Origin: Candidatus Sulfotelmatobacter kueseliae
GTDB lineage: Bacteria > Acidobacteriota > Terriglobia > Terriglobales > Acidobacteriaceae
Assembly: GCA_900290255.1 (NCBI GenBank)
Contig: OMOD01000148.1
Location: forward strand, 1-61,198
Direction: 5' to 3'
DNA length: 61,198 nucleotides
The notes beneath the pieces are model-generated. The model saw nothing but the letters and a program-made list of their open reading frames with translations, made no database searches and was not told the DNA's origin. Below are positions 1-61,198 of this stretch, one piece after another; position 1 is the first letter of the stretch; the number at the start of each line of letters is the position of its first letter. The position numbers and the translations under genes are program-made.

Positions 1-1
1 G

Positions 2-694
2 TTCTATGACTACCGGGGGGCCGATGCGATCGCAATCGCCCTGGCGCGCGCCAGCACCAAGAATCCTCAGACTCCGTTCTCGGGCTACCTGCCGCTGTAT
101 TCCGCGAACCCCGTGCAGGACTCGATCTACACGACGACTGCAACCACAATCATCACGGTGAACGGCACGACTTATCCGACCGGAGTTACCAGCATCACGA
201 ACGCGCAGTTTGCCTCGAAGTTCAAGCTCTTCGACAGCCTTGCGCGTCTCGACGTCGACACCGGGCACCCGCGCGCTCCTCTGGCATTCATTGGCGATTA
301 CGTGCAGAACATGGGTGCCTGCCAGAATCTTGCGAACATCTTGGCCGCTCCCGCGAATACCGCTACGGCGACCTACAAGCAAACTGCAAACTCACCGTGC
401 TTCGCCAATCAACGCCGTGGATACTGGATGGAAGGACGCGTCGGCCGATTGCAGGAAAAGGGTGATTTCCAGTTCGGCTACACGCACATTTACATCGAGC
501 GCGAAGCCGTGGTGGGGAACTTGAACTACAGCGACATCCGCCAGGGCAGCAACGTCACCCAGCACCGTTTCGATTCCTTCTACCAGTTCGATCGAAACGT
601 GCAGCTCGGCGTCACGGCCCTAGTCGGACGCCCGCTGGCGACCACCGAACCCTGGCTCGTGCGCATGCAGTTCGATACGGTCTACATCTTCTAG
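2..694 (+). CDS. C-terminal part of a putative outer-membrane porin (5' end outside the window)
   Basis: The reading frame is already open at the left edge, so only the last 230 or so residues are visible. The visible part alternates short polar/aromatic stretches typical of beta-strands and contains two Cys in a loop (near MGACQN and NSPCFAN). It ends with a strand that finishes in VYIF, and a C-terminal Phe is the usual outer-membrane assembly signal. Acidobacterial putative porins (Porin_5-like) end in this manner, with a segment like FDSFYQFDRNVQLGV just before. I infer an outer-membrane beta-barrel; substrate unknown. An upstream signal peptide cannot be checked. Confidence 0.6.
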   Translation, partial: FYDYRGADAIAIALARASTKNPQTPFSGYLPLYSANPVQDSIYTTTATTIITVNGTTYPTGVTSITNAQFASKFKLFDSLARLDVDTGHPRAPLAFIGDYVQNMGACQNLANILAAPANTATATYKQTANSPCFANQRRGYWMEGRVGRLQEKGDFQFGYTHIYIEREAVVGNLNYSDIRQGSNVTQHRFDSFYQFDRNVQLGVTALVGRPLATTEPWLVRMQFDTVYIF

Positions 695-846
695 TTGTCG
701 AACTGAAACGTCGGTTCTGGAGAGCTCGCTCCCCAGAATCGCCGTCGGCCCGGTTTTGGTTACTCTCCTTTTCCGGGCCGGCGGTGTTAAGCTATTCGCC
801 GCCGATATCTCAACTCCGAGTGCGACATTCGGCTCTCCCAGACTCT

Positions 847-2016
847 ATGAATTCGAGACGCGACTTTCTAAGACAGATGTCCGGTGCCGCTATGACGATC
901 GGCGCCGTTCCCTTGCTGTTATCGAGGGCGCTGCCTGTCCCTCAGAGCGGCACCATCGAGATTCCAGGCGAAGATGGCATGATCGTTCGTTCCTTTCGCT
1001 TCCTTGACCTGGAAACGCCGGTCGAGTACCTCAACACCTGGCTGACTCCCGTTCCTCACTTCTTCGTCCGCAACCACATGCACGAACCGAGCCAGCTCGA
1101 CCCTGACGGCTGGCGCGTTACCGTCGGAGGTGAAGTCGCCAAACCGATCAGTCTGACCTTGAGCGAACTCGCCAAGCTAGAATCACACTCCATTGTCAAC
1201 ACGCTGGAATGCGCCGGCAACGGCCGCGCCCTGCATCATCCGCAGGTCCCCGGCATTCAGTGGGGAAAAGGCGCGGTGAGTACCGCACGATTCTCCGGCC
1301 CCCGCCTGGGAGACGTGCTGGAGCGCGCCGGAATCAAGCCCACCGGCAAGCATGTCATGTTCCGCGGACTCGATGAAATCCCGGGCAAAGTCCCTCCCTT
1401 CATTCGCAGCATCCCGATCGAGAAAGCGCTGGATGCTGACACGTTGATCGCCACTCACATGAACGGAGCGCCCCTGGCCAAGCATCACGGTTTTCCCGCG
1501 CGCGCCCTCGTTCCCGGCTGGATCGGGGCGGCATCCTGCAAGTGGCTGACTGAAATCAAGGTTCTGGAATCAGAATTCGCAGGCAACTTCATGAGTCCCG
1601 GTTACCGCTTTCCCAATCAGCCCGCGCAGCCGGGCGATACCGTGAAGCCAGAAGATACCCACCCGCTCACGGCATTAAATGTGAAGTCGGTGATCTCCGG
1701 CCCGCTGGATGGCGCGAGCCTTAAGGCCGGTAAAATCGCTGTCCACGGAGCCGCGTGGGCTGGCGAAGCCAGCATCGTGAAGGTGGAAGTCTCCACCGAC
1801 GGCGGCGCCAGCTGGAATCCTGTCAGCCTTGGCCGCGAGCAGGCTCATTATGCGTGGTGCCTCTGGACCTATGATTGGAGGGCCAAAGGCGGCGACTATA
1901 CGATTCTGTCGCGCGCCACGGACTCTCAGGGACGAACTCAGCCCGCCATCGCTGCCTGGAATCCCAGTGGATATCTCTACAATGCCGTCGATCAGGTCAA
2001 GATCCATGTGGCATGA
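847..2016 (+). CDS. Sulfite-oxidase-family molybdopterin oxidoreductase (SorA/SoxC-like), Tat-exported
   Basis: Protein of 389 residues. The start at 847 is chosen because it puts a twin-arginine signal (SRRDFLRQ, residues 3-10, then a hydrophobic stretch) at the N-terminus; the longer frame upstream adds nothing recognisable. The molybdopterin domain carries the family signature LECAGNGRA, whose Cys122 should be the protein ligand to molybdenum. The C-terminal third (about residues 270-385, VEVSTDGGASW) matches the Mo-co oxidoreductase dimerisation domain. It probably acts in the periplasm, oxidising sulfite or a related substrate and passing electrons to the cytochrome c encoded immediately downstream, as SorA does with SorB. 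Other members of the family oxidise different substrates, so sulfite is an inference. Confidence 0.85.
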   Translation: MNSRRDFLRQMSGAAMTIGAVPLLLSRALPVPQSGTIEIPGEDGMIVRSFRFLDLETPVEYLNTWLTPVPHFFVRNHMHEPSQLDPDGWRVTVGGEVAKPISLTLSELAKLESHSIVNTLECAGNGRALHHPQVPGIQWGKGAVSTARFSGPRLGDVLERAGIKPTGKHVMFRGLDEIPGKVPPFIRSIPIEKALDADTLIATHMNGAPLAKHHGFPARALVPGWIGAASCKWLTEIKVLESEFAGNFMSPGYRFPNQPAQPGDTVKPEDTHPLTALNVKSVISGPLDGASLKAGKIAVHGAAWAGEASIVKVEVSTDGGASWNPVSLGREQAHYAWCLWTYDWRAKGGDYTILSRATDSQGRTQPAIAAWNPSGYLYNAVDQVKIHVA

Positions 2017-2089
2017 GAATGACGATTCGAAGCGGGCATCTGCCGGCGGTGATGCGGGCCACAGGAACTTCGTGGGCCAGAGGAGCTTC

Positions 2090-2527
2090 ATGTGGGGACA
2101 GCCGCCCTCGGCTGTCCGGCCGGGCACAGCCCGGCTGTCGGCGATGCTATTGGCGATTGCAATAATCTCAATTACTTTGGCTGCGATGTCTCCCATCGCC
2201 ACGTTTGCGCAGAAACCCACTTCGGTGAAGGTAACCGAGGATCTCCCTCCCGGTCCCATGCAAGCCAAGGCCACCACATCGTGTCTGGAGTGTCATGAGG
2301 CGCGCATCATCCTGCAGCAGCGCCTCAGCAAGGGTGCGTGGGCCAAGGAAGTCGACAAGATGGTGAAGTGGGGAGCGGTGGTCGATGCCAATGATCGCGA
2401 TGCTCTGATCGATTACCTGAGCACAAACTTCAGCCCCGATCGTCCCCCCTACGAACCGCCGCGGACTTGGATTGGAAAGACAGCAGAGAAGGCTTCCGCC
2501 AGCAGCGCGGCGGGGAAATCGAAGTAG
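2090..2527 (+). CDS. Small mono-heme cytochrome c, probable electron acceptor of the sulfite oxidase (SorB-like)
   Basis: About 145 residues with a single heme motif SCLECHEAR and a C-terminal half (EVDKMVKWGAVVD, ALIDYLSTNF) typical of class I cytochromes that partner sulfite dehydrogenases. I chose ATG 2090 because AGAGGAG lies 4 nt upstream. It gives a basic n-region followed by a hydrophobic stretch ending ATFAQ, a plausible signal peptidase site. Alternatives are ATG 2006, overlapping the previous gene, and ATG 2144, with no ribosome site. The first dozen codons are made of a dispersed GGGGACAGCC-type repeat that recurs near 20480, so the 5' end seems remodelled by a repeat. Function is inferred from adjacency to the SorA-like gene. 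Confidence 0.75.
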   Translation: MWGQPPSAVRPGTARLSAMLLAIAIISITLAAMSPIATFAQKPTSVKVTEDLPPGPMQAKATTSCLECHEARIILQQRLSKGAWAKEVDKMVKWGAVVDANDRDALIDYLSTNFSPDRPPYEPPRTWIGKTAEKASASSAAGKSK

Positions 2528-2546
2528 AGCGTGTCAAAACGGCAAA

Positions 2547-2596
2547 GGCGCTACCGACCCAATGTCCCGCAGGCATGCGGACATTACGGTAGCGCC
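2547..2596. repeat. Long two-stage palindrome downstream of the sulfite oxidase pair
   Basis: Outer arms GGCGCTACCG (2547-2556) and CGGTAGCGCC (2587-2596) pair perfectly. Inside them AATGTCC (2561-2567) pairs with GGACATT (2579-2585). There is no T-run on either side, so it is not a classical intrinsic terminator. It may be a REP-type palindrome or a transcript-stabilising 3' hairpin. It sits 19 nt after the cytochrome stop codon. Confidence 0.6.
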
Positions 2597-2700
2597 GCCA
2601 CTGCTGAGCCCGAAACTAAGAAAAGTATAGAAATCCGCATGCACTGCTGATAGTGCATATCCAGGTACTGGGCAGTTAATACACGAAAAGTAATCGCAGA

Positions 2701-2957
2701 ACCTAGGCTGCATTATTCATGAAGCTGCTTTGAAAGGGTGCGGCTTCCAGCCGCGCCGCCGTAGCCCGCCTGAGAATTGGGGCTTCAGCCCCTGGAGGAC
2801 AGACGCGTTGCCGTCTTCCCTTCCAAGATCACAGGATGCTTGCAAACAGCTCACCCCAGCGGCTTAAGCCGGACTTGTTTTTGTTCCGTTATCGGCGCGG
2901 CTGAAAGCCGCGCCCTTTCAAAACCGCAGCAATCCTCATGAATAATTCGGGCTAGGT
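2701..2957. repeat. MITE-like intergenic element with about 57-64 bp imperfect terminal inverted repeats
   Basis: Left arm 2701-2757 begins ACCTAGGCTGCATTATTCAT and ends in GCGGCTTCCAGCCGC. The right arm 2894-2957 is its near reverse complement, ending TCATGAATAATTCGGGCTAG then GT. The interior holds two small palindromes (GGGGCTTCAGCCCC and CGGCTTAAGCCG). No ORF is inside. The right end runs into the lysS stop codon at 2952-2954. Together with the palindrome at 2547-2596 it fills the 424-bp gap between the cytochrome gene and lysS. Confidence 0.65.
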
Positions 2958-4526
2958 CTTTCCCTCAGTGTCCTCCGCGTCCTCCGCGGCCGAGTTTTTC
3001 TCTGGCCGGAGCAGGGGGAACAGGATCACATCGCGGATGGTGTGCGAGTCGGTCAGCAGCATGCAAAGCCGGTCAATCCCCACGCCTACGCCGCCAGCCG
3101 GCGGCATACCGTACGCTAGCGCCCGGATGTAGTCTTCATCCATCTGGTGAGCTTCTTCATCGCCACGCTCGCGTTCTCTGAGCTGCGCCTCAAACCGCCG
3201 TCGCTGGTCCTCCGGATCATTTAGTTCACTGAAGCCGTTGGAGATTTCCATCTGCCCGGCGAAAATTTCCCAGCGCTCGGTCCAGTCCGGTTCGTCCGGC
3301 TTCTGCTTGGAGAGCGGTGAGACCGCGGTAGGGAACTCGTAGATGATCGTCGGCTGTGTCAGATGCTCCTCGGCGACGGCCTCGAACAAGCCCGCGATTG
3401 TCTTGCCCGCAACCGCATTGGGATCGTAAGCCATGTGTGAGTGAGCCGCGTTGAAACGTTCGACAAGCTCTTTCACGCCTTCGCTCGTGGCGAAGTCGCT
3501 TATTTCCGGCTTCGCGCCCGCCGACTCCGGCCAAAAATGAATGATGGCCTCGCGCATCGTCATCCGCCGCCAGTTCGCCCAATCAATCTCCTGGTCGCCC
3601 CACTTCGTCTTCGTTCCGCCGGTCACGTCTTTCGCTGCCTGCGTGATCAACTCCTCGGTGAGATCCATCACGCCCTGGTAGTCGGTATAGGCCTGATAGA
3701 ACTCGAGCATGGTGAACTCGGCATTCCAGCGCCATCCCAGGCCTTCGTTGCGGAAGTTGCGGTTGATCTCATACACGCGGTCGAATCCGCCCACCAGCAG
3801 CCGCTTCAAATAGAGTTCCGGCGCGATGCGCAGGTAAAGATCCATGTCGAGCGTGTTGTGATGGGTGACGAACGGCTTGGCCACGGCTCCGCCCGCGATG
3901 GGCTGCATCATGGGGGTTTCGACCTCAATGAACCAGCGCTCGTCCAGAAAGCGACGCATTGATTTTATGAGCTCCGTGCGCTTCAGGAAGACCTCGCGGA
4001 CCTCGGGGTTTACAATCAGGTCAACATACCGCTGTCGGTAACGCAGCTCGACGTCGGTCAGCCCGTGCCATTTCTCGGGCAGTGGCAGCAGATCCTTGGC
4101 TAGGAATGTGAGTTCCTCGACATGAACTGAAAGTTCGCCTGTCTTGGTCCGGAATAGATAGCCCCGGGCGCCAATGATGTCGCCGATGTCTAGCAGCCTG
4201 TAGAGTTCGAATCCCTTCTCACCGACCGCATCCTTTCTCACGTAGATCTGGATTTGTCTGCTTCCGACGCGATCTCGGCGCGACGTTGACTGCAAGTGCG
4301 CAAAGCCAGCCTTGCCCATCAGTCGGATTCCTGTAATGCGTCCCGCCACTTGCACCTGCGGGCGTTCCGAGCCGAGCTGCTCGGCGGATGCGTCCTTGTA
4401 CTTGTCCCGCCAGTAGCCGATCGTGTGCGGCACGTTGTACTTCGTCGGATAGACGTTTTGGCCAAGCGCCTCGATCTGTTTCAGCTTCTCGCGCCGCAAT
4501 TGGTAAATCTTGTCGTCGAGTGCCAA
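2952..4526 (-). CDS. lysS: Lysyl-tRNA synthetase, class II
   Basis: Protein of 524 residues, close to the usual bacterial length. The N-terminal OB-fold anticodon-binding domain (roughly residues 55-150, VAGRITGIRLMGKAGF) is followed by the class II core with motif 2 around FRNEGLGWRWNAEFTMLEFY and motif 3 around GVGVGIDRLCMLLTD. The usual segment between FRNEG and EFTMLE (normally containing a His-Asn-Pro) reads LGWRWNA here, a modest deviation. The start is TTG at 4526, with AAAGGA 5 nt upstream and AAGGAG further upstream. The core normally ends shortly after ILFPLLRPE; here 15 extra acidic residues (AAEDAEDTEG) are encoded by a GGACGCGGAGGAC-type tandem, and the stop codon lies in an inverted-repeat arm. 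Transcribed alone; probably constitutive. Confidence 0.95.
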   Translation of the reverse strand: MALDDKIYQLRREKLKQIEALGQNVYPTKYNVPHTIGYWRDKYKDASAEQLGSERPQVQVAGRITGIRLMGKAGFAHLQSTSRRDRVGSRQIQIYVRKDAVGEKGFELYRLLDIGDIIGARGYLFRTKTGELSVHVEELTFLAKDLLPLPEKWHGLTDVELRYRQRYVDLIVNPEVREVFLKRTELIKSMRRFLDERWFIEVETPMMQPIAGGAVAKPFVTHHNTLDMDLYLRIAPELYLKRLLVGGFDRVYEINRNFRNEGLGWRWNAEFTMLEFYQAYTDYQGVMDLTEELITQAAKDVTGGTKTKWGDQEIDWANWRRMTMREAIIHFWPESAGAKPEISDFATSEGVKELVERFNAAHSHMAYDPNAVAGKTIAGLFEAVAEEHLTQPTIIYEFPTAVSPLSKQKPDEPDWTERWEIFAGQMEISNGFSELNDPEDQRRRFEAQLRERERGDEEAHQMDEDYIRALAYGMPPAGGVGVGIDRLCMLLTDSHTIRDVILFPLLRPEKNSAAEDAEDTEGKT

Positions 4527-4581
4527 GAGAATCCTTTATCTCCTTGTGAGGAAAGGAGATTATAAACAATCCGCCCGGCGA

Positions 4582-5928
4582 TCACTTCTTGTCCGCAGGT
4601 GTTTTTGTGGCGAGACGCCATTCGTAGCGACGCAGCAAGTAGAGCACGTCTGGATCAATATCGTTCGGATTGGCCGGCGTCTCTCCCCGAAAGGCCGTTC
4701 GGTAGGTGGCGGCCAGGCGGCCATCTCCATAGAGATCGGGAAAGCGTGGTCCCGCCAGTGTCAGACGTGCGCTATAGGCAAGAGCCAGAACACCGAGCAG
4801 ACAATAGAACGTGCAATACACCACCATCATCCAGCGCATTGTTTTGGCGGAAGCGAAGCGCTTCAGTCCAAGCCAAAGGAAGCCCAACAGGAACGGAACC
4901 ACCGGCAACCAAAGCCTGGAGTCATACCAAGAGCAGACGAGCACGACAGATCCATAGCCAAGTACATAGCAAATGAGCGAATCAAACTTTCTGCTTTTTT
5001 GCCAAATCCCGGTCAAGCCCACGAGTATGCCGAGGAATCCGACGACCTGGAGTGCGGGCCAAAACCGTGGGGGCACGCTCGTTACCGATACATTCAGAAT
5101 CAGCCCGCCCCATTCGAACGAGCGGAGACGCAAGTTCAGAAAAATGTTGGCCAGAATACCTCGACTTTCGAGCACGCCCAGGTTGTACCTGACATAACGG
5201 GACGCGAAAAAAACGTCGCCCCTCCGGATGATCACGGTCGCCAGCAGAAGCAGTCCGAGCAGTAGAAGCCCGGATCGGAGTCGATGCTCCCACAGCCAGC
5301 GAACGATTTTTCTCGCGCCGTCCTGCCCGCCGATCGTTGCCCACATAAGAACCGGGATCAGAGTGATTCCGACGGTACGAAGCTCAATGCAGAAGGCTAT
5401 GAGTGGAAGAACAAAGATCAGCCGCCAGAATCTGCGAGCCAGAACGCCGGTTTCAGCGCTAAGCAAAACCAGCAGACAGATGGAGGACGCCGCGAAATAG
5501 CTGATGTCGCTCAGCGGGTAGGTGACGTGCCGGATCATTACCGAGGACAAAAGAGTCATCAGGCACATAAACTGTGCGACCTCGGTCTCGATTTGGAGCG
5601 AGCGACGCAATAGCAAGTAACTGGCCCAACACCCCACACCCAGAAGCAAACAATTCAGAGCGACAATCGCCCAGGAGTAGCCCACACCCGCCTTGGCCAA
5701 CACTACGATCAACGCTGGATAGCCTGGGGGACGACGAATGGTCGATTCACCATGGACGCGGAAGCCCCCGCCGTCCATGGCGGAGCTCGCCTCGAGCAGG
5801 TAGTCGATTCCGTCGCCTACGAGCCGAAGGGGAGTGAACACTTGCAATAGGTAGGCGAGCGAAACCAGCGCGAGGGCCAGTCTGGTGAATGAGGAAAGGC
5901 TGCGCACCCTGGCCATCATCGTATTCAT
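4582..5928 (-). CDS. Polytopic membrane protein, GT-C/PMT-like glycosyltransferase candidate
   Basis: Protein of 448 residues with about ten hydrophobic segments. It begins with a membrane helix (residues 13-32) and then a periplasmic loop containing GDGIDYLLEASSAM and RRPPGYPALIVVLA, an arrangement seen in GT-C glycosyltransferases of the PMT/ArnT type, in which acidic residues in the first loop are catalytic. The C-terminal tail (NDIDPDVLYLLRRYEWRLA) is soluble. The start at 5928 is the first ATG before the hydrophobic segment. It lies 55 bp upstream of lysS on the same strand but is probably unrelated. The sugar donor and acceptor cannot be told from sequence. It could also be an unclassified membrane protein. 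Confidence 0.6.
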   Translation of the reverse strand: MNTMMARVRSLSSFTRLALALVSLAYLLQVFTPLRLVGDGIDYLLEASSAMDGGGFRVHGESTIRRPPGYPALIVVLAKAGVGYSWAIVALNCLLLGVGCWASYLLLRRSLQIETEVAQFMCLMTLLSSVMIRHVTYPLSDISYFAASSICLLVLLSAETGVLARRFWRLIFVLPLIAFCIELRTVGITLIPVLMWATIGGQDGARKIVRWLWEHRLRSGLLLLGLLLLATVIIRRGDVFFASRYVRYNLGVLESRGILANIFLNLRLRSFEWGGLILNVSVTSVPPRFWPALQVVGFLGILVGLTGIWQKSRKFDSLICYVLGYGSVVLVCSWYDSRLWLPVVPFLLGFLWLGLKRFASAKTMRWMMVVYCTFYCLLGVLALAYSARLTLAGPRFPDLYGDGRLAATYRTAFRGETPANPNDIDPDVLYLLRRYEWRLATKTPADKK

Positions 5929-6072
5929 GCGGAGAAGAAGGGGAGACTCCTGGTTGCCGTGTTTGGACTTGGCTGATGATTATATATGCGGCACGACCCT
6001 GATGGACAAGCGCTGTTTGGTGATTCCACTCGGAACGGGCGCGCGCATCGCGAAGGGACCTGCGATCACTTA

Positions 6073-6094
6073 TGTACCATGGTACAGTGGTACA
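6073..6094 (+). promoter_or_regulatory. Three-half-site palindromic operator before the ribbon-helix-helix-like gene
   Basis: TGTACCATGGTACA at 6073-6086 is a perfect 14-bp palindrome. A third half-site GGTACA follows at 6089-6094, one base before the ATG at 6096. Its position over the translation start suggests autoregulation by the small protein encoded directly downstream; the protein assignment is inference. Confidence 0.55.
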
Positions 6095-6095
6095 C

Positions 6096-6389
6096 ATGAC
6101 TGACGATCCCAAACTCGAAATCGAGCGCGTGCAGACCGGCGTGCGCATCGAAAAAAGAATTCTCAAGGTCCTCAAGGCATTCGCCGATTACCACGACATG
6201 ACCCTCGGAGACTTGCTCGAAGGCATCGTGCTCCACGCCTTCGACGGCAAGACGCCCTTCAGCCCGGCCTCGCTCGAACGCATTCGCGAGCTCAAGAAAT
6301 TTTACGAACTGGATCTCGATTCCAGCGCCAGCCACCGCCTGAAGGAAATCAAGGCCAAGTCCCCGCGCAAACGGACTGCCGAGAAGTGA
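6096..6389 (+). CDS. Small ribbon-helix-helix-like DNA-binding protein candidate
   Basis: 97 residues. The middle (RIEKRILKVLKAFADYHDM then TLGDLLEGIVLHAF) has the strand-helix-helix pattern of short ribbon-helix-helix regulators or antitoxins. The C-terminus is very basic (KEIKAKSPRKRTAEK). An in-frame ATG at 6072 lies inside the palindrome; I prefer ATG 6096 because it leaves the operator outside the gene. The DoxX-like gene follows after 19 bp and likely shares its transcript. Neither a toxin gene nor an enzyme is visible next to it. The regulatory role is an inference from size, basic character and the operator. Confidence 0.5.
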   Translation: MTDDPKLEIERVQTGVRIEKRILKVLKAFADYHDMTLGDLLEGIVLHAFDGKTPFSPASLERIRELKKFYELDLDSSASHRLKEIKAKSPRKRTAEK

Positions 6390-6408
6390 CGGAGAACAGG
6401 AGAGCGCA

Positions 6409-6747
6409 ATGAGTTCTGCCCAAACGAAGATGGCCCTGACCGTGCTGCAGTGGGTCTTGGGAATCGTGATTCTTGCCGAAGCGGTGCAGTTCGTCCTGCC
6501 CGGTGCGGCTCACGACTTCGCCCGAACTCACGTGCCAGGCATCGTTCGCCTCATTATGGGCTGGGGCGAAATCATCGGCTGCATCCTTCTGCTGATCCCG
6601 CCCACGGCGATCCGGGGCGCATGGGTGCTGGTCGCGGTCTTCACCCTGGCCATCGTGATTCATCTGCTGCATGGGATGTACGGCGTTGGCAACCTGGTGA
6701 TCTACACCGCGGCGGCTTTCGCGATCGCGACCGGCAAGGGAAGCTGA
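6409..6747 (+). CDS. DoxX-like small integral membrane protein
   Basis: 112 residues with four predicted membrane helices (about residues 8-28, 45-63, 70-88 and 93-110), the DoxX family layout. AGGAGAG lies just upstream of ATG 6409. DoxX-like proteins are diverse and mostly of unknown role, some being linked to thiol or quinone oxidation, so no substrate is assigned. It forms a probable two-gene unit with the small regulator 19 bp upstream. Confidence 0.65.
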   Translation: MSSAQTKMALTVLQWVLGIVILAEAVQFVLPGAAHDFARTHVPGIVRLIMGWGEIIGCILLLIPPTAIRGAWVLVAVFTLAIVIHLLHGMYGVGNLVIYTAAAFAIATGKGS

Positions 6748-6875
6748 GAGCCATCTCAAAATGAAGGACAACTTTCTTGCGCATCTCTGCCTGGAAGTTC
6801 GTCCCTGCGTGCAGGAGCCGTTCCGCAGTAAAATATTGCGGTAATTCCTACCACTCCATCCGAGGAAGTGTTCCT

Positions 6876-7331
6876 ATGACTCGCTTCAAGGTGAACGGAG
6901 TTGCGCGATCGTTCGACGGCGATCCTGACATGCCGCTGCTGTGGTACCTGCGCGACATTCTCGGCCTCACCGGCACAAAATTCGGCTGCGGCATGTCCTT
7001 GTGCGGTGCGTGCACCGTGCTGGACAACGGGAAGGCCATCCGCTCCTGCAGCAAGCCGATGGCCACGATGGAGGGCCGCGAGATCACAACCATTGAGGGC
7101 ATATCGGCCCACGGCCCGCATGCGGTGCAGAAGGCCTGGGCTGAGGTGAACGTCCCGCAATGCGGCTACTGCCAGCCGGGCCAGATCATGCAGGCCGTGT
7201 CGCTGCTCTCGGAGAAGCCGAAGCCAACCGACGACGACATTGATTCGGCGATGGCAGGCAATATCTGCCGCTGCGGAACTTACCAGCGCATTCGTGCCGC
7301 GATCAAAGAGCCGGCGAAGGAGACGGCATGA
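6876..7331 (+). CDS. 2Fe-2S subunit of a molybdenum hydroxylase (isoquinoline 1-oxidoreductase alpha-like)
   Basis: 151 residues. The N-terminal plant-ferredoxin-like cluster motif is CGMSLCGAC plus a downstream Cys (RSC). The second cluster motif is CGYCQPGQ and CRCGTY, giving the two 2Fe-2S clusters of the xanthine-oxidase family small subunit. The start at 6876 has GAGGAAG upstream and begins directly with the ferredoxin fold; the longer frame adds only unrelated residues. It passes electrons from the molybdenum subunit encoded next (4-bp ATGA overlap) to an unknown acceptor, often a cytochrome c in this subfamily. The FAD subunit of classical xanthine dehydrogenases is absent, as expected for the two-subunit IorAB type. 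Confidence 0.9.
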
Positions 7332-9664
7332 TCCCCCTAGACATGGCCCTGGAGAAGACCGGCAGGGAAGAAGTTACCGTGGAAAAGATCAGCATTGAAA
7401 ATGTCTCCCGCCGGCATTTTCTGCAAGGGATGCTCTCGGCGAGCGCGTTCGTGTTGTGGGCAGGGAGATCCCCACTTCTGGCAAAGGCGGCGAGACTCGA
7501 TGCACCCGGGCAGGGGCCAGGCTCGGCGGCGGGCGCACTCCCTTCGATTGACGCCACGGCATTCCACCCCGGAGTCTTTGTCGGTATTCAGACTGACGGC
7601 ACGGTTCTGATCGTGGCGCACCGCAGCGAGATGGGCAACGGTGTACGCACCAGCCTTCCCCGCGTCCTTGCCGACGAACTCGACGCCGACTGGAACCGCG
7701 TCCAAGTCCTGCAAGGCGATGGCGACTCACGCTACGGTTCGCAGGACACCGACGGCTCCCACTCCCTACGCGAGTTCTTTGATGTACTGCGCGAGGCTGG
7801 GGCCACAGCGCGTCTGATGCTGGTGCGCGCCGCCGCGCAGCAGTGGGGGATTCCGGAATCGCAGTGCGTCACCGACGCCGTCCACACCGTCTCGGACAAG
7901 AACTCCTCCCGCAAGCTTGGCTACGGCGAACTGGCTGCCGCGGCCGCAAAGCTGCCGGTTCCCAAGAAAGAAGAGTTGCACCTCAAGTCTCCGAAGGAGT
8001 GGCGCTATATCGGCAAGCCCGCACCCGGCTTGGATGTGCACGAAATCTGCTCGGGCAAGCCGCTGTTCGGCATGGACGTGCGGGTTGACGGCATGCTCTA
8101 TGCTGCCATCGCTCACCCGCCCGTGCTCGGAGGGAAGGTCAAATCCGTCGACGAGTCGGCTGCACTTAAGGTGATTGGAGTGAAGAAAACGATTCCCGTT
8201 GATCCGTTCACTCCTCCGCATGCCGCGCAGCCGCTGGGTGGAGTCGCGGTCATCGCCGACAACACCTGGGCGGCATTCAAGGGGCGTGATCGGCTGAAGA
8301 TCGAATGGGACAACGGCAGCCACGCCGTTTACAACTCCACCGAGTACAAGAAGCAGCTGCAGCAGACTGCCCGCCAGCCGGGCAAAGTCGTGCACGCTGT
8401 GGGCGATCCCGATGCCGAATTTGCCAAGGGCGGCAAGATCGTGGAAGCCGAATATTTCGCCCCGCACCTGGCACATGCGTCGATGGAGCCGCCGGTCGCT
8501 GTCGCTGATGTGCGGGACGGCAAGGTGACCGTCTGGTCGCCCACGCAGGACCCGCAGGGTGTGCAGGAGGAAGTGGGCCGGGCGCTGGGCATCAAGAAAG
8601 AGAATGTCACTTGCCACGTGACTTTTCTGGGCGGGGCCTTCGGGCGCAAATCGCTGCCTGACTTTGCGATCGAGGCGGCGGTCCTGTCTAAGAACACGGG
8701 CAAGCCGGTTAAGGTGGTCTGGAGCCGGGAGGACGACATTAAGTTCGACTACTTCCACTCCGTCGCCGCCATGTACTTGAAGGCCGCGCTCGACGACAAC
8801 GGAAAACCGAAAGCCTGGTTGCAGCGGTCCGTGTTTCCGCCCATCGGATCGACCTTCGATAAGGATGCAGTTTACAGCGGCGCCGGAGAGATGTCGTTAG
8901 GCTGGAATGTGATTCCGTTTGACGTGCCGAATTTCCGTTCCGAGAACGGCCCGGCTACGGCGCACGTGCGGATCGGCTGGCTTCGGTCGGTGGCGAACGT
9001 TTATCACGCGTTTGCCGTGCAGTCGTTTGCCAACGAACTCGCTTATGCCGCCAACCGCGATCCCTATGAATATCTGCTGACGCTCATCGGGTCAGCCCGC
9101 ACGATCGATGCGGGCGGGCCTCCCGCTGTGGCGGAGAAATATCCGTACGATACTGGACGTCTCCGCCGCGTCGCCGAACTGGCCGCCGAGAAAGCGAACT
9201 GGGGCAAGAAGAAATCAGGGAAGGGAAGCGGCATGGGGATTGCGGTTCACCGCGCCTTCCTGACTTATGTTGCGACGGTCGTCGAGGTCGAAGTGGATGA
9301 TCAGGGCGCGGTCCGCATTCCGCATGTCACCACCGCGGTTGATTGCGGAATCGCCGCCAATCCTGAGACGGTGCGGCAGCAGATGGAAGGCGCTGCCGTG
9401 TTCGGCACCAGCCTGGCGCGCACGGGAGAGATCACCGCGACCGGTGGGGCGATCGACCAGTCGAATTTCCATGACTACCCCGTGGCTCGGATGAACGATG
9501 CTCCGTACCACGTGGCTGTTCACATCGTGGAGAGCAGCGCTCCGCCCGCCGGCATAGGAGAGCCGGGCGTACCCCCGATCGCTCCGGCAATCTGCAACGC
9601 CATCTTCGCTGCGACCGGCAAGCGGGTGCGGGAGTTGCCGCTGGCGAGAAATGGATTTGTGTGA
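7328..9664 (+). CDS. Molybdopterin-binding large subunit of aldehyde/isoquinoline-type oxidoreductase (IorB-like)
   Basis: 778 residues. Near the N-terminus SRRHFLQGM followed by a hydrophobic stretch is a Tat-type signal. Molybdopterin-contacting segments are visible: [20 protein letters not shown], the GGAFGRK loop, and near the C-terminus [13 protein letters not shown], in which the Glu is the general base conserved in molybdenum hydroxylases. Length fits IorB/single-chain aldehyde dehydrogenases. The Tat signal suggests a periplasmic enzyme that carries its 2Fe-2S partner with it. ATG 7328 overlaps the stop of the small-subunit gene, so translation is coupled. The true substrate (aldehyde, N-heterocycle or other) cannot be read from sequence. 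Confidence 0.9.
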
Positions 9665-9770
9665 TTGCTCGGAACGTGTGGGGAGCGCGGACAGGCAGGG
9701 TGCGCTTGCTCCGCCGCCCCGTCCGCGCTACCATGACCTGCTGCGCCGATTGAGAAGCTAAGGCCAAGCC

Positions 9771-10127
9771 ATGCCGCAAAACTACGTTCCCATCTTCATC
9801 TTTATCGCAGTGGTCGGGAGTCTGCTGCCGATCACGCTGATCCTGGCCAAGCTGGTGCGCCCGGAGAATCCCAACAAGACGAAGCTGATGCCGTACGAAT
9901 GCGGCATTGATCCGGTGGACAGCGCCCGCGGACGCTACACCGTCCGCTACTACATTATTGCCATCCTGTTTGTCGTGTTCGATGTCGAGACCATCTTTCT
10001 GTTTCCCTGGGCGGTGAAGTTCAAGGCCTTCGGCGTATTCGGCCTGGTGGAGATTCTGATCTTCCTGGTGATCCTGATCGTGGGCTACATCTGGGTGTGG
10101 AAAAAGGGCGCGCTGGAATGGATCTAG
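9771..10127 (+). CDS. nuoA: NADH-quinone oxidoreductase subunit A
   Basis: 118 residues, three membrane helices. The family hallmark is the loop KLMPYECGIDPVDSARGRY followed by VRYYIIAILFVVFDVETIFL, in which the acidic residues and the Cys of the quinone-site loop are kept. It is the first gene of the complex I cluster. It is preceded by a 106-bp gap from the molybdenum hydroxylase and followed not by nuoB but by an unrelated small gene. NuoA is a membrane-arm subunit near the quinone cavity. Confidence 0.95.
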   Translation: MPQNYVPIFIFIAVVGSLLPITLILAKLVRPENPNKTKLMPYECGIDPVDSARGRYTVRYYIIAILFVVFDVETIFLFPWAVKFKAFGVFGLVEILIFLVILIVGYIWVWKKGALEWI

Positions 10128-10147
10128 AAGGGCTCCTCAGCTCATAT

Positions 10148-10195
10148 GGGAACAGCCGCCCCTTCGGCAAGCTCAAGGCAGGCTCCCGGCTGTCC
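10148..10195. repeat. Degenerate dispersed repeat (GGGACAGCCG family)
   Basis: The segment starts GGGAACAGCCGCCC and ends GGCTCCCGGCTGTCC, so its ends are inverted. It resembles the repeats at 2089-2138 and 20479-20529 but has a different centre (TTCGGCAAGCTCAAGGCAGG). It fills the gap between nuoA and the next gene. Confidence 0.45.
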
Positions 10196-10230
10196 AGCGG
10201 AGCGATAGCTCCGCAGTTCGCGAATTGACC

Positions 10231-10566
10231 ATGACCACCACACCTGCCAACCCGATGGACTCTTCTCCCGCGGAAACCTTCAGTGCCAGCCGCTGGACGC
10301 AGGGCAACTTCTTCTTTCCCACCAGACTCGTGATCAGCCCGCAGCGGGTCAGCCGGGTGAAGTCGCGCCTGTTCGGCTCAAACGAAGAGAGCATCGCCAT
10401 GTCGAAGGTCGCCTCGGTGCATATTTCTACCGGCGTGTTCTGGGCGGAGATTGTGATCGAATCGACCGGCGGCACCGATCCCATCACCAGCCACGGCCAC
10501 CGCAAGCGGGATGCCGAGCGCATCCGCGATCTGATCGAGCAATATCAGGCGCAGGCACGGAGCTAG
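10231..10566 (+). CDS. Unrecognised small protein in the nuoB position
   Basis: 111 residues, soluble, no signal peptide. After a Thr/Pro-rich start the sequence contains NFFFPTRLVISPQRVSRVK, SIAMSKVASVHISTGVFWA and EIVIES, followed by a charged helix (RKRDAERIRDLIEQYQAQA). The beta-rich core plus C-terminal helix is reminiscent of bacterial PH-like domains; this is a guess from pattern. It has none of the Cys residues of NuoB, so it is not a diverged nuoB. It is co-directional with nuoA and nuoC but bracketed by two repeat elements, so co-transcription is plausible but not shown. Confidence 0.5.
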   Translation: MTTTPANPMDSSPAETFSASRWTQGNFFFPTRLVISPQRVSRVKSRLFGSNEESIAMSKVASVHISTGVFWAEIVIESTGGTDPITSHGHRKRDAERIRDLIEQYQAQARS

Positions 10567-10571
10567 ATCGT

Positions 10572-10701
10572 GTGGCGCGGGCACTCTTGCCCGCGACTCT
10601 AACCACAAGCAAGAAGCCAGGAACCGCCGCAAGCCAACCAGCAGGATTTAGTTCGCTCAGCTCTTCGTGGCCTGAGTCGCGGGCAGGAGTGCCCGCGCCA
10701 C
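10572..10701. repeat. REP doublet: two inverted hairpin modules between the unknown gene and nuoC
   Basis: GTGGCGCGGGCACTCTTGCC (start of 10572-10598) and its near-perfect reverse complement at 10675-10701 (26 of 27 bases) face each other across 76 bp. Each module is itself a hairpin (GCGGGCA-loop-TGCCCGC). This is the layout of REP doublets that move as a unit in other bacteria. No ORF lies within. Confidence 0.7.
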
Positions 10702-10800
10702 CTACTCCACCACCCTCGTTGACACCCGCACTCCCAAGCTGATAAAAGTGAAAGTTCTTGCCAACGCAGCCTGCGCCGGAGGTTGGTGCCTTCGCGAGCT

Positions 10801-11535
10801 ATGCCGGACGAAACTAAATCCCCCTCATCACCGCCGCCGGAAGGCGAGCCGAAGCCGGCGGCGGATCAGCCCACCGCCCCGGGCGCAGCCAAGCCTGCAT
10901 CTCCTGCATCGGCTCAATCTGAAACAAAAGCCGTTCCTGACAAGCCTGCGCCGGCGACGCCGCCCAAGCCGGCGCCAGCGTCTCCCGCCAGCCCGGCAGC
11001 AGGACACCCTGCTCCGCCGAAGCCTACGGGCCCAGTCCCGACCCCGTGGGACTCGCCGATGGTTGCCAAGTTCAAGCGCGAATACGGTTCCGGCGTCGAC
11101 CCGCTGACTTATCTCGGCCAGGACTACATGGTGGTGGACCGTTCGCTGATCCCCGAGATTCTTCAGATCCTGCGCAATGAAGAGCAGTTCGATTACTGCG
11201 TGGACATCACCGCCGTGCACTATCCCAAGCGCGAGAAGCAGTTCGATGTGATCTGGATTCTTTACTCGTTTGCGCGCAACGAGCGCGTGCGGGTGAAGAC
11301 GCAAATCGCTGACGGCGAGACGCTGCCAAGTTCGGTGCCGATCTGGGCAACGGCCAACTGGCTGGAGCGCGAAGTTTATGACATGTTCGGTATCAAGTTC
11401 GACGGTCATCCTGACATGAAACGAATTCTGCTGCCCGACGGTTGGAAGGGACATCCGTTGCGCAAAGACTACGGCATCCTGCAGCAGGACAACGAATGGG
11501 TGCAGATCAACCTGGGAATCGAGAGCGGCCAATAG
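10801..11535 (+). CDS. nuoC: NADH-quinone oxidoreductase subunit C
   Basis: 244 residues. The first 80 or so are Pro/Ala/Lys-rich and disordered (many KPA and PAS units), followed by the 30-kDa subunit fold: FDYCVDITAVHYPKREKQFD, then ATANWLEREVYDMFGIKFDG and HPDMKRILLPDGWKGHPLRK, the family signature that contacts NuoD and NuoI. ATG 10801 is the first Met consistent with the frame; GTG 10783 is possible. The long disordered N-terminus is unusual for NuoC. The stop abuts the nuoD start with no gap. Confidence 0.95.
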   Translation: MPDETKSPSSPPPEGEPKPAADQPTAPGAAKPASPASAQSETKAVPDKPAPATPPKPAPASPASPAAGHPAPPKPTGPVPTPWDSPMVAKFKREYGSGVDPLTYLGQDYMVVDRSLIPEILQILRNEEQFDYCVDITAVHYPKREKQFDVIWILYSFARNERVRVKTQIADGETLPSSVPIWATANWLEREVYDMFGIKFDGHPDMKRILLPDGWKGHPLRKDYGILQQDNEWVQINLGIESGQ

Positions 11536-12699
11536 ATGACCGATCCCAAAACACTCTCGCCGCCATCTCTCGAAACGCACGTCGCAGCGCGCGACGAGAC
11601 GTTCCTTGATACCAACGAGCTCGTCATCAACATGGGCCCGCAGCATCCCGCGACCCATGGCGTGCTGCGCGTCATTCTGCGGCTCGACGGCGAAAAGGTC
11701 ATGGGCCTCGAGTGTGTCATCGGCTACCTGCACCGCGGAGTCGAGAAAATTGGCGAGAACCGCACCTACGCGATGTTCAATCCCTACGTGGACCGCATGG
11801 ACTACGTCGCTGCGGTCTCGAACGGCCTGGGATATTGCGAAGCGGTCGAGAAGCTGCTGAACGTGGAAGCTCCGCCGCGGGCGCAATACATCCGCGTGAT
11901 TCTGACCGAGTTGAATCGCGTCGCCAGCCACCAGCTGTGGCTGGGCACGCACGCGCTCGACATTGGCGCGATTACACCGCTTTTTTACACCTTCCGCGAC
12001 CGGGAAGAGATTCTCAAGATTTTCGAAAAATATTGCGGCGCCCGGCTGACCACGCATGCCTTCCGCATCGGCGGCCTGCTGTACGAGGCCTACGACGGGT
12101 TCGAACAGGACGTAAAGAACTTCATCTCCTTTTTCAAACCGAAAATCGACGAATACGAAGAGCTGCTTACCACCAACCGTATCTGGCTGGAACGAACCAA
12201 GGGCGTGGGCGTGATTTCAGGCAAAGACTGCATCGCGCTGGGCGTGACCGGTCCGGTGCTGCGGGCGAGCGGCGTGAAATGGGACATCCGCAAAGCCCAG
12301 CCCTACGCCAACTACAAGAATTTCGATTTCGAGATTCCCATCGGCCTCAACGGTGACACGTATGACCGGTATCTGGTGCGCATGGTCGAGATGCGCCAGG
12401 CGCTGCGCATTCTCGAACAGGCGGTCAACGGCATTCCCGCGGGGCCGATTATGGCGAAGGTGCCCAAGGTGATCAAGCCGCCGGTGGGCGAGGTCTACCA
12501 CTCGATCGAAGCGCCAAAGGGCGAGCTGGGATACTTCATCGTCAGCGACGGCTCCACGCAGCCGTATCGCGTGCGCGTGCGCCCGCCGTCATTCGTGAAC
12601 CTGCAAGCGCTCGACCTGATGTGCCGCGGCCAGCTTGTGGCCGATGTAATTGCCGTGATCGGCACGCTCGATATCGTTCTCGGTGAGGTGGACCGCTGA
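11536..12699 (+). CDS. nuoD: NADH-quinone oxidoreductase subunit D (49 kDa)
   Basis: 387 residues, standard length. [20 protein letters not shown] carries the His of the quinone-binding loop, and [18 protein letters not shown] and [13 protein letters not shown] are further family landmarks. NuoD forms the quinone site together with NuoB; nuoB is absent here. The start directly follows the nuoC stop and the stop overlaps the nuoH start (TGATG), so C, D and H are translationally coupled. Confidence 0.97.
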
Positions 12700-14024
12700 T
12701 GGGTTGGCTAGTTCAGTACGTTCAGTCCTACCTCGATCCCAGGGTTACGGTGTCGCCCGGCGCCGCCGGAAATGTCTTCTGGGCCGTGGTGTACGTCCTG
12801 CTGGTTTTTGCGGGCGTCTCGCTGGGAGTGATCTGCATGAACTGGCTGGAGCGCAAGATTCTGGCCCATATGCAAGTGCGCCTCGGACCCATGCGCGTGG
12901 GCCCGCACGGCCTGCTCCAGCCCATCGCCGACGCCGTCAAGCTGCTGATTAAAGAAGACATCATTCCGGCAGAGGCCGACGCGGTGGTTTTCTGGGTGGC
13001 GCCGTTCATCGTGGTGCTGGCTGCGTTCACCGTATTCGTGGTTGTGCCCTTCGGCCCTGCCCACGCCATCACCGATATGAATATCGGCATCCTCTTTATG
13101 CTTGGGGTCTCGTCCTTGAGTGTGCTGGGGATTGTGACGGCCGGCTGGGCCTCGAACTCACACTATCCTCTGATCGGCGCCCTGCGCTCCAGCGCCCAGA
13201 TGGTGTCGTACGAAGTCGCCATGGGCCTGGCAGTGGTTTCGGCCATCCTGATGACGAGCCTCAACGGATTCGGTCTTTACGGCGTCGGGGGCCCCGACAC
13301 GCCGGGCATCGGGACGCTCAGCATGATTGGTATCGTGAGGGCGCAGGAAGCACAGCACGTGTGGTTCCTGTTTAAGTTCTTCCCGCTCGGCCTGATCGCA
13401 TTCGCCATTTTTGCCATCGCCATGGTCGCCGAGACCAACCGCGCGCCCTTCGATCTGCCGGAAGCCGAGTCGGAATTGACGGCTGGCTTCCATACCGAGT
13501 ACAGCGGATTCCGCTGGTCGCTGTTCTTCCTGGCGGAATACTCGGCGATGATCGCGGTCTCTTCGATTGCAGTGACGCTGTGGGTCGGCGGCTGGCTGCG
13601 CCCGTTTCCGAACGCGCTGGGTGGCGCCACCTGGGATCTGGTCTTTTCGTTTGTTCCCGGACTGGCGTTCTTGTTCTTGGCGGGCATGACGTTCTACAAC
13701 GTCCGGCGCATGCCCAAGCATCCGTTTTTCAAGATTCAGACCATGGGACTGGCGGGATTCGGCGCCGTGCTGGGCTTGATCGGCCTGATCCTATTTATTC
13801 CGCCGGTGCGGGACCGCGTCGGCGATATTTTCTGGTTCGTGGCCAAAGTGGCTGCGTTCATGTATCTCTATATCTGGTATCGTGGCACGTTCCCGCGCTA
13901 CCGCTTTGACCAGCTCATGAAGGTAGGATGGAAAGTGCTTCTGCCGATTGGATTGGGCGTTCTCATCCTGACGGCAGGCGCAGGCATCGTCGGACTCGAG
14001 ATGGCGCAACACGTTACGCACTAA
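12699..14024 (+). CDS. nuoH: NADH-quinone oxidoreductase subunit H
   Basis: 441 residues, eight or more membrane helices. Conserved elements include MNWLERKILAHMQVRLGPMR, GPHGLLQPIADAVKLLIKED and AETNRAPFDLPEAESELTAG, the acidic loops lining the proton and quinone path. It is about 90-100 residues longer than many proteobacterial NuoH, mainly through an extended C-terminal membrane region. In most operons nuoI follows; here nuoJ follows after 19 bp. Confidence 0.95.
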   Translation: MGWLVQYVQSYLDPRVTVSPGAAGNVFWAVVYVLLVFAGVSLGVICMNWLERKILAHMQVRLGPMRVGPHGLLQPIADAVKLLIKEDIIPAEADAVVFWVAPFIVVLAAFTVFVVVPFGPAHAITDMNIGILFMLGVSSLSVLGIVTAGWASNSHYPLIGALRSSAQMVSYEVAMGLAVVSAILMTSLNGFGLYGVGGPDTPGIGTLSMIGIVRAQEAQHVWFLFKFFPLGLIAFAIFAIAMVAETNRAPFDLPEAESELTAGFHTEYSGFRWSLFFLAEYSAMIAVSSIAVTLWVGGWLRPFPNALGGATWDLVFSFVPGLAFLFLAGMTFYNVRRMPKHPFFKIQTMGLAGFGAVLGLIGLILFIPPVRDRVGDIFWFVAKVAAFMYLYIWYRGTFPRYRFDQLMKVGWKVLLPIGLGVLILTAGAGIVGLEMAQHVTH

Positions 14025-14043
14025 TAAAGATAAAGACATTGAT

Positions 14044-14565
<522 letters not shown>

Positions 14566-14574
14566 TGTGGAAGA

Positions 14575-14625
14575 GCGGCCCTTCAGGGCCGCGTTAAGAG
14601 TGGGTGTTCTCTCGGGCTTTAGCCC
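14575..14625. repeat. Two short hairpins in the nuoJ-nuoK gap
   Basis: GCGGCCCTTCAGGGCCGC (14575-14592, 8-bp perfect stem) and GGGCTTTAGCCC (14614-14625). They belong to the same general class as the palindromes near 2710-2950 (GCGGCTNNNAGCCGC, GGGGCTTCAGCCCC). They lie inside the operon directly upstream of nuoK and could attenuate or process the transcript. Confidence 0.6.
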
Positions 14626-14637
14626 CTGAGGAAAATA

Positions 14638-14988
14638 ATGCACGCGATGCTCGAAATCTCGACCCTGCACTACCTGGTCCTGGGCGCAGCTCTGTTCCTG
14701 CTGGGCGTAATCGGTGTGCTCACGCGGCGCAACGTGATCATTGTGCTGATGTCGATTGAACTCATTCTGAACGCGGTCAATCTGAACCTGGTTGCCCTTT
14801 CGCATTACTGGCAGGGAATGTCCGTGCGTTTCGGTGGCGGCCCGGGGGCACTGCACGGCCAGGTTTTCGCGATTTTCATTATCACCGATGCCGCCGCCGA
14901 AGCCGCGGTTGGCCTCGGCATCCTGATCGCCTTCTTCCGCAACAAGGAGACGGTCAACGTAGACGAAGTGAATTTGCTGAAGTGGTAG
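14638..14988 (+). CDS. nuoK: NADH-quinone oxidoreductase subunit K
   Basis: 116 residues, three membrane helices, with the family glutamates in [20 protein letters not shown] and the second acidic site in [19 protein letters not shown]. About 15 residues longer than typical NuoK because of the loop [22 protein letters not shown] 14638 is followed by a second ATG at 14647; the first is used by default. The stop is followed by an inverted repeat before nuoL. Confidence 0.93.
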
Positions 14989-14991
14989 AAA

Positions 14992-15079
14992 AAGCTTCTA
15001 GCTCCTGGCCGCTAGCTTATAACCAAGCTTCGACGGCGATCGGTTGAGCTGGAAGCTAGAAGCTAGGAGCTAGAAGCTT
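14992..15079. repeat. Inverted AGCTAGAAGC-family repeat in the nuoK-nuoL gap
   Basis: AAGCTTCTAGCTCCT (14992-15006) and its exact reverse complement AGGAGCTAGAAGCTT (15065-15079) bracket a 58-bp spacer. The right arm supplies the only AGGAG upstream of the nuoL TTG start at 15083, so the repeat may furnish the ribosome site, although the 13-nt spacing is long. Confidence 0.7.
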
Positions 15080-15082
15080 AAT

Positions 15083-17179
15083 TTGCTATTCCTGGACCAC
15101 ATCTGGCTGATTCCGTTGCTGCCGGCCTTCGGCGCGACGCTCATGTTCTTTTTCGGCCGCAGACTGCAGAAGTCCTGGGTGAGCGCAATCTGCGTCGGCG
15201 TGGTCGTGCTCGCGTTCCTCATGGCCTGCGGCTGTGTCTGGCAATACACCGCGTGGGCCGATGCCCACAACCACCAACCCTACGAGAAAATTGTCTACAC
15301 CTGGCTGGGCACCGGGACCGGCCACACGACCTACACCACGCGCGAAGGATCGCCGGCCACATTCCAGGCGGACGCCGGCTTGCTGCTCGATCCCCTTTCC
15401 AGCATCTGGCTGCTGTTCGTCACCGGCGTGGGCATGCTGATCCATATTTATTCCATCGGCTACATGGGACATGAAGGCGGCTACTACCGCTTCTTCGGCT
15501 ATCTCAATCTGTTCATGTTCTCCATGCTGACGCTCGTGCTGGCCAACAACTACGCGCTTCTGTTCGTGGGCTGGGAAGGCGTGGGCCTGTGTTCGTACCT
15601 GCTGATCGGTTTCTATTTCCATCGCAAATCGGCCAGTGACGCGGCAAATAAAGCGTTCATCGTGAACCGCATCGGCGACGCCGGATTCATTCTGGGGATG
15701 TTTTTCGTGGTGTGGATCTTCGGGTCGCTTCGGTTCACGGAAGTGACGGCGCTTGCCCGTGCCGGCCACTTTTCCAGCGAAACTCTGGGCTACATCACCG
15801 CCGCCACGTTGCTGCTGTTTGTCGGCGCTTGCGGTAAATCGGCGCAGCTTCCGCTCTACGTCTGGCTGCCCGACGCCATGGAAGGCCCCACGCCCGTCTC
15901 CGCCCTGATCCACGCCGCGACCATGGTGACGGCGGGTGTTTACATGGTGGCTCGCTCGAATGCGCTGTTCGTTTTGGCGCCGGATTCAATGCTGGCGGTC
16001 GCGGTCATTGGCGCGCTGACCGCCATCTTTGCCGCCTCGATCGGCCTGGTGCAGAACGACATCAAGCGCGTGCTGGCGTACTCCACCGTCTCGCAACTCG
16101 GCTACATGTTCCTCGCTCTCGGTGTGGGAGCCTTTGCCGCCGGCGTGTTCCACGTGTTCACGCATGCCTTCTTCAAAGCCCTGCTATTCCTGGGTGCGGG
16201 TTCGGTGATTCATGCCATGAGCGGCGAGCAGGACATGCGCAACATGGGCAACTTAGCCGGGAAGATCCCCACGACCTATCGCACGATGCTCATCGCCACG
16301 CTGGCGATTGCGGGCATCCCACCCTTGGCCGGTTTTTTCTCCAAGGACGAGATTCTCTGGCAGGCCTGGAAGTTCAATCACTATCTCTGGGCGATCGGCT
16401 TCGTCACTGCGCTGATGACCGCCTTCTACATGTTCCGGCTGATCTACCTGACATTCTGGAGCCCGTCGCGGGTGACGAGCCACGAAGTCGAGCATCACAT
16501 TCACGAGTCACCCAAGTCCATGACCGTGCCTCTGGTGATCCTTGCCTTCTTCTCGATCACCGCCGGATACCTTGGCGTTTCGCAGAGCCTTGGCGGCTCA
16601 AACCGTTTTGAGAAGTTCCTGGAGCCGGTGTTCGCGAATCGCGTAGAAGCAGCCGAAGCCGCGCCCGCCAGCGAGGAAGAAAGCCGAGGAACCGAATATT
16701 TGCTGATGATGCTCTCGGTCGCCGTCGGATTCGGTGGATGGTACGCGGCTTCGCGCGCTTACGGCAAGGCCACCAAGGGTTACGTCGAGCCGATCGCCGC
16801 GGCCGCTCCGCCGGTTTATGACGTGCTGCTGAACAAGTACTACGTGGATGAAGGCTACGATTATCTTTTCACTGGCCGCCGCAAGGTCGGCGACGTGCGC
16901 CTGGGCGTGATGGGCGCGGGCGAAGCCAGTTCATGGTTTGACGCGAACGTAATCGACGGCGCGGTGAATGCGACCGGATGGACGACCCGTGCCTTTGCGA
17001 CAATTTCGAAATGGTGGGATACCTGGATCATTGACGGCGTCGGAGTGAACGGCCCCGCGATTTTGGCGCGCATGCTGAGCTATCCCGCACGATTGTTCGA
17101 GTGGGGCCTGGTGCAATGGTATGCCCTGGTCATGACCGCCGGGCTGGCAGGTTTGGTGTTTTATTACGTGTACCACTGA
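15083..17179 (+). CDS. nuoL: NADH-quinone oxidoreductase subunit L
   Basis: 698 residues, antiporter-like subunit with about 16 membrane helices. Landmarks are LFVGWEGVGLCSYLLIGFYF, SAQLPLYVWLPDAMEGPTPV (the Lys/His-rich broken-helix region), SALIHAATMVTAGVYMVAR and HAFFKALLFLGAGSVIHAM. The C-terminal quarter includes the lateral-helix region. The start codon appears to be TTG 15083 (Leu-Phe-Leu-Asp follows, in register with other NuoL N-termini); no better start is in frame. It sits between two repeat-filled gaps. Confidence 0.95.
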   Translation: MLFLDHIWLIPLLPAFGATLMFFFGRRLQKSWVSAICVGVVVLAFLMACGCVWQYTAWADAHNHQPYEKIVYTWLGTGTGHTTYTTREGSPATFQADAGLLLDPLSSIWLLFVTGVGMLIHIYSIGYMGHEGGYYRFFGYLNLFMFSMLTLVLANNYALLFVGWEGVGLCSYLLIGFYFHRKSASDAANKAFIVNRIGDAGFILGMFFVVWIFGSLRFTEVTALARAGHFSSETLGYITAATLLLFVGACGKSAQLPLYVWLPDAMEGPTPVSALIHAATMVTAGVYMVARSNALFVLAPDSMLAVAVIGALTAIFAASIGLVQNDIKRVLAYSTVSQLGYMFLALGVGAFAAGVFHVFTHAFFKALLFLGAGSVIHAMSGEQDMRNMGNLAGKIPTTYRTMLIATLAIAGIPPLAGFFSKDEILWQAWKFNHYLWAIGFVTALMTAFYMFRLIYLTFWSPSRVTSHEVEHHIHESPKSMTVPLVILAFFSITAGYLGVSQSLGGSNRFEKFLEPVFANRVEAAEAAPASEEESRGTEYLLMMLSVAVGFGGWYAASRAYGKATKGYVEPIAAAAPPVYDVLLNKYYVDEGYDYLFTGRRKVGDVRLGVMGAGEASSWFDANVIDGAVNATGWTTRAFATISKWWDTWIIDGVGVNGPAILARMLSYPARLFEWGLVQWYALVMTAGLAGLVFYYVYH

Positions 17180-17258
17180 AAAGCAGCTACTAGCTGCTAG
17201 CTCCTAGCTTCTAGCTGAAGCGGGGTAGCTAGAAGCTGGCGGCTAGAAGCTAGAAGCT
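17180..17258. repeat. AGCTAGAAGC-family repeat in the nuoL-nuoM gap
   Basis: The whole gap is built from variants of AGCTTCTAGCTCCTAGC. A perfect 11-bp stem AGCTTCTAGCT (17206-17216) / AGCTAGAAGCT (17227-17237) with a 10-nt loop lies 22 nt before the nuoM ATG. Same family as 14992-15079. Confidence 0.7.
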
Positions 17259-17259
17259 C

Positions 17260-18936
17260 ATGTATAACCACATCCTCTCCATCATTCTCTTCACGCCGCT
17301 GGTGGGCGCGATCCTGCTCCTGTTTGTCCCGAAGGAGAACAAGGCCGCCATTCGCTGGATCGCCAATATTTTCGCGCTCGGCGGCTTCCTGATCTCGCTG
17401 CCGCTGGTGCCCTGGTTCTGGGCGCTGCGCTTCGACGCGACCCAGCCGTTCCATTTCATGGAAGGCGTGCCCAACAACTGGATCCCCTCGATCGGCGCGG
17501 GCTACGTGGTGGGCATCGACGGCATCTCGTTTCTACTCATCATGCTAACGACGCTGCTGGGCTGGGTCTCGATCCTCTCTTCCTGGACCGCCATCGAGAA
17601 CCGCGTGAAGGAATACTACATCTGGTTCCTGATCTTGCAGACGGGCATGCTCGGCGTTTTCATGGCGCTTGACTTCTTCCTCTTCTTCGTTTTCTGGGAA
17701 GCCATGCTCGTCCCCATGTACCTGCTGATCGGCATCTGGGGAGGGCCGCGCAAACTCTACGCCGCCATCAAGTTTTTCCTCTACACCCTGGCCGGTTCGG
17801 TGCTGATGCTGCTCGGCATCCTGTTCCTGTACTTCCATCATCACAGCGTGACGCAGGTCTATACCTTCGCCATTCCCGAACTCTACAAGACGGCACCTCA
17901 GATCTATTCCGACTACGGCCCCTACGCCGCGACCCTGCTGTTCCTGAGTTTCTTTTTCGCCTTCGCCATCAAGGTTCCGATGTTCCCCTTCCATACCTGG
18001 CTGCCTGACGCCCACGTCGAGGCGCCCACGGCGGGCTCCGTCATTCTGGCCGGCGTTCTGCTGAAGATGGGGACGTACGGCTTCATCCGTTTCTCGCTGC
18101 CATTCTTCCCGGGAGTGCTGGCCCATGGCAGGGTTCGTTTCTGGGTGATGACGCTCTCCATCATCGCCATCATCTACGGCGCTCTCGTCTCGCTCATGCA
18201 GAAGGACATGAAGAAGCTGGTGGCCTACTCTTCCGTCAGTCACCTCGGCTTCTGCACCCTGGGAATTTTTGCGCTCTCGCCGCTTGGCCTGAGCGGCTCG
18301 GTGCTGCAGCAGGTCAATCACGGCATCTCGACCGGGGCGCTGTTCTTGATCGTCGGCATCCTGTACGAACGCCGCCACACCCGCGAGATCTCGGAGTACG
18401 GCGGCATCTCCAACGTGATGCCGGTCTACGCCACCATCACCATGATCATGTTCCTCTCCTCGATGGGACTGCCGCTGCTCAACGGCTTCATCGGCGAATA
18501 CACCATCTTGTGGGGAACCTTCATGCAGAAGGAGATCGCGGGGCATGCGGGCTGGTTCTGGACGGCCTGGGCCGTTCCCGGCGTCGTGCTCGCGGCGGCC
18601 TATCTGCTTTGGCTCTACCAGCGCGTTTTCTTCGGGCAAGTCACCAATCCGAAGAACGAAAAACTTCACGATCTGACACCGCGTGAAGTCGCGACTTTTG
18701 TGCCGCTCATCATCATGGCGTTCTGGATCGGCCTCTATCCCAAGCCGTTTTTCCAGATTCTCGAGCAACCCGTGAATCACCTGGTCGCTACCATGCAAAG
18801 TGCGCAGGAGCCGGGCACGATGAATGCCGCAGTTCAGCCTGCGCTGCCCGCTGCTGCAACGGCCGCGCCCGCGCCAGTTAGTCATCCGGCCAGTGCTCGC
18901 AAGGCCGCAACTGCATCTCCGAAGGGGAAAAACTAG
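17260..18936 (+). CDS. nuoM: NADH-quinone oxidoreductase subunit M
   Basis: 558 residues, antiporter-like subunit. Characteristic segments are FFVFWEAMLVPMYLLIGIWG (with the key Glu), KVPMFPFHTWLPDAHVEAPT, and KLVAYSSVSHLGFCTLGIFA. The last 45 residues after HLVATMQSA form a Pro/Ala-rich tail ending in KAATASPKGKN, absent in most NuoM. The stop overlaps the nuoN GTG start by one base. Confidence 0.95.
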   Translation: MYNHILSIILFTPLVGAILLLFVPKENKAAIRWIANIFALGGFLISLPLVPWFWALRFDATQPFHFMEGVPNNWIPSIGAGYVVGIDGISFLLIMLTTLLGWVSILSSWTAIENRVKEYYIWFLILQTGMLGVFMALDFFLFFVFWEAMLVPMYLLIGIWGGPRKLYAAIKFFLYTLAGSVLMLLGILFLYFHHHSVTQVYTFAIPELYKTAPQIYSDYGPYAATLLFLSFFFAFAIKVPMFPFHTWLPDAHVEAPTAGSVILAGVLLKMGTYGFIRFSLPFFPGVLAHGRVRFWVMTLSIIAIIYGALVSLMQKDMKKLVAYSSVSHLGFCTLGIFALSPLGLSGSVLQQVNHGISTGALFLIVGILYERRHTREISEYGGISNVMPVYATITMIMFLSSMGLPLLNGFIGEYTILWGTFMQKEIAGHAGWFWTAWAVPGVVLAAAYLLWLYQRVFFGQVTNPKNEKLHDLTPREVATFVPLIIMAFWIGLYPKPFFQILEQPVNHLVATMQSAQEPGTMNAAVQPALPAAATAAPAPVSHPASARKAATASPKGKN

Positions 18937-20477
18937 TGGGCCCGATGCCCGGATTCTCGGCGACTGATTACGTGATGGCCCTGCCCATCACTCTGCTTAC
19001 GCTGTTTGCACTGGGCATTCTACTGATCGACCTCATGCTCCCGAAGGAGCAGAAGTGGGCCAACGCGATCACGGCGTTGATCGGGCTGGGGTTTTCAGCC
19101 AAGGCTGTGTACAACATCCAGCACTGGCTTGGCCGCGCGCCCGCCTACCCGGGCATGATGGGCACCATGCTGGTGGATCGCTTTGCCGTTTACTTCTTCT
19201 ATCTGTTTCTTGCGGGCACAGCCATTGCCATCCTGATGTCGGTGCGCTATCTCGAAACTGAAGATGAGCATCACGGCGAGTATTACGCCCTGATGCTGCT
19301 TTCCGTCGTCGGCATGATGTGCATGGCCGCCGGTTATGACATCGTGCTGATTTTCATCGGCCTCGAACTGATGGCGATCTCCACCTACGTGCTCGTCGGA
19401 TTCCTCCGGCGCGATCGCCGCTCCAACGAGGCGGCACTGAAATATCTGCTGCTGGGCGCGTTTTCTTCGGGGATCTTCGCCTATGGACTGTCGCTGTTCT
19501 ACGGCCTGACTGGCAGCACCAACCTCGGCGTCATCAGCAACAGACTGTTCGACCTGATGCAGAGGACCGAATACAAGCCGCTGTTGGTCGTCGCATTGCT
19601 GACTACCATTACCGGCCTCTTTTTCAAGATCGCCGCCGTGCCCTTCCACCAGTGGGCGCCCGATGCTTACGAAGGCGCGCCTACCAGCATCACCGGATTC
19701 ATGTCGGTCGCCGTCAAAGCCGCGGGCTGGGCGATGCTGCTGCGCATCCTGATTGGCAGCCCGTTCCACCTGGGCGGATTGGTTTATCTGCGGCCGCTGT
19801 GGTTCCCGGTGGTGATCTTCGTTTCCATCGCGACCATGACGGGCGCGAACTTCGCCGCGCTTACCCAGACCAACACCAAGCGCCTGCTGGCCTACTCTTC
19901 CATCGCCCACGTTGGCTACATGCTGCTCGGCCTGGTTGCGGGCACGGCCACGGAACTCAACCCCGACGGCATCAAGGGCATCCTGATCTACCTGCTGGTT
20001 TACACCTTCATGAATCTTGGCGCCTTCGGCGTGATCACTTCTCTGCGCCACAAGAAAGTGATCGGCGACGAACTCGACGACCTGAACGGCCTGTACTCGC
20101 GCGCTCCCGTCGAAGCCGTGCTCATGCTGGTGTTCATGCTTTCGCTGGCCGGCATTCCGCCGCTCGCTGGATTCTGGGGCAAGTACTTCATCTTCCTGAG
20201 CCTGATCTCCACCGGACACTACGCGCTCGCCTCGCTGGGCGTGCTCTACTCGGTGTTTGGCCTCTACTACTATCTGAAGATCGCCAACGCGATGTTCATG
20301 CGCCAGCCCGAAAAAGGCGAAGAGAAACTGCCGGTCAGCTATGCCATGCGCGCTGCCCTCGGCCTGACCGGCTTCGCCACGCTGTTCATTGGAATTCTGC
20401 CCGACAGTTTCATCAGAATGGTGAACTGGGCGCTGGGCATCGTGCAGAACCCCAGCGTGGCAAGATTAGTGCGGTGA
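18936..20477 (+). CDS. nuoN: NADH-quinone oxidoreductase subunit N
   Basis: 513 residues, third antiporter-like subunit, with IFIGLELMAISTYVLVGFLR, KIAAVPFHQWAPDAYEGAPT and RLLAYSSIAHVGYMLLGLVA. The GTG at 18936 shares its first base with the nuoM stop and has a purine-rich GAAGGGG upstream at good spacing; ATG 18945 is the alternative. Last gene of the complex I cluster. No nuoE, F or G follows, and nuoB and nuoI are missing from the cluster. Confidence 0.94.
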   Translation: MGPMPGFSATDYVMALPITLLTLFALGILLIDLMLPKEQKWANAITALIGLGFSAKAVYNIQHWLGRAPAYPGMMGTMLVDRFAVYFFYLFLAGTAIAILMSVRYLETEDEHHGEYYALMLLSVVGMMCMAAGYDIVLIFIGLELMAISTYVLVGFLRRDRRSNEAALKYLLLGAFSSGIFAYGLSLFYGLTGSTNLGVISNRLFDLMQRTEYKPLLVVALLTTITGLFFKIAAVPFHQWAPDAYEGAPTSITGFMSVAVKAAGWAMLLRILIGSPFHLGGLVYLRPLWFPVVIFVSIATMTGANFAALTQTNTKRLLAYSSIAHVGYMLLGLVAGTATELNPDGIKGILIYLLVYTFMNLGAFGVITSLRHKKVIGDELDDLNGLYSRAPVEAVLMLVFMLSLAGIPPLAGFWGKYFIFLSLISTGHYALASLGVLYSVFGLYYYLKIANAMFMRQPEKGEEKLPVSYAMRAALGLTGFATLFIGILPDSFIRMVNWALGIVQNPSVARLVR

Positions 20478-20478
20478 C

Positions 20479-20563
20479 TATGTGGGGACAGCCGCCCTCG
20501 GCTGTCCGGCCCGGGCAGAGCCCGGCAGTTCTTTCCTGTTTTGTCATCCTGAGCGAAGCGAGG
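20479..20563. repeat. Dispersed repeat pair after nuoN
   Basis: The first part (20479-20529) repeats the 2089-2138 sequence almost exactly (ATGTGGGGACAGCCGCCCTC, GGCTGTCCGG, and a GCCCGG palindrome). The second part, TCATCCTGAGCGAAGCGAGG at 20544-20563, is a separate short repeat class widely seen in GC-rich bacterial intergenic DNA. No terminator with a T-run is visible after nuoN. Confidence 0.65.
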
Positions 20564-20651
20564 GACCTATGCACCTCCGGTCCTACTCGCGGCCCAACAG
20601 GCGTTTCCACCACTGCTTAGCGTAGAATCTGATTCGCGCGACGAATGCGAA

Positions 20652-20900
20652 ATGTCCCCCGCCTATCCAGATCCCGAAGATCAGAATGCTGAGCGGCAGA
20701 AGAGTAATTTCTGGCTGCAGTTTGCCCGCTATAGTCAGATGGCCTTCATTTTTCCCGCGGCTCTCGTGGTCGGATGGCTCGTCGGTGCCGCTCTCGACCG
20801 CTGGCTGCACACGACATGGTTGTATCTGGCGGGGATCCTGGTGGGCATCGCTGCCGGTTTTGTCGAATTGATCCGTACCGTCCTTCGCGATACGAAATGA
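20652..20900 (+). CDS. AtpZ/AtpI-like small membrane protein of the ATP synthase cluster
   Basis: 82 residues with two membrane helices (about residues 26-46 and 52-72) and an Arg-rich tail. FIFPAALVVGWLVGAALDRW matches the F0F1-ATPase-associated AtpZ family (AtpQ/AtpI-like), which helps c-ring assembly or Mg2+ supply. It is the first gene of an F0 cluster and overlaps the next gene by four bases (ATGA). The sequence is soluble and charged at the N-terminus (DPEDQNAERQKSN). Confidence 0.75.
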   Translation: MSPAYPDPEDQNAERQKSNFWLQFARYSQMAFIFPAALVVGWLVGAALDRWLHTTWLYLAGILVGIAAGFVELIRTVLRDTK

Positions 20901-21343
20901 ATCTCTGTCTGAAACAGACCGATCCCGCCCCCGAGCATGCCGCCGCCGACCGCTTCTACTCAGGAGCTCTAGGCCGCATCCGCCATTTCATGGCCGCCAT
21001 CGCTCCCCTGCTGATCGCGGCTGCCTGGTGGAAGTTTGGCGTACGCCCGGCGGTTGGATTTGCCTGTGGATGCGTCATCGCCTACGTCAATTTCTACTGG
21101 TTGAAGCGCGTCATCAGTGGCTTCGCCGATCGAGCGACTGGAGCCGCTAACACACAATCTGGGCAGGGAATCGTCTCGCGGTTTCTTCTGCGCTACGTTT
21201 TGATGGCCGTCGGCGCCTATGTTATATTGACTGTTTCTCCCGCGAGCCTGAACGGCCTTCTTGCGGGCTTATTTTTGCCCGTAGCGGCCATCGCCTGCGA
21301 AGCCGTCTACGAGCTTTATGTGGCTGTGACCCGCGGACTGTAG
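20897..21343 (+). CDS. ATP synthase subunit I-like membrane protein
   Basis: 148 residues, four membrane segments (roughly 33-50, 54-72, 95-115 and 120-140), the layout of the ATP-synthase subunit I family (AtpI), a chaperone for c-ring assembly. ATG 20897 is inside the previous stop (ATGA) and is preferred to the longer upstream frame, which is only a shadow. It is followed by a 41-bp gap with AGCTGG-type repeats and then atpB. Confidence 0.7.
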   Translation: MNLCLKQTDPAPEHAAADRFYSGALGRIRHFMAAIAPLLIAAAWWKFGVRPAVGFACGCVIAYVNFYWLKRVISGFADRATGAANTQSGQGIVSRFLLRYVLMAVGAYVILTVSPASLNGLLAGLFLPVAAIACEAVYELYVAVTRGL

Positions 21344-21381
21344 GCCGGAAAGCCAGCCAGGAGCTGGCAGCCAGAAGCTTT
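21344..21381. repeat. Short AGCTGG/AGCCAG repeat before atpB
   Basis: The gap is composed of GCCAGCCAGGAGCTGGC followed by AGCCAGAAGCTTTT, a variant of the repeats in the nuoK-L and nuoL-M gaps. GCCAG-NNNN-CTGGC is a small inverted repeat and contains AGGAG. Confidence 0.5.
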
Positions 21382-21384
21382 TAT

Positions 21385-22143
21385 ATGCCTGAACAACTCT
21401 GGTTTACCGAAATCCTCAACCGCTTGTTTGCGGGTCCCGTCGTGTCGCTCCTGCGAGCCCTGCATATCGAGCCCAAGTATCCACAAGCGCCCATCACCGA
21501 TGCTTTTGCGATGGAGTTTCTGGTGTTCGTGGTTCTGCTGGTGCTCTTCCTGCTGGTTCGTTCGCGCCTGTCAGTGGACGATCCTGGCGGGCTGCAGCTT
21601 GTGTTCGAGAGCGTTGAGGGATTCATTCAGGGCCAAAGCAACGAAATCATCGGCCACCACAGCGAAGGCTACACCCCGTTCCTGGCTGCACTCCTGTTCT
21701 TCATTCTCTTTTCTAATCTCATTGGTGTGATTCCCGGCTTCGAGTCGCCCACCGCCGTGCCGGTTGTGCCCTTGGGCTGCGCTCTGTGTGCTTTCGCCTA
21801 CTACCAGACGCAGGGGTTCAAGCATGCCGGAATCGGTTATCTGAAACACTTTCTGGGACCATCGGATCCGACGATGTCGATTTTCATTCGGCTCCCATTG
21901 GCCTTGTTGATGCTGCCGATTGAACTCATCAGCCACCTCGCGCGCATGCTTTCACTGACCATTCGTCTTTTCGCCAACATGTTCGCGGGCGACATGGTCA
22001 CGCTGGTTTTCTTTTCTCTGGTGCCCCTGGGTGTTCCGATCTTGTTCCTCGGTCTCCACATCGGTGTGTCGCTTCTGCAGACCTATATTTTCGTTCTGTT
22101 GACCACCGTGTATCTGTCGGGCGCGGTTGCCGAGGAGCACTAG
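21385..22143 (+). CDS. atpB: ATP synthase F0 subunit a
   Basis: 252 residues, five to six membrane helices. The essential Arg is in MLSLTIRLFANMFAGDM, the family signature. Other landmarks are FFILFSNLIGVIPGFESPTA and the C-terminal LLQTYIFVLLTTVYLSGAVAE (18-20 residue hydrophobic helix). It forms the half-channels with the c-ring encoded 162 bp downstream. Genes for b, delta, alpha, gamma, beta and epsilon are not in the window. Confidence 0.95.
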   Translation: MPEQLWFTEILNRLFAGPVVSLLRALHIEPKYPQAPITDAFAMEFLVFVVLLVLFLLVRSRLSVDDPGGLQLVFESVEGFIQGQSNEIIGHHSEGYTPFLAALLFFILFSNLIGVIPGFESPTAVPVVPLGCALCAFAYYQTQGFKHAGIGYLKHFLGPSDPTMSIFIRLPLALLMLPIELISHLARMLSLTIRLFANMFAGDMVTLVFFSLVPLGVPILFLGLHIGVSLLQTYIFVLLTTVYLSGAVAEEH

Positions 22144-22233
22144 AAGGCAGTTGCCAGCTGCCAGTTGCCAGTTTGTGGGAGGAAAGCGCGATGAACAACT
22201 GGGACCTGACAACTGGGAACTAGCAACTGCCGC
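22144..22233. repeat. CAGTTGCCAG-family inverted repeat between atpB and atpE
   Basis: Left half is built from CAGTTGCCAGCTGCCAGTTG. The right half has AACTGGG units and ends AGCAACTGCC. GGCAGTTGC and GCAACTGCC are inverted arms about 65 bp apart, the same architecture as the repeats in the nuo gaps. The remaining DNA to atpE holds only the ribosome site (GAGGAG before ATG 22305). Confidence 0.6.
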
Positions 22234-22304
22234 GAGCGTGAGGGCGTCTGCAAGGTACGGCGTCAACCACCAACTGGCGGTATTTCATACGAGGAGAAAA
22301 CACG

Positions 22305-22610
22305 ATGGGTAAGCTAAGCAAGTTGTTCATGGTGCTGTCCGCACTCTCGTTCGCCGTCCCCGCCTTCGCGCAGGGCGGAACTTCGGGCGGGGTGGTCAAC
22401 TGGGTTGCAATCGCAGCTGGATTCTCCATGGCCTTTGCCTCCGGCATCTGTGCTCTGGCGCAGGGCAGGGCAACCGCCGCTGCTGCTGAAGGACTGGCGC
22501 GCAATCCCGCCGCTCGTCCCGGCATTCAGCTCGCACTGATTCTGGGCCTGGCACTGATCGAGTCGCTGGCGCTCTACACCTTGGTCATTATCTTCGCCAA
22601 GGTGAAGTAA
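22305..22610 (+). CDS. atpE: ATP synthase F0 subunit c with N-terminal signal-like extension
   Basis: 101 residues: an N-terminal hydrophobic segment ending VPAFAQ that looks like a cleavable signal, then the two c-ring helices linked by the polar loop GLARNP. The ion-binding carboxylate is the Glu in LALIESLALYTLVI. Aligned by eye with the sodium-type c subunit, the equivalents of Gln32 (LAQGRATA), Glu65, Ser66 and Tyr70 are present while Thr67 is Leu. Coupling ion therefore cannot be settled by eye. A strong ribosome site (GAGGAG) precedes it, as expected for a c subunit needed in many copies, and an intrinsic terminator follows. Confidence 0.93.
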   Translation: MGKLSKLFMVLSALSFAVPAFAQGGTSGGVVNWVAIAAGFSMAFASGICALAQGRATAAAAEGLARNPAARPGIQLALILGLALIESLALYTLVIIFAKVK

Positions 22611-22616
22611 GGACGA

Positions 22617-22795
22617 GGCTCAAAGTCTCAAGGTTGCAAGGTTCGCGCAGCAGCAATCGAAGCTCTGCGAGAAAATGCAAAAAGCCTCCGCACATGCGGA
22701 GGCTTTTCTATTTCCGGCAGCAGGCTGTTGTGAACCTTGAAACTCTGAACCTTGAAACCTTGAAACTCTGAGACTTTGAAACTTTGAAACTTTCT
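22617..22795. repeat. Inverted CTTGAAAC/CAAGGTT repeat arms flanking the atpE terminator
   Basis: Left arm CAAAGTCTCAAGGTTGCAAG (from 22620) is the reverse complement, with few mismatches, of part of the right arm at 22732-22795. That arm is a tandem of 8-9-base units such as CCTTGAAAC and CTTTGAAAC. The atpE terminator hairpin sits in the middle. A related tandem lies at 27148-27203. Confidence 0.65.
22680..22709 (+). terminator. Intrinsic terminator of atpE
   Basis: A 13-bp perfect stem AAAAGCCTCCGCA (22680-22692) / TGCGGAGGCTTTT (22695-22707) runs into TTTTCT. The A-run on the left makes it usable from both sides, so it could also end the convergent HEAT/PilZ gene transcript. Confidence 0.9.
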
Positions 22796-22797
22796 TA

Positions 22798-25617
22798 CTA
22801 CACCTTCCGCTCGCCGCTCCACTCCTGACCCTTGTTCTGGGGAGCGTTGTTCAACGCATCCACCAGCAGGCGGCGCAGGCGGTAACGGCTTTCCAGGTCG
22901 GAGTCCACGATCTCAAATCCTACTTCATTCACGCGGGCCCGGCGCAGCAGCACGTGAGCGCGAATCTTCGATCGCAGGCCCTGCGCAATTTCCAAATCCG
23001 CCTCGCTGCCGATGCGCAGATTGTCTTCCTTGGTGGCCATGCCGCCGCCCAGACTCAGTTCGCGGATCATGATTCTCGATTTTCCCCACGAACTGCCAAT
23101 CGTCGCGGACACGGTCTTGGACAGCACCAGGCGCTCGTAACGGCGCTGCCGCACCCACGGGCAGGCGGGCGCCATGTCCAGCGCCGCGATCGACAGTTCT
23201 GCCGGTTCCAGCCCGCTATCGGAAAGTACCTGCGAACTGTAACGCGGATCGGTCTTCGACAAGGCCTGCGCTGCGGCAATCCGCAATTCTCGATGATGCA
23301 GCCAGCCAAAAGTTTTCTTCGCTTCCACGATCTCGCGGAGCGTCTGTACCGCCTCCGGATCCCGCAGACGTCCCAGCGACTCGACGGCTTTGAGTTGCAC
23401 GAAAGGAGACCGTGAAGCCGCATCTCCCGGACGGGCCATGGCGATCAGCGGCGGAACCGCCGAGACGTCTCCGCTCATGCCGATCTCATCCACGGCTTCG
23501 GCCAGTACCAGAGGATCAAGGACTTCGGCCAGTTCGAGCAGTGTGCGTCCGCGGTCGGGGGCGTTGCCGTAGGCGATCTGCCGCACCACCACGTCGTGGT
23601 AGAAGCGGTTCCACTCCGGCAGACGGACGGGCAGGAGTTCCAGCAAAGTCCGCACGTCCAGCCGGCTCACCAGACCGACCGCAGTCGAAGCCTGCCGCGG
23701 CTGGCCGGTGCGCAGGATTTCGCGCAGTTGGGTCAGCGCCGGCGATCCCAACTGGGTCACCAGTTCGATCATGCGGTCGCATTCGTCGCGGCGCATGCAG
23801 CGGAAGAAGCGGTCGGCGAGATGCTCAGCGCCTGCCTGGCAGGTTCGCCGCAGGACAGCTAACAGATCCTGGGGCACTGGGTCTAGGCGCAACGCTTCCT
23901 CGATGAATTCCGGCAGGCGGTTTTCCACACCCACACGAGGACGCAGATCGTTCATCAGCACCGGGCGCTGTACGCCGATCTGTTCCATGCCGGCGCAAAC
24001 TTCGCTCACCGCGCCGTAGTTCTTTGCTGCGCTCGATTCCTGGCTGAGCCGCACGAAAGCGGCGCTGAGCAGACTCTGCGATTCCGGATCCTTATCGGCA
24101 ATCAGCTGCTCGCTCAGCCTGCGGATGGCCAGTCCCAGTGCCTGTCCGCCCAGGCGCGAGTAGAGGTCGGCTAACTGGCTCAGACCAATGGCCGTCTTGC
24201 GGCGGGATTCGGCATCCTTGGCACTCAAGCAGTTGGAGTAGTTATTCAGGATTTCCGCTGCGGCCTGGTTATCTTCGCGATCCAGCAGAACTTCCACGAA
24301 CTGCCGCACGTTGCGCGGAGGCACGCACGGCGCTTCGTGCGACATCAGCACGCTCTTTTTCCCCGCCTCTGGAACCTCGGCCCAGAACATGCGGTCCAGG
24401 ATGTCGGCGTGCGATTCCACCAGAATCCCGGCCTTCGACATCTTCTCTTCCTGCATCTTCAGGATGGAGCGCAATGAGTCCATCTGGCGGCTCATGTGCT
24501 CCATCATCTGGTGCACGGCGTTGACCTTGATTTCGCCCTTCTGGTAGCGCTCCAGCGCGAAGCGGATGGCCATGTGCTCGGCTGCCTTCATCAGCAGCGG
24601 GGTGTCTTCTTCTTCCTCCGACGCCTTCGCTGCCAGGCTTCCCAGCAACTGCTGCAAATTCAGCCGTGTGTTTGGATCTGTCTCTTTCAGTTCCTTCTGC
24701 AGCTCTTCTTCTTTGACCGTGGGATCCTGCTGAACCTGCCCGAACCGCGTCAGCAGCCGGATGGCCTGAATGACCTCCTGCTCCTGCAGCGGAACCATCC
24801 CGCCGGTCCAGGCCGGAGCCACGCCCGTTCCAGTGCCTCCGCCCCCCGGTCCTCCACTGCCGGTTCCACCGCCGCCTGCGCCGCCACCGCCGCCAGTTCC
24901 GGTCCCACCGCCCCCGCCGTACTGGCCGTTGGGAGCGCTGCCCAATGGAACCATCGGGACGCTGTTCGCGTTGGTTGCTCCTCCACCCGAAGTCGCTCCT
25001 TCTGCGGCCGCAATCAACTGCAGCAGTTTTTGTGGATCATTCAGCCATTGCCTGAACTCGGGGCCCAGGCTCTGGGCTGCGATCTGTGCCGCGATACTCA
25101 CATCGCCGGTCAGCGGGTCGGCGGCTACAAACTTCACTTCATTAATCTTGATGGTGCTGCCTTCTTTGCCGGCACCCAGCGCCTCTTTGATCTGCTTGGC
25201 TACGTCGGTAGCCTTGGATCCTGCCACGGTGAAGGCACGGACGAGGCGGGTGAAATCTTCCACCGTGACTTCTCTGGAAAAGTTCAGGCTGGCCAGCCCG
25301 GCCGTGTTCAACAGTTGCGCGAAGCTTTTTTCCGCCTGGCCGGCTTCGAGCGGAATGCCATCGAGCAGCAGTTTGTTGTCGGAGACGCCGAGCAGAAAGC
25401 CGCCTTCTCCGCTTGTCGGCAGGGCATTCTGCAACTCGTTCCAAGCGGTTTCAAACTGTCCTTCCGTGCGCTTGTGATCGTAGCCGTACATGCGCGCGTA
25501 CTTGATCAGAATGTTCAGGCTGTGAACAAATGCGCGCGCCGAGGCGGAACGTGCGCCCTGAGATGTGTTGGCGTCAGGAATAGCAGACTCCTCCGGAAAC
25601 GCAAGCTTCGACCTCAA
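22798..25617 (-). CDS. Large HEAT-repeat-like protein with C-terminal PilZ domain
   Basis: 939 residues, cytoplasmic. Residues about 1-200 are helical/mixed (LNILIKYARMYGYDHKRTEG). Residues about 230-275 are an almost pure Gly/Thr/Ser linker. A long helical region follows with HEAT-like pairs near 680-800 (VPPLIAMARPGD, AVESLGRLRDPEAVQTLRE). The last 110 residues form a PilZ domain with RRYERL as the RxxxR motif and ELSLGG in place of (D/N)xSxxG, so c-di-GMP binding is plausible but one position is conservative Glu. It is probably a c-di-GMP-responsive scaffold, target unknown. It converges on atpE and shares its terminator region. Confidence 0.7.
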   Translation of the reverse strand: MRSKLAFPEESAIPDANTSQGARSASARAFVHSLNILIKYARMYGYDHKRTEGQFETAWNELQNALPTSGEGGFLLGVSDNKLLLDGIPLEAGQAEKSFAQLLNTAGLASLNFSREVTVEDFTRLVRAFTVAGSKATDVAKQIKEALGAGKEGSTIKINEVKFVAADPLTGDVSIAAQIAAQSLGPEFRQWLNDPQKLLQLIAAAEGATSGGGATNANSVPMVPLGSAPNGQYGGGGGTGTGGGGGAGGGGTGSGGPGGGGTGTGVAPAWTGGMVPLQEQEVIQAIRLLTRFGQVQQDPTVKEEELQKELKETDPNTRLNLQQLLGSLAAKASEEEEDTPLLMKAAEHMAIRFALERYQKGEIKVNAVHQMMEHMSRQMDSLRSILKMQEEKMSKAGILVESHADILDRMFWAEVPEAGKKSVLMSHEAPCVPPRNVRQFVEVLLDREDNQAAAEILNNYSNCLSAKDAESRRKTAIGLSQLADLYSRLGGQALGLAIRRLSEQLIADKDPESQSLLSAAFVRLSQESSAAKNYGAVSEVCAGMEQIGVQRPVLMNDLRPRVGVENRLPEFIEEALRLDPVPQDLLAVLRRTCQAGAEHLADRFFRCMRRDECDRMIELVTQLGSPALTQLREILRTGQPRQASTAVGLVSRLDVRTLLELLPVRLPEWNRFYHDVVVRQIAYGNAPDRGRTLLELAEVLDPLVLAEAVDEIGMSGDVSAVPPLIAMARPGDAASRSPFVQLKAVESLGRLRDPEAVQTLREIVEAKKTFGWLHHRELRIAAAQALSKTDPRYSSQVLSDSGLEPAELSIAALDMAPACPWVRQRRYERLVLSKTVSATIGSSWGKSRIMIRELSLGGGMATKEDNLRIGSEADLEIAQGLRSKIRAHVLLRRARVNEVGFEIVDSDLESRYRLRRLLVDALNNAPQNKGQEWSGERKV

Positions 25618-25905
25618 GGGTAAAGCGAAAAGGTAAGGCCTAAAACGTTACGGAGGTAATGGCACTACCTGTGGATGCGCTCACAAGGTCATGGCCCGAC
25701 AGGCCCGTGGCAAGCCACAAAGGTGGGCACGCAGGTTGAGCCGCAGAGGTTGAACCGCTGCGAGCCCGTGGTGGAAATACGGTTCGTATCAGGGTATGCA
25801 GCCGCGATTCGTATCAGGATATGCCTTCAGAGCCTGCCCTGAGCGGAGTCGAAGGGCATACCGCAAATACTGCGCCGTCATTGCGCCTTCAGGCGCTGAA
25901 TTCGC
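25618..25905. other. Gap with several fragments of dispersed repeats, no gene seen
   Basis: Holds GTTCGTATCAGGGTATGC and a second GATTCGTATCAGGATATGCC, a GCCTGCCCTGAGCGGAGTCG block (25832-25851) and GCGCCTTCAGGCGC. The 25762-25794 segment matches 33330-33362 at most positions. Upstream of the HEAT/PilZ start there is no obvious promoter. Confidence 0.5.
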
Positions 25906-27021
25906 TTAAGCCCTGCCTGGGGCAGAACTCCCCGGCTCATACAGGCAGAACGGGTCTGTGCCCAGCGCGTCGCCGGTGTGGGCGTAAGCCCGGGCGCGTG
26001 ATCCGCCGCAGATGTGGCTGTATTCGCACGCGCCGCAATTTCCATGGAACTGGTCGGGCGAATGCAATCCCCGGAAGATGTCGGAGTTGCGATACACCTC
26101 TACCAGCGAGCCGGTGCGTACGTTTCCGCAGTGCAGCGGTAGGAATCCGGAGGGATAGATGTCTCCCAGATGCGAGACGAAGACGATGCCGTGTCCGTCG
26201 CGAATCTGGAAGCCCTTGTAAACCGATGTGGCCTTCATTTCCGGCGTCGCCATGCCGGACGAATGCATTTTTTCAATGGCGATGCGGCGGTAGGACGGGG
26301 CTTCCGTCGTCTTGACCTGGAACGGCGAGTGCATGGAGAGGTCGAACACCCAGCGCATGATGCTCTCGCCTTCTTCCGGCGTGACTTCGTTCAGAGCTTT
26401 GCCGCGTCCCACCGAGATCAGGAAGAACAAGCTCCAGCGCATCACCGGGAAACTGGTGCGCAACAGGTTGTAGATGGCGGGCAGATCGTCGGCGGTTTCC
26501 TCCGCAACCAGAGTGTTGACCTGGATAGGAAGTCCCAGCCGTCCGCAATGGCGCGCCGCTTCCATGGTGCGTTCAAACGTCCCGGGCACGGCGCGAATGG
26601 CGTCGTGCTTCTCGGCGCAGGAACCGTCGAGGCTGAGCCCCAGGCTTTGAATGCCGTGCTCTTTCAGTTTTGTAATGGCGTCGTTGGTCAACTCGGGAGT
26701 GGCGCTGGGCGTAATGGAAACTTCCAGCCCCAAGCCGTTCGCGTAATCGATCAGCGGGTAAATGTCTTTGCGGCTCAGAGGATCGCCACCGGTCAGAATC
26801 AGATGCGGCAGCGGGTCGCCAAAACCCAGCAACTGTTTCAGGAAGCGCTCGCTCTGCTCGGTGTTGAGTTCCAGCGGGTGCGGGTTAGGCATGGCCTCGG
26901 CGCGGCAGTGCTTGCAAGCCAGGCCGCAGGCCTGGGTCATCTCCCAGTAGACCAACATGGGATTTCTGGAAAAGTCACGAGCCATACGGCTCATATTCGG
27001 AGTAGTGCTGGCAACCACCAT
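25906..27021 (-). CDS. Radical SAM/SPASM protein of the alternative heme biosynthesis (AhbC/AhbD/NirJ-like) group
   Basis: 371 residues. The radical SAM cluster motif CGLACKHC (CxxxCxxC) is near residue 32, followed by LILTGGDPLSRKDIY (the GGDP SAM-binding motif). The C-terminal SPASM-type region has CGACEYSHICGGSRARAY plus a later Cys (DPFCLYE), holding an auxiliary Fe-S cluster as in AhbC, AhbD and NirJ. These enzymes modify heme side chains; others of the same subfamily (TIGR04053-like) have unknown substrates. A CRP/FNR-type palindrome sits 77 bp upstream of the start. It neighbours a cytochrome c and a HemA-like gene, which fits heme chemistry, but the reaction is not provable from sequence. 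Confidence 0.75.
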   Translation of the reverse strand: MVVASTTPNMSRMARDFSRNPMLVYWEMTQACGLACKHCRAEAMPNPHPLELNTEQSERFLKQLLGFGDPLPHLILTGGDPLSRKDIYPLIDYANGLGLEVSITPSATPELTNDAITKLKEHGIQSLGLSLDGSCAEKHDAIRAVPGTFERTMEAARHCGRLGLPIQVNTLVAEETADDLPAIYNLLRTSFPVMRWSLFFLISVGRGKALNEVTPEEGESIMRWVFDLSMHSPFQVKTTEAPSYRRIAIEKMHSSGMATPEMKATSVYKGFQIRDGHGIVFVSHLGDIYPSGFLPLHCGNVRTGSLVEVYRNSDIFRGLHSPDQFHGNCGACEYSHICGGSRARAYAHTGDALGTDPFCLYEPGSSAPGRA

Positions 27022-27097
27022 GATTCCCCCCTTCCGGCGAACACCTTAAACAGCCCCACGAGCAAGTATCAGGGTAATTTCGGGGGTGGGAAAACGC

Positions 27098-27113
27098 TGT
27101 GATTAGAATCACA
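27098..27113. promoter_or_regulatory. CRP/FNR-family palindrome upstream of the radical SAM gene
   Basis: TGTGATTAGAATCACA: 7-bp perfect arms around a 2-bp centre, fitting the TGTGA-N6-TCACA consensus. Its exact reverse complement occurs at 54055-54070. It is the strongest element in the 413-bp gap 27022-27434, which otherwise contains a tandem repeat and a terminator. Confidence 0.7.
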
Positions 27114-27147
27114 CCCTGCCGTGACCGTTTTCGCAAGAAAAGGCAAG

Positions 27148-27203
27148 TTCAACCTTGCAACTTTGGAACCTTGAAACTTTGAAACCTTGAAACCTTGAAA
27201 CCC
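27148..27203. repeat. Tandem CTTGAAAC/CTTTGAAAC repeat
   Basis: Successive units of 8-9 bases (CCTTGCAACTTTGG, then AACCTTGAAACTTTGAAACC and further copies) run for about 56 bp. Same family as the right arm at 22732-22795. No protein is encoded. Confidence 0.65.
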
Positions 27204-27211
27204 TCTACCAA

Positions 27212-27250
27212 ACAAAAACCCGGGTCTGGGGGTGAGCACCGAGACCCGGG
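27212..27250 (-). terminator. Intrinsic terminator of the small cytochrome c gene
   Basis: On the minus strand CCCGGGTCT (27250-27242) pairs with AGACCCGGG (27227-27219) and is followed by TTTTTGTTT. It lies 185 bp downstream of the cytochrome stop codon. Confidence 0.75.
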
Positions 27251-27434
27251 CTGGCTGTTCCTTGGGTTTGGCAAACGGGAGGGGGATGACCGGCTGCCCG
27301 GCTTCGAGGCCAGAGCTTGCCGGTGAGCGGATCAATCACCCTCACCCGGAGTCCCGCGTGCCGCGTCTTTGCCGTGGCAGCGCAGGTTCGCCGTGTGGAA
27401 CAGCGATCTTGCTCTCTCAGCTAACCAGATTTTT

Positions 27435-27770
27435 CTACTTCTTCTGCGCGCCGCGAATGTAGGCGACCAGCATCTTGACCTGATCGGGAGTCACACCCTT
27501 GTTGGCGAACGCGTGCATGGCTTTCTTGTCTTTGCCGCCGTTGGCGATCATATCGGTCAGATCGGCATCGGAGGCCTTCTTCGCGTCGTCTGAAACCAGG
27601 CTGGGAATCTTGGCTGCAGGTTTGCCAGCGAGATCCGCGCCATGGCAGGCAGCGCACTTGGCTTTGTAAAGAGCTGCGCCGTCGTCTTGCGCCCAGGACA
27701 GGTTGGGCAGGATCAGAAACAATGCGAGAGCGATCATCACGATCAGAATGACTAACTTCATCATCTTCAT
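27435..27770 (-). CDS. Small periplasmic mono-heme cytochrome c
   Basis: 111 residues. The start at 27770 is chosen because a signal peptide follows immediately (MKMMKLVILIVMIALALFLI, cleavage after LSWA) and GGAGAGGAAA lies upstream; the longer frame adds a non-conserved 40 residues. One heme motif CAACHGADLAG and a distal Met candidate (KKAMHAF), with a C-terminal helix VKMLVAYIRG, give a class I (c6/c553-like) cytochrome. Likely a soluble electron shuttle. Degenerate CRP/FNR-type sites lie about 140-180 bp upstream. Confidence 0.88.
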   Translation of the reverse strand: MKMMKLVILIVMIALALFLILPNLSWAQDDGAALYKAKCAACHGADLAGKPAAKIPSLVSDDAKKASDADLTDMIANGGKDKKAMHAFANKGVTPDQVKMLVAYIRGAQKK

Positions 27771-27909
27771 AATGGCGTTTCCTCTCCTCAGAACCAGCGT
27801 GTCTCGTCGCTTCGCCCGCTGACTCAAACCAGATGTACAGACGAAGTCCGAGACTGATGAAAGACGTACGAATCGTATTGCAGTTTCCATGCTGGCTCGC
27901 GAATTGGTC

Positions 27910-27947
27910 TGTGATTGCAGTCACTTTTTGTAGTGATTGCAATCCGC
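27910..27947. promoter_or_regulatory. Two degenerate CRP/FNR-type sites, 22 bp apart, in the cytochrome c / HemA-like divergent gap
   Basis: TGTGATTGCAGTCACT (27910-27925) and AGTGATTGCAATCCGC (27932-27947) share the GTGATTGCA core. The first keeps both half-sites (GTGA-N6-TCAC). Centre-to-centre distance is 22 bp, two DNA turns. The rest of the 389-bp gap (27771-28159) holds a small hairpin CACCCG-CAATT-CGGGTG (27985-28001) and nothing else recognised. Confidence 0.45.
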
Positions 27948-28159
27948 AGCCAACTCCTTACGCGACATGCAGATCGCGCAAAACCACCCGCAATTCGGGT
28001 GATATGCCGCACCTGATGGAATCTGCAGCACGATGTTGCGTTTTTCCTCGCTCGCAAGCCGCTGAAAATAAATCGGTTGCCGTTGATCCCGGCATTTTCT
28101 TTTGGCAGGGAGCGTGCTTTCGAAAACAGGGGACCGCAACTTGCGCTTGAGGTGTCGTC

Positions 28160-29500
28160 GTGGAACCTACGCTCATGGTCGTCGGACTGAACCACCTTAC
28201 TGCTCCGCTGGCCACGAGAGAGCGCTTCTTTATCGCCAAGGACCGCCGCTATGAGGTCCTTCGCCAGTTGAGAACTGCGGAAGGCATTGAGGAGTTGGTC
28301 GTCGTCTCCACTTGCTGCCGAACCGAGTTCCTGCTCTGGGCCAGCGAACCGACCCTCGCTGCGAATTCGTTGATCCACTACCTTGCTACCGAACATGGCT
28401 TGAAGCTGAGCGAATGGGAACACTTCTACCGCCGGCTCGATGATGCGGCACTGAACCATATCTTCCGGGTCACCTGCGGCCTTGATTGCCAGAGATTGTG
28501 CGAGGCGGATGTGTCGGGTTGCATGAGAATCGCGTGGGAGCAGGCCCGGACGGTTGGCGCTTCCGGACGCTTTTTGAACGCCCTGCTGGAAAGAGCAATC
28601 AGCTTATCGGAGCGAGTGAGCGACCAGACAAGAAGCGCGAAAAGGGGAGTCACGGTTCCCTCCGTAGCCCTGGAGTTGGCCCGGCGGATTTTCGGATCGC
28701 TCGAGGGCCGCAAGCTTCTGCTGCTGGGCACGGAGAAGAGCGAACCCTGCGCCCGGTTGATGTGCGAAAACGGAACCGGGCCGGTGGTGGTCATTGATCA
28801 GTCTCCGGCGCGGGCGCAGGAACTGGCCACGAAGCTGGGTGGGACTGCGGCCGCGCAGACCGACCGCTGGAGTTGCCTGCTGCGGGCAGACATCGTGGTC
28901 AGCGCGACCGGCAGCCAGCACTTCGTTCTGACCCGCGAGGAGGCCGAGCGCATCGCCGTGGAGCGCAACCGGGTCCCCATGGTCATTTTCGACATCTGCA
29001 TTCCCCGCAATGTAGATCCCGAGGTGCGCCGCGTGGATGGCATTCTCCTTTATGACTACGAAGGCCTCGATCGCGCCGCCCGAAATCCTGTAATCGAGCC
29101 CAGCACTGTCCCTACGGATGCCGAGAAGACGGTGATGGGGGAGATAGAGGCTTTCCGCAACCGACTCAAGACGGAAGTGGTGGTGCCGACCAGCGTCGCA
29201 CTGAGTCAGCGTCTGGAAGAGATTTGCCGGAAAGAATTCGAGTCTTTTACCCGCGAACGAGGACCGTTCACCCGGGAGCAGGATCAGTTGCTGCGTGCCC
29301 TAATCGCTCAGGTCGCGCAAGGGATCGCCGGTTCACTGGCACGTGAACTCAAGCAGCTTCCAGAAAGCGAGGAACAGGAGAAGATGGCGGCCGCCGTCGC
29401 TCGCTTGTTCCGCCTCCATTCGCAGCCCGCGATGGCCGGCAGCAAGCGGGAAAAGGGGAAAAATGAGCCAAAAGATCGACCAATCGCCATCAACTCCTAA
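28160..29500 (+). CDS. Diverged glutamyl-tRNA reductase (HemA)-like protein with degraded catalytic/NADPH motifs
   Basis: 446 residues, full HemA length and domain order: catalytic N-terminal domain, Rossmann domain, C-terminal dimerisation helix. Several signatures deviate. The active-site motif STCNRTE reads STCCRTE (catalytic Cys52 kept, Asn replaced by Cys). The usual GEPQILGQVK reads CEADVSGCMR, and the Rossmann GxGxMG reads GTEKSE. Extra Cys at 53, 106, 110, 114 and 121 are seen. The start is GTG 28160 with GAGG 7 nt upstream. It may be a paralogue with a new role (heme or Fe-S sensing, for example) rather than the main HemA. Neighbours (cytochrome c, heme-type radical SAM) fit heme metabolism. 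A truncated TPR gene overlaps its 3' end. Confidence 0.75.
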   Translation: MEPTLMVVGLNHLTAPLATRERFFIAKDRRYEVLRQLRTAEGIEELVVVSTCCRTEFLLWASEPTLAANSLIHYLATEHGLKLSEWEHFYRRLDDAALNHIFRVTCGLDCQRLCEADVSGCMRIAWEQARTVGASGRFLNALLERAISLSERVSDQTRSAKRGVTVPSVALELARRIFGSLEGRKLLLLGTEKSEPCARLMCENGTGPVVVIDQSPARAQELATKLGGTAAAQTDRWSCLLRADIVVSATGSQHFVLTREEAERIAVERNRVPMVIFDICIPRNVDPEVRRVDGILLYDYEGLDRAARNPVIEPSTVPTDAEKTVMGEIEAFRNRLKTEVVVPTSVALSQRLEEICRKEFESFTRERGPFTREQDQLLRALIAQVAQGIAGSLARELKQLPESEEQEKMAAAVARLFRLHSQPAMAGSKREKGKNEPKDRPIAINS

Positions 29501-29558
29501 CCCCGCGTGGACGAGCACGCAGGCCTACGTGCTGGCAGTATTCTCATTCGCGAAACAA
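29463..29558 (+). pseudogene. 5' fragment of a membrane-anchored TPR gene
   Basis: ATG 29463 opens a frame overlapping the HemA-like gene. It reads PAWTSTQAYVLAVFSF, clearly homologous to the start of the TPR gene at 59090 (SWTPTQAYVLSVICL). After about 32 residues the homology stops: no hydrophobic anchor or TPR unit follows, and an intrinsic terminator lies 100 bp further. The frame continues open to 29933 but without family-like sequence. I read it as a deletion remnant of a third member of the TPR family. Confidence 0.55.
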
Positions 29559-29661
29559 TTAGCCCGAGTCGAGCAGGACATTTGCCAAGGCGAAAGAGCA
29601 CGCTGCTCGCGGCTAGAGAGTTTACCACTGACGCAGTTCATAATTCCATATCTTGGCGCCA

Positions 29662-29696
29662 CAGGGCTTCCGCAAGGGAGCCCTGTTTTTTCTTCT
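29662..29696 (+). terminator. Intrinsic terminator after the HemA-like gene and TPR fragment
   Basis: CAGGGCTTCC (29662-29671) pairs with GGGAGCCCTG (29676-29685), one wobble, GCAA loop, followed by TTTTTTCTTCT. The rest of the 29501-29842 gap has no gene or motif I recognise. Confidence 0.9.
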
Positions 29697-29842
29697 GTAA
29701 GTATTGCAGTCGTGCGGAATAAGTGCCTTATTTTGCAAATCATTACACTTTTCATCCATCCCGTGACACGTTCTAGACGACCGAGACACGGAGAGAACTG
29801 GCCGCGCTCAGGTCGAACCGGGGACAGAGTAAGAACGCGGAT

Positions 29843-31333
<1,491 letters not shown>

Positions 31334-31502
31334 GCGTGACTTGGCTTATTTGGGACCTTCCGGCGAGACCAGCGAACTCTCAGCAACCCACCCAAGTTCA
31401 CGTCTCGGCGAGAAAGGCCAGATCGGCCCCGGAAGGAAGCACACTTCTTGAGAGTATACACGACCGAAAGGCGCAGGATTGCGGCCTCGTAGCGCCCTAC
31501 GC

Positions 31503-33344
31503 TTAGGAGCCTGCTTGCCCGCGCCGCATTAACCGCGGGAGCAGGATCAGAATCAACCCATAGAACAGAAGCGAAACCACCAGCGAGGCGGCGTTGCCGA
31601 AACGCAGGTCCTCGAACAGGAGTTTGAGAGTGCCGAAAACGACTGCGGCATAGGCCACCCAGCCGAGTTCGACACGCTTCCAACGCGAGCCGAAAAAGCC
31701 GAGGGCCAGGGCAAGTGCGCAGTTCACAATGGTGCGGACCACGGAAAGACGCGAGGCGTTCGATTGCACGCGGCTTGCAAAGAGCCACACCAGTGCTGCT
31801 ACGGCCAGTGCCGCGCCGGCAAATCCGACCAGCGCCGCAGGAACCATCCACAGGAGTTGGCGCTTGCCCTCATCTTTCCCTCCGCGTGATCCGGCGGCGT
31901 AGCACACCACAGCGGAAATCACTACGATCCAGACGGTCCAACCCGGTGCTCGAGGGACGCTTCCCGCCAACGCGCTGGCGGCATAAGCCGGAAGAGCGGA
32001 GACGGCAGCCGCCGCAACCAGGTAGAACGAGGCATGCAGGCCCAGGCTGAGCTTGCGCGTCCGGGTGTACACGAAAGCCGCTGCTGCTGCCATCAAGCAC
32101 AAGATCGGGACCTGGAAGTTCGCGGGAAAAAGCAGGAAGCTGCCCGTCAGCAGAAGCGCCGCTGCCCACGTGGCGCTGACCCGACGATTGCGGGTGTAAG
32201 CCTCCTCCGTGAATCGCGACAAAGCTCCCCAATAACACGCCACCGCCAGAGCCAGGAACAAGACGCCGAGCGCCGCCGCGGCCGAGCCTCGAGTGGCACG
32301 CATTGAACCGTAAGCTGCCAGCACGAACGCGATTACCCCTTGCCCGATTTCGACGAACGTGATCCTCTGGCGCAGGCCAAAGCTGCGCACTCCGATGCTG
32401 CCGCCGTAGATCGCAAGCAGGCTGAGGCACAACCCGGTGATCGTAGCCGGGGAGACGGAATGATACGCCTCGGGCACACCCTCGGAAGAGGTCAGTACAA
32501 ATACGGTCAGCCATACCGCGAAGTCAGCGGCCAGCGCGGATAAGGCGCGCAGGGTCAGGCGGTGTCCCAGGCAGACCGCGAGTTCCGTGGCCAGGGCCAC
32601 GGCCAGCAAGGCCGCCGTGAGCGGCACGAGTTCATGGGTCCCGATGATCAGTGCCAGGCACGTTCCTACGGCGGCGAGCACTGCTACCCACGGAATCGCC
32701 TGCATATTTTGCTGCCATGCCAAGGCCAGCGCCAGCACTACGAAAGCGACAAGCACTCCAGCAGCGAACGCGGGCGACAACACCTGGAAGCGGACGGTGG
32801 ATTCCCACAACAGAGGCGACAGAATCAGCGCGGAAGTCAGCGCATAGGTGGCGCTGGCAAAACGGCTGGTGACGTGCATTCTCGCCGCCCAGACCATCCA
32901 CAAGGCGGCGTACACGATAGCCACCAGCAACACCGGCAATTTCGGAATGGTGCCCGTTTCCGCGATGGCGCGCAGAAGGTAGGCTCCCGCGATTCCGAGA
33001 ACTGCTTTGCCGAGGATGGGAACGGCCCCGCCCGATGCATCCAAGAGTGAAAGGGCACGCTTTGGGGCCCGAACGCGTGGTTCCTGGATTTCTGTGCCGG
33101 TCAGCCGAGGATAGGTGGAACTGGATGCTAGACCTTCCAGCTCGGAAACGCGACGTTCCAGTTCCTGCACCCGCTCGTTGAGTTGCTCCACCGTCGATGC
33201 AGTGCCGTCCGCAACTTGTCCCATTCGCCTCTCCGCATCTGCCCCCTGGCCAAGGGGCCGTAGCTGGTTCCGTGCGCCGAATCGCGCTCGCATGGCGAAG
33301 ATACCAACCAAGGCTAGGCAGCCGGCTAACAGCCCGTGGTGCAA
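31503..33344 (-). CDS. DUF2339-family polytopic membrane protein
   Basis: 613 residues, about 18 hydrophobic segments after a short coiled coil (VEQLNERVQELERRVSELEG) that follows the first membrane segment, the standard arrangement of DUF2339 proteins. Function of the family is unknown. The start appears to be TTG 33344, which places a membrane helix first; an ATG at 33293 would remove it. The TTG lies inside a dispersed repeat (33330-33345), so the 5' end may be repeat-derived. Confidence 0.75.
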   Translation of the reverse strand: MHHGLLAGCLALVGIFAMRARFGARNQLRPLGQGADAERRMGQVADGTASTVEQLNERVQELERRVSELEGLASSSTYPRLTGTEIQEPRVRAPKRALSLLDASGGAVPILGKAVLGIAGAYLLRAIAETGTIPKLPVLLVAIVYAALWMVWAARMHVTSRFASATYALTSALILSPLLWESTVRFQVLSPAFAAGVLVAFVVLALALAWQQNMQAIPWVAVLAAVGTCLALIIGTHELVPLTAALLAVALATELAVCLGHRLTLRALSALAADFAVWLTVFVLTSSEGVPEAYHSVSPATITGLCLSLLAIYGGSIGVRSFGLRQRITFVEIGQGVIAFVLAAYGSMRATRGSAAAALGVLFLALAVACYWGALSRFTEEAYTRNRRVSATWAAALLLTGSFLLFPANFQVPILCLMAAAAAFVYTRTRKLSLGLHASFYLVAAAAVSALPAYAASALAGSVPRAPGWTVWIVVISAVVCYAAGSRGGKDEGKRQLLWMVPAALVGFAGAALAVAALVWLFASRVQSNASRLSVVRTIVNCALALALGFFGSRWKRVELGWVAYAAVVFGTLKLLFEDLRFGNAASLVVSLLFYGLILILLPRLMRRGQAGS

Positions 33345-33726
33345 GTGAGATTCGTATCAGGGCACGCCTTCAGGCGTGCCGCAAGTGCGTTGTTATCAGC
33401 GCGCCTTCAGGCGCTGCACTTTGAATTCGAGTTTCACCACAGGCTGCTAAGGCGCAAATCCGGTTGCCAGGCAACGTCGTTCAACTTCAGAATCTGGGTC
33501 AGCCCCTGCACCGGACCGCTGATGTGATCCAGAGCACAATCTTGGTGCTGTACTTCGATACCTAGGATTTAGGTCCGCAACGATGATCGAAGTCACAGGT
33601 GCCCGTGATCGTGCTCACACCGACAGGAGGATCGAATGCGCGCCCGAGACCGCTAGCGCACTCTCAACGTCAGCCGTACGAGAACGCAGCGCCCCAGCCT
33701 GCCCCATGTCGTGTCTTCGAGTCTGC
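33345..33726. other. Gap with an inverted repeat and palindromes, no gene seen
   Basis: CAGCCCGTGGTGCAAG (33330-33345) and GTTTCACCACAGGCTG (33431-33446) are inverted arms. Between them GCACGCCTTCAGGCGTGC and GCGCCTTCAGGCGC are hairpins. The rest has one weak GTGATCGTGCTCAC (33605-33618) and no coding pattern. Confidence 0.5.
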
Positions 33727-35382
33727 TTATGGGCGTGGGGAAGCAGAAGAAAGCACGGCCCGTCCAAGAAGAAAAGTGGTGCCTAAAGCGCAAAGGTATG
33801 TAAACAGATCGCCCACCTTGGCGTATACCGTCCTGCCTCCTTCCAGCAGCGGCAGCGTGGCCAGAGTCGATTCGGCCGGCCGAGGATCAAAGTAAGGGTC
33901 GACCGCTTCAGTCTTGTGCACCACTCTTCCGTTCGCATCAATGAACGCGGAGATGCCGGAATTCACCGCCCGGACCATGCCGGTGCGTTGCTCGACACTG
34001 CCGAAAACCGCCAGGGCCAGGTGCTGCCATGGTTCAGCTCGGGCTCCATACCAGGAATCATTGGTCAGGTTGAGCAAAAGGTGAGGATGCAGCGCGCCCA
34101 GGCCGCGCAGCAGGCTGGGAATAATATCTTCGTAGCAAATGACCGCTCCCAGACGCCAGGAACTTCCGTCCGCGGTCCTGAGCGGCAGGACCGTAGGTTC
34201 CTTGCCGGCTGTGAAGCCTCCGAATCCTTTAGGAAGGATATTACTGAGCCCGGGGAAGTACTCCTCGCCCGGAACTCGCTCCCCGAAGGGCAGCAGCACC
34301 ATCTTGTCGTATCGTCCGGCTTGCTGCCCCTCACGGTCGATGAGCAGGGCAGAGTTATAAAGAGCGGCATCCGACTCAGTCAGCACTCCGACGACCGTGG
34401 GAGTAGTGAACCCGCGGCGAATGCGGCGGGGGTCCGACTCCGGGAAGTCGGCGCGAAAATCGCGTGGCAGCGAATAGGGATATGCGGTCTCGGTCCACAC
34501 GATGACTTGTGCGCCGGAGTTTTCCAGTTTGCGGGATTGCTCCTGCAACGCGGCCAACTGCCCACTCGCTTCCTCCGGGTGGTACAGGCCTTTCTGGTTG
34601 TAGGCGACGTTGGGCTGAACCACGCCGATGGTGAGCTTCGGCGAAGCCGCCGATAATCTATCGAAGTGCCGCATCCGAAAATTTCCGTAGAGCAACGCAG
34701 CTACCAGAATGACGGTCGCCGCGACCGCGGAAGCGAGTGCTTTCCTGCGCAGCGTCAGCAGGTCGTAGACCGCTCCATTCACGACGAGCAGCAGCGCGGT
34801 CACGCCAATCGGGCCAGCTAAGTCGGCAATTTGAATAACCAGCGGATGCCACGCCTGCACGATTGCAAGATGGAATGGAAACAACATAGGAACCAGCAGT
34901 TCGCTGGTCGCCATGGTTAAAGGCGCCAATAACACCATGGGGTAAGAGGTGCGGCGGCGAATCGTCCGCACCATCCAGGCAAACAAAAGGAAGATAATTC
35001 CGTGGTACGCGCAAAAGACCAGATACAACAAAACGGCCAGTGGAAGCGACAGGCCGGCAAACCGCCGCAGAAGTTCAACCATCCAGTAGAAGCCGCCGCC
35101 AACCCCCACCGCCCCGACCAGCCAGCAGAGCAAGCATGCTCTGAGGCGCGTGGAGGCCCGATCAATGACAAAAAGCGCCGGCACCATGGCGACCCACGAT
35201 AGAGCGGACAGATCGAAAGGAGTGCAGCTGAGGAACCAGAGGGATCCGGAGAGAGCGGATAAGGCCAGTCCGGTCGCCAGTTCGCGTGGACGACGATCCA
35301 CGGAGCGCACGACTTCCAGCTGCGGAGTGCGCGCGGCGCGGCGGCGCGCGGCGCGGCGAGGCTTGATATTCCGGCGTGTCAT
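33727..35382 (-). CDS. lnt: Apolipoprotein N-acyltransferase
   Basis: 551 residues: six to eight membrane helices, then the nitrilase-like domain with the catalytic triad recognisable as Glu in VIVWTETAYPY, Lys in YDKMVLLPFGERVPG, and Cys in GAVICYEDIIPS. LTNDSWYGARAEPWQH and RTGMVRAVNSGIS complete the family signature. It N-acylates lipoproteins at the inner membrane. The N-terminus (residues 1-35) is Arg-rich, RRNIKPRRAARRRAARTP, longer than usual. Separated by 150 bp from the upstream sensor kinase on the same strand. Confidence 0.93.
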   Translation of the reverse strand: MTRRNIKPRRAARRRAARTPQLEVVRSVDRRPRELATGLALSALSGSLWFLSCTPFDLSALSWVAMVPALFVIDRASTRLRACLLCWLVGAVGVGGGFYWMVELLRRFAGLSLPLAVLLYLVFCAYHGIIFLLFAWMVRTIRRRTSYPMVLLAPLTMATSELLVPMLFPFHLAIVQAWHPLVIQIADLAGPIGVTALLLVVNGAVYDLLTLRRKALASAVAATVILVAALLYGNFRMRHFDRLSAASPKLTIGVVQPNVAYNQKGLYHPEEASGQLAALQEQSRKLENSGAQVIVWTETAYPYSLPRDFRADFPESDPRRIRRGFTTPTVVGVLTESDAALYNSALLIDREGQQAGRYDKMVLLPFGERVPGEEYFPGLSNILPKGFGGFTAGKEPTVLPLRTADGSSWRLGAVICYEDIIPSLLRGLGALHPHLLLNLTNDSWYGARAEPWQHLALAVFGSVEQRTGMVRAVNSGISAFIDANGRVVHKTEAVDPYFDPRPAESTLATLPLLEGGRTVYAKVGDLFTYLCALGTTFLLGRAVLSSASPRP

Positions 35383-35532
35383 CGTCTTCGGAAGCGGCAG
35401 CGATTGTACACCGATTTGGTCAGGCGCCGGCGGTTTTTGGCGGTCCGCACCAGCGGCGGGCGTGAGTCACGCGCTGCAAATGGAGAAATACGGCCGGCGG
35501 CTCTGGCCGCGATGCACTCAATCTTTCGATAC

Positions 35533-36804
35533 CTAGGACGCGGGCTCAAGCGCGACGGCGCGGCGCAGAGGCAGAACCACGGCGAATGTGGTGCCCTGAC
35601 CCAGCGCACTGGTGACATCGATGCGGCCGTGGTGGTCTTCGACGATGCGGCGGGCCAGCGACAAACCCAAGCCGGTGCCGTCGCCTTTGGTGGTGTAGAA
35701 GGGCCGGAAAATATTGGGAAGGTGCTCGGCCGCGATGCCGCGGCCATTGTCGGCGACTTCCACCGCCGCCATTTCTCCCAGCGCCTTCACCGTGACCCGG
35801 ACCTCTCCGTTCACGTCAATGGCCTGCAAGGCGTTGAGCAGCAGATTCAGCATCACTTGGTGGATCTGATCGCTGTCGTGCTCCACCGGGGGCAGGGAAG
35901 CATCCTTCTGGAGCGTAATCTTGATCGATTTCGACAGCGCCTGTTGGCGGCCGAGCATCACGGCGTGTTCGACCGTAGTATTGAGGTCGCTCTTGCGCAC
36001 CTGCGGCGGGTGCGGCCGCGCCGTCTGCAATAGATCAGTGACGATGTGGTTGATGCGCCCAATCTCCTGCCGCACTTCCTTGACTACCGCACGGGCGGGG
36101 CTGGATTGGGGAAGATCGCGGCCAATGATCTCAATCACGCCGGCAATGCCGGCCAGGGGATTGCGAATCTCGTGCGCCAGCCCGGTGGCGAGTTCGCCGA
36201 GAGTGGCCAGGTGCTCGGCGCGCGACATTTGCGTGTGGTGCAGGCGCTCGATTTCCTCCCGGGTTTCGCGGAGCTGCTGCACCATCTGGTTGAAGTTGCG
36301 GCCCAGGTCGCCGATCTCGTCGTTGCGTCGAGCGAAACTCACCGACACGTTGAGGTCGCCCGCGCCCAGTTGCGCAATCTTCCGCTGCAATTCGACCATG
36401 GGTCGTTGCACGGTGTAGGTAAGTACGACCAGTAAGACGCCGCAAATCACCACCGCGCCGGCGCCGGCCACCAGCAGCACGGTATGCCTCTCCGGATCGC
36501 GCCAGGAGATTGTGGCCAGCAAAAACAGCAGCATGCCGCCCAGCAACACGCAGGCGATCGGGACCAGCGCTTTGATCTCCCAGTTGATGCGCAGCCAGGG
36601 GCGATCGGGATCCTCCGCCTCAGCGTTCTCCGGCTCAGCCTCAGGGGCGGCAAATACAGGAGCGAAAGGCTCCGACAGTGGCACGGCACTCGAATACCCG
36701 GTGCTGAAGAAGCCAGCCCGGGGACGAACCGGGGCGGCCGATGTGGCCGCGTCGGGCTCCGACTCCGGGTTGGTGATTTCTTTCGCCGGTTCAGGCATAA
36801 GCAT
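35533..36804 (-). CDS. NtrB-type sensor histidine kinase with HAMP domain
   Basis: 423 residues. After a Pro/Ala/Glu-rich cytoplasmic leader come two close membrane helices (about 82-100 and 107-130) with almost no periplasmic loop, then HAMP ([19 protein letters not shown]), HisKA with the phospho-His in [14 protein letters not shown], and the ATPase domain ([36 protein letters not shown]). The lack of a loop suggests it senses a membrane or cytoplasmic signal. The start overlaps the restored end of ccsA by 14 bp, so it belongs to the resB-ccsA operon. It may pair with the NtrC-type regulator at 29843. Confidence 0.9.
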
Positions 36805-38211
36805 GCAATCCGGGCAACAGGTAAGTAACTCCGAAGAAGGTGAACATCACCACGGCAAAGCCGAGAATCGCAAAGTAAGCGGCGCGCCGTCCCCGCCAGC
36901 CGCGCGTAATGCGCATGTGCAAATAGCCAGCGTACACCAGCCAGGTAATCGCCGCCCACGTCTCTTTGGGATCCCAGTTCCAGTAGGAACCCCAGGCCCG
37001 GTTGGCCCAGTAGGCCAGGCCCGGTTGGCCCAGTAGGCGCCGGCGGCGATCATCAGGGTGAGCAGGGGGAAGGCAATACAGATCGTTTTGTAAGTAATTC
37101 GGTCGAGCGCGTCGGCGTCGGGCAAATGCCGCTCCAGATCGGGCCGCCGCCACAGCAGAAGTAGATACAGCAGATTCGCGAAGATGCCTCCGACCAGCGC
37201 CGACAGAATGAACGGGCTCGCCGCCAGGCTCGTTTGATACAAGCCCTCGGCATCGAGCGAGGGATACTGTCCGTCACGCGCTCGCAGCAGGAAGAAAACC
37301 AGTGCCAATATCTGCAGCAGAATGCTGATGAAGACCGCGCGGTTGGCAATGGCAAGGAAGTGGTCGTTCTTTTTCAACCGGAACACGACGTACAACACCA
37401 GCGGCGCCGCCACTGCGGCAAATACCAGCAGCATCATCCAGCCCAGGTCGGGGATGGTGACGAACAGCCGCACGCCGCGCGAAATGAAAACTTCGCTTTT
37501 GTTCTCGGCGTCCCAGGCCACCACGTTGAGCCCGCCCCATCGTTCAAAGCGGCTCAGGACGGCGGCGTAAATTCCGACCGTGAACATGCTGGTCGCCGCC
37601 AGAAAACTTTCGGTTCTCATCTTGTCCTGGATCAGAAACATCATGGCCAGCGCGAAGCTGAGGGCGCAGGCTGCGTAGGCCAGCATGGCCAGCGTCACAT
37701 GCACATGCAACCAGGTGGATTGCAGCGCCGGGACCAGCGGGTGCACTTCGGTGCGCAGAAGCTGCATCAGCACCACGCCGACAATCGCCACCGGCATGGT
37801 CACCGTTCCGATGACTTTCACACCATAGCGCTTTTCCGCGATCAGCGTGAGTGCGGCCAGAGTCCAGACGAAACTCAGCAGCATTTCATAAATGCTGGCG
37901 AACGGCGGGTGTCCGGCTTCGTACCACCGGTGTGCCACCGCCAGCGTGTTGGCGACGAGTCCGGCCCAGGTGGCCAGGGAGGCGAACTTGATGTACGAGT
38001 CGGTCGCGGTCACACCGAAGCCCAGATATAACGCTCCCGCGCCGGCGTAGAAGATCAGGGCCGCATAGAGCATGTTGGATTCATTCAAAATACTGCCTGA
38101 CTTCACCACGTTCAAAAACGCCATGAACAGCAGAAACGCAATGCTCAGTCCGACCAGAACAATCAGGGTCGTGCCGGTTGCAGGTTGCTGTTCCGCTCGT
38201 GCTCGTGCCAT
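36791..38211 (-). pseudogene. ccsA: Cytochrome c synthetase subunit CcsA (ResC), frameshifted in the WWD domain
   Basis: The first 390 or so residues are an intact CcsA-type membrane protein with about ten hydrophobic segments. At AYWANRAW the frame is broken by an exact 23-bp tandem duplication (36992-37037). The in-frame product ends at 36847 with a nonsense tail. The other frame carries the pristine remainder, including [12 protein letters not shown], the WWD heme-handling motif, and ends HAYA at 36791, just where the kinase gene starts. Removing one copy restores a normal protein. CcsA with ResB ligates heme to exported cytochromes c, which this window has in number, so a true loss would be costly; recent mutation, phase variation or an assembly error are the options. 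Confidence 0.85.
36992..37037. repeat. Exact 23-bp tandem duplication inside ccsA
   Basis: Two identical, adjacent 23-base units (36992-37014 and 37015-37037). The unit encodes YWANRAW on the minus strand. As 23 is not a multiple of three the duplication shifts the frame. Confidence 0.95.
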
Positions 38212-38233
38212 TCCAAGTCCTCCGTAGCCGGGC

Positions 38234-39688
38234 TCACCTCCCGGTCGTGGTTGTGGCCTGTGCCTGGGCAGAGGCCACGCCTGTGGGTTTCAATTCCTTC
38301 TTGATCTGTTCCACCAAGTTTTTGAATCTCTCTTCGAAGGCATCGCGATTGCGGTTGGCTGTGCCCCCCACCCAGAGGGCCAACTGTCCGTTGCCGTTGC
38401 GCACCGGGACCGCCCAGAAGCGCACGTGGGAAACATAAAAGACAAACGTCAGGCCGATTGCCATCAGAATCACACCTGCCCAAACGGACCATTGTCCGGG
38501 CTCATGCGAGACTTGCAGCCCGGTGAAGACTTCGGGCGTCAGATCCTTCGGCTCGAAGATGTAGGGGGAAGACGCATTCTCGCCGACACCGGGAATCTCG
38601 GGCAGCCATACATTCACGCTGCGGGTGTCCTTTTTCGAGGTCACAATCAAGTGTACCGCGGGGTTGAGCACGTCGTTGCTGCGGGAGTAGACGTTGCCAT
38701 CCTGGACAACGTAATCCGGAATAAACTCCGCCAACTGCACGCTGGTATCGGCATCAAGGGCTACCGTCTGGTTGGGCGCCAGGGAGATTTTCTTCGGCGG
38801 GCCGATTGCGCCCTTGGCAGGAGTCGCGCTAAGGACTAATTGATCAAGCTTTCCTGTCTGTCCCCAACTTGCTTGGTAGAAACGCACGCCCTCATAGACC
38901 AGCGGATCGTTGACGACAATCTCCTTGCGCTGGACTTCGCTCCCATTGTCGATCACGGCGAGCTTTGACCACCAGCGCTTGGGAGTGCCGTCGGTATAGG
39001 TCTCTTCGCCAGTTCCGTCGCAGCGGATGGAGAAGGGCAGCGTACGGGTCGCGCCGTTCTTGAGCTCGATCTGATTGCTCGCCGTGCCGGGATTCAGCAC
39101 CAGGAATCCGCGCCAGCCGTAGAGAGCATCCACGACGCCGTAACCCAGGAAAATCAGCAGCAGGCTGGCATGAACCATGTAGACCGCCATTTCGGAGATG
39201 CGGTTGCGCTCCGAGAACAACGAGAAACTGCTGGTATGCACGATCCGCTCCGACCTCAGCCCCAGGTGTTTCAAAGCGCGCTCTGCCGCGCTGAGTCCGT
39301 CCTCTTCGTCGGAGATCGGAATCTGCGCCTGCGTGGGCAGGGCCTTGCGAAAATGCTCGTCAGGACTCTTGTAGGGCCGCGCGAAGAAGCGCCAGGAATT
39401 CGGAAAACGCTGTATTGACGCGGCGACAATGCACAGGCTAACCAGGACCAGCAGCGCAATGAACCAGTAAGTATGAAAGACGTCAGTCAGCCCCGCAGCG
39501 TCAAGAAAGCGCAGCATGGTCGGCGAGTAAGCGCGTTGCATGTCGTCGGCATCGGTCATCGGACGCTGCAGAATGACGGTTCCTGCGATCGAAAAAATGC
39601 CGACCAGGATAATCAGAATAACGCCCGTCTTGATGGAGCTGAGGGTCAGCCAAGTTTTTCGGGACACGGAACGAAGTGACAAGGCCAT
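38234..39688 (-). CDS. resB: Cytochrome c biogenesis protein ResB
   Basis: 484 residues. ATG 39688 is preferred (GAGGAAGAGGAAAG upstream; the longer frame adds 19 unrelated residues). Three N-terminal membrane helices (GVILIILVGIFSIAGT; TYWFIALLVLVSLCIV; YMVHASLLLIFLGYG), a large periplasmic domain (about residues 190-410, YEGVRFYQASWG) and a final helix near 425 are the ResB/Ccs1 plan. Together with CcsA (22 bp downstream) it forms the system II heme lyase. A CRP/FNR-type site lies 200 bp upstream. Confidence 0.93.
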   Translation of the reverse strand: MALSLRSVSRKTWLTLSSIKTGVILIILVGIFSIAGTVILQRPMTDADDMQRAYSPTMLRFLDAAGLTDVFHTYWFIALLVLVSLCIVAASIQRFPNSWRFFARPYKSPDEHFRKALPTQAQIPISDEEDGLSAAERALKHLGLRSERIVHTSSFSLFSERNRISEMAVYMVHASLLLIFLGYGVVDALYGWRGFLVLNPGTASNQIELKNGATRTLPFSIRCDGTGEETYTDGTPKRWWSKLAVIDNGSEVQRKEIVVNDPLVYEGVRFYQASWGQTGKLDQLVLSATPAKGAIGPPKKISLAPNQTVALDADTSVQLAEFIPDYVVQDGNVYSRSNDVLNPAVHLIVTSKKDTRSVNVWLPEIPGVGENASSPYIFEPKDLTPEVFTGLQVSHEPGQWSVWAGVILMAIGLTFVFYVSHVRFWAVPVRNGNGQLALWVGGTANRNRDAFEERFKNLVEQIKKELKPTGVASAQAQATTTTGR

Positions 39689-40142
39689 GTCTTTCCTCTT
39701 CCTCGGGTGTAGCAGAATGCACGTTCCGCGCCAATGTGGGGACATTCCAGCAAGTCATTTAGGATCAATACGTTGAACTTGAGGCTTTCAAGGCGCGGCG
39801 AGGTCTTCTGTGAGCTATAACACTCATTTTCGCGGTGCTCTGCTGCGGTTTTCACCCACCGGTGCGCATCCACTGCCAGAAAAGTGAGTGATTTAGGTCA
39901 CACGAGATTAAGCGCAGACGCCCGGGGAGTCGGTAGTACTACCTAATGCAGTAACCAGGGGTCCGGGGCTTACGTGCGTCTTTTCACCAATGACAGTGTG
40001 GCAGAAGGCCCATTCCGCCCGTTGTAACCTCGTGTTGTGGAAATTTGCAGCACCCCATCCAGCCGAGACAAGTCTGTCTGCTGCAATCAGTTACAGTCGG
40101 CAAGACGATTAGCATCCCTCCCACCAACTTAAGGAATGGCTC
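39689..40142. promoter_or_regulatory. Divergent control region between resB and the multiheme cluster
   Basis: Contains AGTGATTTAGGTCACA (39889-39904), with GTGA-N6-TCAC spacing, and a perfect palindrome GGTAGTACTACC (39934-39945). AAGGA at 40134-40138 is the ribosome site for the 16-heme gene. No further gene is seen in these 454 bp. The first site is about equidistant from resB and the 16-heme gene, so it could control both. Confidence 0.5.
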
Positions 40143-41720
40143 GTGCACATGCAAGGGTTGCCGATGGTCCTAAGAGTTCCAAATCGTACCCTCCCGGTAA
40201 TCAAGGCCACGTTTCGGCAGACCCACGTCCCTCGTCTTCCGCTAATGGCAGCTTTCGTGGTTGCCCTGGCGGTGCTGCCGGCAGCGGCCAAAACCCACCC
40301 GGTTCCGCTCGACAAGAACGTGGATTCGGCGAAGTGCCTGGAGTGCCACGAAGACAAGTCAAAAGGCAAGGCGGTCCACTCGGCCATCGCCACGGGATGC
40401 CTGAGCTGCCACGAAGTGCGCGTCAACAGAGACGTCACCCGGGTGAAGCTGACGACCACCACGACCCAAGCCCTCTGCCTCAGTTGCCATGACGACAAGA
40501 AGGTGCAAGCCGGACAGACGATGCACCCTCCGGCGGTTCGCGACTGCGTGAAGTGCCATGATCCGCACCAGTCGGCCAACCCCAATCAGCTGCGGCTGGC
40601 GACGACGGGAGAGACGGGAAAAGAGAATCTCTGCCTCAATTGCCACAACATCGGTTTGAACACTCCGAAAGATGGCAGCCGTCACGCGGCGCTCGACATG
40701 GGCTGCGACACCTGCCACGTCACGCATAAGAACGGCGAGCGGGGAAAGATCGAATTCGCGGCCCACCTGAAGAAAGATGTTCCGGCCCTCTGCCTCGGCT
40801 GCCACGACGCGAAAGACGCCGCGCTGCAGAAAGCGCACCAGGGACAGCCCTTCGGAGCGGCGAACTGCATTCAGTGCCACAACCCGCACGAGTCCGCCAA
40901 GCCGAAGCTGATGCAGACGTTCCTGCACAACCCGTTTGAGAACAAGATGTGCGACAGCTGCCACCAGGCGGCGAAGGATGGGAAAGTTGTCCTGACGAAT
41001 GCCGATAGCCGCGCGCTCTGCCTGACCTGCCACGATGACAAGGGAAAGCAGATCGAGACGGCGAAGGTGCAGCATCCGGGCGCGGCGGGCGAATGCGTTG
41101 CGTGCCACAACCCGCACGCCGGAAAATCCCCGGGCTTCCTGCAACCGGATCCAGTCACTGCTTGCCTGGCCTGCCACAGCGATCAGGCGGATCAGATGAA
41201 GAAGGCGCAGCTGCACCAGCCGGCAGCGGTCCAGGGTTGCGCGACTTGCCACGAGCCGCACGGTGGCGAGAACGAGCACCTGCTGCGCGCAGCGAGTCCG
41301 AACAAGCTTTGCCTCGAGTGCCATGGGCCGGATTCCAAGGTGCAGAAGCTCGAGAGCGAGCACCTGGTCTCGATTTTCGACGGCAAGGTGAAGCTGCCTG
41401 AGCTCTATTTCAACAAGGTCACCGTGCTGCCCATCAAGTACGGCCGCGGCCACCCAGTAGAGAATCACCCGATCAGCGACGTAATGGATCCGTCGGACGT
41501 GACCAAGATCCTGCAAGCGATGAACTGCCTCTCCTGCCACCAACCGCATTCCTCGGCGCAGCCGAGCCTGTTGGTCAAGGACCAGCCGAACAACATGGCG
41601 TTCTGCATGAGCTGCCACACGAACCTGGTGGGGGGACTGGATAAGGGGGCCGCGCCGAAAGGGCAGCCGCAGAACGCGCCACCCAAGGGCGGCGATCAAC
41701 CCAAAGCGATTCAGAAATGA
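40143..41720 (+). CDS. 16-heme c-type cytochrome (doubled-CxxCH family)
   Basis: 525 residues with sixteen CxxCH motifs (first at residue 65) and many HxPH/CHxPH pairs such as CVKCHDPHQS, CIQCHNPHES, CVACHNPHAG and CATCHEPHGG, the doubled-CxxCH repeat type. A signal sequence ends VLPAAAKT near residue 50. GTG 40143 has AAGGA 4 nt upstream; ATG 40149 and 40164 are alternatives. The C-terminus is a Pro/Gly/Lys-rich tail. Expected in the periplasm or threaded through an outer-membrane barrel, wiring electrons outward. First gene of the cluster, overlapping the NHL gene by ATGA. Confidence 0.93.
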   Translation: MHMQGLPMVLRVPNRTLPVIKATFRQTHVPRLPLMAAFVVALAVLPAAAKTHPVPLDKNVDSAKCLECHEDKSKGKAVHSAIATGCLSCHEVRVNRDVTRVKLTTTTTQALCLSCHDDKKVQAGQTMHPPAVRDCVKCHDPHQSANPNQLRLATTGETGKENLCLNCHNIGLNTPKDGSRHAALDMGCDTCHVTHKNGERGKIEFAAHLKKDVPALCLGCHDAKDAALQKAHQGQPFGAANCIQCHNPHESAKPKLMQTFLHNPFENKMCDSCHQAAKDGKVVLTNADSRALCLTCHDDKGKQIETAKVQHPGAAGECVACHNPHAGKSPGFLQPDPVTACLACHSDQADQMKKAQLHQPAAVQGCATCHEPHGGENEHLLRAASPNKLCLECHGPDSKVQKLESEHLVSIFDGKVKLPELYFNKVTVLPIKYGRGHPVENHPISDVMDPSDVTKILQAMNCLSCHQPHSSAQPSLLVKDQPNNMAFCMSCHTNLVGGLDKGAAPKGQPQNAPPKGGDQPKAIQK

Positions 41721-42979
41721 CGACGAATCTCAAATACGCCGGGCTCCGGACCATGATGCTGCTGATCTGCGGGCTGCTCTGCCTCAGCCTGATGACTCCG
41801 GCATCGCTGGCAGCGGACAAGAAGAAGAAAGCGAAGGCCGAGCAAGCCCCGAAGGGGTCCGCGCTCTGGGACTCGATCGATTTCTCCAAGGCCGTATGGC
41901 CGAACCCGCCAGCTCCCACGCGGATTAAGTACCTGAACTACTTCTGCTGCGACAAGTACGTTCCGCCAGCCTCGAAAAAGACTTCGTGGATGGATCGCAT
42001 GGCGGGCGCCCAGTCGGAGCAGCAGGCGCAGGCGGAGCACCCGCTGTACGCGTTGTGGACGCCCTACGGATTGGCGGTGGATTCGAAAGGCACCCTCTAC
42101 GTTGCCGACGGCAAGGTGGGCGCGGTGTTCATGTTCAACACCGAGACCAAAGACATCAGCATGATCAAGAACGGCGTGAATGCGCGCTTCGGTGATGTGA
42201 TGGGCCTGGCGATTGACGACTCCGACCGCCTCTTCGTCTCCGACACCAAGCTGCACCGCATCCTGGTGTTCGATAAGAACCACAAAGTAGAAGGCTCGAT
42301 CAGCCAGGGCGTACAGGATCCGACCGGCATGGTGGTGGATAACGAGAACCGCTTTCTTTATGTGGCGGACCCGGGACAGGATGTGGTTTTCGTCTACGAC
42401 GCCGACAATTTCAAGTTGCTCCGCACGCTCGGCACGCCGGGCAAGAGTCACACACTTACCGAGCCAGGCCAGTTCGCGGTGCCGACCAACGTGGCGCTGG
42501 ACGAGGACAACAACCTCTACGTTACCGATACCTTCAACAACCGGGTCGAAGTTTTCGATGCGGACGGCAACTTCATCCGCGCCTGGGGCAAGGCGGGCGA
42601 CATTCCGGGCAGGTTCATGCGGCCGAAGGGAATTGCGATCGATGTGGACGGCCATGTGTGGGTGGCTGACGCCATGGCGGATCGGGTGCAGTGCTTCACG
42701 CAGGAAGGCCAGTTGCTGATGTGGCTGGGTGGTCACGGCGAGTGGCCGGGTTACTTCCAGACTCTGGCTGGCCTGTATATCGATAAGAACAATCGCATGT
42801 TTACCTCCGAGCAGTATCCCGGACGGGTGCAGATGTTCCGCTACTTCACCGATGACGAGGCGAGGGCGGAGCTGGCGAAGCGGAAGGCGGAGGAAGACAG
42901 GAAGAAATCCGGCACGAAGCCAACCGGGGCGTCTGCGGCGCCCCCGGCAACAGGTTCTGCGGCTGCAAAGCCGCAATAG
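41717..42979 (+). CDS. Exported NHL-repeat beta-propeller protein
   Basis: 420 residues: signal peptide (LLICGLLCLSLMTPASLA), a Lys-rich linker, a segment with a Cys pair (LNYFCCDKYVPP), and then about six NHL repeats of the form PxGLAVD-G-LYVAD (residues 110-390), ending in a disordered Glu/Lys and Ala/Pro tail. NHL propellers usually act as protein-interaction platforms. It lies between the 16-heme and 4-heme genes, and a second NHL protein is encoded near the other end of the cluster, suggesting structural parts of one assembly. Translationally coupled to the upstream cytochrome. Confidence 0.85.
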   Translation: MTTNLKYAGLRTMMLLICGLLCLSLMTPASLAADKKKKAKAEQAPKGSALWDSIDFSKAVWPNPPAPTRIKYLNYFCCDKYVPPASKKTSWMDRMAGAQSEQQAQAEHPLYALWTPYGLAVDSKGTLYVADGKVGAVFMFNTETKDISMIKNGVNARFGDVMGLAIDDSDRLFVSDTKLHRILVFDKNHKVEGSISQGVQDPTGMVVDNENRFLYVADPGQDVVFVYDADNFKLLRTLGTPGKSHTLTEPGQFAVPTNVALDEDNNLYVTDTFNNRVEVFDADGNFIRAWGKAGDIPGRFMRPKGIAIDVDGHVWVADAMADRVQCFTQEGQLLMWLGGHGEWPGYFQTLAGLYIDKNNRMFTSEQYPGRVQMFRYFTDDEARAELAKRKAEEDRKKSGTKPTGASAAPPATGSAAAKPQ

Positions 42980-43061
42980 AGTTTGGCCGTTCCGCGGATG
43001 GCCAAACCGGGGCCGGTTCACTCCGGCTCCGGGCAGCAAAACGGCAGTACTCGGCTATAGA

Positions 43062-43077
43062 TGTAACAGCTGTTACA
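43062..43077. promoter_or_regulatory. Perfect 16-bp palindrome just upstream of the 4-heme gene
   Basis: TGTAACAGCTGTTACA, a complete palindrome ending 20 bp before ATG 43098. CAGGAGG at 43081-43087 follows immediately and is the strongest ribosome site of the cluster. The sequence CTATAG just before it could be a -10 element. Likely an operator giving this gene its own control. Confidence 0.55.
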
Positions 43078-43097
43078 AAACAGGAGGTTTTATTTTT

Positions 43098-44210
43098 ATG
43101 AGAAAGACGATGTTACTTGTATTCGTGGTTCTGCTCGCGGCGGCATTCGCTTTTGCGGCACCGCCTCCAGCCAACAACGCTACGTGGTTGAACGTAACCA
43201 TCTCGAACACCCCGTCGACGACGTCGGCGACGGGCTACACCTCAGGAACGGGCCTGACCGGGTATGACGTCCTGGGTGCCCATAACAACGGCGGCCGCGG
43301 ATGCGCGGGCTGCCATGCTCCGCACAGCGGCGCGGCGGGCGGCGGCGGCAACGCCGTGACTGGCGGCGGAACCGACAACCTCTCCGGCAGCAACGCGCTG
43401 TTCGGACAGGACGTCAGCCCGCTGTTCGGCGTGACGTTAACGTTCGCATTGGACGGCGGCATTGTTGAAAACCTGCCAAGCCAGGCCGCTGCCTACACCA
43501 CCAACACCGACGAACTGCGGGGAATCATGATGTGCCTGGCGTGCCATGACGGCGCGATCGCCAAGGGGCAGATGATGAACGGCGTTTCGTGGGAGCAACG
43601 GATGAACCTGCTGCCCTCCAGCGTTTATGGACCGCACGGGATCCCGACGCTGCTGGGCAACGACAGCGGCGACGGCAACGTCTCCGGCTATGGCAACGAT
43701 CACCCGGTGGGCACCAACGCTACTTTCGCGGCCGCCGGTCTGGTCAGCACGGGCAACCCAGCCACGGATCCACTGAAGGTGACGTTTGACACCAACAACG
43801 GGATCACGGCCATTGCGCCGCAAAGCGCGGCGTACGTCCAGTTCGCCCTGAACTACGGGTACCCGGCGATTGCCGGCACCGCGTGGGACTGGGGCTTCCA
43901 TGTGCCCAATGGCGCGACCGATGTTTCCACGGCCTTCATGACCTGCACCACCTGCCACAACCAGCACGTGATGTACATCTACAAGGCCCCGCCTTACTAC
44001 GGTTTTGGCGCCGACCACAGCATGACTGGCCTCGCCAAGATCGCTGGCGGGACCTATCCGACGTACTTCTTCGTGAACGGTCCCTACAACCCGGGCGCTG
44101 GCAACAACGACCCGACGAAGGCAGCATCGACGACTCAGTTCTGCCGTCAGTGCCACTTCGACACCTCGAACGAGTCTCTGGGAGTCAACTCTGTCCAAAC
44201 GCAGTTCTAA
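43098..44210 (+). CDS. Tetraheme c-type cytochrome, candidate extracellular/filament cytochrome
   Basis: 370 residues. A clean signal peptide (MRKTMLLVFVVLLAAAFAFA) is followed by four CxxCH motifs at C69 (CAGCHAPHSG), C146 (CLACHDG), C283 (CTTCHNQH) and C349 (CRQCHF). Seven other His (62, 76, 180, 202, 268, 290, 307) are available as distal ligands, enough for bis-His hemes. Long stretches rich in Gly, Asn, Thr and aromatic residues separate hemes, unlike the heme-dense 16-heme protein. Segment DVLGAHN before heme 1 is shared with the 12-heme protein downstream. Strong AGGAGG, an upstream palindrome and a terminator right after the gene suggest high independent expression. The filament role is inference only. 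Confidence 0.9.
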   Translation: MRKTMLLVFVVLLAAAFAFAAPPPANNATWLNVTISNTPSTTSATGYTSGTGLTGYDVLGAHNNGGRGCAGCHAPHSGAAGGGGNAVTGGGTDNLSGSNALFGQDVSPLFGVTLTFALDGGIVENLPSQAAAYTTNTDELRGIMMCLACHDGAIAKGQMMNGVSWEQRMNLLPSSVYGPHGIPTLLGNDSGDGNVSGYGNDHPVGTNATFAAAGLVSTGNPATDPLKVTFDTNNGITAIAPQSAAYVQFALNYGYPAIAGTAWDWGFHVPNGATDVSTAFMTCTTCHNQHVMYIYKAPPYYGFGADHSMTGLAKIAGGTYPTYFFVNGPYNPGAGNNDPTKAASTTQFCRQCHFDTSNESLGVNSVQTQF

Positions 44211-44219
44211 CTCAGCAAA

Positions 44220-44253
44220 CGGGGGAGAGGGTTTCTCTCTCCCCCGATTTTCA
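44220..44253 (+). terminator. Hairpin terminator between the tetraheme and PpiC genes
   Basis: CGGGGGAGAG (44220-44229) pairs with CTCTCCCCCG (44237-44246), 7-nt loop, then ATTTTC. The weak T-run suggests partial read-through into the downstream genes. Confidence 0.65.
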
Positions 44254-44283
44254 AGACTTGCAGGCAGGCAGGAAGGTTCGGCG

Positions 44284-45360
44284 ATGAAAAAGCAAGGCAA
44301 GAGCGCAGTGTGGAGTGGAGTGGCGTGGATGGCGGTGGCCCTGACGTGCGGGGCGCAGGTGGTGGCCTCGCATGCCCCGGCCCTGCCCACGACGCCGGCC
44401 CCAGCGGCGGCTGCGGCGCCTGCGACCGGCAACGGTCCCGCCCCGGCGAATCTTGCGGTGCTGGCTCCCGCCAAGCCGGTGGCGAAGGTGAATGGCACGG
44501 TGCTGACGGACCGCGACCTGGCACGTGAAATCCAGCAAATTTTCCCCTACGAGAAGACGCACAACGGCATTCCCAAAGGAATGGAACCGGAGATGCGCAC
44601 CGGCGCCCTGATGATGCTCGAGTTCGAGGAACTCGTGTACCAGGAAGCGCTGCGGCGAGGAATGACCATTTCCCCGGAACGGCTGAAAAAGGCGGAAGCC
44701 GCATTCCGCAAACAGTTTTCGAGCGAGCAGGAGTTCAAGCAGGTGATGCAGTTGGAAGTAAACGGATCGGAGCAGAAGATGCGCGAGAAGATCCGGCGCT
44801 CGCTGCTGATTGACGACCTGCTGAAGAGCGACGTAACCGACAGGGCGAAGGTTTCGGAAGCCGCGGCGCTTGCCTATTACCACCAGAATCCCAAGAAGTT
44901 CCAGCACGGCGAGTCGTTCAGCATTCAGACGATTTCGATTATTCCTCCGGCCAATGCCAGTCCGGAGGTGCTGAAAGAGGCGAGTAAGCGCGCGGACGAC
45001 GCCCTGAAAGCCGCGAAGGCAACCAAGAGCTACAAAGAGTTCGGGCTGGTGGCAGAAAAGATGTCGGACGACGACTGGCACGTGAACATGGGCGACCGCA
45101 AAGTGGTGGAGCGCGATAAACTTCCCCCTCCAGTGGTGCAGGCAGCACTGGCCATGAAAGCGGGGCAGGTGAGCGATCTGATTCAATTGGGCAACGCCTA
45201 CACCCTGTTCCGGTTGAACAAGCATATTCCAGCGGGCGTGACTCCGTTTGACGAGGTGAAGGCCAAGCTGATGACGGACCTGGCGAAAGAGAAGAACGAC
45301 CGCCTGCGGGCAGATCTGAACAAAAGGCTGCGGAAGACGGCAAAGATCGAGGAACTGTAG
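44284..45360 (+). CDS. Periplasmic peptidyl-prolyl isomerase (PpiC/SurA-like)
   Basis: 358 residues: N-terminal signal, Ala/Pro-rich linker to residue 60, a SurA-N-like helical region (VAKVNGTVLTDRDLARE; MMLEFEELVYQEALRRGMT) and a parvulin-type domain (about residues 205-320, FSIQTISIIPP, MGDRKVVERDKLPPPV, GQVSDLIQLGNAYTLFRL). A chaperone for outer-membrane barrels or for exported cytochromes is the likely role. Located directly between the tetraheme and the barrel gene, so it may be dedicated to this cluster. Confidence 0.88.
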   Translation: MKKQGKSAVWSGVAWMAVALTCGAQVVASHAPALPTTPAPAAAAAPATGNGPAPANLAVLAPAKPVAKVNGTVLTDRDLAREIQQIFPYEKTHNGIPKGMEPEMRTGALMMLEFEELVYQEALRRGMTISPERLKKAEAAFRKQFSSEQEFKQVMQLEVNGSEQKMREKIRRSLLIDDLLKSDVTDRAKVSEAAALAYYHQNPKKFQHGESFSIQTISIIPPANASPEVLKEASKRADDALKAAKATKSYKEFGLVAEKMSDDDWHVNMGDRKVVERDKLPPPVVQAALAMKAGQVSDLIQLGNAYTLFRLNKHIPAGVTPFDEVKAKLMTDLAKEKNDRLRADLNKRLRKTAKIEEL

Positions 45361-45392
45361 TCATCGAGCGTGGGGCAGAGACCAGGTGGGTG

Positions 45393-47243
45393 ATGTGGAC
45401 GCGGTGGATGCACAACTCGGGGCGGTTGCTGGCGGTGATCTTCGTGGCCGTGATGCCGGCGTGGGGGCAGTTGGAGATCGGCAACGACTGGATGTTGGGC
45501 CTCAACGGCAATCTCGGGTATGCCTACAGCGGTAGCCTGGTGAATGGCGGGTCTTCCCATGGCCAGGGTCTTTATGGGGACGTCAATCTACGCGGCAGTT
45601 TTTATAATCCGAATTTCCTGAACTTCAGCGTCTCTCCCTATTTCGGCCGTTCGCAGTCGAACAGCAGCTTCGGGAGCCTCGGCTACAACGATGGCGTTAA
45701 CGCGGCTGTGAATTTATTTGGCGGCAGCCACTTCCCGCTCGGCATTAGCTACGGACGGGGATCGAACAATACCAGCGAATTCGGCATGCCTTCCTCGACG
45801 GTAGGCCTGGCGCAAACGGGCGACACACAAATGTGGGGAATCACTTGGGCCGAGGTTCTGCCCAATTTGCCTATGTTGAACGTGAACTATTCGATTGGGG
45901 ACCAGTCCAACGAAATCGTCGGGGTTTCGGGCGACAACAAGGAGAATTCGAAGATCCTCTCTCTGTTCTCGACTTACCAGATTCACCGTTTCGCTATGTC
46001 CGCCGGCTTCACTCACCGGAACGTTGATACCTCGTTCTCGGAAGATCTGACCGGGAACGAACTGCCGTCTGACGTCAGTGGGGCAAGCAATGACTTTCGC
46101 GCCAGTGTTGGCCATCCGCTGCCGCTCTCGGGATCTTTCGCCGCGAGTTACGACCACACGAATTACGGCTTCAACTATCACGACGGGACTCGACAGAACA
46201 CGGATGGAGCTTCGAGCACGCTCAACGGGAGTGCCAGCTTCCATCCCTTTCAGAAGTTCTCTTTCGGCTCGAGCGCCAGTTACAGCGACAGCGTTCTGGG
46301 CGTACTGCCGGATTCGGTGGTCAATGGAGCCGTGCAGGATTTGAGCCAGGGTGCGTTCCGCAATTACATTGTGACGACCGTGGCCAACTATCAACCACTC
46401 AGGAATCTGGGGGTGAATGGCTCGGTGGCCTACGCGCGGCAGGATTTTCTGGGGATCAGCCACAGCACCACGCAATACGGAGGCGGCATCAACTACGGCC
46501 TGGAGCACAGGTTCCTGGGATCGTTCTCGTTCGGCCTGTCGGCCTTCGATTATGCGAACCAGTATGGCAACAATGGCATGGGATTCACCGGAAACCTGAA
46601 CTTCAACCGGAAGATCAACGGGTGGGAGTTAGACGGAAACTTCGCCTATGAGCAGAACGTGCAGACGCTGTATTCCGTGTACACCACCTCGGGTTACAGC
46701 TGGGTGAGCAGCGTGCGGCGTCGCATGGCGAACCGAACCCATTTTATTGCCGGGTACGGCGGATCGCACAGCGGATTCTCCGGCGGCTCCGGCAGCAGCA
46801 ACGTTTCCGAGCGGGTATACGGAACGGTCATCTGGCACGAATACAATCTGAACGGGTTTTATTCGAAAGCCGACGGGACATCGATCTTTACGCCGACGGG
46901 GATGGTGGCTCTTCCGGGAAACCTGCCTCCGGGAATGCTTCCTGCCAATTTGATCGCGATCTACGGAGCGAAGGCGGTCGGGGCGAACCTGGGCGGCGTT
47001 TTCATGCACAAGCTTACCTTCGGCGTGGGGTATTCTGATTCCACCGGCACCTCGGTGATGCCAACGTTGGACCTCGATACCCACACAACGTTGTACACCG
47101 GTACCTTCCAATACCGGCTGCGCAAGATCTACCTGAACGGCGGATTTACGAAGCTGCGCCAGGCCGTCGGCACGCCGGGTACACTGCCAGTGGACCTGAC
47201 AACGTACTATATTGGATTTACGCGATGGTTCAACTTTTTCTGA
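45393..47243 (+). CDS. Outer-membrane beta-barrel protein of a putative porin-cytochrome conduit
   Basis: 616 residues. Signal peptide ends VMPAWGQ. The remainder is a succession of amphipathic strands (alternating small/polar and aromatic residues, for example FNLSVSPYFG-like and YGGGINYGLEHRFLG) consistent with more than twenty strands, and it ends in a strand with terminal FNFF, the barrel-assembly C-terminal Phe. No cysteine heme motif. Size and place between cytochromes resemble MtrB-type or Geobacter OmbB-type barrels, although I cannot claim sequence homology by eye. ATG 45393 is preferred over GTG 45390. The stop overlaps the next gene by 19 bp. Confidence 0.82.
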   Translation: MWTRWMHNSGRLLAVIFVAVMPAWGQLEIGNDWMLGLNGNLGYAYSGSLVNGGSSHGQGLYGDVNLRGSFYNPNFLNFSVSPYFGRSQSNSSFGSLGYNDGVNAAVNLFGGSHFPLGISYGRGSNNTSEFGMPSSTVGLAQTGDTQMWGITWAEVLPNLPMLNVNYSIGDQSNEIVGVSGDNKENSKILSLFSTYQIHRFAMSAGFTHRNVDTSFSEDLTGNELPSDVSGASNDFRASVGHPLPLSGSFAASYDHTNYGFNYHDGTRQNTDGASSTLNGSASFHPFQKFSFGSSASYSDSVLGVLPDSVVNGAVQDLSQGAFRNYIVTTVANYQPLRNLGVNGSVAYARQDFLGISHSTTQYGGGINYGLEHRFLGSFSFGLSAFDYANQYGNNGMGFTGNLNFNRKINGWELDGNFAYEQNVQTLYSVYTTSGYSWVSSVRRRMANRTHFIAGYGGSHSGFSGGSGSSNVSERVYGTVIWHEYNLNGFYSKADGTSIFTPTGMVALPGNLPPGMLPANLIAIYGAKAVGANLGGVFMHKLTFGVGYSDSTGTSVMPTLDLDTHTTLYTGTFQYRLRKIYLNGGFTKLRQAVGTPGTLPVDLTTYYIGFTRWFNFF

Positions 47244-48331
47244 GGCCGGCGGCAAAGAGAGGCACACATCCTGGGGCCGGGCTGGTGATAACAGTATTTC
47301 TACTGTTGACTCCGGGATGGGCCGCGAAGGTGCCCCGCGAGAAGGTGGCGGAGCCTGCGCCTCCGGATCTGCTGTTGGAGGGAGGGCGCAAGCTGCACTA
47401 CGAACGCAGCTTCAGCTCGGAAAAGGAAGTCGAAGGCAAGCGCGGCTTCTTCAAGAAATTAGTAGATATCGCGATCGGCGAGCCGGATCATCCGCACCTG
47501 GTGCGTCCTTACAGCATCGCGATCGATTCGCGGGGCCGGGCGATTGTGACGGATCCGGGGGCGAACGGCATCCACATCTTTGACTTCGAAAATCATAAAT
47601 ACAAGTTCATCGAGCGCCGGGAGAAGGATAAGGATCAGATGCAAGCGCCGCAATGCGTTGCGGTGGACGCGCAAGACAATATTTATGTGACTGACTCGCT
47701 GGCCGGCAAGGTGTTCGTGTTCGACGCCGGGGGAAAATTCCGGCGGGCGATCGGCAGTCTGAAGGGCGGCGAGGGCTACTTCAAGCGGCCGACGGGAATC
47801 TCGGTGGATTCGGCGGCGCAGAGGATCTACATCACGGATACGCTGCGCGACAAAGTGTTCGTGCTCGATATGGAGGGAAGCATCCTGCGGACGATCGGGA
47901 AACGCGGGACCGCCGAAGCAGAGTTCAACCTGCCGACCGAAGTTCTGGTGCGCGATCAGAAGCTGATGGTCGTGGATGCGATGAATTTCCGGGTGCAGTA
48001 TCTGGATCAATCGGGCGCATTTCAGGGGCAGGTGGGCAGCGTCGGCGACACGAACGGAACGATGTTTCGGCCCAAAGGAATCGCGATGGATTCCGAGTCG
48101 CACCTTTATGTGGTGGATGGCTTGTGGGGCGTGATTCAAGTTTTCGATGAGCAGGGAAGACTGCTTTATTACTTCGGGAGCCGAGGGACGGGTAGCGGAG
48201 AGTTCCAGCTGCCGACGGGATTGTTCATCGATCATGCCGATCGAATCTTCGTAGTGGACTCATTTAACCGGCGCATCCAGGAGTACCGCTATTTCGGCTT
48301 GCCGAAGCAGGCTCGGGAGGGCGGTCAATGA
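47225..48331 (+). CDS. Second exported NHL-repeat beta-propeller protein
   Basis: 368 residues: signal (LVITVFLLLTPGWA), a Pro/Glu linker, then six NHL-type blades between residues 90 and 355, each with a PxxIAVDxxGxIYVTD-like core (QAPQCVAVDAQDNIYVTD, FRPKGIAMDSESHLYVVD). Overlaps the barrel gene by 19 bp and the 12-heme gene by 4 bp, the tightest coupling in the cluster; barrel, propeller and 12-heme protein are probably made in fixed ratio. Role likely structural or docking at the outer membrane. Confidence 0.87.
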   Translation: MVQLFLRPAAKRGTHPGAGLVITVFLLLTPGWAAKVPREKVAEPAPPDLLLEGGRKLHYERSFSSEKEVEGKRGFFKKLVDIAIGEPDHPHLVRPYSIAIDSRGRAIVTDPGANGIHIFDFENHKYKFIERREKDKDQMQAPQCVAVDAQDNIYVTDSLAGKVFVFDAGGKFRRAIGSLKGGEGYFKRPTGISVDSAAQRIYITDTLRDKVFVLDMEGSILRTIGKRGTAEAEFNLPTEVLVRDQKLMVVDAMNFRVQYLDQSGAFQGQVGSVGDTNGTMFRPKGIAMDSESHLYVVDGLWGVIQVFDEQGRLLYYFGSRGTGSGEFQLPTGLFIDHADRIFVVDSFNRRIQEYRYFGLPKQAREGGQ

Positions 48332-50214
48332 GAAGACTGCTGCTCATCGGCACGTTGCTGGTCTCGGGTCTGCTGGCGCAGGCGCAGGTGACCTCCGATG
48401 TGCTGGGGGCGCATAACTTGTCAGCGTCAGGAAGTTCGCCGATCAAGGGAGGACTGGACCCGTGCATGTATTGTCATGTGCCGCATTCGGGAGTGGGGAC
48501 GCCGAATCCCGCGCTGTGGAGCCAGACGCTCTCCACTCAGCCCTATTCCACCTATGCGAGCACGACCCTCCACAACAGCAGCGAACAGCCGACTGCTGGT
48601 GCCGATAGCAGCCTGTGCCTGAGCTGTCACGATGGAACGGTCGCGGTGGGCCAGACCCAGCCCTTCGGGCAGATCAAGATGACCGGGAACATGAATGTCA
48701 CCGATGTGTTCGGGACAAACCTGCAAAAATCGCATCCGTTCAGCATGAAGACGCCGCTGCAGGATGCGCCCGATCTAGTGGCGTCGTTAGTGGCCAGTCA
48801 TAAGACGGATGATCCGCTGGGAGCGGTGAAGCTGATCAACAATGACGTGGAGTGCACGAGCTGCCACTCGCCGCATGTGCAGGCGATCGACACTCTGTCG
48901 AAAAACTTTTTGGTTCGCGACAGTTCCAGCGGGCAACTATGCACGTCGTGCCACGAAACGAACGCTCGAACGATCGGCGGGCAGAGCAATCCGCTGGCGG
49001 GATGGTCGGCGAGCATTCATGCGACCGCGGGAAATGTGATTGCGAATCCGCCTCTGTTGGGTAGCTACCCGTCGGTCGCGCGGAACGCCTGCCTGTCGTG
49101 CCACATGCCGCACAATGCGATGGTGGGAGCCAGATTGCTGCGGGGACCGAATCCGCCGGTTCCGAATTTGGACTCAGCGACGCAGGACTGTATGACGTGC
49201 CACAATGGCGGCTCGAACATCACGCCGGCGATTCCCGACATTTATTCGGAGTTCACCAAGATCGCGCATCCGTATCCCAACCAGGGGAACGCGCACGATG
49301 CGGGAGAGGCGGCATTGCTGAACATGAACCGGCACTCGACCTGCGTCGACTGCCACGGACCGCATAGCTCGATGGCGGTGACTTCCTTCAGTACCGTTCT
49401 TCCCCCTCCAACGATTCGACCATCGCAAGCCGGAGCTTTGGGGATCAGCGCCACGGACGGGACGACCGTGATGAACCCCGCCGTGAATCAGTACGAAAAT
49501 TGTCTACGCTGCCACGGCACGAGCACCGGCAAGCAAACGCAGATCGTCTTCGGATACCTGCCGATGCGTGCGGTGGCCGCCAACGACCCTCTGAATCTTA
49601 TTCCGCAGATGAGCGCGTCGGCGACCTCCAGCCATCCCGTGATGCACGACAGGAACAGCGCTTTGTTGCAGCCCAGCCTGTTGACCAGCATGCTGAATCT
49701 TGATGGGAAAACTCAGGGACGGGGCATGGGGACACGCATTTATTGCACCGATTGCCACAACAGCGACGATAACCGCGAATTCGGTGGAATCGGTCCGAAT
49801 GGACCCCACGGGTCAAAGTGGCTGCACATCCTGGAGCGCCGTTACGAATTCAGCCAGGCCCCGGGACCGGGACAGCGAGTGACGAATCTGTTTCCAAACC
49901 CGGATCTCACTGTCAATGGACCGTACGCGTTGTGCGGCAAGTGCCATGATCTATCGAGCCAGATCATTGCCAATACGAGCTGGACGCAACACTCGATGCA
50001 TATCAACGCGGGATTCAGTTGCTCTACCTGTCACACGGCGCACGGCATGGCGCCGAGCAGCGGAAATCTGACCGGCGAACGTTTGATCAACTTTGACTTG
50101 AAGGTAGTCGCACCCTACGCCGGGTTGCCGGTCAGCTACAATCGCGGCACTGGCACGTGCGCCTTGGTCTGCCATGGGACCGTGCATAACCCCAACGGCA
50201 CAGTCACACCGTAA
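48328..50214 (+). CDS. 12-heme c-type cytochrome (11 CxxCH plus one CxxxCH)
   Basis: 628 residues. Signal peptide ends LLAQAQ. Eleven CxxCH motifs are spread along the chain (CMYCHVPHSG, CLSCHDGT, CTSCHSPH, CTSCHET, CLSCHMPH, CMTCHNG, CVDCHGPH, CLRCHG, CTDCHN, CGKCHD, CSTCHTAH), and a twelfth atypical CALVCH lies near the C-terminus. Heme density is lower than in the 16-heme protein, with loops rich in Asn/Ser/Pro, as in cell-surface decaheme-like cytochromes. The N-terminal DVLGAHN segment is shared with the tetraheme. Translationally coupled to the NHL gene. Likely the outer-face or extracellular cytochrome; this location is an inference. Confidence 0.92.
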   Translation: MRRLLLIGTLLVSGLLAQAQVTSDVLGAHNLSASGSSPIKGGLDPCMYCHVPHSGVGTPNPALWSQTLSTQPYSTYASTTLHNSSEQPTAGADSSLCLSCHDGTVAVGQTQPFGQIKMTGNMNVTDVFGTNLQKSHPFSMKTPLQDAPDLVASLVASHKTDDPLGAVKLINNDVECTSCHSPHVQAIDTLSKNFLVRDSSSGQLCTSCHETNARTIGGQSNPLAGWSASIHATAGNVIANPPLLGSYPSVARNACLSCHMPHNAMVGARLLRGPNPPVPNLDSATQDCMTCHNGGSNITPAIPDIYSEFTKIAHPYPNQGNAHDAGEAALLNMNRHSTCVDCHGPHSSMAVTSFSTVLPPPTIRPSQAGALGISATDGTTVMNPAVNQYENCLRCHGTSTGKQTQIVFGYLPMRAVAANDPLNLIPQMSASATSSHPVMHDRNSALLQPSLLTSMLNLDGKTQGRGMGTRIYCTDCHNSDDNREFGGIGPNGPHGSKWLHILERRYEFSQAPGPGQRVTNLFPNPDLTVNGPYALCGKCHDLSSQIIANTSWTQHSMHINAGFSCSTCHTAHGMAPSSGNLTGERLINFDLKVVAPYAGLPVSYNRGTGTCALVCHGTVHNPNGTVTP

Positions 50215-50336
50215 ATGGCGGAAGGCCGGATCCGAAAGGGAAGTTGCGCTGGTCGTTGCCGCTACTCGTTCCAAAACTCCCGTAATCAAAGTGAGAGAAA
50301 CGAATTCTCACGGTCTGTCAGCTGGAATCCCAGAAT

Positions 50337-50356
50337 ACCTCCGGAATTCCGGAGGT
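50337..50356. terminator. 20-bp perfect palindrome between the convergent 12-heme and NHL/Ig genes
   Basis: ACCTCCGGAATTCCGGAGGT, completely symmetrical, midway between two convergent genes. No T-run follows, so termination is inferred from position. Confidence 0.5.
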
Positions 50357-50429
50357 TCGACTAATTCGGAACAGTGTGGCAGAAGCCGTCTGATCTGAGT
50401 CCTTTTACCGCTCAACCACTCAACGAGAT

Positions 50430-53400
50430 CTACTGTACGGTCAACTTCACCACCGCGATCGGGACCGGATTGGGCTGGACCGAAGTTGTCCCTTGCACCT
50501 GGATGTTGTAGCTGATCGGATTTTGGGTAGAAGACGAGTTGGATCCCCCGCAGGCCATGAGGGTCAACAGAGGAAGAATCATCAAGGATGCTACGAGTGA
50601 GCGGCGCCCTCGGCGACGCGTGCCAGCGAGCAGGAAAATTCCCACTGCCCCGAAACTCCAAAGCATGCTAGCAGCCAGCCATTTGTGGTTGTTTCCGCTC
50701 GGGTTATTCCGCAGAAACGCGGCGGCTGGCGGTACGGTCACAGCCAGGCCGAAGGAACTGTCGATGGATGGCGTGATGGCGGTCGGCGTAAAAGTGCAGG
50801 AAGCGCCGGAAGGGAGGGAACTCTGTAGACAAGAGAGCGTGATCGCGTGACGGGGGTCGCCAGTGTTGGCCTTGAGGGCTAAAGAGAAGTTGGCCGTTCC
50901 TCCCGGAGATACAGTTTGTGGCGTGGGCGTTGATGTTGCGAGCGCAGTTACGATCGTGACCGGGTACGAGCCCGAAACGGTTGCATCGGCCTGCGAGACC
51001 GCGGTGATGGTCACGAGCGCGGGCGAAGGCACGGCGCTGGGGGGAGTGTAATTGCCGTTGCTGTCGATGGTGCCAATGACGGAGTTGCCGCCGGAGATAG
51101 CGTTAACTTCCCAATTCACGGCAGTATTGGTTTCTCCACTGACGGTGGCGACGAAAGCTTGCGTGATCGATGTGTAGACCACGGTGACGCCCGAGGGATT
51201 CGTACTGACACTGATCGCGCCTGCACCGCTGGCGGCGATGGTCACTGAGGCCGAGGAGAAAGTCGTGCCGTTGGCATCGGAGACGGCGGTGACCGATATG
51301 GCAGACGCGGGGGCCGCGGCCGGGGCCTGATAAAGGCCGCCTGAGGTAATGGTGCCCACGGTCGAGTTGCCTCCCGTGATTCCATTTACTTGCCAGGTGA
51401 CATTTCCGTTGCTTGCGCCGGTCACCGTAGCGAGAAACTGTTGTGTCCCGCCGACCGCTAAAGTGGTCGCGGGAGGCACAACTGCGACGGTGACCGTGGA
51501 TGTGAGCTGGCGAACGCGTGAGCTCTCGCTGTCGGCGACGAAGATCCCCGCGCTGCCGAGAGAGATACTTTCCGGGACATCGAGCAACGCACTTGTGGCT
51601 TGGCCGCCATCTCCAGAGAAGCCGGAACTGCCGGTGCCGGCGATCGTCTCAATGGTCGAGTCGACGGCGACGACTTCTCGGATGGCAGAGTTTTCGGAGT
51701 CGGCGATGAAGATGTTGCCCAAGGAATCGACGGTGACTCCGGTGGGGACATTCAAAGTCGCGCTGGTCGGAGCGCCGTTATCGCCGGAATAGCCAAGTCT
51801 GCCCAGTGATCCAGCTACGGTAGTAATGTCCCCAGCGTTGATTGTGGTGCCAGCTACAGTGACGGCTTGCGTCGAGGGGTTGACGACCCGGACGGCGGAG
51901 TTCTGCGAATCTGCGATGTAGATATTGCCGGCGGAATCCAGCGAAACGCCAATCGGAAAACCCAGAGAAGCCGCGCTGGCCAAACCGTTATCGCCGCATC
52001 CGGTGCTGGAGTCGGGACAGGCGGTGGGCGGTGTTCCCGCCACGGTCTGAATGGTATTCGGCTGGATGGTCAATCCTCCGATCGTGAGCGCTTGCGACCC
52101 GGTATTTACGACGCGCAGGGCGGAGTTGTCGGTATCGGCAATATAAATGTTTCCCGATCCATCGAGGAATAGACCCTGCGGGTTGCTAAGTTGCGCGCTG
52201 CTAGGTGCTCCTCCGTCGCCAGCAAAGCCGGAAGTACCCAGCGTTCCCGCCACCGTCTGGATCGTTCCCGCCGCGACAGTGGTTCCGGCGATCGTGATTG
52301 CTGAGCTTCCGACGTTGACTACGCGAATAGCCGAGCTCTCGCTCTGGGGCAGTCCCGTTTCCGCGACGTAGATGTTGCCGAAGGAATCGACGGCCACGGC
52401 GGAGGGAAAATTCAGTTGGGCGCTGGTGGGCGAGCCGCCATCTCCGCAAGCTCCGGGCACGATGGGCACTGCGCAAAGCACACCATTGCCGGCCACGGTT
52501 CCAATGTCGCCCGCATTGATGGCTATTTGGCCGATAGTAACGGGCGCGCCCCCCGGATTGAAGACGCGAATGGCCGAATTATACGTGTCGGCGATATAGA
52601 TAAGTCCAGCGGTGCTCACAAAGAGATTGCTGGGGAAGGCAAGTTGGGCGTTGGTCGCGACGCTACCGTCGCCGGAGTAAGCAGCGGTATTGTTGCCCGC
52701 GAGGGTCTGAATAATGCCGGTGGAGGCGACCTGACGGATGACGTAGTTCTCCGTGTCAGCAATCAGGATATTTCCGGAAGCATCGAGGGAAACGCCATTG
52801 GGAAAATTGAGGGTCGCGGCGGTGGCCGCAGCGCCGTTTCCGGAGTAACTGAATTTACCGGGACTGCCGGCGATGATCTGGATGTCTCCGGCGGGGATGG
52901 AAACTCCGGCAATCATGACAGGCGCAGCGCTGGGGTTGACCGCGCGAATGATCGAGTTCAGAGTGTCGGCGATGACAATGTTCCCTGAGGCGTCGACATA
53001 AACGCTGAAGGGAAGGCACAGCTGAGCGCTAGTCGCCGCGCCTCCATCACCGGAGTAGTTGCAAGTGCTGGCGTACTTGTAATAGCTACCCGCCACCGTC
53101 TGAATATTGCCGTTGGCGGCGGTTACTTCGCGAACGACCGAGTTCAACGTATCGGCGATGAAAACATTTCCTAAAGCATCGACGAATACGCCGTGGGGTT
53201 GGTCGAGCTGGGCGGAAGTAGCGGCGGCTCCGTTGCCCGAGTAGCCGGCGCCGGCTGCGAAGTTGCCTGCCACGGTTTGAATGTTGCCAGCAGTTACTTC
53301 GCGGACTACGTTATTTTCGGTATCAGCGATAAAGATGTTCCCAGAAGCATCGACAAAGACTCCATAGGGCTCGTTGAGTTCCGCCGCGGTCGCCGCGCTG

Positions 53401-53852
53401 CCATCGCCGGAGTAGCCGGCGGTACCATTGCCCGCTACGGTCTGAATGATGCCGCTGCTAGCGCTGACTTCGCGAATGACCGAGTTGTAGGTGTCTGCAA
53501 TAAAGATGTCACCGGCGGCGTCGACGGCAATGCCCGCCGGTCCGAAAACACCGAGTGCCGCCGCGGTCGCGAGGCCGCCGTCACCCGAGTAACCGAAAGA
53601 GCCGTTGCCGGCCACCACGGTGACATTGCCAGTCGTCGCGACTTTCAGCACACGATTCGAGTTCGAGTCGGCGATATAGACATTTCCGGCTGAGTCCTCA
53701 GCGACACTTGAAACCGTTCCGATGCTGGACTGAAGCGAGGGAAGATTGTTGGGACCTCCCCCGGCAACGGTTGTGATGGCGTATTGTGCATGCAAGGTAA
53801 CCGAGAGGGTGGAGGCGAGCAGGATCGGGAGTAAGAATCTGTGCGAGCGCAT
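50430..53852 (-). CDS. Giant exported NHL-repeat/Ig-like protein with C-terminal membrane segment
   Basis: 1140 residues. ATG 53852 starts a signal peptide (MRSHRFLLPILLASTLSVTL then HAQ). About eleven NHL-type repeats follow (each TVAG...GYSGDGG...ATSAQL...GNIFIADT), covering residues 25-780. Two or three Ig-like (BIG-type) domains come next (VPPATTLAVGGTQQF; TFSSASVTIAASG), then a single membrane helix, an Arg cluster (GTRRRGRR), a second hydrophobic stretch and MACGGSNSSS with a short beta tail. This C-terminal plan recurs in acidobacterial surface proteins. Probably cell-surface; function unknown. A CRP/FNR-type palindrome sits 203 bp upstream. Confidence 0.8.
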   Translation of the reverse strand: MRSHRFLLPILLASTLSVTLHAQYAITTVAGGGPNNLPSLQSSIGTVSSVAEDSAGNVYIADSNSNRVLKVATTGNVTVVAGNGSFGYSGDGGLATAAALGVFGPAGIAVDAAGDIFIADTYNSVIREVSASSGIIQTVAGNGTAGYSGDGSAATAAELNEPYGVFVDASGNIFIADTENNVVREVTAGNIQTVAGNFAAGAGYSGNGAAATSAQLDQPHGVFVDALGNVFIADTLNSVVREVTAANGNIQTVAGSYYKYASTCNYSGDGGAATSAQLCLPFSVYVDASGNIVIADTLNSIIRAVNPSAAPVMIAGVSIPAGDIQIIAGSPGKFSYSGNGAAATAATLNFPNGVSLDASGNILIADTENYVIRQVASTGIIQTLAGNNTAAYSGDGSVATNAQLAFPSNLFVSTAGLIYIADTYNSAIRVFNPGGAPVTIGQIAINAGDIGTVAGNGVLCAVPIVPGACGDGGSPTSAQLNFPSAVAVDSFGNIYVAETGLPQSESSAIRVVNVGSSAITIAGTTVAAGTIQTVAGTLGTSGFAGDGGAPSSAQLSNPQGLFLDGSGNIYIADTDNSALRVVNTGSQALTIGGLTIQPNTIQTVAGTPPTACPDSSTGCGDNGLASAASLGFPIGVSLDSAGNIYIADSQNSAVRVVNPSTQAVTVAGTTINAGDITTVAGSLGRLGYSGDNGAPTSATLNVPTGVTVDSLGNIFIADSENSAIREVVAVDSTIETIAGTGSSGFSGDGGQATSALLDVPESISLGSAGIFVADSESSRVRQLTSTVTVAVVPPATTLAVGGTQQFLATVTGASNGNVTWQVNGITGGNSTVGTITSGGLYQAPAAAPASAISVTAVSDANGTTFSSASVTIAASGAGAISVSTNPSGVTVVYTSITQAFVATVSGETNTAVNWEVNAISGGNSVIGTIDSNGNYTPPSAVPSPALVTITAVSQADATVSGSYPVTIVTALATSTPTPQTVSPGGTANFSLALKANTGDPRHAITLSCLQSSLPSGASCTFTPTAITPSIDSSFGLAVTVPPAAAFLRNNPSGNNHKWLAASMLWSFGAVGIFLLAGTRRRGRRSLVASLMILPLLTLMACGGSNSSSTQNPISYNIQVQGTTSVQPNPVPIAVVKLTVQ

Positions 53853-54054
53853 GCTCAGCCTCCAGCGCAGGGTATGGCAATTCACTAAGGATCGACCTAG
53901 CCCCAGAGCGAAACAGGCGAGGCGAGGGGTGGCCTTCCTCAGTGTCCCCAATTCTACAGTCTGCAAGCGCGCAAACCGCAAAGCCAATCGCGCTTTGTTT
54001 CTTCACAATAGGAGTGCACGGCAGCCGATCACAGCTCTCGATGTCACAAGTGAT

Positions 54055-54070
54055 TGTGATTCTAATCACA
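54055..54070. promoter_or_regulatory. CRP/FNR-family palindrome in the divergent gap 53853-54160
   Basis: TGTGATTCTAATCACA, identical to the reverse complement of the site at 27098-27113. It lies 203 bp from the NHL giant start and 91 bp from the 54161 gene. Extra half-sites (TCACAAGTGATTG) precede it. The rest of the 308-bp gap shows nothing recognised. Confidence 0.7.
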
Positions 54071-54160
54071 TCTTATCATTGGTTGGGACGGCATTCTACC
54101 CTGCACGAGGCAATTTCGCGTTCGCTGGGAAGCTCTAAATCTATTTCTTGGGGATAGCTC

Positions 54161-55708
54161 TTGTCTTCAATCGCCCATGGTACGGAATCGCAGGCCCTCC
54201 AGGCCCCTTCGTCCCGTAGGTCGCAGACATTCCTGCGGATTGTGGTTCTTACTGTGCTATTCACCGCGGCTGCGTCTTATGAGGTGAGGCAGCTGAGTTC
54301 GTTGTCTTCGGCTGAGGTATGGATTCACCTGCGCACGGGGAGTTGGATTCTGCAGAATCACGCGGTCCCGCATACCGGCCTGTTCTCGCAGTACACGAAT
54401 TTGAGCTGGAATGATTCGAGTTGGGGATTTGACCTCTTGTTAGGGATCGCCTATCGCCTCTTCGGACTACGGGCGATACCGATCATCACCATGCTTCTGA
54501 AAGTTGCACTGGCAATCGTGACCTATCAGTTGGCGCGAGCCGGACGAAGCCGCTTCTGGCAATCAGTGCTCCTTTCGGCAGTGGCGCAATTCTTGATTTA
54601 CGGCTTGCAACCTCTTCCTTATGTTTGCTCGATTCTGTTTCTTGCGGTGGAGTTGAGGATCCTGAACCTCAGCCGGCAAGAGGGAAGTAGTACGCAGGCA
54701 TTGTTCTGGCTCCCCGTCTTGTTCGTGCTGTGGGCAAATCTTCATGCGCAATTCATCCTGGGGCTGGGAGTGCTCATGTTGTTCGCAGTTTGCGAGATCG
54801 TGGAAGGGAAGTTGCGGACTTTCGGAGCGCAATGGATCAGTAATCGCTTCGTGTCTTCCGATACCGGGAAGGTTGGTTTGGTCGCGCTGTCGTCGTTCGC
54901 CGCAACGCTAGTAAATCCGTACACGTATCATTTGTTCCCCGTCGCCCTTAAGAGCTTATACAGTGGCGCCGAGTTCAAATATTTTCTCGAATTCCAGGCG
55001 CTGGATTTTCGTCGACCTCAGCATTATGTGATGATGCTATTGGTCATGACGGCGTTTTTATCTTTGGGTCGACTGCGCTCGATTGCATTGTTTGAACTGG
55101 CGATTTTGTTGGGCGCGACGGGCGTGGCTTTTCGCATTCAACGCGACAACTGGTTCGTGGTTCTGCCCGCTATTGCTTTGTTTTCCAGCGGAGTTTTCTG
55201 GCTTCCCAAGGAAGAGGAGTCGACAGCGTCCCGTGCTCGCGCGATGGCATGGGCGTGGGCCGCACTGTTGCCTGTGGCTGTGATACTGGTCGGCATCCTC
55301 GCTTTGCCGGGGAAAGAAGAGCTGATCAACAAACTGAGTGAGACAATGCCGGTAAAGGCTTGCGACTACATCCGTGCGCATCAACTGCGCGGCCCCATTT
55401 TTAATACCTATGCGTTTGGGAGTTTTCTCACTTGGTATCTGCCGGATTATCCTGTCGTGATTGACGTCAGGAACGAACTCTACGGAGATCAAATGTTGGA
55501 CGACTACAATTCCGTCATCCAGGGAAACCGTAGGATTGAGGATGCTCCGATGCTGGCACAGGCTGGAACCTTGCTGCTGGAAAAGAACTCGGGGTTGGGC
55601 AGAGCGCTGACCACCTTTCCGGTGCTCGAGGCTCGGTACGAGCAGGTCTATAGCGACGATTTAGCCAGCGTGTTCGTTCCACTTCCGACGCAGGACCTAG
55701 GGAAATAA
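54161..55708 (+). CDS. Polytopic membrane protein, paralogue of the convergent gene (GT-C-like)
   Basis: 515 residues, about eleven membrane helices, with a first periplasmic loop SAEVWIHLRTGSWILQNHAV followed by PHTGLFSQYT and a C-terminal soluble part (YPVVIDVRNELYGDQML). The same blocks occur in the convergent neighbour (DPDIWWHLSTGEWILRNGQV; YPVSIDGRTDIYGE). The loop with acidic residue and His resembles GT-C glycosyltransferases; function otherwise unknown. The start seems to be TTG 54161, no ATG being in frame nearby. A CRP/FNR-type site is 91 bp upstream. Confidence 0.6.
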   Translation: MSSIAHGTESQALQAPSSRRSQTFLRIVVLTVLFTAAASYEVRQLSSLSSAEVWIHLRTGSWILQNHAVPHTGLFSQYTNLSWNDSSWGFDLLLGIAYRLFGLRAIPIITMLLKVALAIVTYQLARAGRSRFWQSVLLSAVAQFLIYGLQPLPYVCSILFLAVELRILNLSRQEGSSTQALFWLPVLFVLWANLHAQFILGLGVLMLFAVCEIVEGKLRTFGAQWISNRFVSSDTGKVGLVALSSFAATLVNPYTYHLFPVALKSLYSGAEFKYFLEFQALDFRRPQHYVMMLLVMTAFLSLGRLRSIALFELAILLGATGVAFRIQRDNWFVVLPAIALFSSGVFWLPKEEESTASRARAMAWAWAALLPVAVILVGILALPGKEELINKLSETMPVKACDYIRAHQLRGPIFNTYAFGSFLTWYLPDYPVVIDVRNELYGDQMLDDYNSVIQGNRRIEDAPMLAQAGTLLLEKNSGLGRALTTFPVLEARYEQVYSDDLASVFVPLPTQDLGK

Positions 55709-55737
55709 ATCAATCCATCGAACAAGTGTTCGCCAAT

Positions 55738-57234
55738 CTAGAAATTGCGTGCAAGCACGGTGGCGACATCGTCCTTGTAGATTAAGCGAAACCGTGGATC
55801 AACGGCCAGCAGCTTGGATAGGGGAAACGTGTTTTTGAGGATTACGAAGCCTGCCTCCTTCAGATATGGATCGGACGTGTAAGACGGGTCGGCTGCCTCC
55901 GTCTTCATATAGCGTTCGTTCATCGCTTCCCCGTATATATCCGTCCGCCCGTCAATCGAGACCGGATACGTGGGCAGATAGAAAGTTAGGAAGCCCCCAA
56001 AATCAAAGCTGTTATACAGCGGCCCTGGGAGAGGAGTTCGGCGGACGAAGTTGGCCGCGTCAACAGGGTATGTCTTGCTGATTGCCCGATCTAATCCTCG
56101 GACATTGAAGTCCGTTGCTCGAACGGACACCAGCAACAGCAGTACGGTGGCCAACGTAACGCCAGCCGCTTCCCGCAACGTGAGAAAGGCAGCGCGATCC
56201 CCTTCGGCCTTTTTTACCGGAAAATCGATAATGACGGCACCGGCAATCACGCACAAAACCCATCCATCGCGCCATGTTCGGAAGGCAAACAGGCTGGCGC
56301 ACAAAAGCAAGGCCAGTTTGAAGGGATCGATTTTCTTCCGCCATCCGATCGAAAAATAGGCAGCAATGCCGAGAAGCAACTCAAGGAATTGATTGTAGGA
56401 CTGGAAATTCGGGGCCTGCAGCTCGGAAACCATCCTGTACATATACTTCGCCTGCGAGAGGACATAGACCTCGTGATAAAGGTGGTAGGAATACGGGCCA
56501 ATGCATACGACCAGAGCGCAGCATCCCAGAACTGCCAATGGTTGGACGACGGGCAGCGTGGGTTTCTGTAGAAATTCCGGATGCCAACCGAGAGATTCGG
56601 TGAGGTGCTGAAGCAGATTGACACCTGCAAGCAAACCCAGCACCCCAAAGCCATAAATGAACTGGATGTGACAGTTGGCCCAGAAAAGAAAGATCAGTGG
56701 CAGCCAGTAGAGCAATTGCACTCGACCCGTCCGTTGGGCTTGGAAGAGTAAAGCCAGCATGAAGGCTATCGAAATGACACTGACAAACAGTGGCCGCGGC
56801 GCAACGTTGAACATGAAAGCGAGGTCGACGATCAGCGAAAGCGCCCAGGAAACCCAGAAGCGACCGGAAATGCGGTACAGCATGTAAAAGATGGACAGAG
56901 CCAGGAGAATGGTTAGCCCGACACCAAAAATTCCCAGGCCCATAAAACTGAAATTGTCAAAAAAACGAGCAAGAATGACTTCGAAGCCCCAACTGTACGC
57001 CATCCATGGATGATTTGTCGCAGTATAGGTGAAAAGACCGGAGTGAGGGACTTGTCCATTGCGAAGGATCCACTCGCCAGTGCTGAGATGCCACCAGATA
57101 TCCGGATCCAGGACACACAGTTTGCTAATGAAGCACTGCGTAGCCACAAAGACAATCAGCGCGGTCATGCCGAATACCCGCCCGGCGGCCTGATTCATCT
57201 GTTTAGTTAACATTTTGATCATCTGCATGAACAA
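55738..57234 (-). CDS. Polytopic membrane protein, paralogue of the 54161 gene (GT-C-like)
   Basis: 498 residues, about eleven membrane helices. First-loop motif LDPDIWWHLSTGEW and C-terminal SIDGRTDIYGEAM define the family shared with the convergent gene 29 bp away. Acidic Asp-Pro-Asp in the first loop is the kind of site used by GT-C glycosyltransferases; in the paralogue it is Ser-Ala-Glu. ATG 57234 is the first start, but Met at residues 5, 8 and 12 are equally possible. No known partner genes next to it. Confidence 0.6.
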   Translation of the reverse strand: MFMQMIKMLTKQMNQAAGRVFGMTALIVFVATQCFISKLCVLDPDIWWHLSTGEWILRNGQVPHSGLFTYTATNHPWMAYSWGFEVILARFFDNFSFMGLGIFGVGLTILLALSIFYMLYRISGRFWVSWALSLIVDLAFMFNVAPRPLFVSVISIAFMLALLFQAQRTGRVQLLYWLPLIFLFWANCHIQFIYGFGVLGLLAGVNLLQHLTESLGWHPEFLQKPTLPVVQPLAVLGCCALVVCIGPYSYHLYHEVYVLSQAKYMYRMVSELQAPNFQSYNQFLELLLGIAAYFSIGWRKKIDPFKLALLLCASLFAFRTWRDGWVLCVIAGAVIIDFPVKKAEGDRAAFLTLREAAGVTLATVLLLLVSVRATDFNVRGLDRAISKTYPVDAANFVRRTPLPGPLYNSFDFGGFLTFYLPTYPVSIDGRTDIYGEAMNERYMKTEAADPSYTSDPYLKEAGFVILKNTFPLSKLLAVDPRFRLIYKDDVATVLARNF

Positions 57235-57291
57235 TCTTCCAGAGGACTGGCGATCAGTCTCACTTTGTACTTATCACTCTGAGACCCTAAC

Positions 57292-57957
57292 TCATTCGAA
57301 AGTGAAGGAGGAGAGAATCAGCCCGAGCGATTCCCGCGCGCTGTCGGCTCGCGCATCTCCTAGAGAATTGGACTGCGCCGGGTGCTTGGCCACAGGTGCG
57401 TCGAGCAGCAAAACTTCGATCTTCAATTCGTAGCAGCTCTTTTGCCGAAACGTCCTGTAATAGTCCGCGACCTGGAGACGGCCGAGTCTGGCTGTTCTGG
57501 CGGAGAGACGACGGAACTCTAGATGGTTGATGATAATGGATTGCGTCGGAGCTGCGTCGCTTCGCGGCGGTTCGTCTGCAAACCCCAAACACCGCGATTC
57601 GTCTGTTGCATTAGGCACCCGTCTTATTGCAAAACCGCCCGCTTCGAACCTTGTTTCCCCTGGCCGTTCGAATGGATAAATCACACAAGCGATGGCGGTG
57701 GCGAAGTCGCACACGGAGACGTCCGAGTTCTTTCCCTGCGTTGCCTTAAGAATACGTTCGCCTACCAGAAGGTCGTACGTTTGGGGATAGACAAACCGGA
57801 ATACACCGTCTGGGCTTTCAAACGTGGCCAAGGGCATCGCCTGTGCTACCAAGTTCACAAAAGCTGAGGACAACCAAAAGAAAAGGTAGATGCACACCTT
57901 GCGCACAGGCTTGTCAAATGTGAAGTTGCACGCACGATGCCAATCGTCAGGGGCCAT
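57292..57957 (-). CDS. Hypothetical exported protein
   Basis: 221 residues, not recognised. A hydrophobic segment (VCIYLFFWLSSAFVNLVAQA) near residues 21-40 looks like a signal sequence with a longer basic n-region. The mature part begins MPLATFESPDGVFRFVYPQT, a pattern seen in small secreted proteins with a PsbP-like or lipoprotein-like start, and has five Cys. Gene start ATG 57957 is the only in-frame choice of good length. Stands alone between the GT-C-like gene and the TPR gene, both on the same strand. Confidence 0.5.
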   Translation of the reverse strand: MAPDDWHRACNFTFDKPVRKVCIYLFFWLSSAFVNLVAQAMPLATFESPDGVFRFVYPQTYDLLVGERILKATQGKNSDVSVCDFATAIACVIYPFERPGETRFEAGGFAIRRVPNATDESRCLGFADEPPRSDAAPTQSIIINHLEFRRLSARTARLGRLQVADYYRTFRQKSCYELKIEVLLLDAPVAKHPAQSNSLGDARADSARESLGLILSSFTFE

Positions 57958-58058
57958 AGTACCCTCTTGAATCGAAGGCCCGGAGGTAGCCGCCGGCCTT
58001 ACAAAGCATCAATAATCAGTTGCGCCTTACGAAGACCTTCGAGCCGAAGGTGCTAGGC

Positions 58059-58724
58059 CTAGCTGGCCGGTTTCTCCGTTTTGGTACCAGGAGCGATGCC
58101 GAGATGTTTCTTGGCTTGTGCCATCATCTGCTCGACTTCGGCCCGCTTCGGATTCTTAGGGTCGACCTTCAAAAGGGTGTTCCATGCGGCGATGGCCGCC
58201 TTGGGGTCGGCTTTTCCTTTCCACTCATAGAAGCCAAGATTGTAAAGAATGCCGGGGTTCTTCGGATCGACAGTAAGCGCCTGATTTAGGGTCTCGATTC
58301 CCTTGTCCAGATCGCCAAGTTTCACATAGACGAACGCCAGTTGATTCATGACGTCCGCTTGGGGTTTGACAGCTACGGACTGTTCGTAATACTGGCGGGC
58401 GCTGTCAAACTGCTGGGCTGCCATGTAGGAACTGCCAATCTTCGCCAGCAAGTCGGCGTCTTTTGGGTCTTTTTGCAGTTGTTCGAGCAAGGGAGCCACC
58501 TGCTTGTCGGCCATCCGCTTCAAATCGGCCGCACTTGGCATTTGCATGCTCGCCGGTGCAAAAGGCGGATTAGACGCAACAGCAGCTTCCATGGTGTTGG
58601 GTCTCGCCTCGACCGGAGCGTGCAGGAAGTAGCCGGCGGCGATTCCAAGGAGCAGGCAGGTTACGGCCATGCCGTAGGTCTGGACGTTGTTCCAATTCTG
58701 GGAGCTCTTGGATACGTTTGACAT
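58059..58724 (-). CDS. Membrane-anchored TPR protein
   Basis: 221 residues: one N-terminal membrane helix (TYGMAVTCLLLGIAAGYFLH), a Pro/Ala/Met-rich linker, then three to four TPR units (AKIGSSYMAAQQFDSARQYY; NQLAFVYVKLGDLDKGIETL; YNLGFYEWKGKADPKAAIAA) and a short tail. Same architecture as the divergent gene at 59090, so the two are paralogues. Similar CcmH/NrfG-like TPR proteins assist cytochrome c assembly, which would suit this region, but this is by analogy. The gap upstream (58725-59089) holds a CRP/FNR-type site nearer the other gene and a purine-rich ribosome site. Confidence 0.8.
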   Translation of the reverse strand: MSNVSKSSQNWNNVQTYGMAVTCLLLGIAAGYFLHAPVEARPNTMEAAVASNPPFAPASMQMPSAADLKRMADKQVAPLLEQLQKDPKDADLLAKIGSSYMAAQQFDSARQYYEQSVAVKPQADVMNQLAFVYVKLGDLDKGIETLNQALTVDPKNPGILYNLGFYEWKGKADPKAAIAAWNTLLKVDPKNPKRAEVEQMMAQAKKHLGIAPGTKTEKPAS

Positions 58725-59017
58725 ATATCTCCTTACCTACGAACGACCGGAAACCCGACCGCGATCGTCCTTAGAAAAAAACAGTTACACAAACACGGGT
58801 AAACGCACGTGGAGTGCCAAACAATACGGTCAGTTTCGAGCTGTATTTCCCTTATACGCAAACACTTGCCATTATTACACTGCTGGGTCGCGTGAACACA
58901 TTCGGGAAAAGACCCAGCCTCCGGGGCATATGTCCCAGTCAGAGAGGAGAAGAACCTGTGAGCAGAATTCGCAGAAAAACCACAACTAACGAATTGCGAT
59001 TGCCGGACGCACGATCT

Positions 59018-59037
59018 GGTGTGATTTCAATCACACC
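59018..59037. promoter_or_regulatory. CRP/FNR-family palindrome between the divergent TPR genes
   Basis: GGTGTGATTTCAATCACACC has 9-bp perfect arms around a TC centre, the longest arms of the sites seen here. It lies 52 bp before ATG 59090 and about 300 bp before the other TPR gene. The rest of the 365-bp gap is AT-richer but shows no gene. Confidence 0.7.
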
Positions 59038-59089
59038 GCACTGGTTGTAATTCACGGGAGAATACGTCAGGATTGAAGCAAGGTGCAGC

Positions 59090-59791
59090 ATGACTGACAT
59101 GAATGAAACAAAAGGTGGTAGTTGGACTCCAACTCAGGCCTATGTGCTCTCGGTAATCTGCCTTGTGCTGGGGGTCGCAATCGGATACCTAGGGCGCGGT
59201 TCGGGGGCAACGCCTGCCGCCGCGCCTGCCAACGGAGAGCAGATCAGGGCGGGCGCTGGCATGGACACCGGCAGAATGGCACCCGGCGGAACGGTGCAGG
59301 CTCCCACTCCAGACCAACTGCGGCAGATGGCGGACGTGCAGGTGCAACCGCTTCTGGCGCAACTAGAGAGCGACCCCAACAACCCGAAGTTGCTCTACCA
59401 GATCGGCAACATCTACTACGACTCGCAGCAATATCCGGAAGCCGTCAAATACTACGAGAGCTGCTTGAGGATCGATCCGAAGGCCACCGATGTTCGCACC
59501 GATCTGGGGACGGCGTATCACCTCATGGGTCAGCCCGATAAAGCGATCAGAGAGTACGACGAAGTGCTCAAAGTCGACGGAACGCACGCCAACGCATTAT
59601 TGAACGAAGGCATGGTCAAGTGGCAGGACAAAATGGATCTGGCGGGCGCGATTGCGTCCTGGAAAAGGTTGTTGGAGGTCCACCCGGATTATCCACAGCG
59701 GGACCGGGTGCAACACATGATCGATGAGGCCGAGCAGCACCTCAGCATGAAGTCCGGCGCCAGCGGAAAGTCGACAAGCGTTGCGCAGTAA
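59090..59791 (+). CDS. Membrane-anchored TPR protein (CcmH/NrfG-like)
   Basis: 233 residues: N-terminal SWTPTQAYVLSVICLVLGVA membrane anchor, a Gly/Ala/Pro linker, a short helix QLRQMADVQVQPLLAQLESD shared with the paralogue, then TPR units (LLYQIGNIYYDSQQYPEAVK; DLGTAYHLMGQPDKAIREYD; LNEGMVKWQDKMDLAGAIAS). Likely periplasmic scaffold. A truncated copy of its first 30 codons is found at 29463. A CRP/FNR-type palindrome lies 52 bp upstream. It is followed after 80 bp by the SGNH/TPR gene on the same strand. Confidence 0.82.
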   Translation: MTDMNETKGGSWTPTQAYVLSVICLVLGVAIGYLGRGSGATPAAAPANGEQIRAGAGMDTGRMAPGGTVQAPTPDQLRQMADVQVQPLLAQLESDPNNPKLLYQIGNIYYDSQQYPEAVKYYESCLRIDPKATDVRTDLGTAYHLMGQPDKAIREYDEVLKVDGTHANALLNEGMVKWQDKMDLAGAIASWKRLLEVHPDYPQRDRVQHMIDEAEQHLSMKSGASGKSTSVAQ

Positions 59792-59871
59792 GAATTCACG
59801 CCGGGCAGAACGTCGGTCCGAGGCACTCGGCTGCAGCGCGCTCACGGCGGTTTGGGGACTCAGAATCCAGT

Positions 59872-61198
59872 ATGAATCAGACGCTCGAGAGCGAAAACAG
59901 CGAGACCGAAGATAGCGTTCAGGTCCGGCCTCCCCGGTGGCCGCTCCTGGCCGCTGCTGCAGTGCTGATTCCCTTGGTTGTCCTTGCCGTGGTTGAGGCC
60001 GGCCTCCGAGTCGCCGACGTCGGATACAATCCTGACCTTCTTGTACCCTGCACCGTGCAGGGTACTCCGGCTTCCTGTTACAACCTGTTTTTCGCCGCTA
60101 CGTTTTTTCCGCCCGGTATGGTGCAGACGCCGCGGCTCTATTCCATCCCAACGACGAAATCTCCTGGAACCTACCGGATCTTCGTGCTCGGCGAATCCGC
60201 CGCCATGGGAGATCCCGATACCGCCTACGGATTCAGCCGGTATCTGGAAGTCATGTTGCGCGAGCGATTCCCCTCGATGAAGTTCGAGGTGGTCAACACG
60301 GGAAGTGTGGCCATCAATTCGCATGTGCTGCTGCCAATCGCCGAAGGCCTGGCCGGGCAGCGTCCGGACCTGTTCATCATTTACTCGGGGAACAACGAAG
60401 TCGTCGGTCCTTACGGACCGGGTACCGTGCTCACTTCCGCGCGAATTAGTATTCCTGTCGTTCGCAGCAGTATTTATTTCCACAGCACGCGTATTGGCCA
60501 ACTTGTGACCAAGATCGGTACGCAAAAGAAGGAATGGCGTGGCATGGAGCTGTTCCTGGATAAGCAGTTGCCAGTCAGTTCTCCGCTCCTGGCGCAGGCT
60601 TATGCCAACTTCGAGCGGAACTTGCGCGACACCATTGTCGTGGGACAGAAAGCAGGCGCGCGCGTCATCGTGGCGACCGTTGCGACGAACTTGAGGGACT
60701 GTGCCCCGTTTGCTTCGCAAAACAGGGACGGCCTGAAGGACGAAAATCTGCGTTCTTGGAAGGAACTGGTTCAACAGGGGAACGATCTGGAGGCGGCCGG
60801 TGATCATGCGGCTGCGGTGAAGAAGTATCTTTCCGCTTTGAAGATTGACGATCAGTACGCGGAGCTCGAATTCCGAATCGCACGGAGTCTGTGGAACGGC
60901 GGCGATTACAAGTCGGCCAAGGACTACTTCCAGCGTGCACGGGATTTCGATACCCTGCGATTTCGCGCCGACAGCCGAATCAACCAGATCAATCGCACCG
61001 TGGCCGCATCCATTCCCGGCACCGGCCTGGTGGATGCGGAAGCGATTCTGAGCGGAGCCAGTTTCGACGGCATTATCGGCAGCGACCTTGTTTACGAGCA
61101 CGTGCACCTGACGCCGGAGGGCAACTACTTGCTGGCACGCGCGATGTTTGTCGAGGCCGCAAGACAATTACCGGCGGGAGGCAAGGCGACCGGCGGGG
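59872..61198 (+). CDS. SGNH-hydrolase-like protein with internal TPR units (3' end outside the window)
   Basis: At least 442 residues, frame still open at the right edge. One membrane helix (about residues 24-45) anchors it. SGNH blocks: GES at 107-109 in place of GDS (nucleophile Ser), Asn/Gly of VNTGSVAINS, GNNE at 173-176 (block III), and DLVYEHVHLTPEGN near the end (block V, catalytic His). Between blocks III and V lies a TPR-like helical stretch (LEAAGDHAAAVKKYLSALKI; LWNGGDYKSAKDYFQRARDF). It is probably a periplasmic acyl-ester hydrolase or acyltransferase, perhaps for polysaccharide; substrate unknown. Confidence 0.75.
   Translation, partial: MNQTLESENSETEDSVQVRPPRWPLLAAAAVLIPLVVLAVVEAGLRVADVGYNPDLLVPCTVQGTPASCYNLFFAATFFPPGMVQTPRLYSIPTTKSPGTYRIFVLGESAAMGDPDTAYGFSRYLEVMLRERFPSMKFEVVNTGSVAINSHVLLPIAEGLAGQRPDLFIIYSGNNEVVGPYGPGTVLTSARISIPVVRSSIYFHSTRIGQLVTKIGTQKKEWRGMELFLDKQLPVSSPLLAQAYANFERNLRDTIVVGQKAGARVIVATVATNLRDCAPFASQNRDGLKDENLRSWKELVQQGNDLEAAGDHAAAVKKYLSALKIDDQYAELEFRIARSLWNGGDYKSAKDYFQRARDFDTLRFRADSRINQINRTVAASIPGTGLVDAEAILSGASFDGIIGSDLVYEHVHLTPEGNYLLARAMFVEAARQLPAGGKATGG

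Follow-up and report, generated by a model that had tools for sequence, protein, structure and literature searches.

Whether an acidobacterium can carry electrons across its outer membrane, and with what kind of machinery, is the question raised by a gene cluster of Candidatus Sulfotelmatobacter kueseliae. The cluster lies on contig OMOD01000148.1 (assembly GCA_900290255.1), within the 61,198-nucleotide stretch of DNA that was analysed as a whole (the window). A sequence-only reading had seen there seven genes on one strand, with several start/stop overlaps and with cytochromes of 16, 4 and 12 hemes, and had proposed a trans-outer-membrane electron conduit. The layout is borne out: all seven reading frames between 40143 and 50214 were confirmed on the + strand, in the order 16-heme cytochrome, first NHL propeller (NHL1), 4-heme cytochrome, SurA-like PpiC isomerase, outer-membrane barrel, second NHL propeller (NHL2) and 12-heme cytochrome. 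Three overlaps are real by the coordinates, of 4 bp (16-heme/NHL1), 19 bp (barrel/NHL2) and 4 bp (NHL2/12-heme). The three cytochromes hold 16, 4 and 11 CXXCH motifs, and the heme counts of 16, 4 and 12 stand, with a CX3CH as the twelfth motif of the last gene. A search for promoters and terminators at the locus gave no signal above shuffles.

Recurrence of the cluster in Acidobacteria

The gene order is conserved in related genomes. A named-genome scan confirmed 177 relatives, and the 80 loci listed from it (about 78 assemblies by eye, all of them MAGs of Acidobacteria) include 54 in which all seven genes were called together, 43 in the identical order and 11 in which the first two genes lie downstream instead; the recurrence of the seven-gene cluster is far beyond chance. 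Another 22 loci are cut by contig ends, by the rule of fewer than 1700 bases on the left or fewer than 600 on the right, and three of these (L063, L071 and L075) also miss an inner gene call. A called part is missing in 4 of the 80, namely the barrel in L079, the 16-heme and NHL1 genes in L040 and L088 within the stretch examined, and the NHL2 call in L092, which NHL2 had itself recruited, so that a frame or calling fault is indicated. L019, L020 and L021 are apparently the same contigs as L064, L073 and L095, so that the loci with G handles are not independent of the 80. The homolog sets left out frames cut by contig ends or falling under length limits, and sets A6-A13 were handpicked, with 10 to 14 sequences each (four in A12).

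Barrel-based searches of the phylum returned relatives in 7 of 297 and then in 9 of 396 genomes, three of the nine being partial, one of them (G293) with no cytochrome cluster close by. Since these searches reached few relatives, the distribution was mapped with the 12-heme profile, which matched over at least 500 of its 622 positions in 28 of 396 genomes from 12 families, three of the matches (G082, G311 and G335) being read through a stop. NHL genes, a tetraheme gene and a barrel-sized frame were found beside the 12-heme gene at 16 of the 23 annotated wider loci, where frames were called as barrels when they had the right size, were poor in cysteine and ended in an aromatic residue, some by size alone.

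The cluster is adjoined, in divergent orientation, by genes for ResB, a cytochrome c assembly protein of System II (38234..39745, - strand; Pfam ResB, 268 bits), and for a CcsA/ResC-type cytochrome c assembly protein (36847..38211, - strand; Pfam Cytochrom_C_asm, 72.7 bits). The divergent pair recurs in 25 of the 46 testable relatives among the 80 loci listed and beside only 1 of the 23 wider loci; ResB is regarded as a helper rather than a part of the conduit.

The seven proteins

The barrel gene (45390..47243, +) gave an AlphaFold2 model of about 28 long strands (60-sequence alignment; pLDDT 80, pTM 0.57), predicted to begin at residue 8 of the mature form and with no plug domain apparent. 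Neither of the outcomes that would have spoken against the sequence-only reading was seen, as the barrel is predicted to be large, with a strand number that would fit a closed pore wide enough for a cytochrome, and the gene order is conserved. In Foldseek the top match of the model was MtrB (6r2q_B, E 3.9e-9), and in VIA-align solute and siderophore receptors matched as well as MtrB, which was not singled out. No family in Pfam or NCBIfam matched the barrel at E up to 0.1, and Pfam likewise returned nothing for two sister barrels and for large frames that neighbour three decaheme-type genes in other parts of the genome. The barrel set (A5) comprised 59 of the 60 listed barrels, out of 73 overall.

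The 16-heme cytochrome (40143..41720, +; exact start uncertain) has 17 histidines besides those of its CXXCH motifs, each kept in at least 90% of 63 homologs, and 16 hemes are present in 56 of the 58 copies of the gene at the 80 loci listed. Its profile matched the cytochrome chain of the Mtr complex (6r2q_A) with an E value of 7.2e-24 over profile positions 225-390. The protein, with its 16 hemes, scored 183.7 bits against the DmsE/MtrA decaheme family (TIGR03508, cut-off 192.2) and 64.9 bits against the OmcA/MtrC family (TIGR03507, cut-off 209.3). By its match to 6r2q_A the 16-heme protein is related to MtrA, and its place would be the periplasm and/or the inside of the barrel.

At the other end of the cluster, the 12-heme protein (48328..50214, +) combines 11 CXXCH motifs with one CX3CH (CALVCH), whose Cys611, Cys615 and His616 are each conserved in all 14 aligned homologs; 11 CXXCH motifs are found in 75 of 80 copies at the loci listed. 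Its profile matched OmcE, the nanowire cytochrome of Geobacter sulfurreducens (PDB 7TFS), with an E value of 8.3e-30 over profile positions 7-210, and the single sequence matched 9yuq at 8.5e-14, while the best profile match other than these two structures stood at 1.5e-7. As judged from these alignments, the 12-heme protein begins with a tetraheme module homologous to OmcE over the full OmcE length, a relation that is new here. The tetrahemes of sister clusters are likewise homologous to OmcE over its full length (1e-23). The later two thirds of the 12-heme protein, with eight hemes, scored no higher than the multiheme background. In particular, a second OmcE-like module in the middle third (96.5%) was withdrawn, the 16-heme controls scoring 97.3% and 97.2%; the last third reached 63%. 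As to known surface cytochromes, TIGR03507 did not match the 12-heme protein, although PF22113 (MtrC/MtrF domain II/IV) did, with 57 bits against a cut-off of 30, and a lipobox-like motif occurs in 2 of 83 homologs and not in the window copy.

The 4-heme gene is best started at 43098 (MRKTMLL...), giving 43098..44210 on the + strand. Its product has four CXXCH motifs and four free histidines, the latter kept in 84, 83, 84 and 84 of 84 homologs, which suggests that they ligate heme and that all four hemes are bis-His. Four CXXCH motifs are present in 77 of 81 copies at the 80 loci listed, and additional copies of the gene occur in a number of these loci. PDB searches with single sequences (the 4-heme protein and the L125 sister tetraheme) returned no cytochrome; profiles alone found one. 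Set A4 comprised 63 of the 70 listed 4-heme references, out of 84 homologs. The 4-heme profile matched 9yuq with an E value of 5.9e-8, and hhalign of the family against OmcE-like tetrahemes gave 99.6% and 99.0%. The link to OmcE is upheld because the control against the 16-heme family gave 68%; for the window's own protein it is an indirect one, through 9yuq and the OmcE-like tetrahemes. A Foldseek search of the PDB with the monomer model yielded no usable match and, as the model is poor, the link is carried by the profiles. The four CXXCH and four distal histidine positions are shared with OmcE, whereas the 4-heme protein, at 370 residues against 232, exceeds OmcE by about 140, carries inserted loops and is recognised through profiles only. 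On this evidence it is a divergent OmcE relative in which all eight putative heme ligands are conserved, again a relation new here, and it becomes a candidate nanowire subunit that may form filaments.

Both propellers, NHL1 (41717..42979, +) and NHL2 (47225..48331, +), are six-bladed with NHL repeats in Pfam, the former with 86 bits for NHL and the latter with 85.5 bits for DUF5128 in addition to NHL. NHL1, whose N-terminus is a signal peptide by eye, as all signal peptides were judged here, shows 45-71% identity in ten relatives and 34-35% in the sister clusters L125 and L131; for NHL2 the figure is 49-65% in 6 relatives. Plasmid searches returned only generic propellers with NHL2 and nothing with a sister 12-heme protein. 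The SurA-like chaperone (44284..45360, +) has a parvulin peptidylprolyl isomerase domain (Pfam Rotamase_2, the PPIC-type rotamase) and a SurA_N_3 domain, and its profile matched SurA structures at best with an E value of 1.7e-15.

Relation to known conduits

A large predicted barrel and genes for 16-, 12- and 4-heme cytochromes in one run make this a porin-cytochrome locus in the general sense. The MtrB barrel has 26 strands. Compared with MtrCAB of Shewanella (PDB 6R2Q), the two share an MtrA-like cytochrome and a barrel of very large size, whereas here there are 16 hemes instead of 10 and about 28 predicted strands instead of 26, the barrel resembles MtrB in fold without an MtrB/PioB family match, the outer cytochrome has an OmcE-type module at its start and falls outside the MtrC/OmcA family, and PpiC and the propellers are extra. 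Identity with MtrCAB was rejected, the barrel-family and surface-cytochrome tests having failed.

The closest parallel is Uet (undecaheme electron transfer, uetABCDEFGHIJ), described in Ca. Tenderia electrophaga/Tenderiales and in some Gallionella, with UetJ and a porin also present in Leptothrix-group genomes. As published (PMC10734462), its parts are a tetraheme (UetA), a peptidylprolyl isomerase (UetB), a barrel (UetC), trihemes (UetDEG), NHL proteins (UetHI) and an undecaheme (UetJ). Thus the parts list is not new, and the suggestion of the sequence-only reading that two NHL proteins and a PpiC might define a distinct system does not hold as a novelty, as the published Uet has both and a SEEP-SRB operon has an isomerase and a propeller nearby. 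The likeness, drawn from the published description and gene order, covers the tetraheme, isomerase, barrel, NHL units and an 11-12-heme cytochrome, and by letter order Uet too has tetraheme-isomerase-barrel first and NHL-undecaheme last; the 4-heme, isomerase, barrel and 12-heme genes stand here in UetA-, UetB-, UetC- and UetJ-like positions. Tel_16515, 16520 and 16530 are given as trihemes, 16525 as a TPR gene and 16545 as the undecaheme, and by their numbering Tel_16515-16530 and 16545 would be UetD-G and UetJ; read in this way, tetraheme-isomerase-barrel-...-NHL-undecaheme is collinear with 43098-50214. Unlike in Uet, one MtrA-related 16-heme protein takes the place of three trihemes (UetDEG) and a TPR protein, no triheme or TPR gene stands between the overlapping barrel and NHL2 genes, one NHL gene lies upstream, and the host is an apparently heterotrophic member of the Acidobacteriota. 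Because the 16-heme gene replaces the trihemes and the TPR protein, the locus is classed as a Uet-type variant and not as Uet proper.

Other systems share single traits. As here, the porin conduit OetABI/OmcKL of syntrophic sulfate reducers is described as having genes for filament-type cytochromes in its cluster or close to it, and the SEEP-SRB cytochrome operon as having isomerase and beta-propeller genes nearby, although with heme numbers of 26 and 16 unlike those here. The extracellular OetB is described as a lipoprotein, and identity with OetABI was rejected as the lipobox is missing from the window 12-heme protein. The literature drawn on also includes PMC10553843, PMC12246660, PMC7399161, PMC9473688, PMC12307469, PMC12954529, PMC12977616, PMC5371394, PMC12575090, PMC13386937, PMC8805035 and PMC13322032.

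Proposed electron route and direction

The large predicted barrel, the conserved gene order and the multiheme cytochromes give good support to a trans-outer-membrane conduit in this acidobacterium, as had been proposed; the OmcE relation of two of the cytochromes, the MtrA relation of the third and the neighbouring ResB/CcsA genes had escaped the sequence-only reading. Its nature is, with good probability, that of a Uet-type porin-cytochrome conduit in which an MtrAB-like core is joined to OmcE-type surface cytochromes. The 16-heme cytochrome would take electrons across the periplasm into the large barrel, the 12-heme cytochrome would sit at the outer face, and the 4-heme cytochrome would be exported to prolong the chain of hemes beyond the outer membrane, probably by polymerising. 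Escort of the barrel, of the exported cytochromes or of both across the periplasm may fall to the SurA-like PpiC, the propellers may be scaffold or assembly parts, and the neighbouring ResB/CcsA pair would attach heme; docking partners, localisation, polymerisation, the role of the propellers and the direction of flow are all putative. The conduit may serve metal, humic or partner-cell respiration.

Of the two directions, an outward one with Fe(III) or humics as acceptor appears somewhat likelier than uptake, because the host is an apparent heterotroph and its genome gave no match to RuBisCO, the only CO2-fixation route examined. The same complex could run inward, with Fe(II), minerals or partner cells as the electron source; such a flow has been proposed for Gallionella and for the Uet of Tenderiales grown on cathodes. 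Uet was introduced as a cluster for the uptake of extracellular electrons and is listed among possible iron-oxidation conduits. We hold uptake to be rather unlikely here, in view of the missing RuBisCO match and of a manganese-reducing undecaheme carrier cited in PMC13264449.

The OmcE relation of the 4-heme and 12-heme proteins, the isomerase within the cluster and the additional 4-heme gene copies also fit a locus devoted mainly to nanowire export and assembly, in which barrel, propellers and isomerase secrete and shape a 4-heme filament instead of forming a static MtrCAB-like conduit. In Geobacter, according to Shen et al., the osc (omcS-companion) cluster reportedly assembles a nanowire by means of a prolyl-isomerase chaperone, channel proteins and a beta-propeller. 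This is a comparable set, tied to a nanowire cytochrome, although OmcS is a hexaheme and the cytochrome here an OmcE-type tetraheme, the likeness being one of description only. That export is the main function seems doubtful, as the MtrA-related protein, so constant in its 16 hemes, argues for a fixed conduit too and it is disputed what cytochrome filaments do physiologically (PMC11077965); the two readings are not exclusive. Respiration confined to the periplasm and outer membrane, with the barrel as a solute porin and the cytochromes as an electron store or a reductase of soluble oxidants, would agree with the VIA-align result, but is very improbable given a large predicted barrel with no apparent plug, the MtrB and MtrA matches, the OmcE homology and the multiheme neighbours of the barrel in 54 of the 80 loci listed.

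Returning to the Uet-type conduit, it is tentatively proposed that a 4-heme OmcE-type nanowire docks on the 12-heme protein at its OmcE-like N-terminal module; a single operon would then encode an unbroken heme chain (MtrA-like periplasmic wire, barrel, adaptor and filament) with its own chaperone and with heme-attachment genes next door. If so, the acidobacterial Uet-type clusters would be self-contained nanowire systems across many Acidobacteriota families, and Uet and OmcE, treated apart in the literature considered here, would be one lineage. The link between Uet-type clusters and the OmcE family suggests, as a concrete hypothesis, a way in which an outer-membrane conduit could be coupled to a filament. 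Many soils are dominated by Acidobacteria (PMC3669403), whose possible electron exchange with minerals or humics is poorly known. By their record titles, many of the 80 loci listed come from bog, fen and palsa MAGs, and the fixed seven-gene cluster provides a clear marker and a testable target in such settings.

Composition and conservation of the cluster

As the sequence-only reading had accurately described, seven frames lie on the + strand at 40143-50214, and these encode a cytochrome with 16 CXXCH motifs (heme numbers are from motif counts), an NHL propeller (NHL1), a cytochrome with four CXXCH motifs starting at 43098, a SurA-like PpiC, a barrel of 617 residues, a second NHL propeller (NHL2) and a cytochrome with 11 CXXCH and one CX3CH, the 12-heme protein. 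The cytochrome c assembly genes ResB and CcsA adjoin the conduit divergently (36847-39745, - strand). Two possible regulators are encoded nearby on the - strand, namely a sigma-54 response regulator (29843-31333) and a histidine kinase with a HAMP domain (35533-36804). A 1185-codon protein with, by eye, NHL-like repeats followed by Ig-like stretches is convergent with the conduit (50430-53987, - strand).

The source assembly (5.39 Mb, 198 contigs) is 96.1% complete and 8.46% contaminated. A single scan of named bacterial genomes with an NHL2 profile confirmed 177 relatives, the nearest named ones being Acidobacteria MAGs titled Acidobacteriaceae, Terriglobia or Candidatus Sulfotelmatobacter; the best 80 are all MAGs by title. 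Among these 80 loci, 43 have the identical seven-gene order, so that the gene order on which the sequence-only reading depended is indeed conserved. In 11 others the 16-heme and NHL1 pair has moved downstream, with an additional opposite-strand 4-heme gene in between in eight; 22 are cut off by contig ends and 4 are without a called gene. Across the same 80, heme numbers are nearly constant and the divergent ResB-CcsA pair is found in 25 of the 46 testable relatives. Extra 4-heme copies occur in tandem, downstream or on the opposite strand in L025, L053, L054, L078 and others, and in tandem in L072 and L093, both with the conserved order, as if several filament-type subunits were retained.

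A 14-row profile of the 12-heme protein, searched against 396 Acidobacteriota genomes at E <= 1e-20, matched 53 of them, and matches covering at least 500 of 622 positions were found in 28 genomes of 12 families (three read through a stop). Annotation of 23 cluster loci (L125, L131, L022 and 20 others) revealed two main arrangements: NHL - tetraheme - (PpiC) - barrel-sized frame - NHL - 12-heme in nine, and tetraheme - NHL - 5-heme - barrel - NHL - 12-heme in seven, with L173 as an eighth of the latter type without a separate barrel. Within this second type, an additional 3-heme gene is present in L182, and the order is read on the other strand in L172 and L175. The remaining loci are truncated, without a called tetraheme, or more complex. 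The first cytochrome of the 23 has 5 to 21 hemes; PpiC is present in five, and ResB-CcsA in L125 alone. L125 belongs to the source assembly itself (contig C136, L125:2076-9725) and is a sister cluster with a 7-heme first gene, NHL, OmcE-like tetraheme, 621-aa barrel, NHL and 12-heme, and without PpiC. Its own divergent ResB and CcsA are 64% and 81% identical, respectively, and the pair thus adjoins both clusters of this assembly. The earlier interpretation as a conduit is well supported: the conduit cluster is real and highly conserved, it has relatives in many Acidobacteriota families, and the propellers are constant partners in it.

In a relative (genome G073, L022:2297-4150), a 618-codon, 23-heme cytochrome adjoins the 12-heme gene, with a second OmcE-like tetraheme beyond. 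At three further places in the source assembly, which is partly contaminated (L126:5878-9288, L127:4486-7870, L128:6228-9618), a gene with 9-10 CXXCH precedes a frame of 716-818 codons that has no Pfam match; these resemble MtrA/MtrB-type pairs lacking an outer cytochrome.

Relation to Mtr, Uet and other reported conduits

The 16-heme profile has a single PDB match at E <= 1e-6, namely 6r2q_A (E 7.2e-24), the cytochrome chain of the Mtr complex, which we take to be MtrA. The searched PDB copy names this chain 'Cystathionine beta-synthase', an apparent labelling error.

According to excerpts of PMC10734462, the Uet complex comprises the undecaheme UetJ, extracellular tetraheme UetA, trihemes UetDEG, peptidylprolyl isomerase UetB, NHL repeats UetHI and barrel UetC; in those of PMC5371394, Tel_16515, 16520 and 16530 are trihemes, 16525 a TPR gene and 16545 the undecaheme. 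The window holds the same parts in a compatible order, if the Uet letters follow gene order as we infer, except that a single MtrA-related 16-heme gene is found where Uet has its trihemes and TPR protein, and that one of the NHL genes is located upstream. The locus is thus a variation on the Uet kind rather than a categorically new system, and the suggestion that it may define a distinct one is not upheld. Excerpted reports also place conduits in Holophaga (PMC7399161), MtrCAB in Acidobacteriia (PMC8805035) and a Koribacter 16-heme protein among cytochromes matched in Arctic peat (PMC3669403).

In five close relatives, local identity to the window copies is lowest for the barrel (28-32%) and 4-heme protein (36-44%), and highest for the 16-heme protein (60-70%) and NHL2 (58-65%). 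At 48-58%, the 12-heme protein diverges more slowly than expected of a surface protein under the rule excerpted for Geobacter conduits, where surface cytochromes change faster than periplasmic ones (PMC12977616).

Homology to the OmcE nanowire family

Of the new findings, the most interesting is that profile comparisons link a Uet-kind cluster by homology to the nanowire protein OmcE and its family; neither this link nor the seven-gene cluster was found described in the parts of the literature searched, which included few subscription papers. In particular, positions 7-210 of the 12-heme profile match 7tfs (E 8.3e-30), identified as OmcE in an excerpt of PMC12954529, and the best PDB match other than 7tfs and 9yuq (16 chains of 'putative multiheme cytochrome c') has E 1.5e-7. 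A profile of four stand-alone sister-cluster tetrahemes matches OmcE at E 1e-23, 9yuq at 1e-22 and OmcS at just 0.85. The window 4-heme protein has diverged further: the profile of its family matches 9yuq at 5.9e-8 and 7tfs only at E 0.57. Aligned by hhalign to the tetraheme profiles, the family reaches 99.6% and 99.0%, against 68% when aligned to the 16-heme family as a control. Besides the four motif His, only four free His are conserved in more than 90% of 84 4-heme homologs, a selection pattern like that of OmcE and OmcS, whose ligands, in the excerpted account, are strongly selected and loops free, while the ligation of one heme spans the interface between subunits (PMC9473688).

We do not claim another OmcE-like module further along the 12-heme protein, since the 16-heme family control scores equally well on tetraheme profiles. 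This leaves the overall assessment unchanged, as its basis is the N-terminal module together with the 4-heme protein.

Putative electron path and direction

Seated in the barrel, the 16-heme protein would carry electrons across the periplasm and outer membrane and hand them on to a surface-located 12-heme protein. From there, the 4-heme protein may extend the chain, perhaps as an exported, polymerized filament seeded on the OmcE-like module, with PpiC/SurA ferrying clients through the periplasm. What cytochrome filaments do is itself a matter of dispute, as excerpted from PMC11077965. In Tenderiales, the uet cluster is associated with the uptake of extracellular electrons (excerpt of PMC12575090). 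Here, outward flow is tentatively favoured because the own genome has no RuBisCO match and carries two haem-copper oxidase genes, a combination consistent with a heterotroph also able to breathe oxygen.
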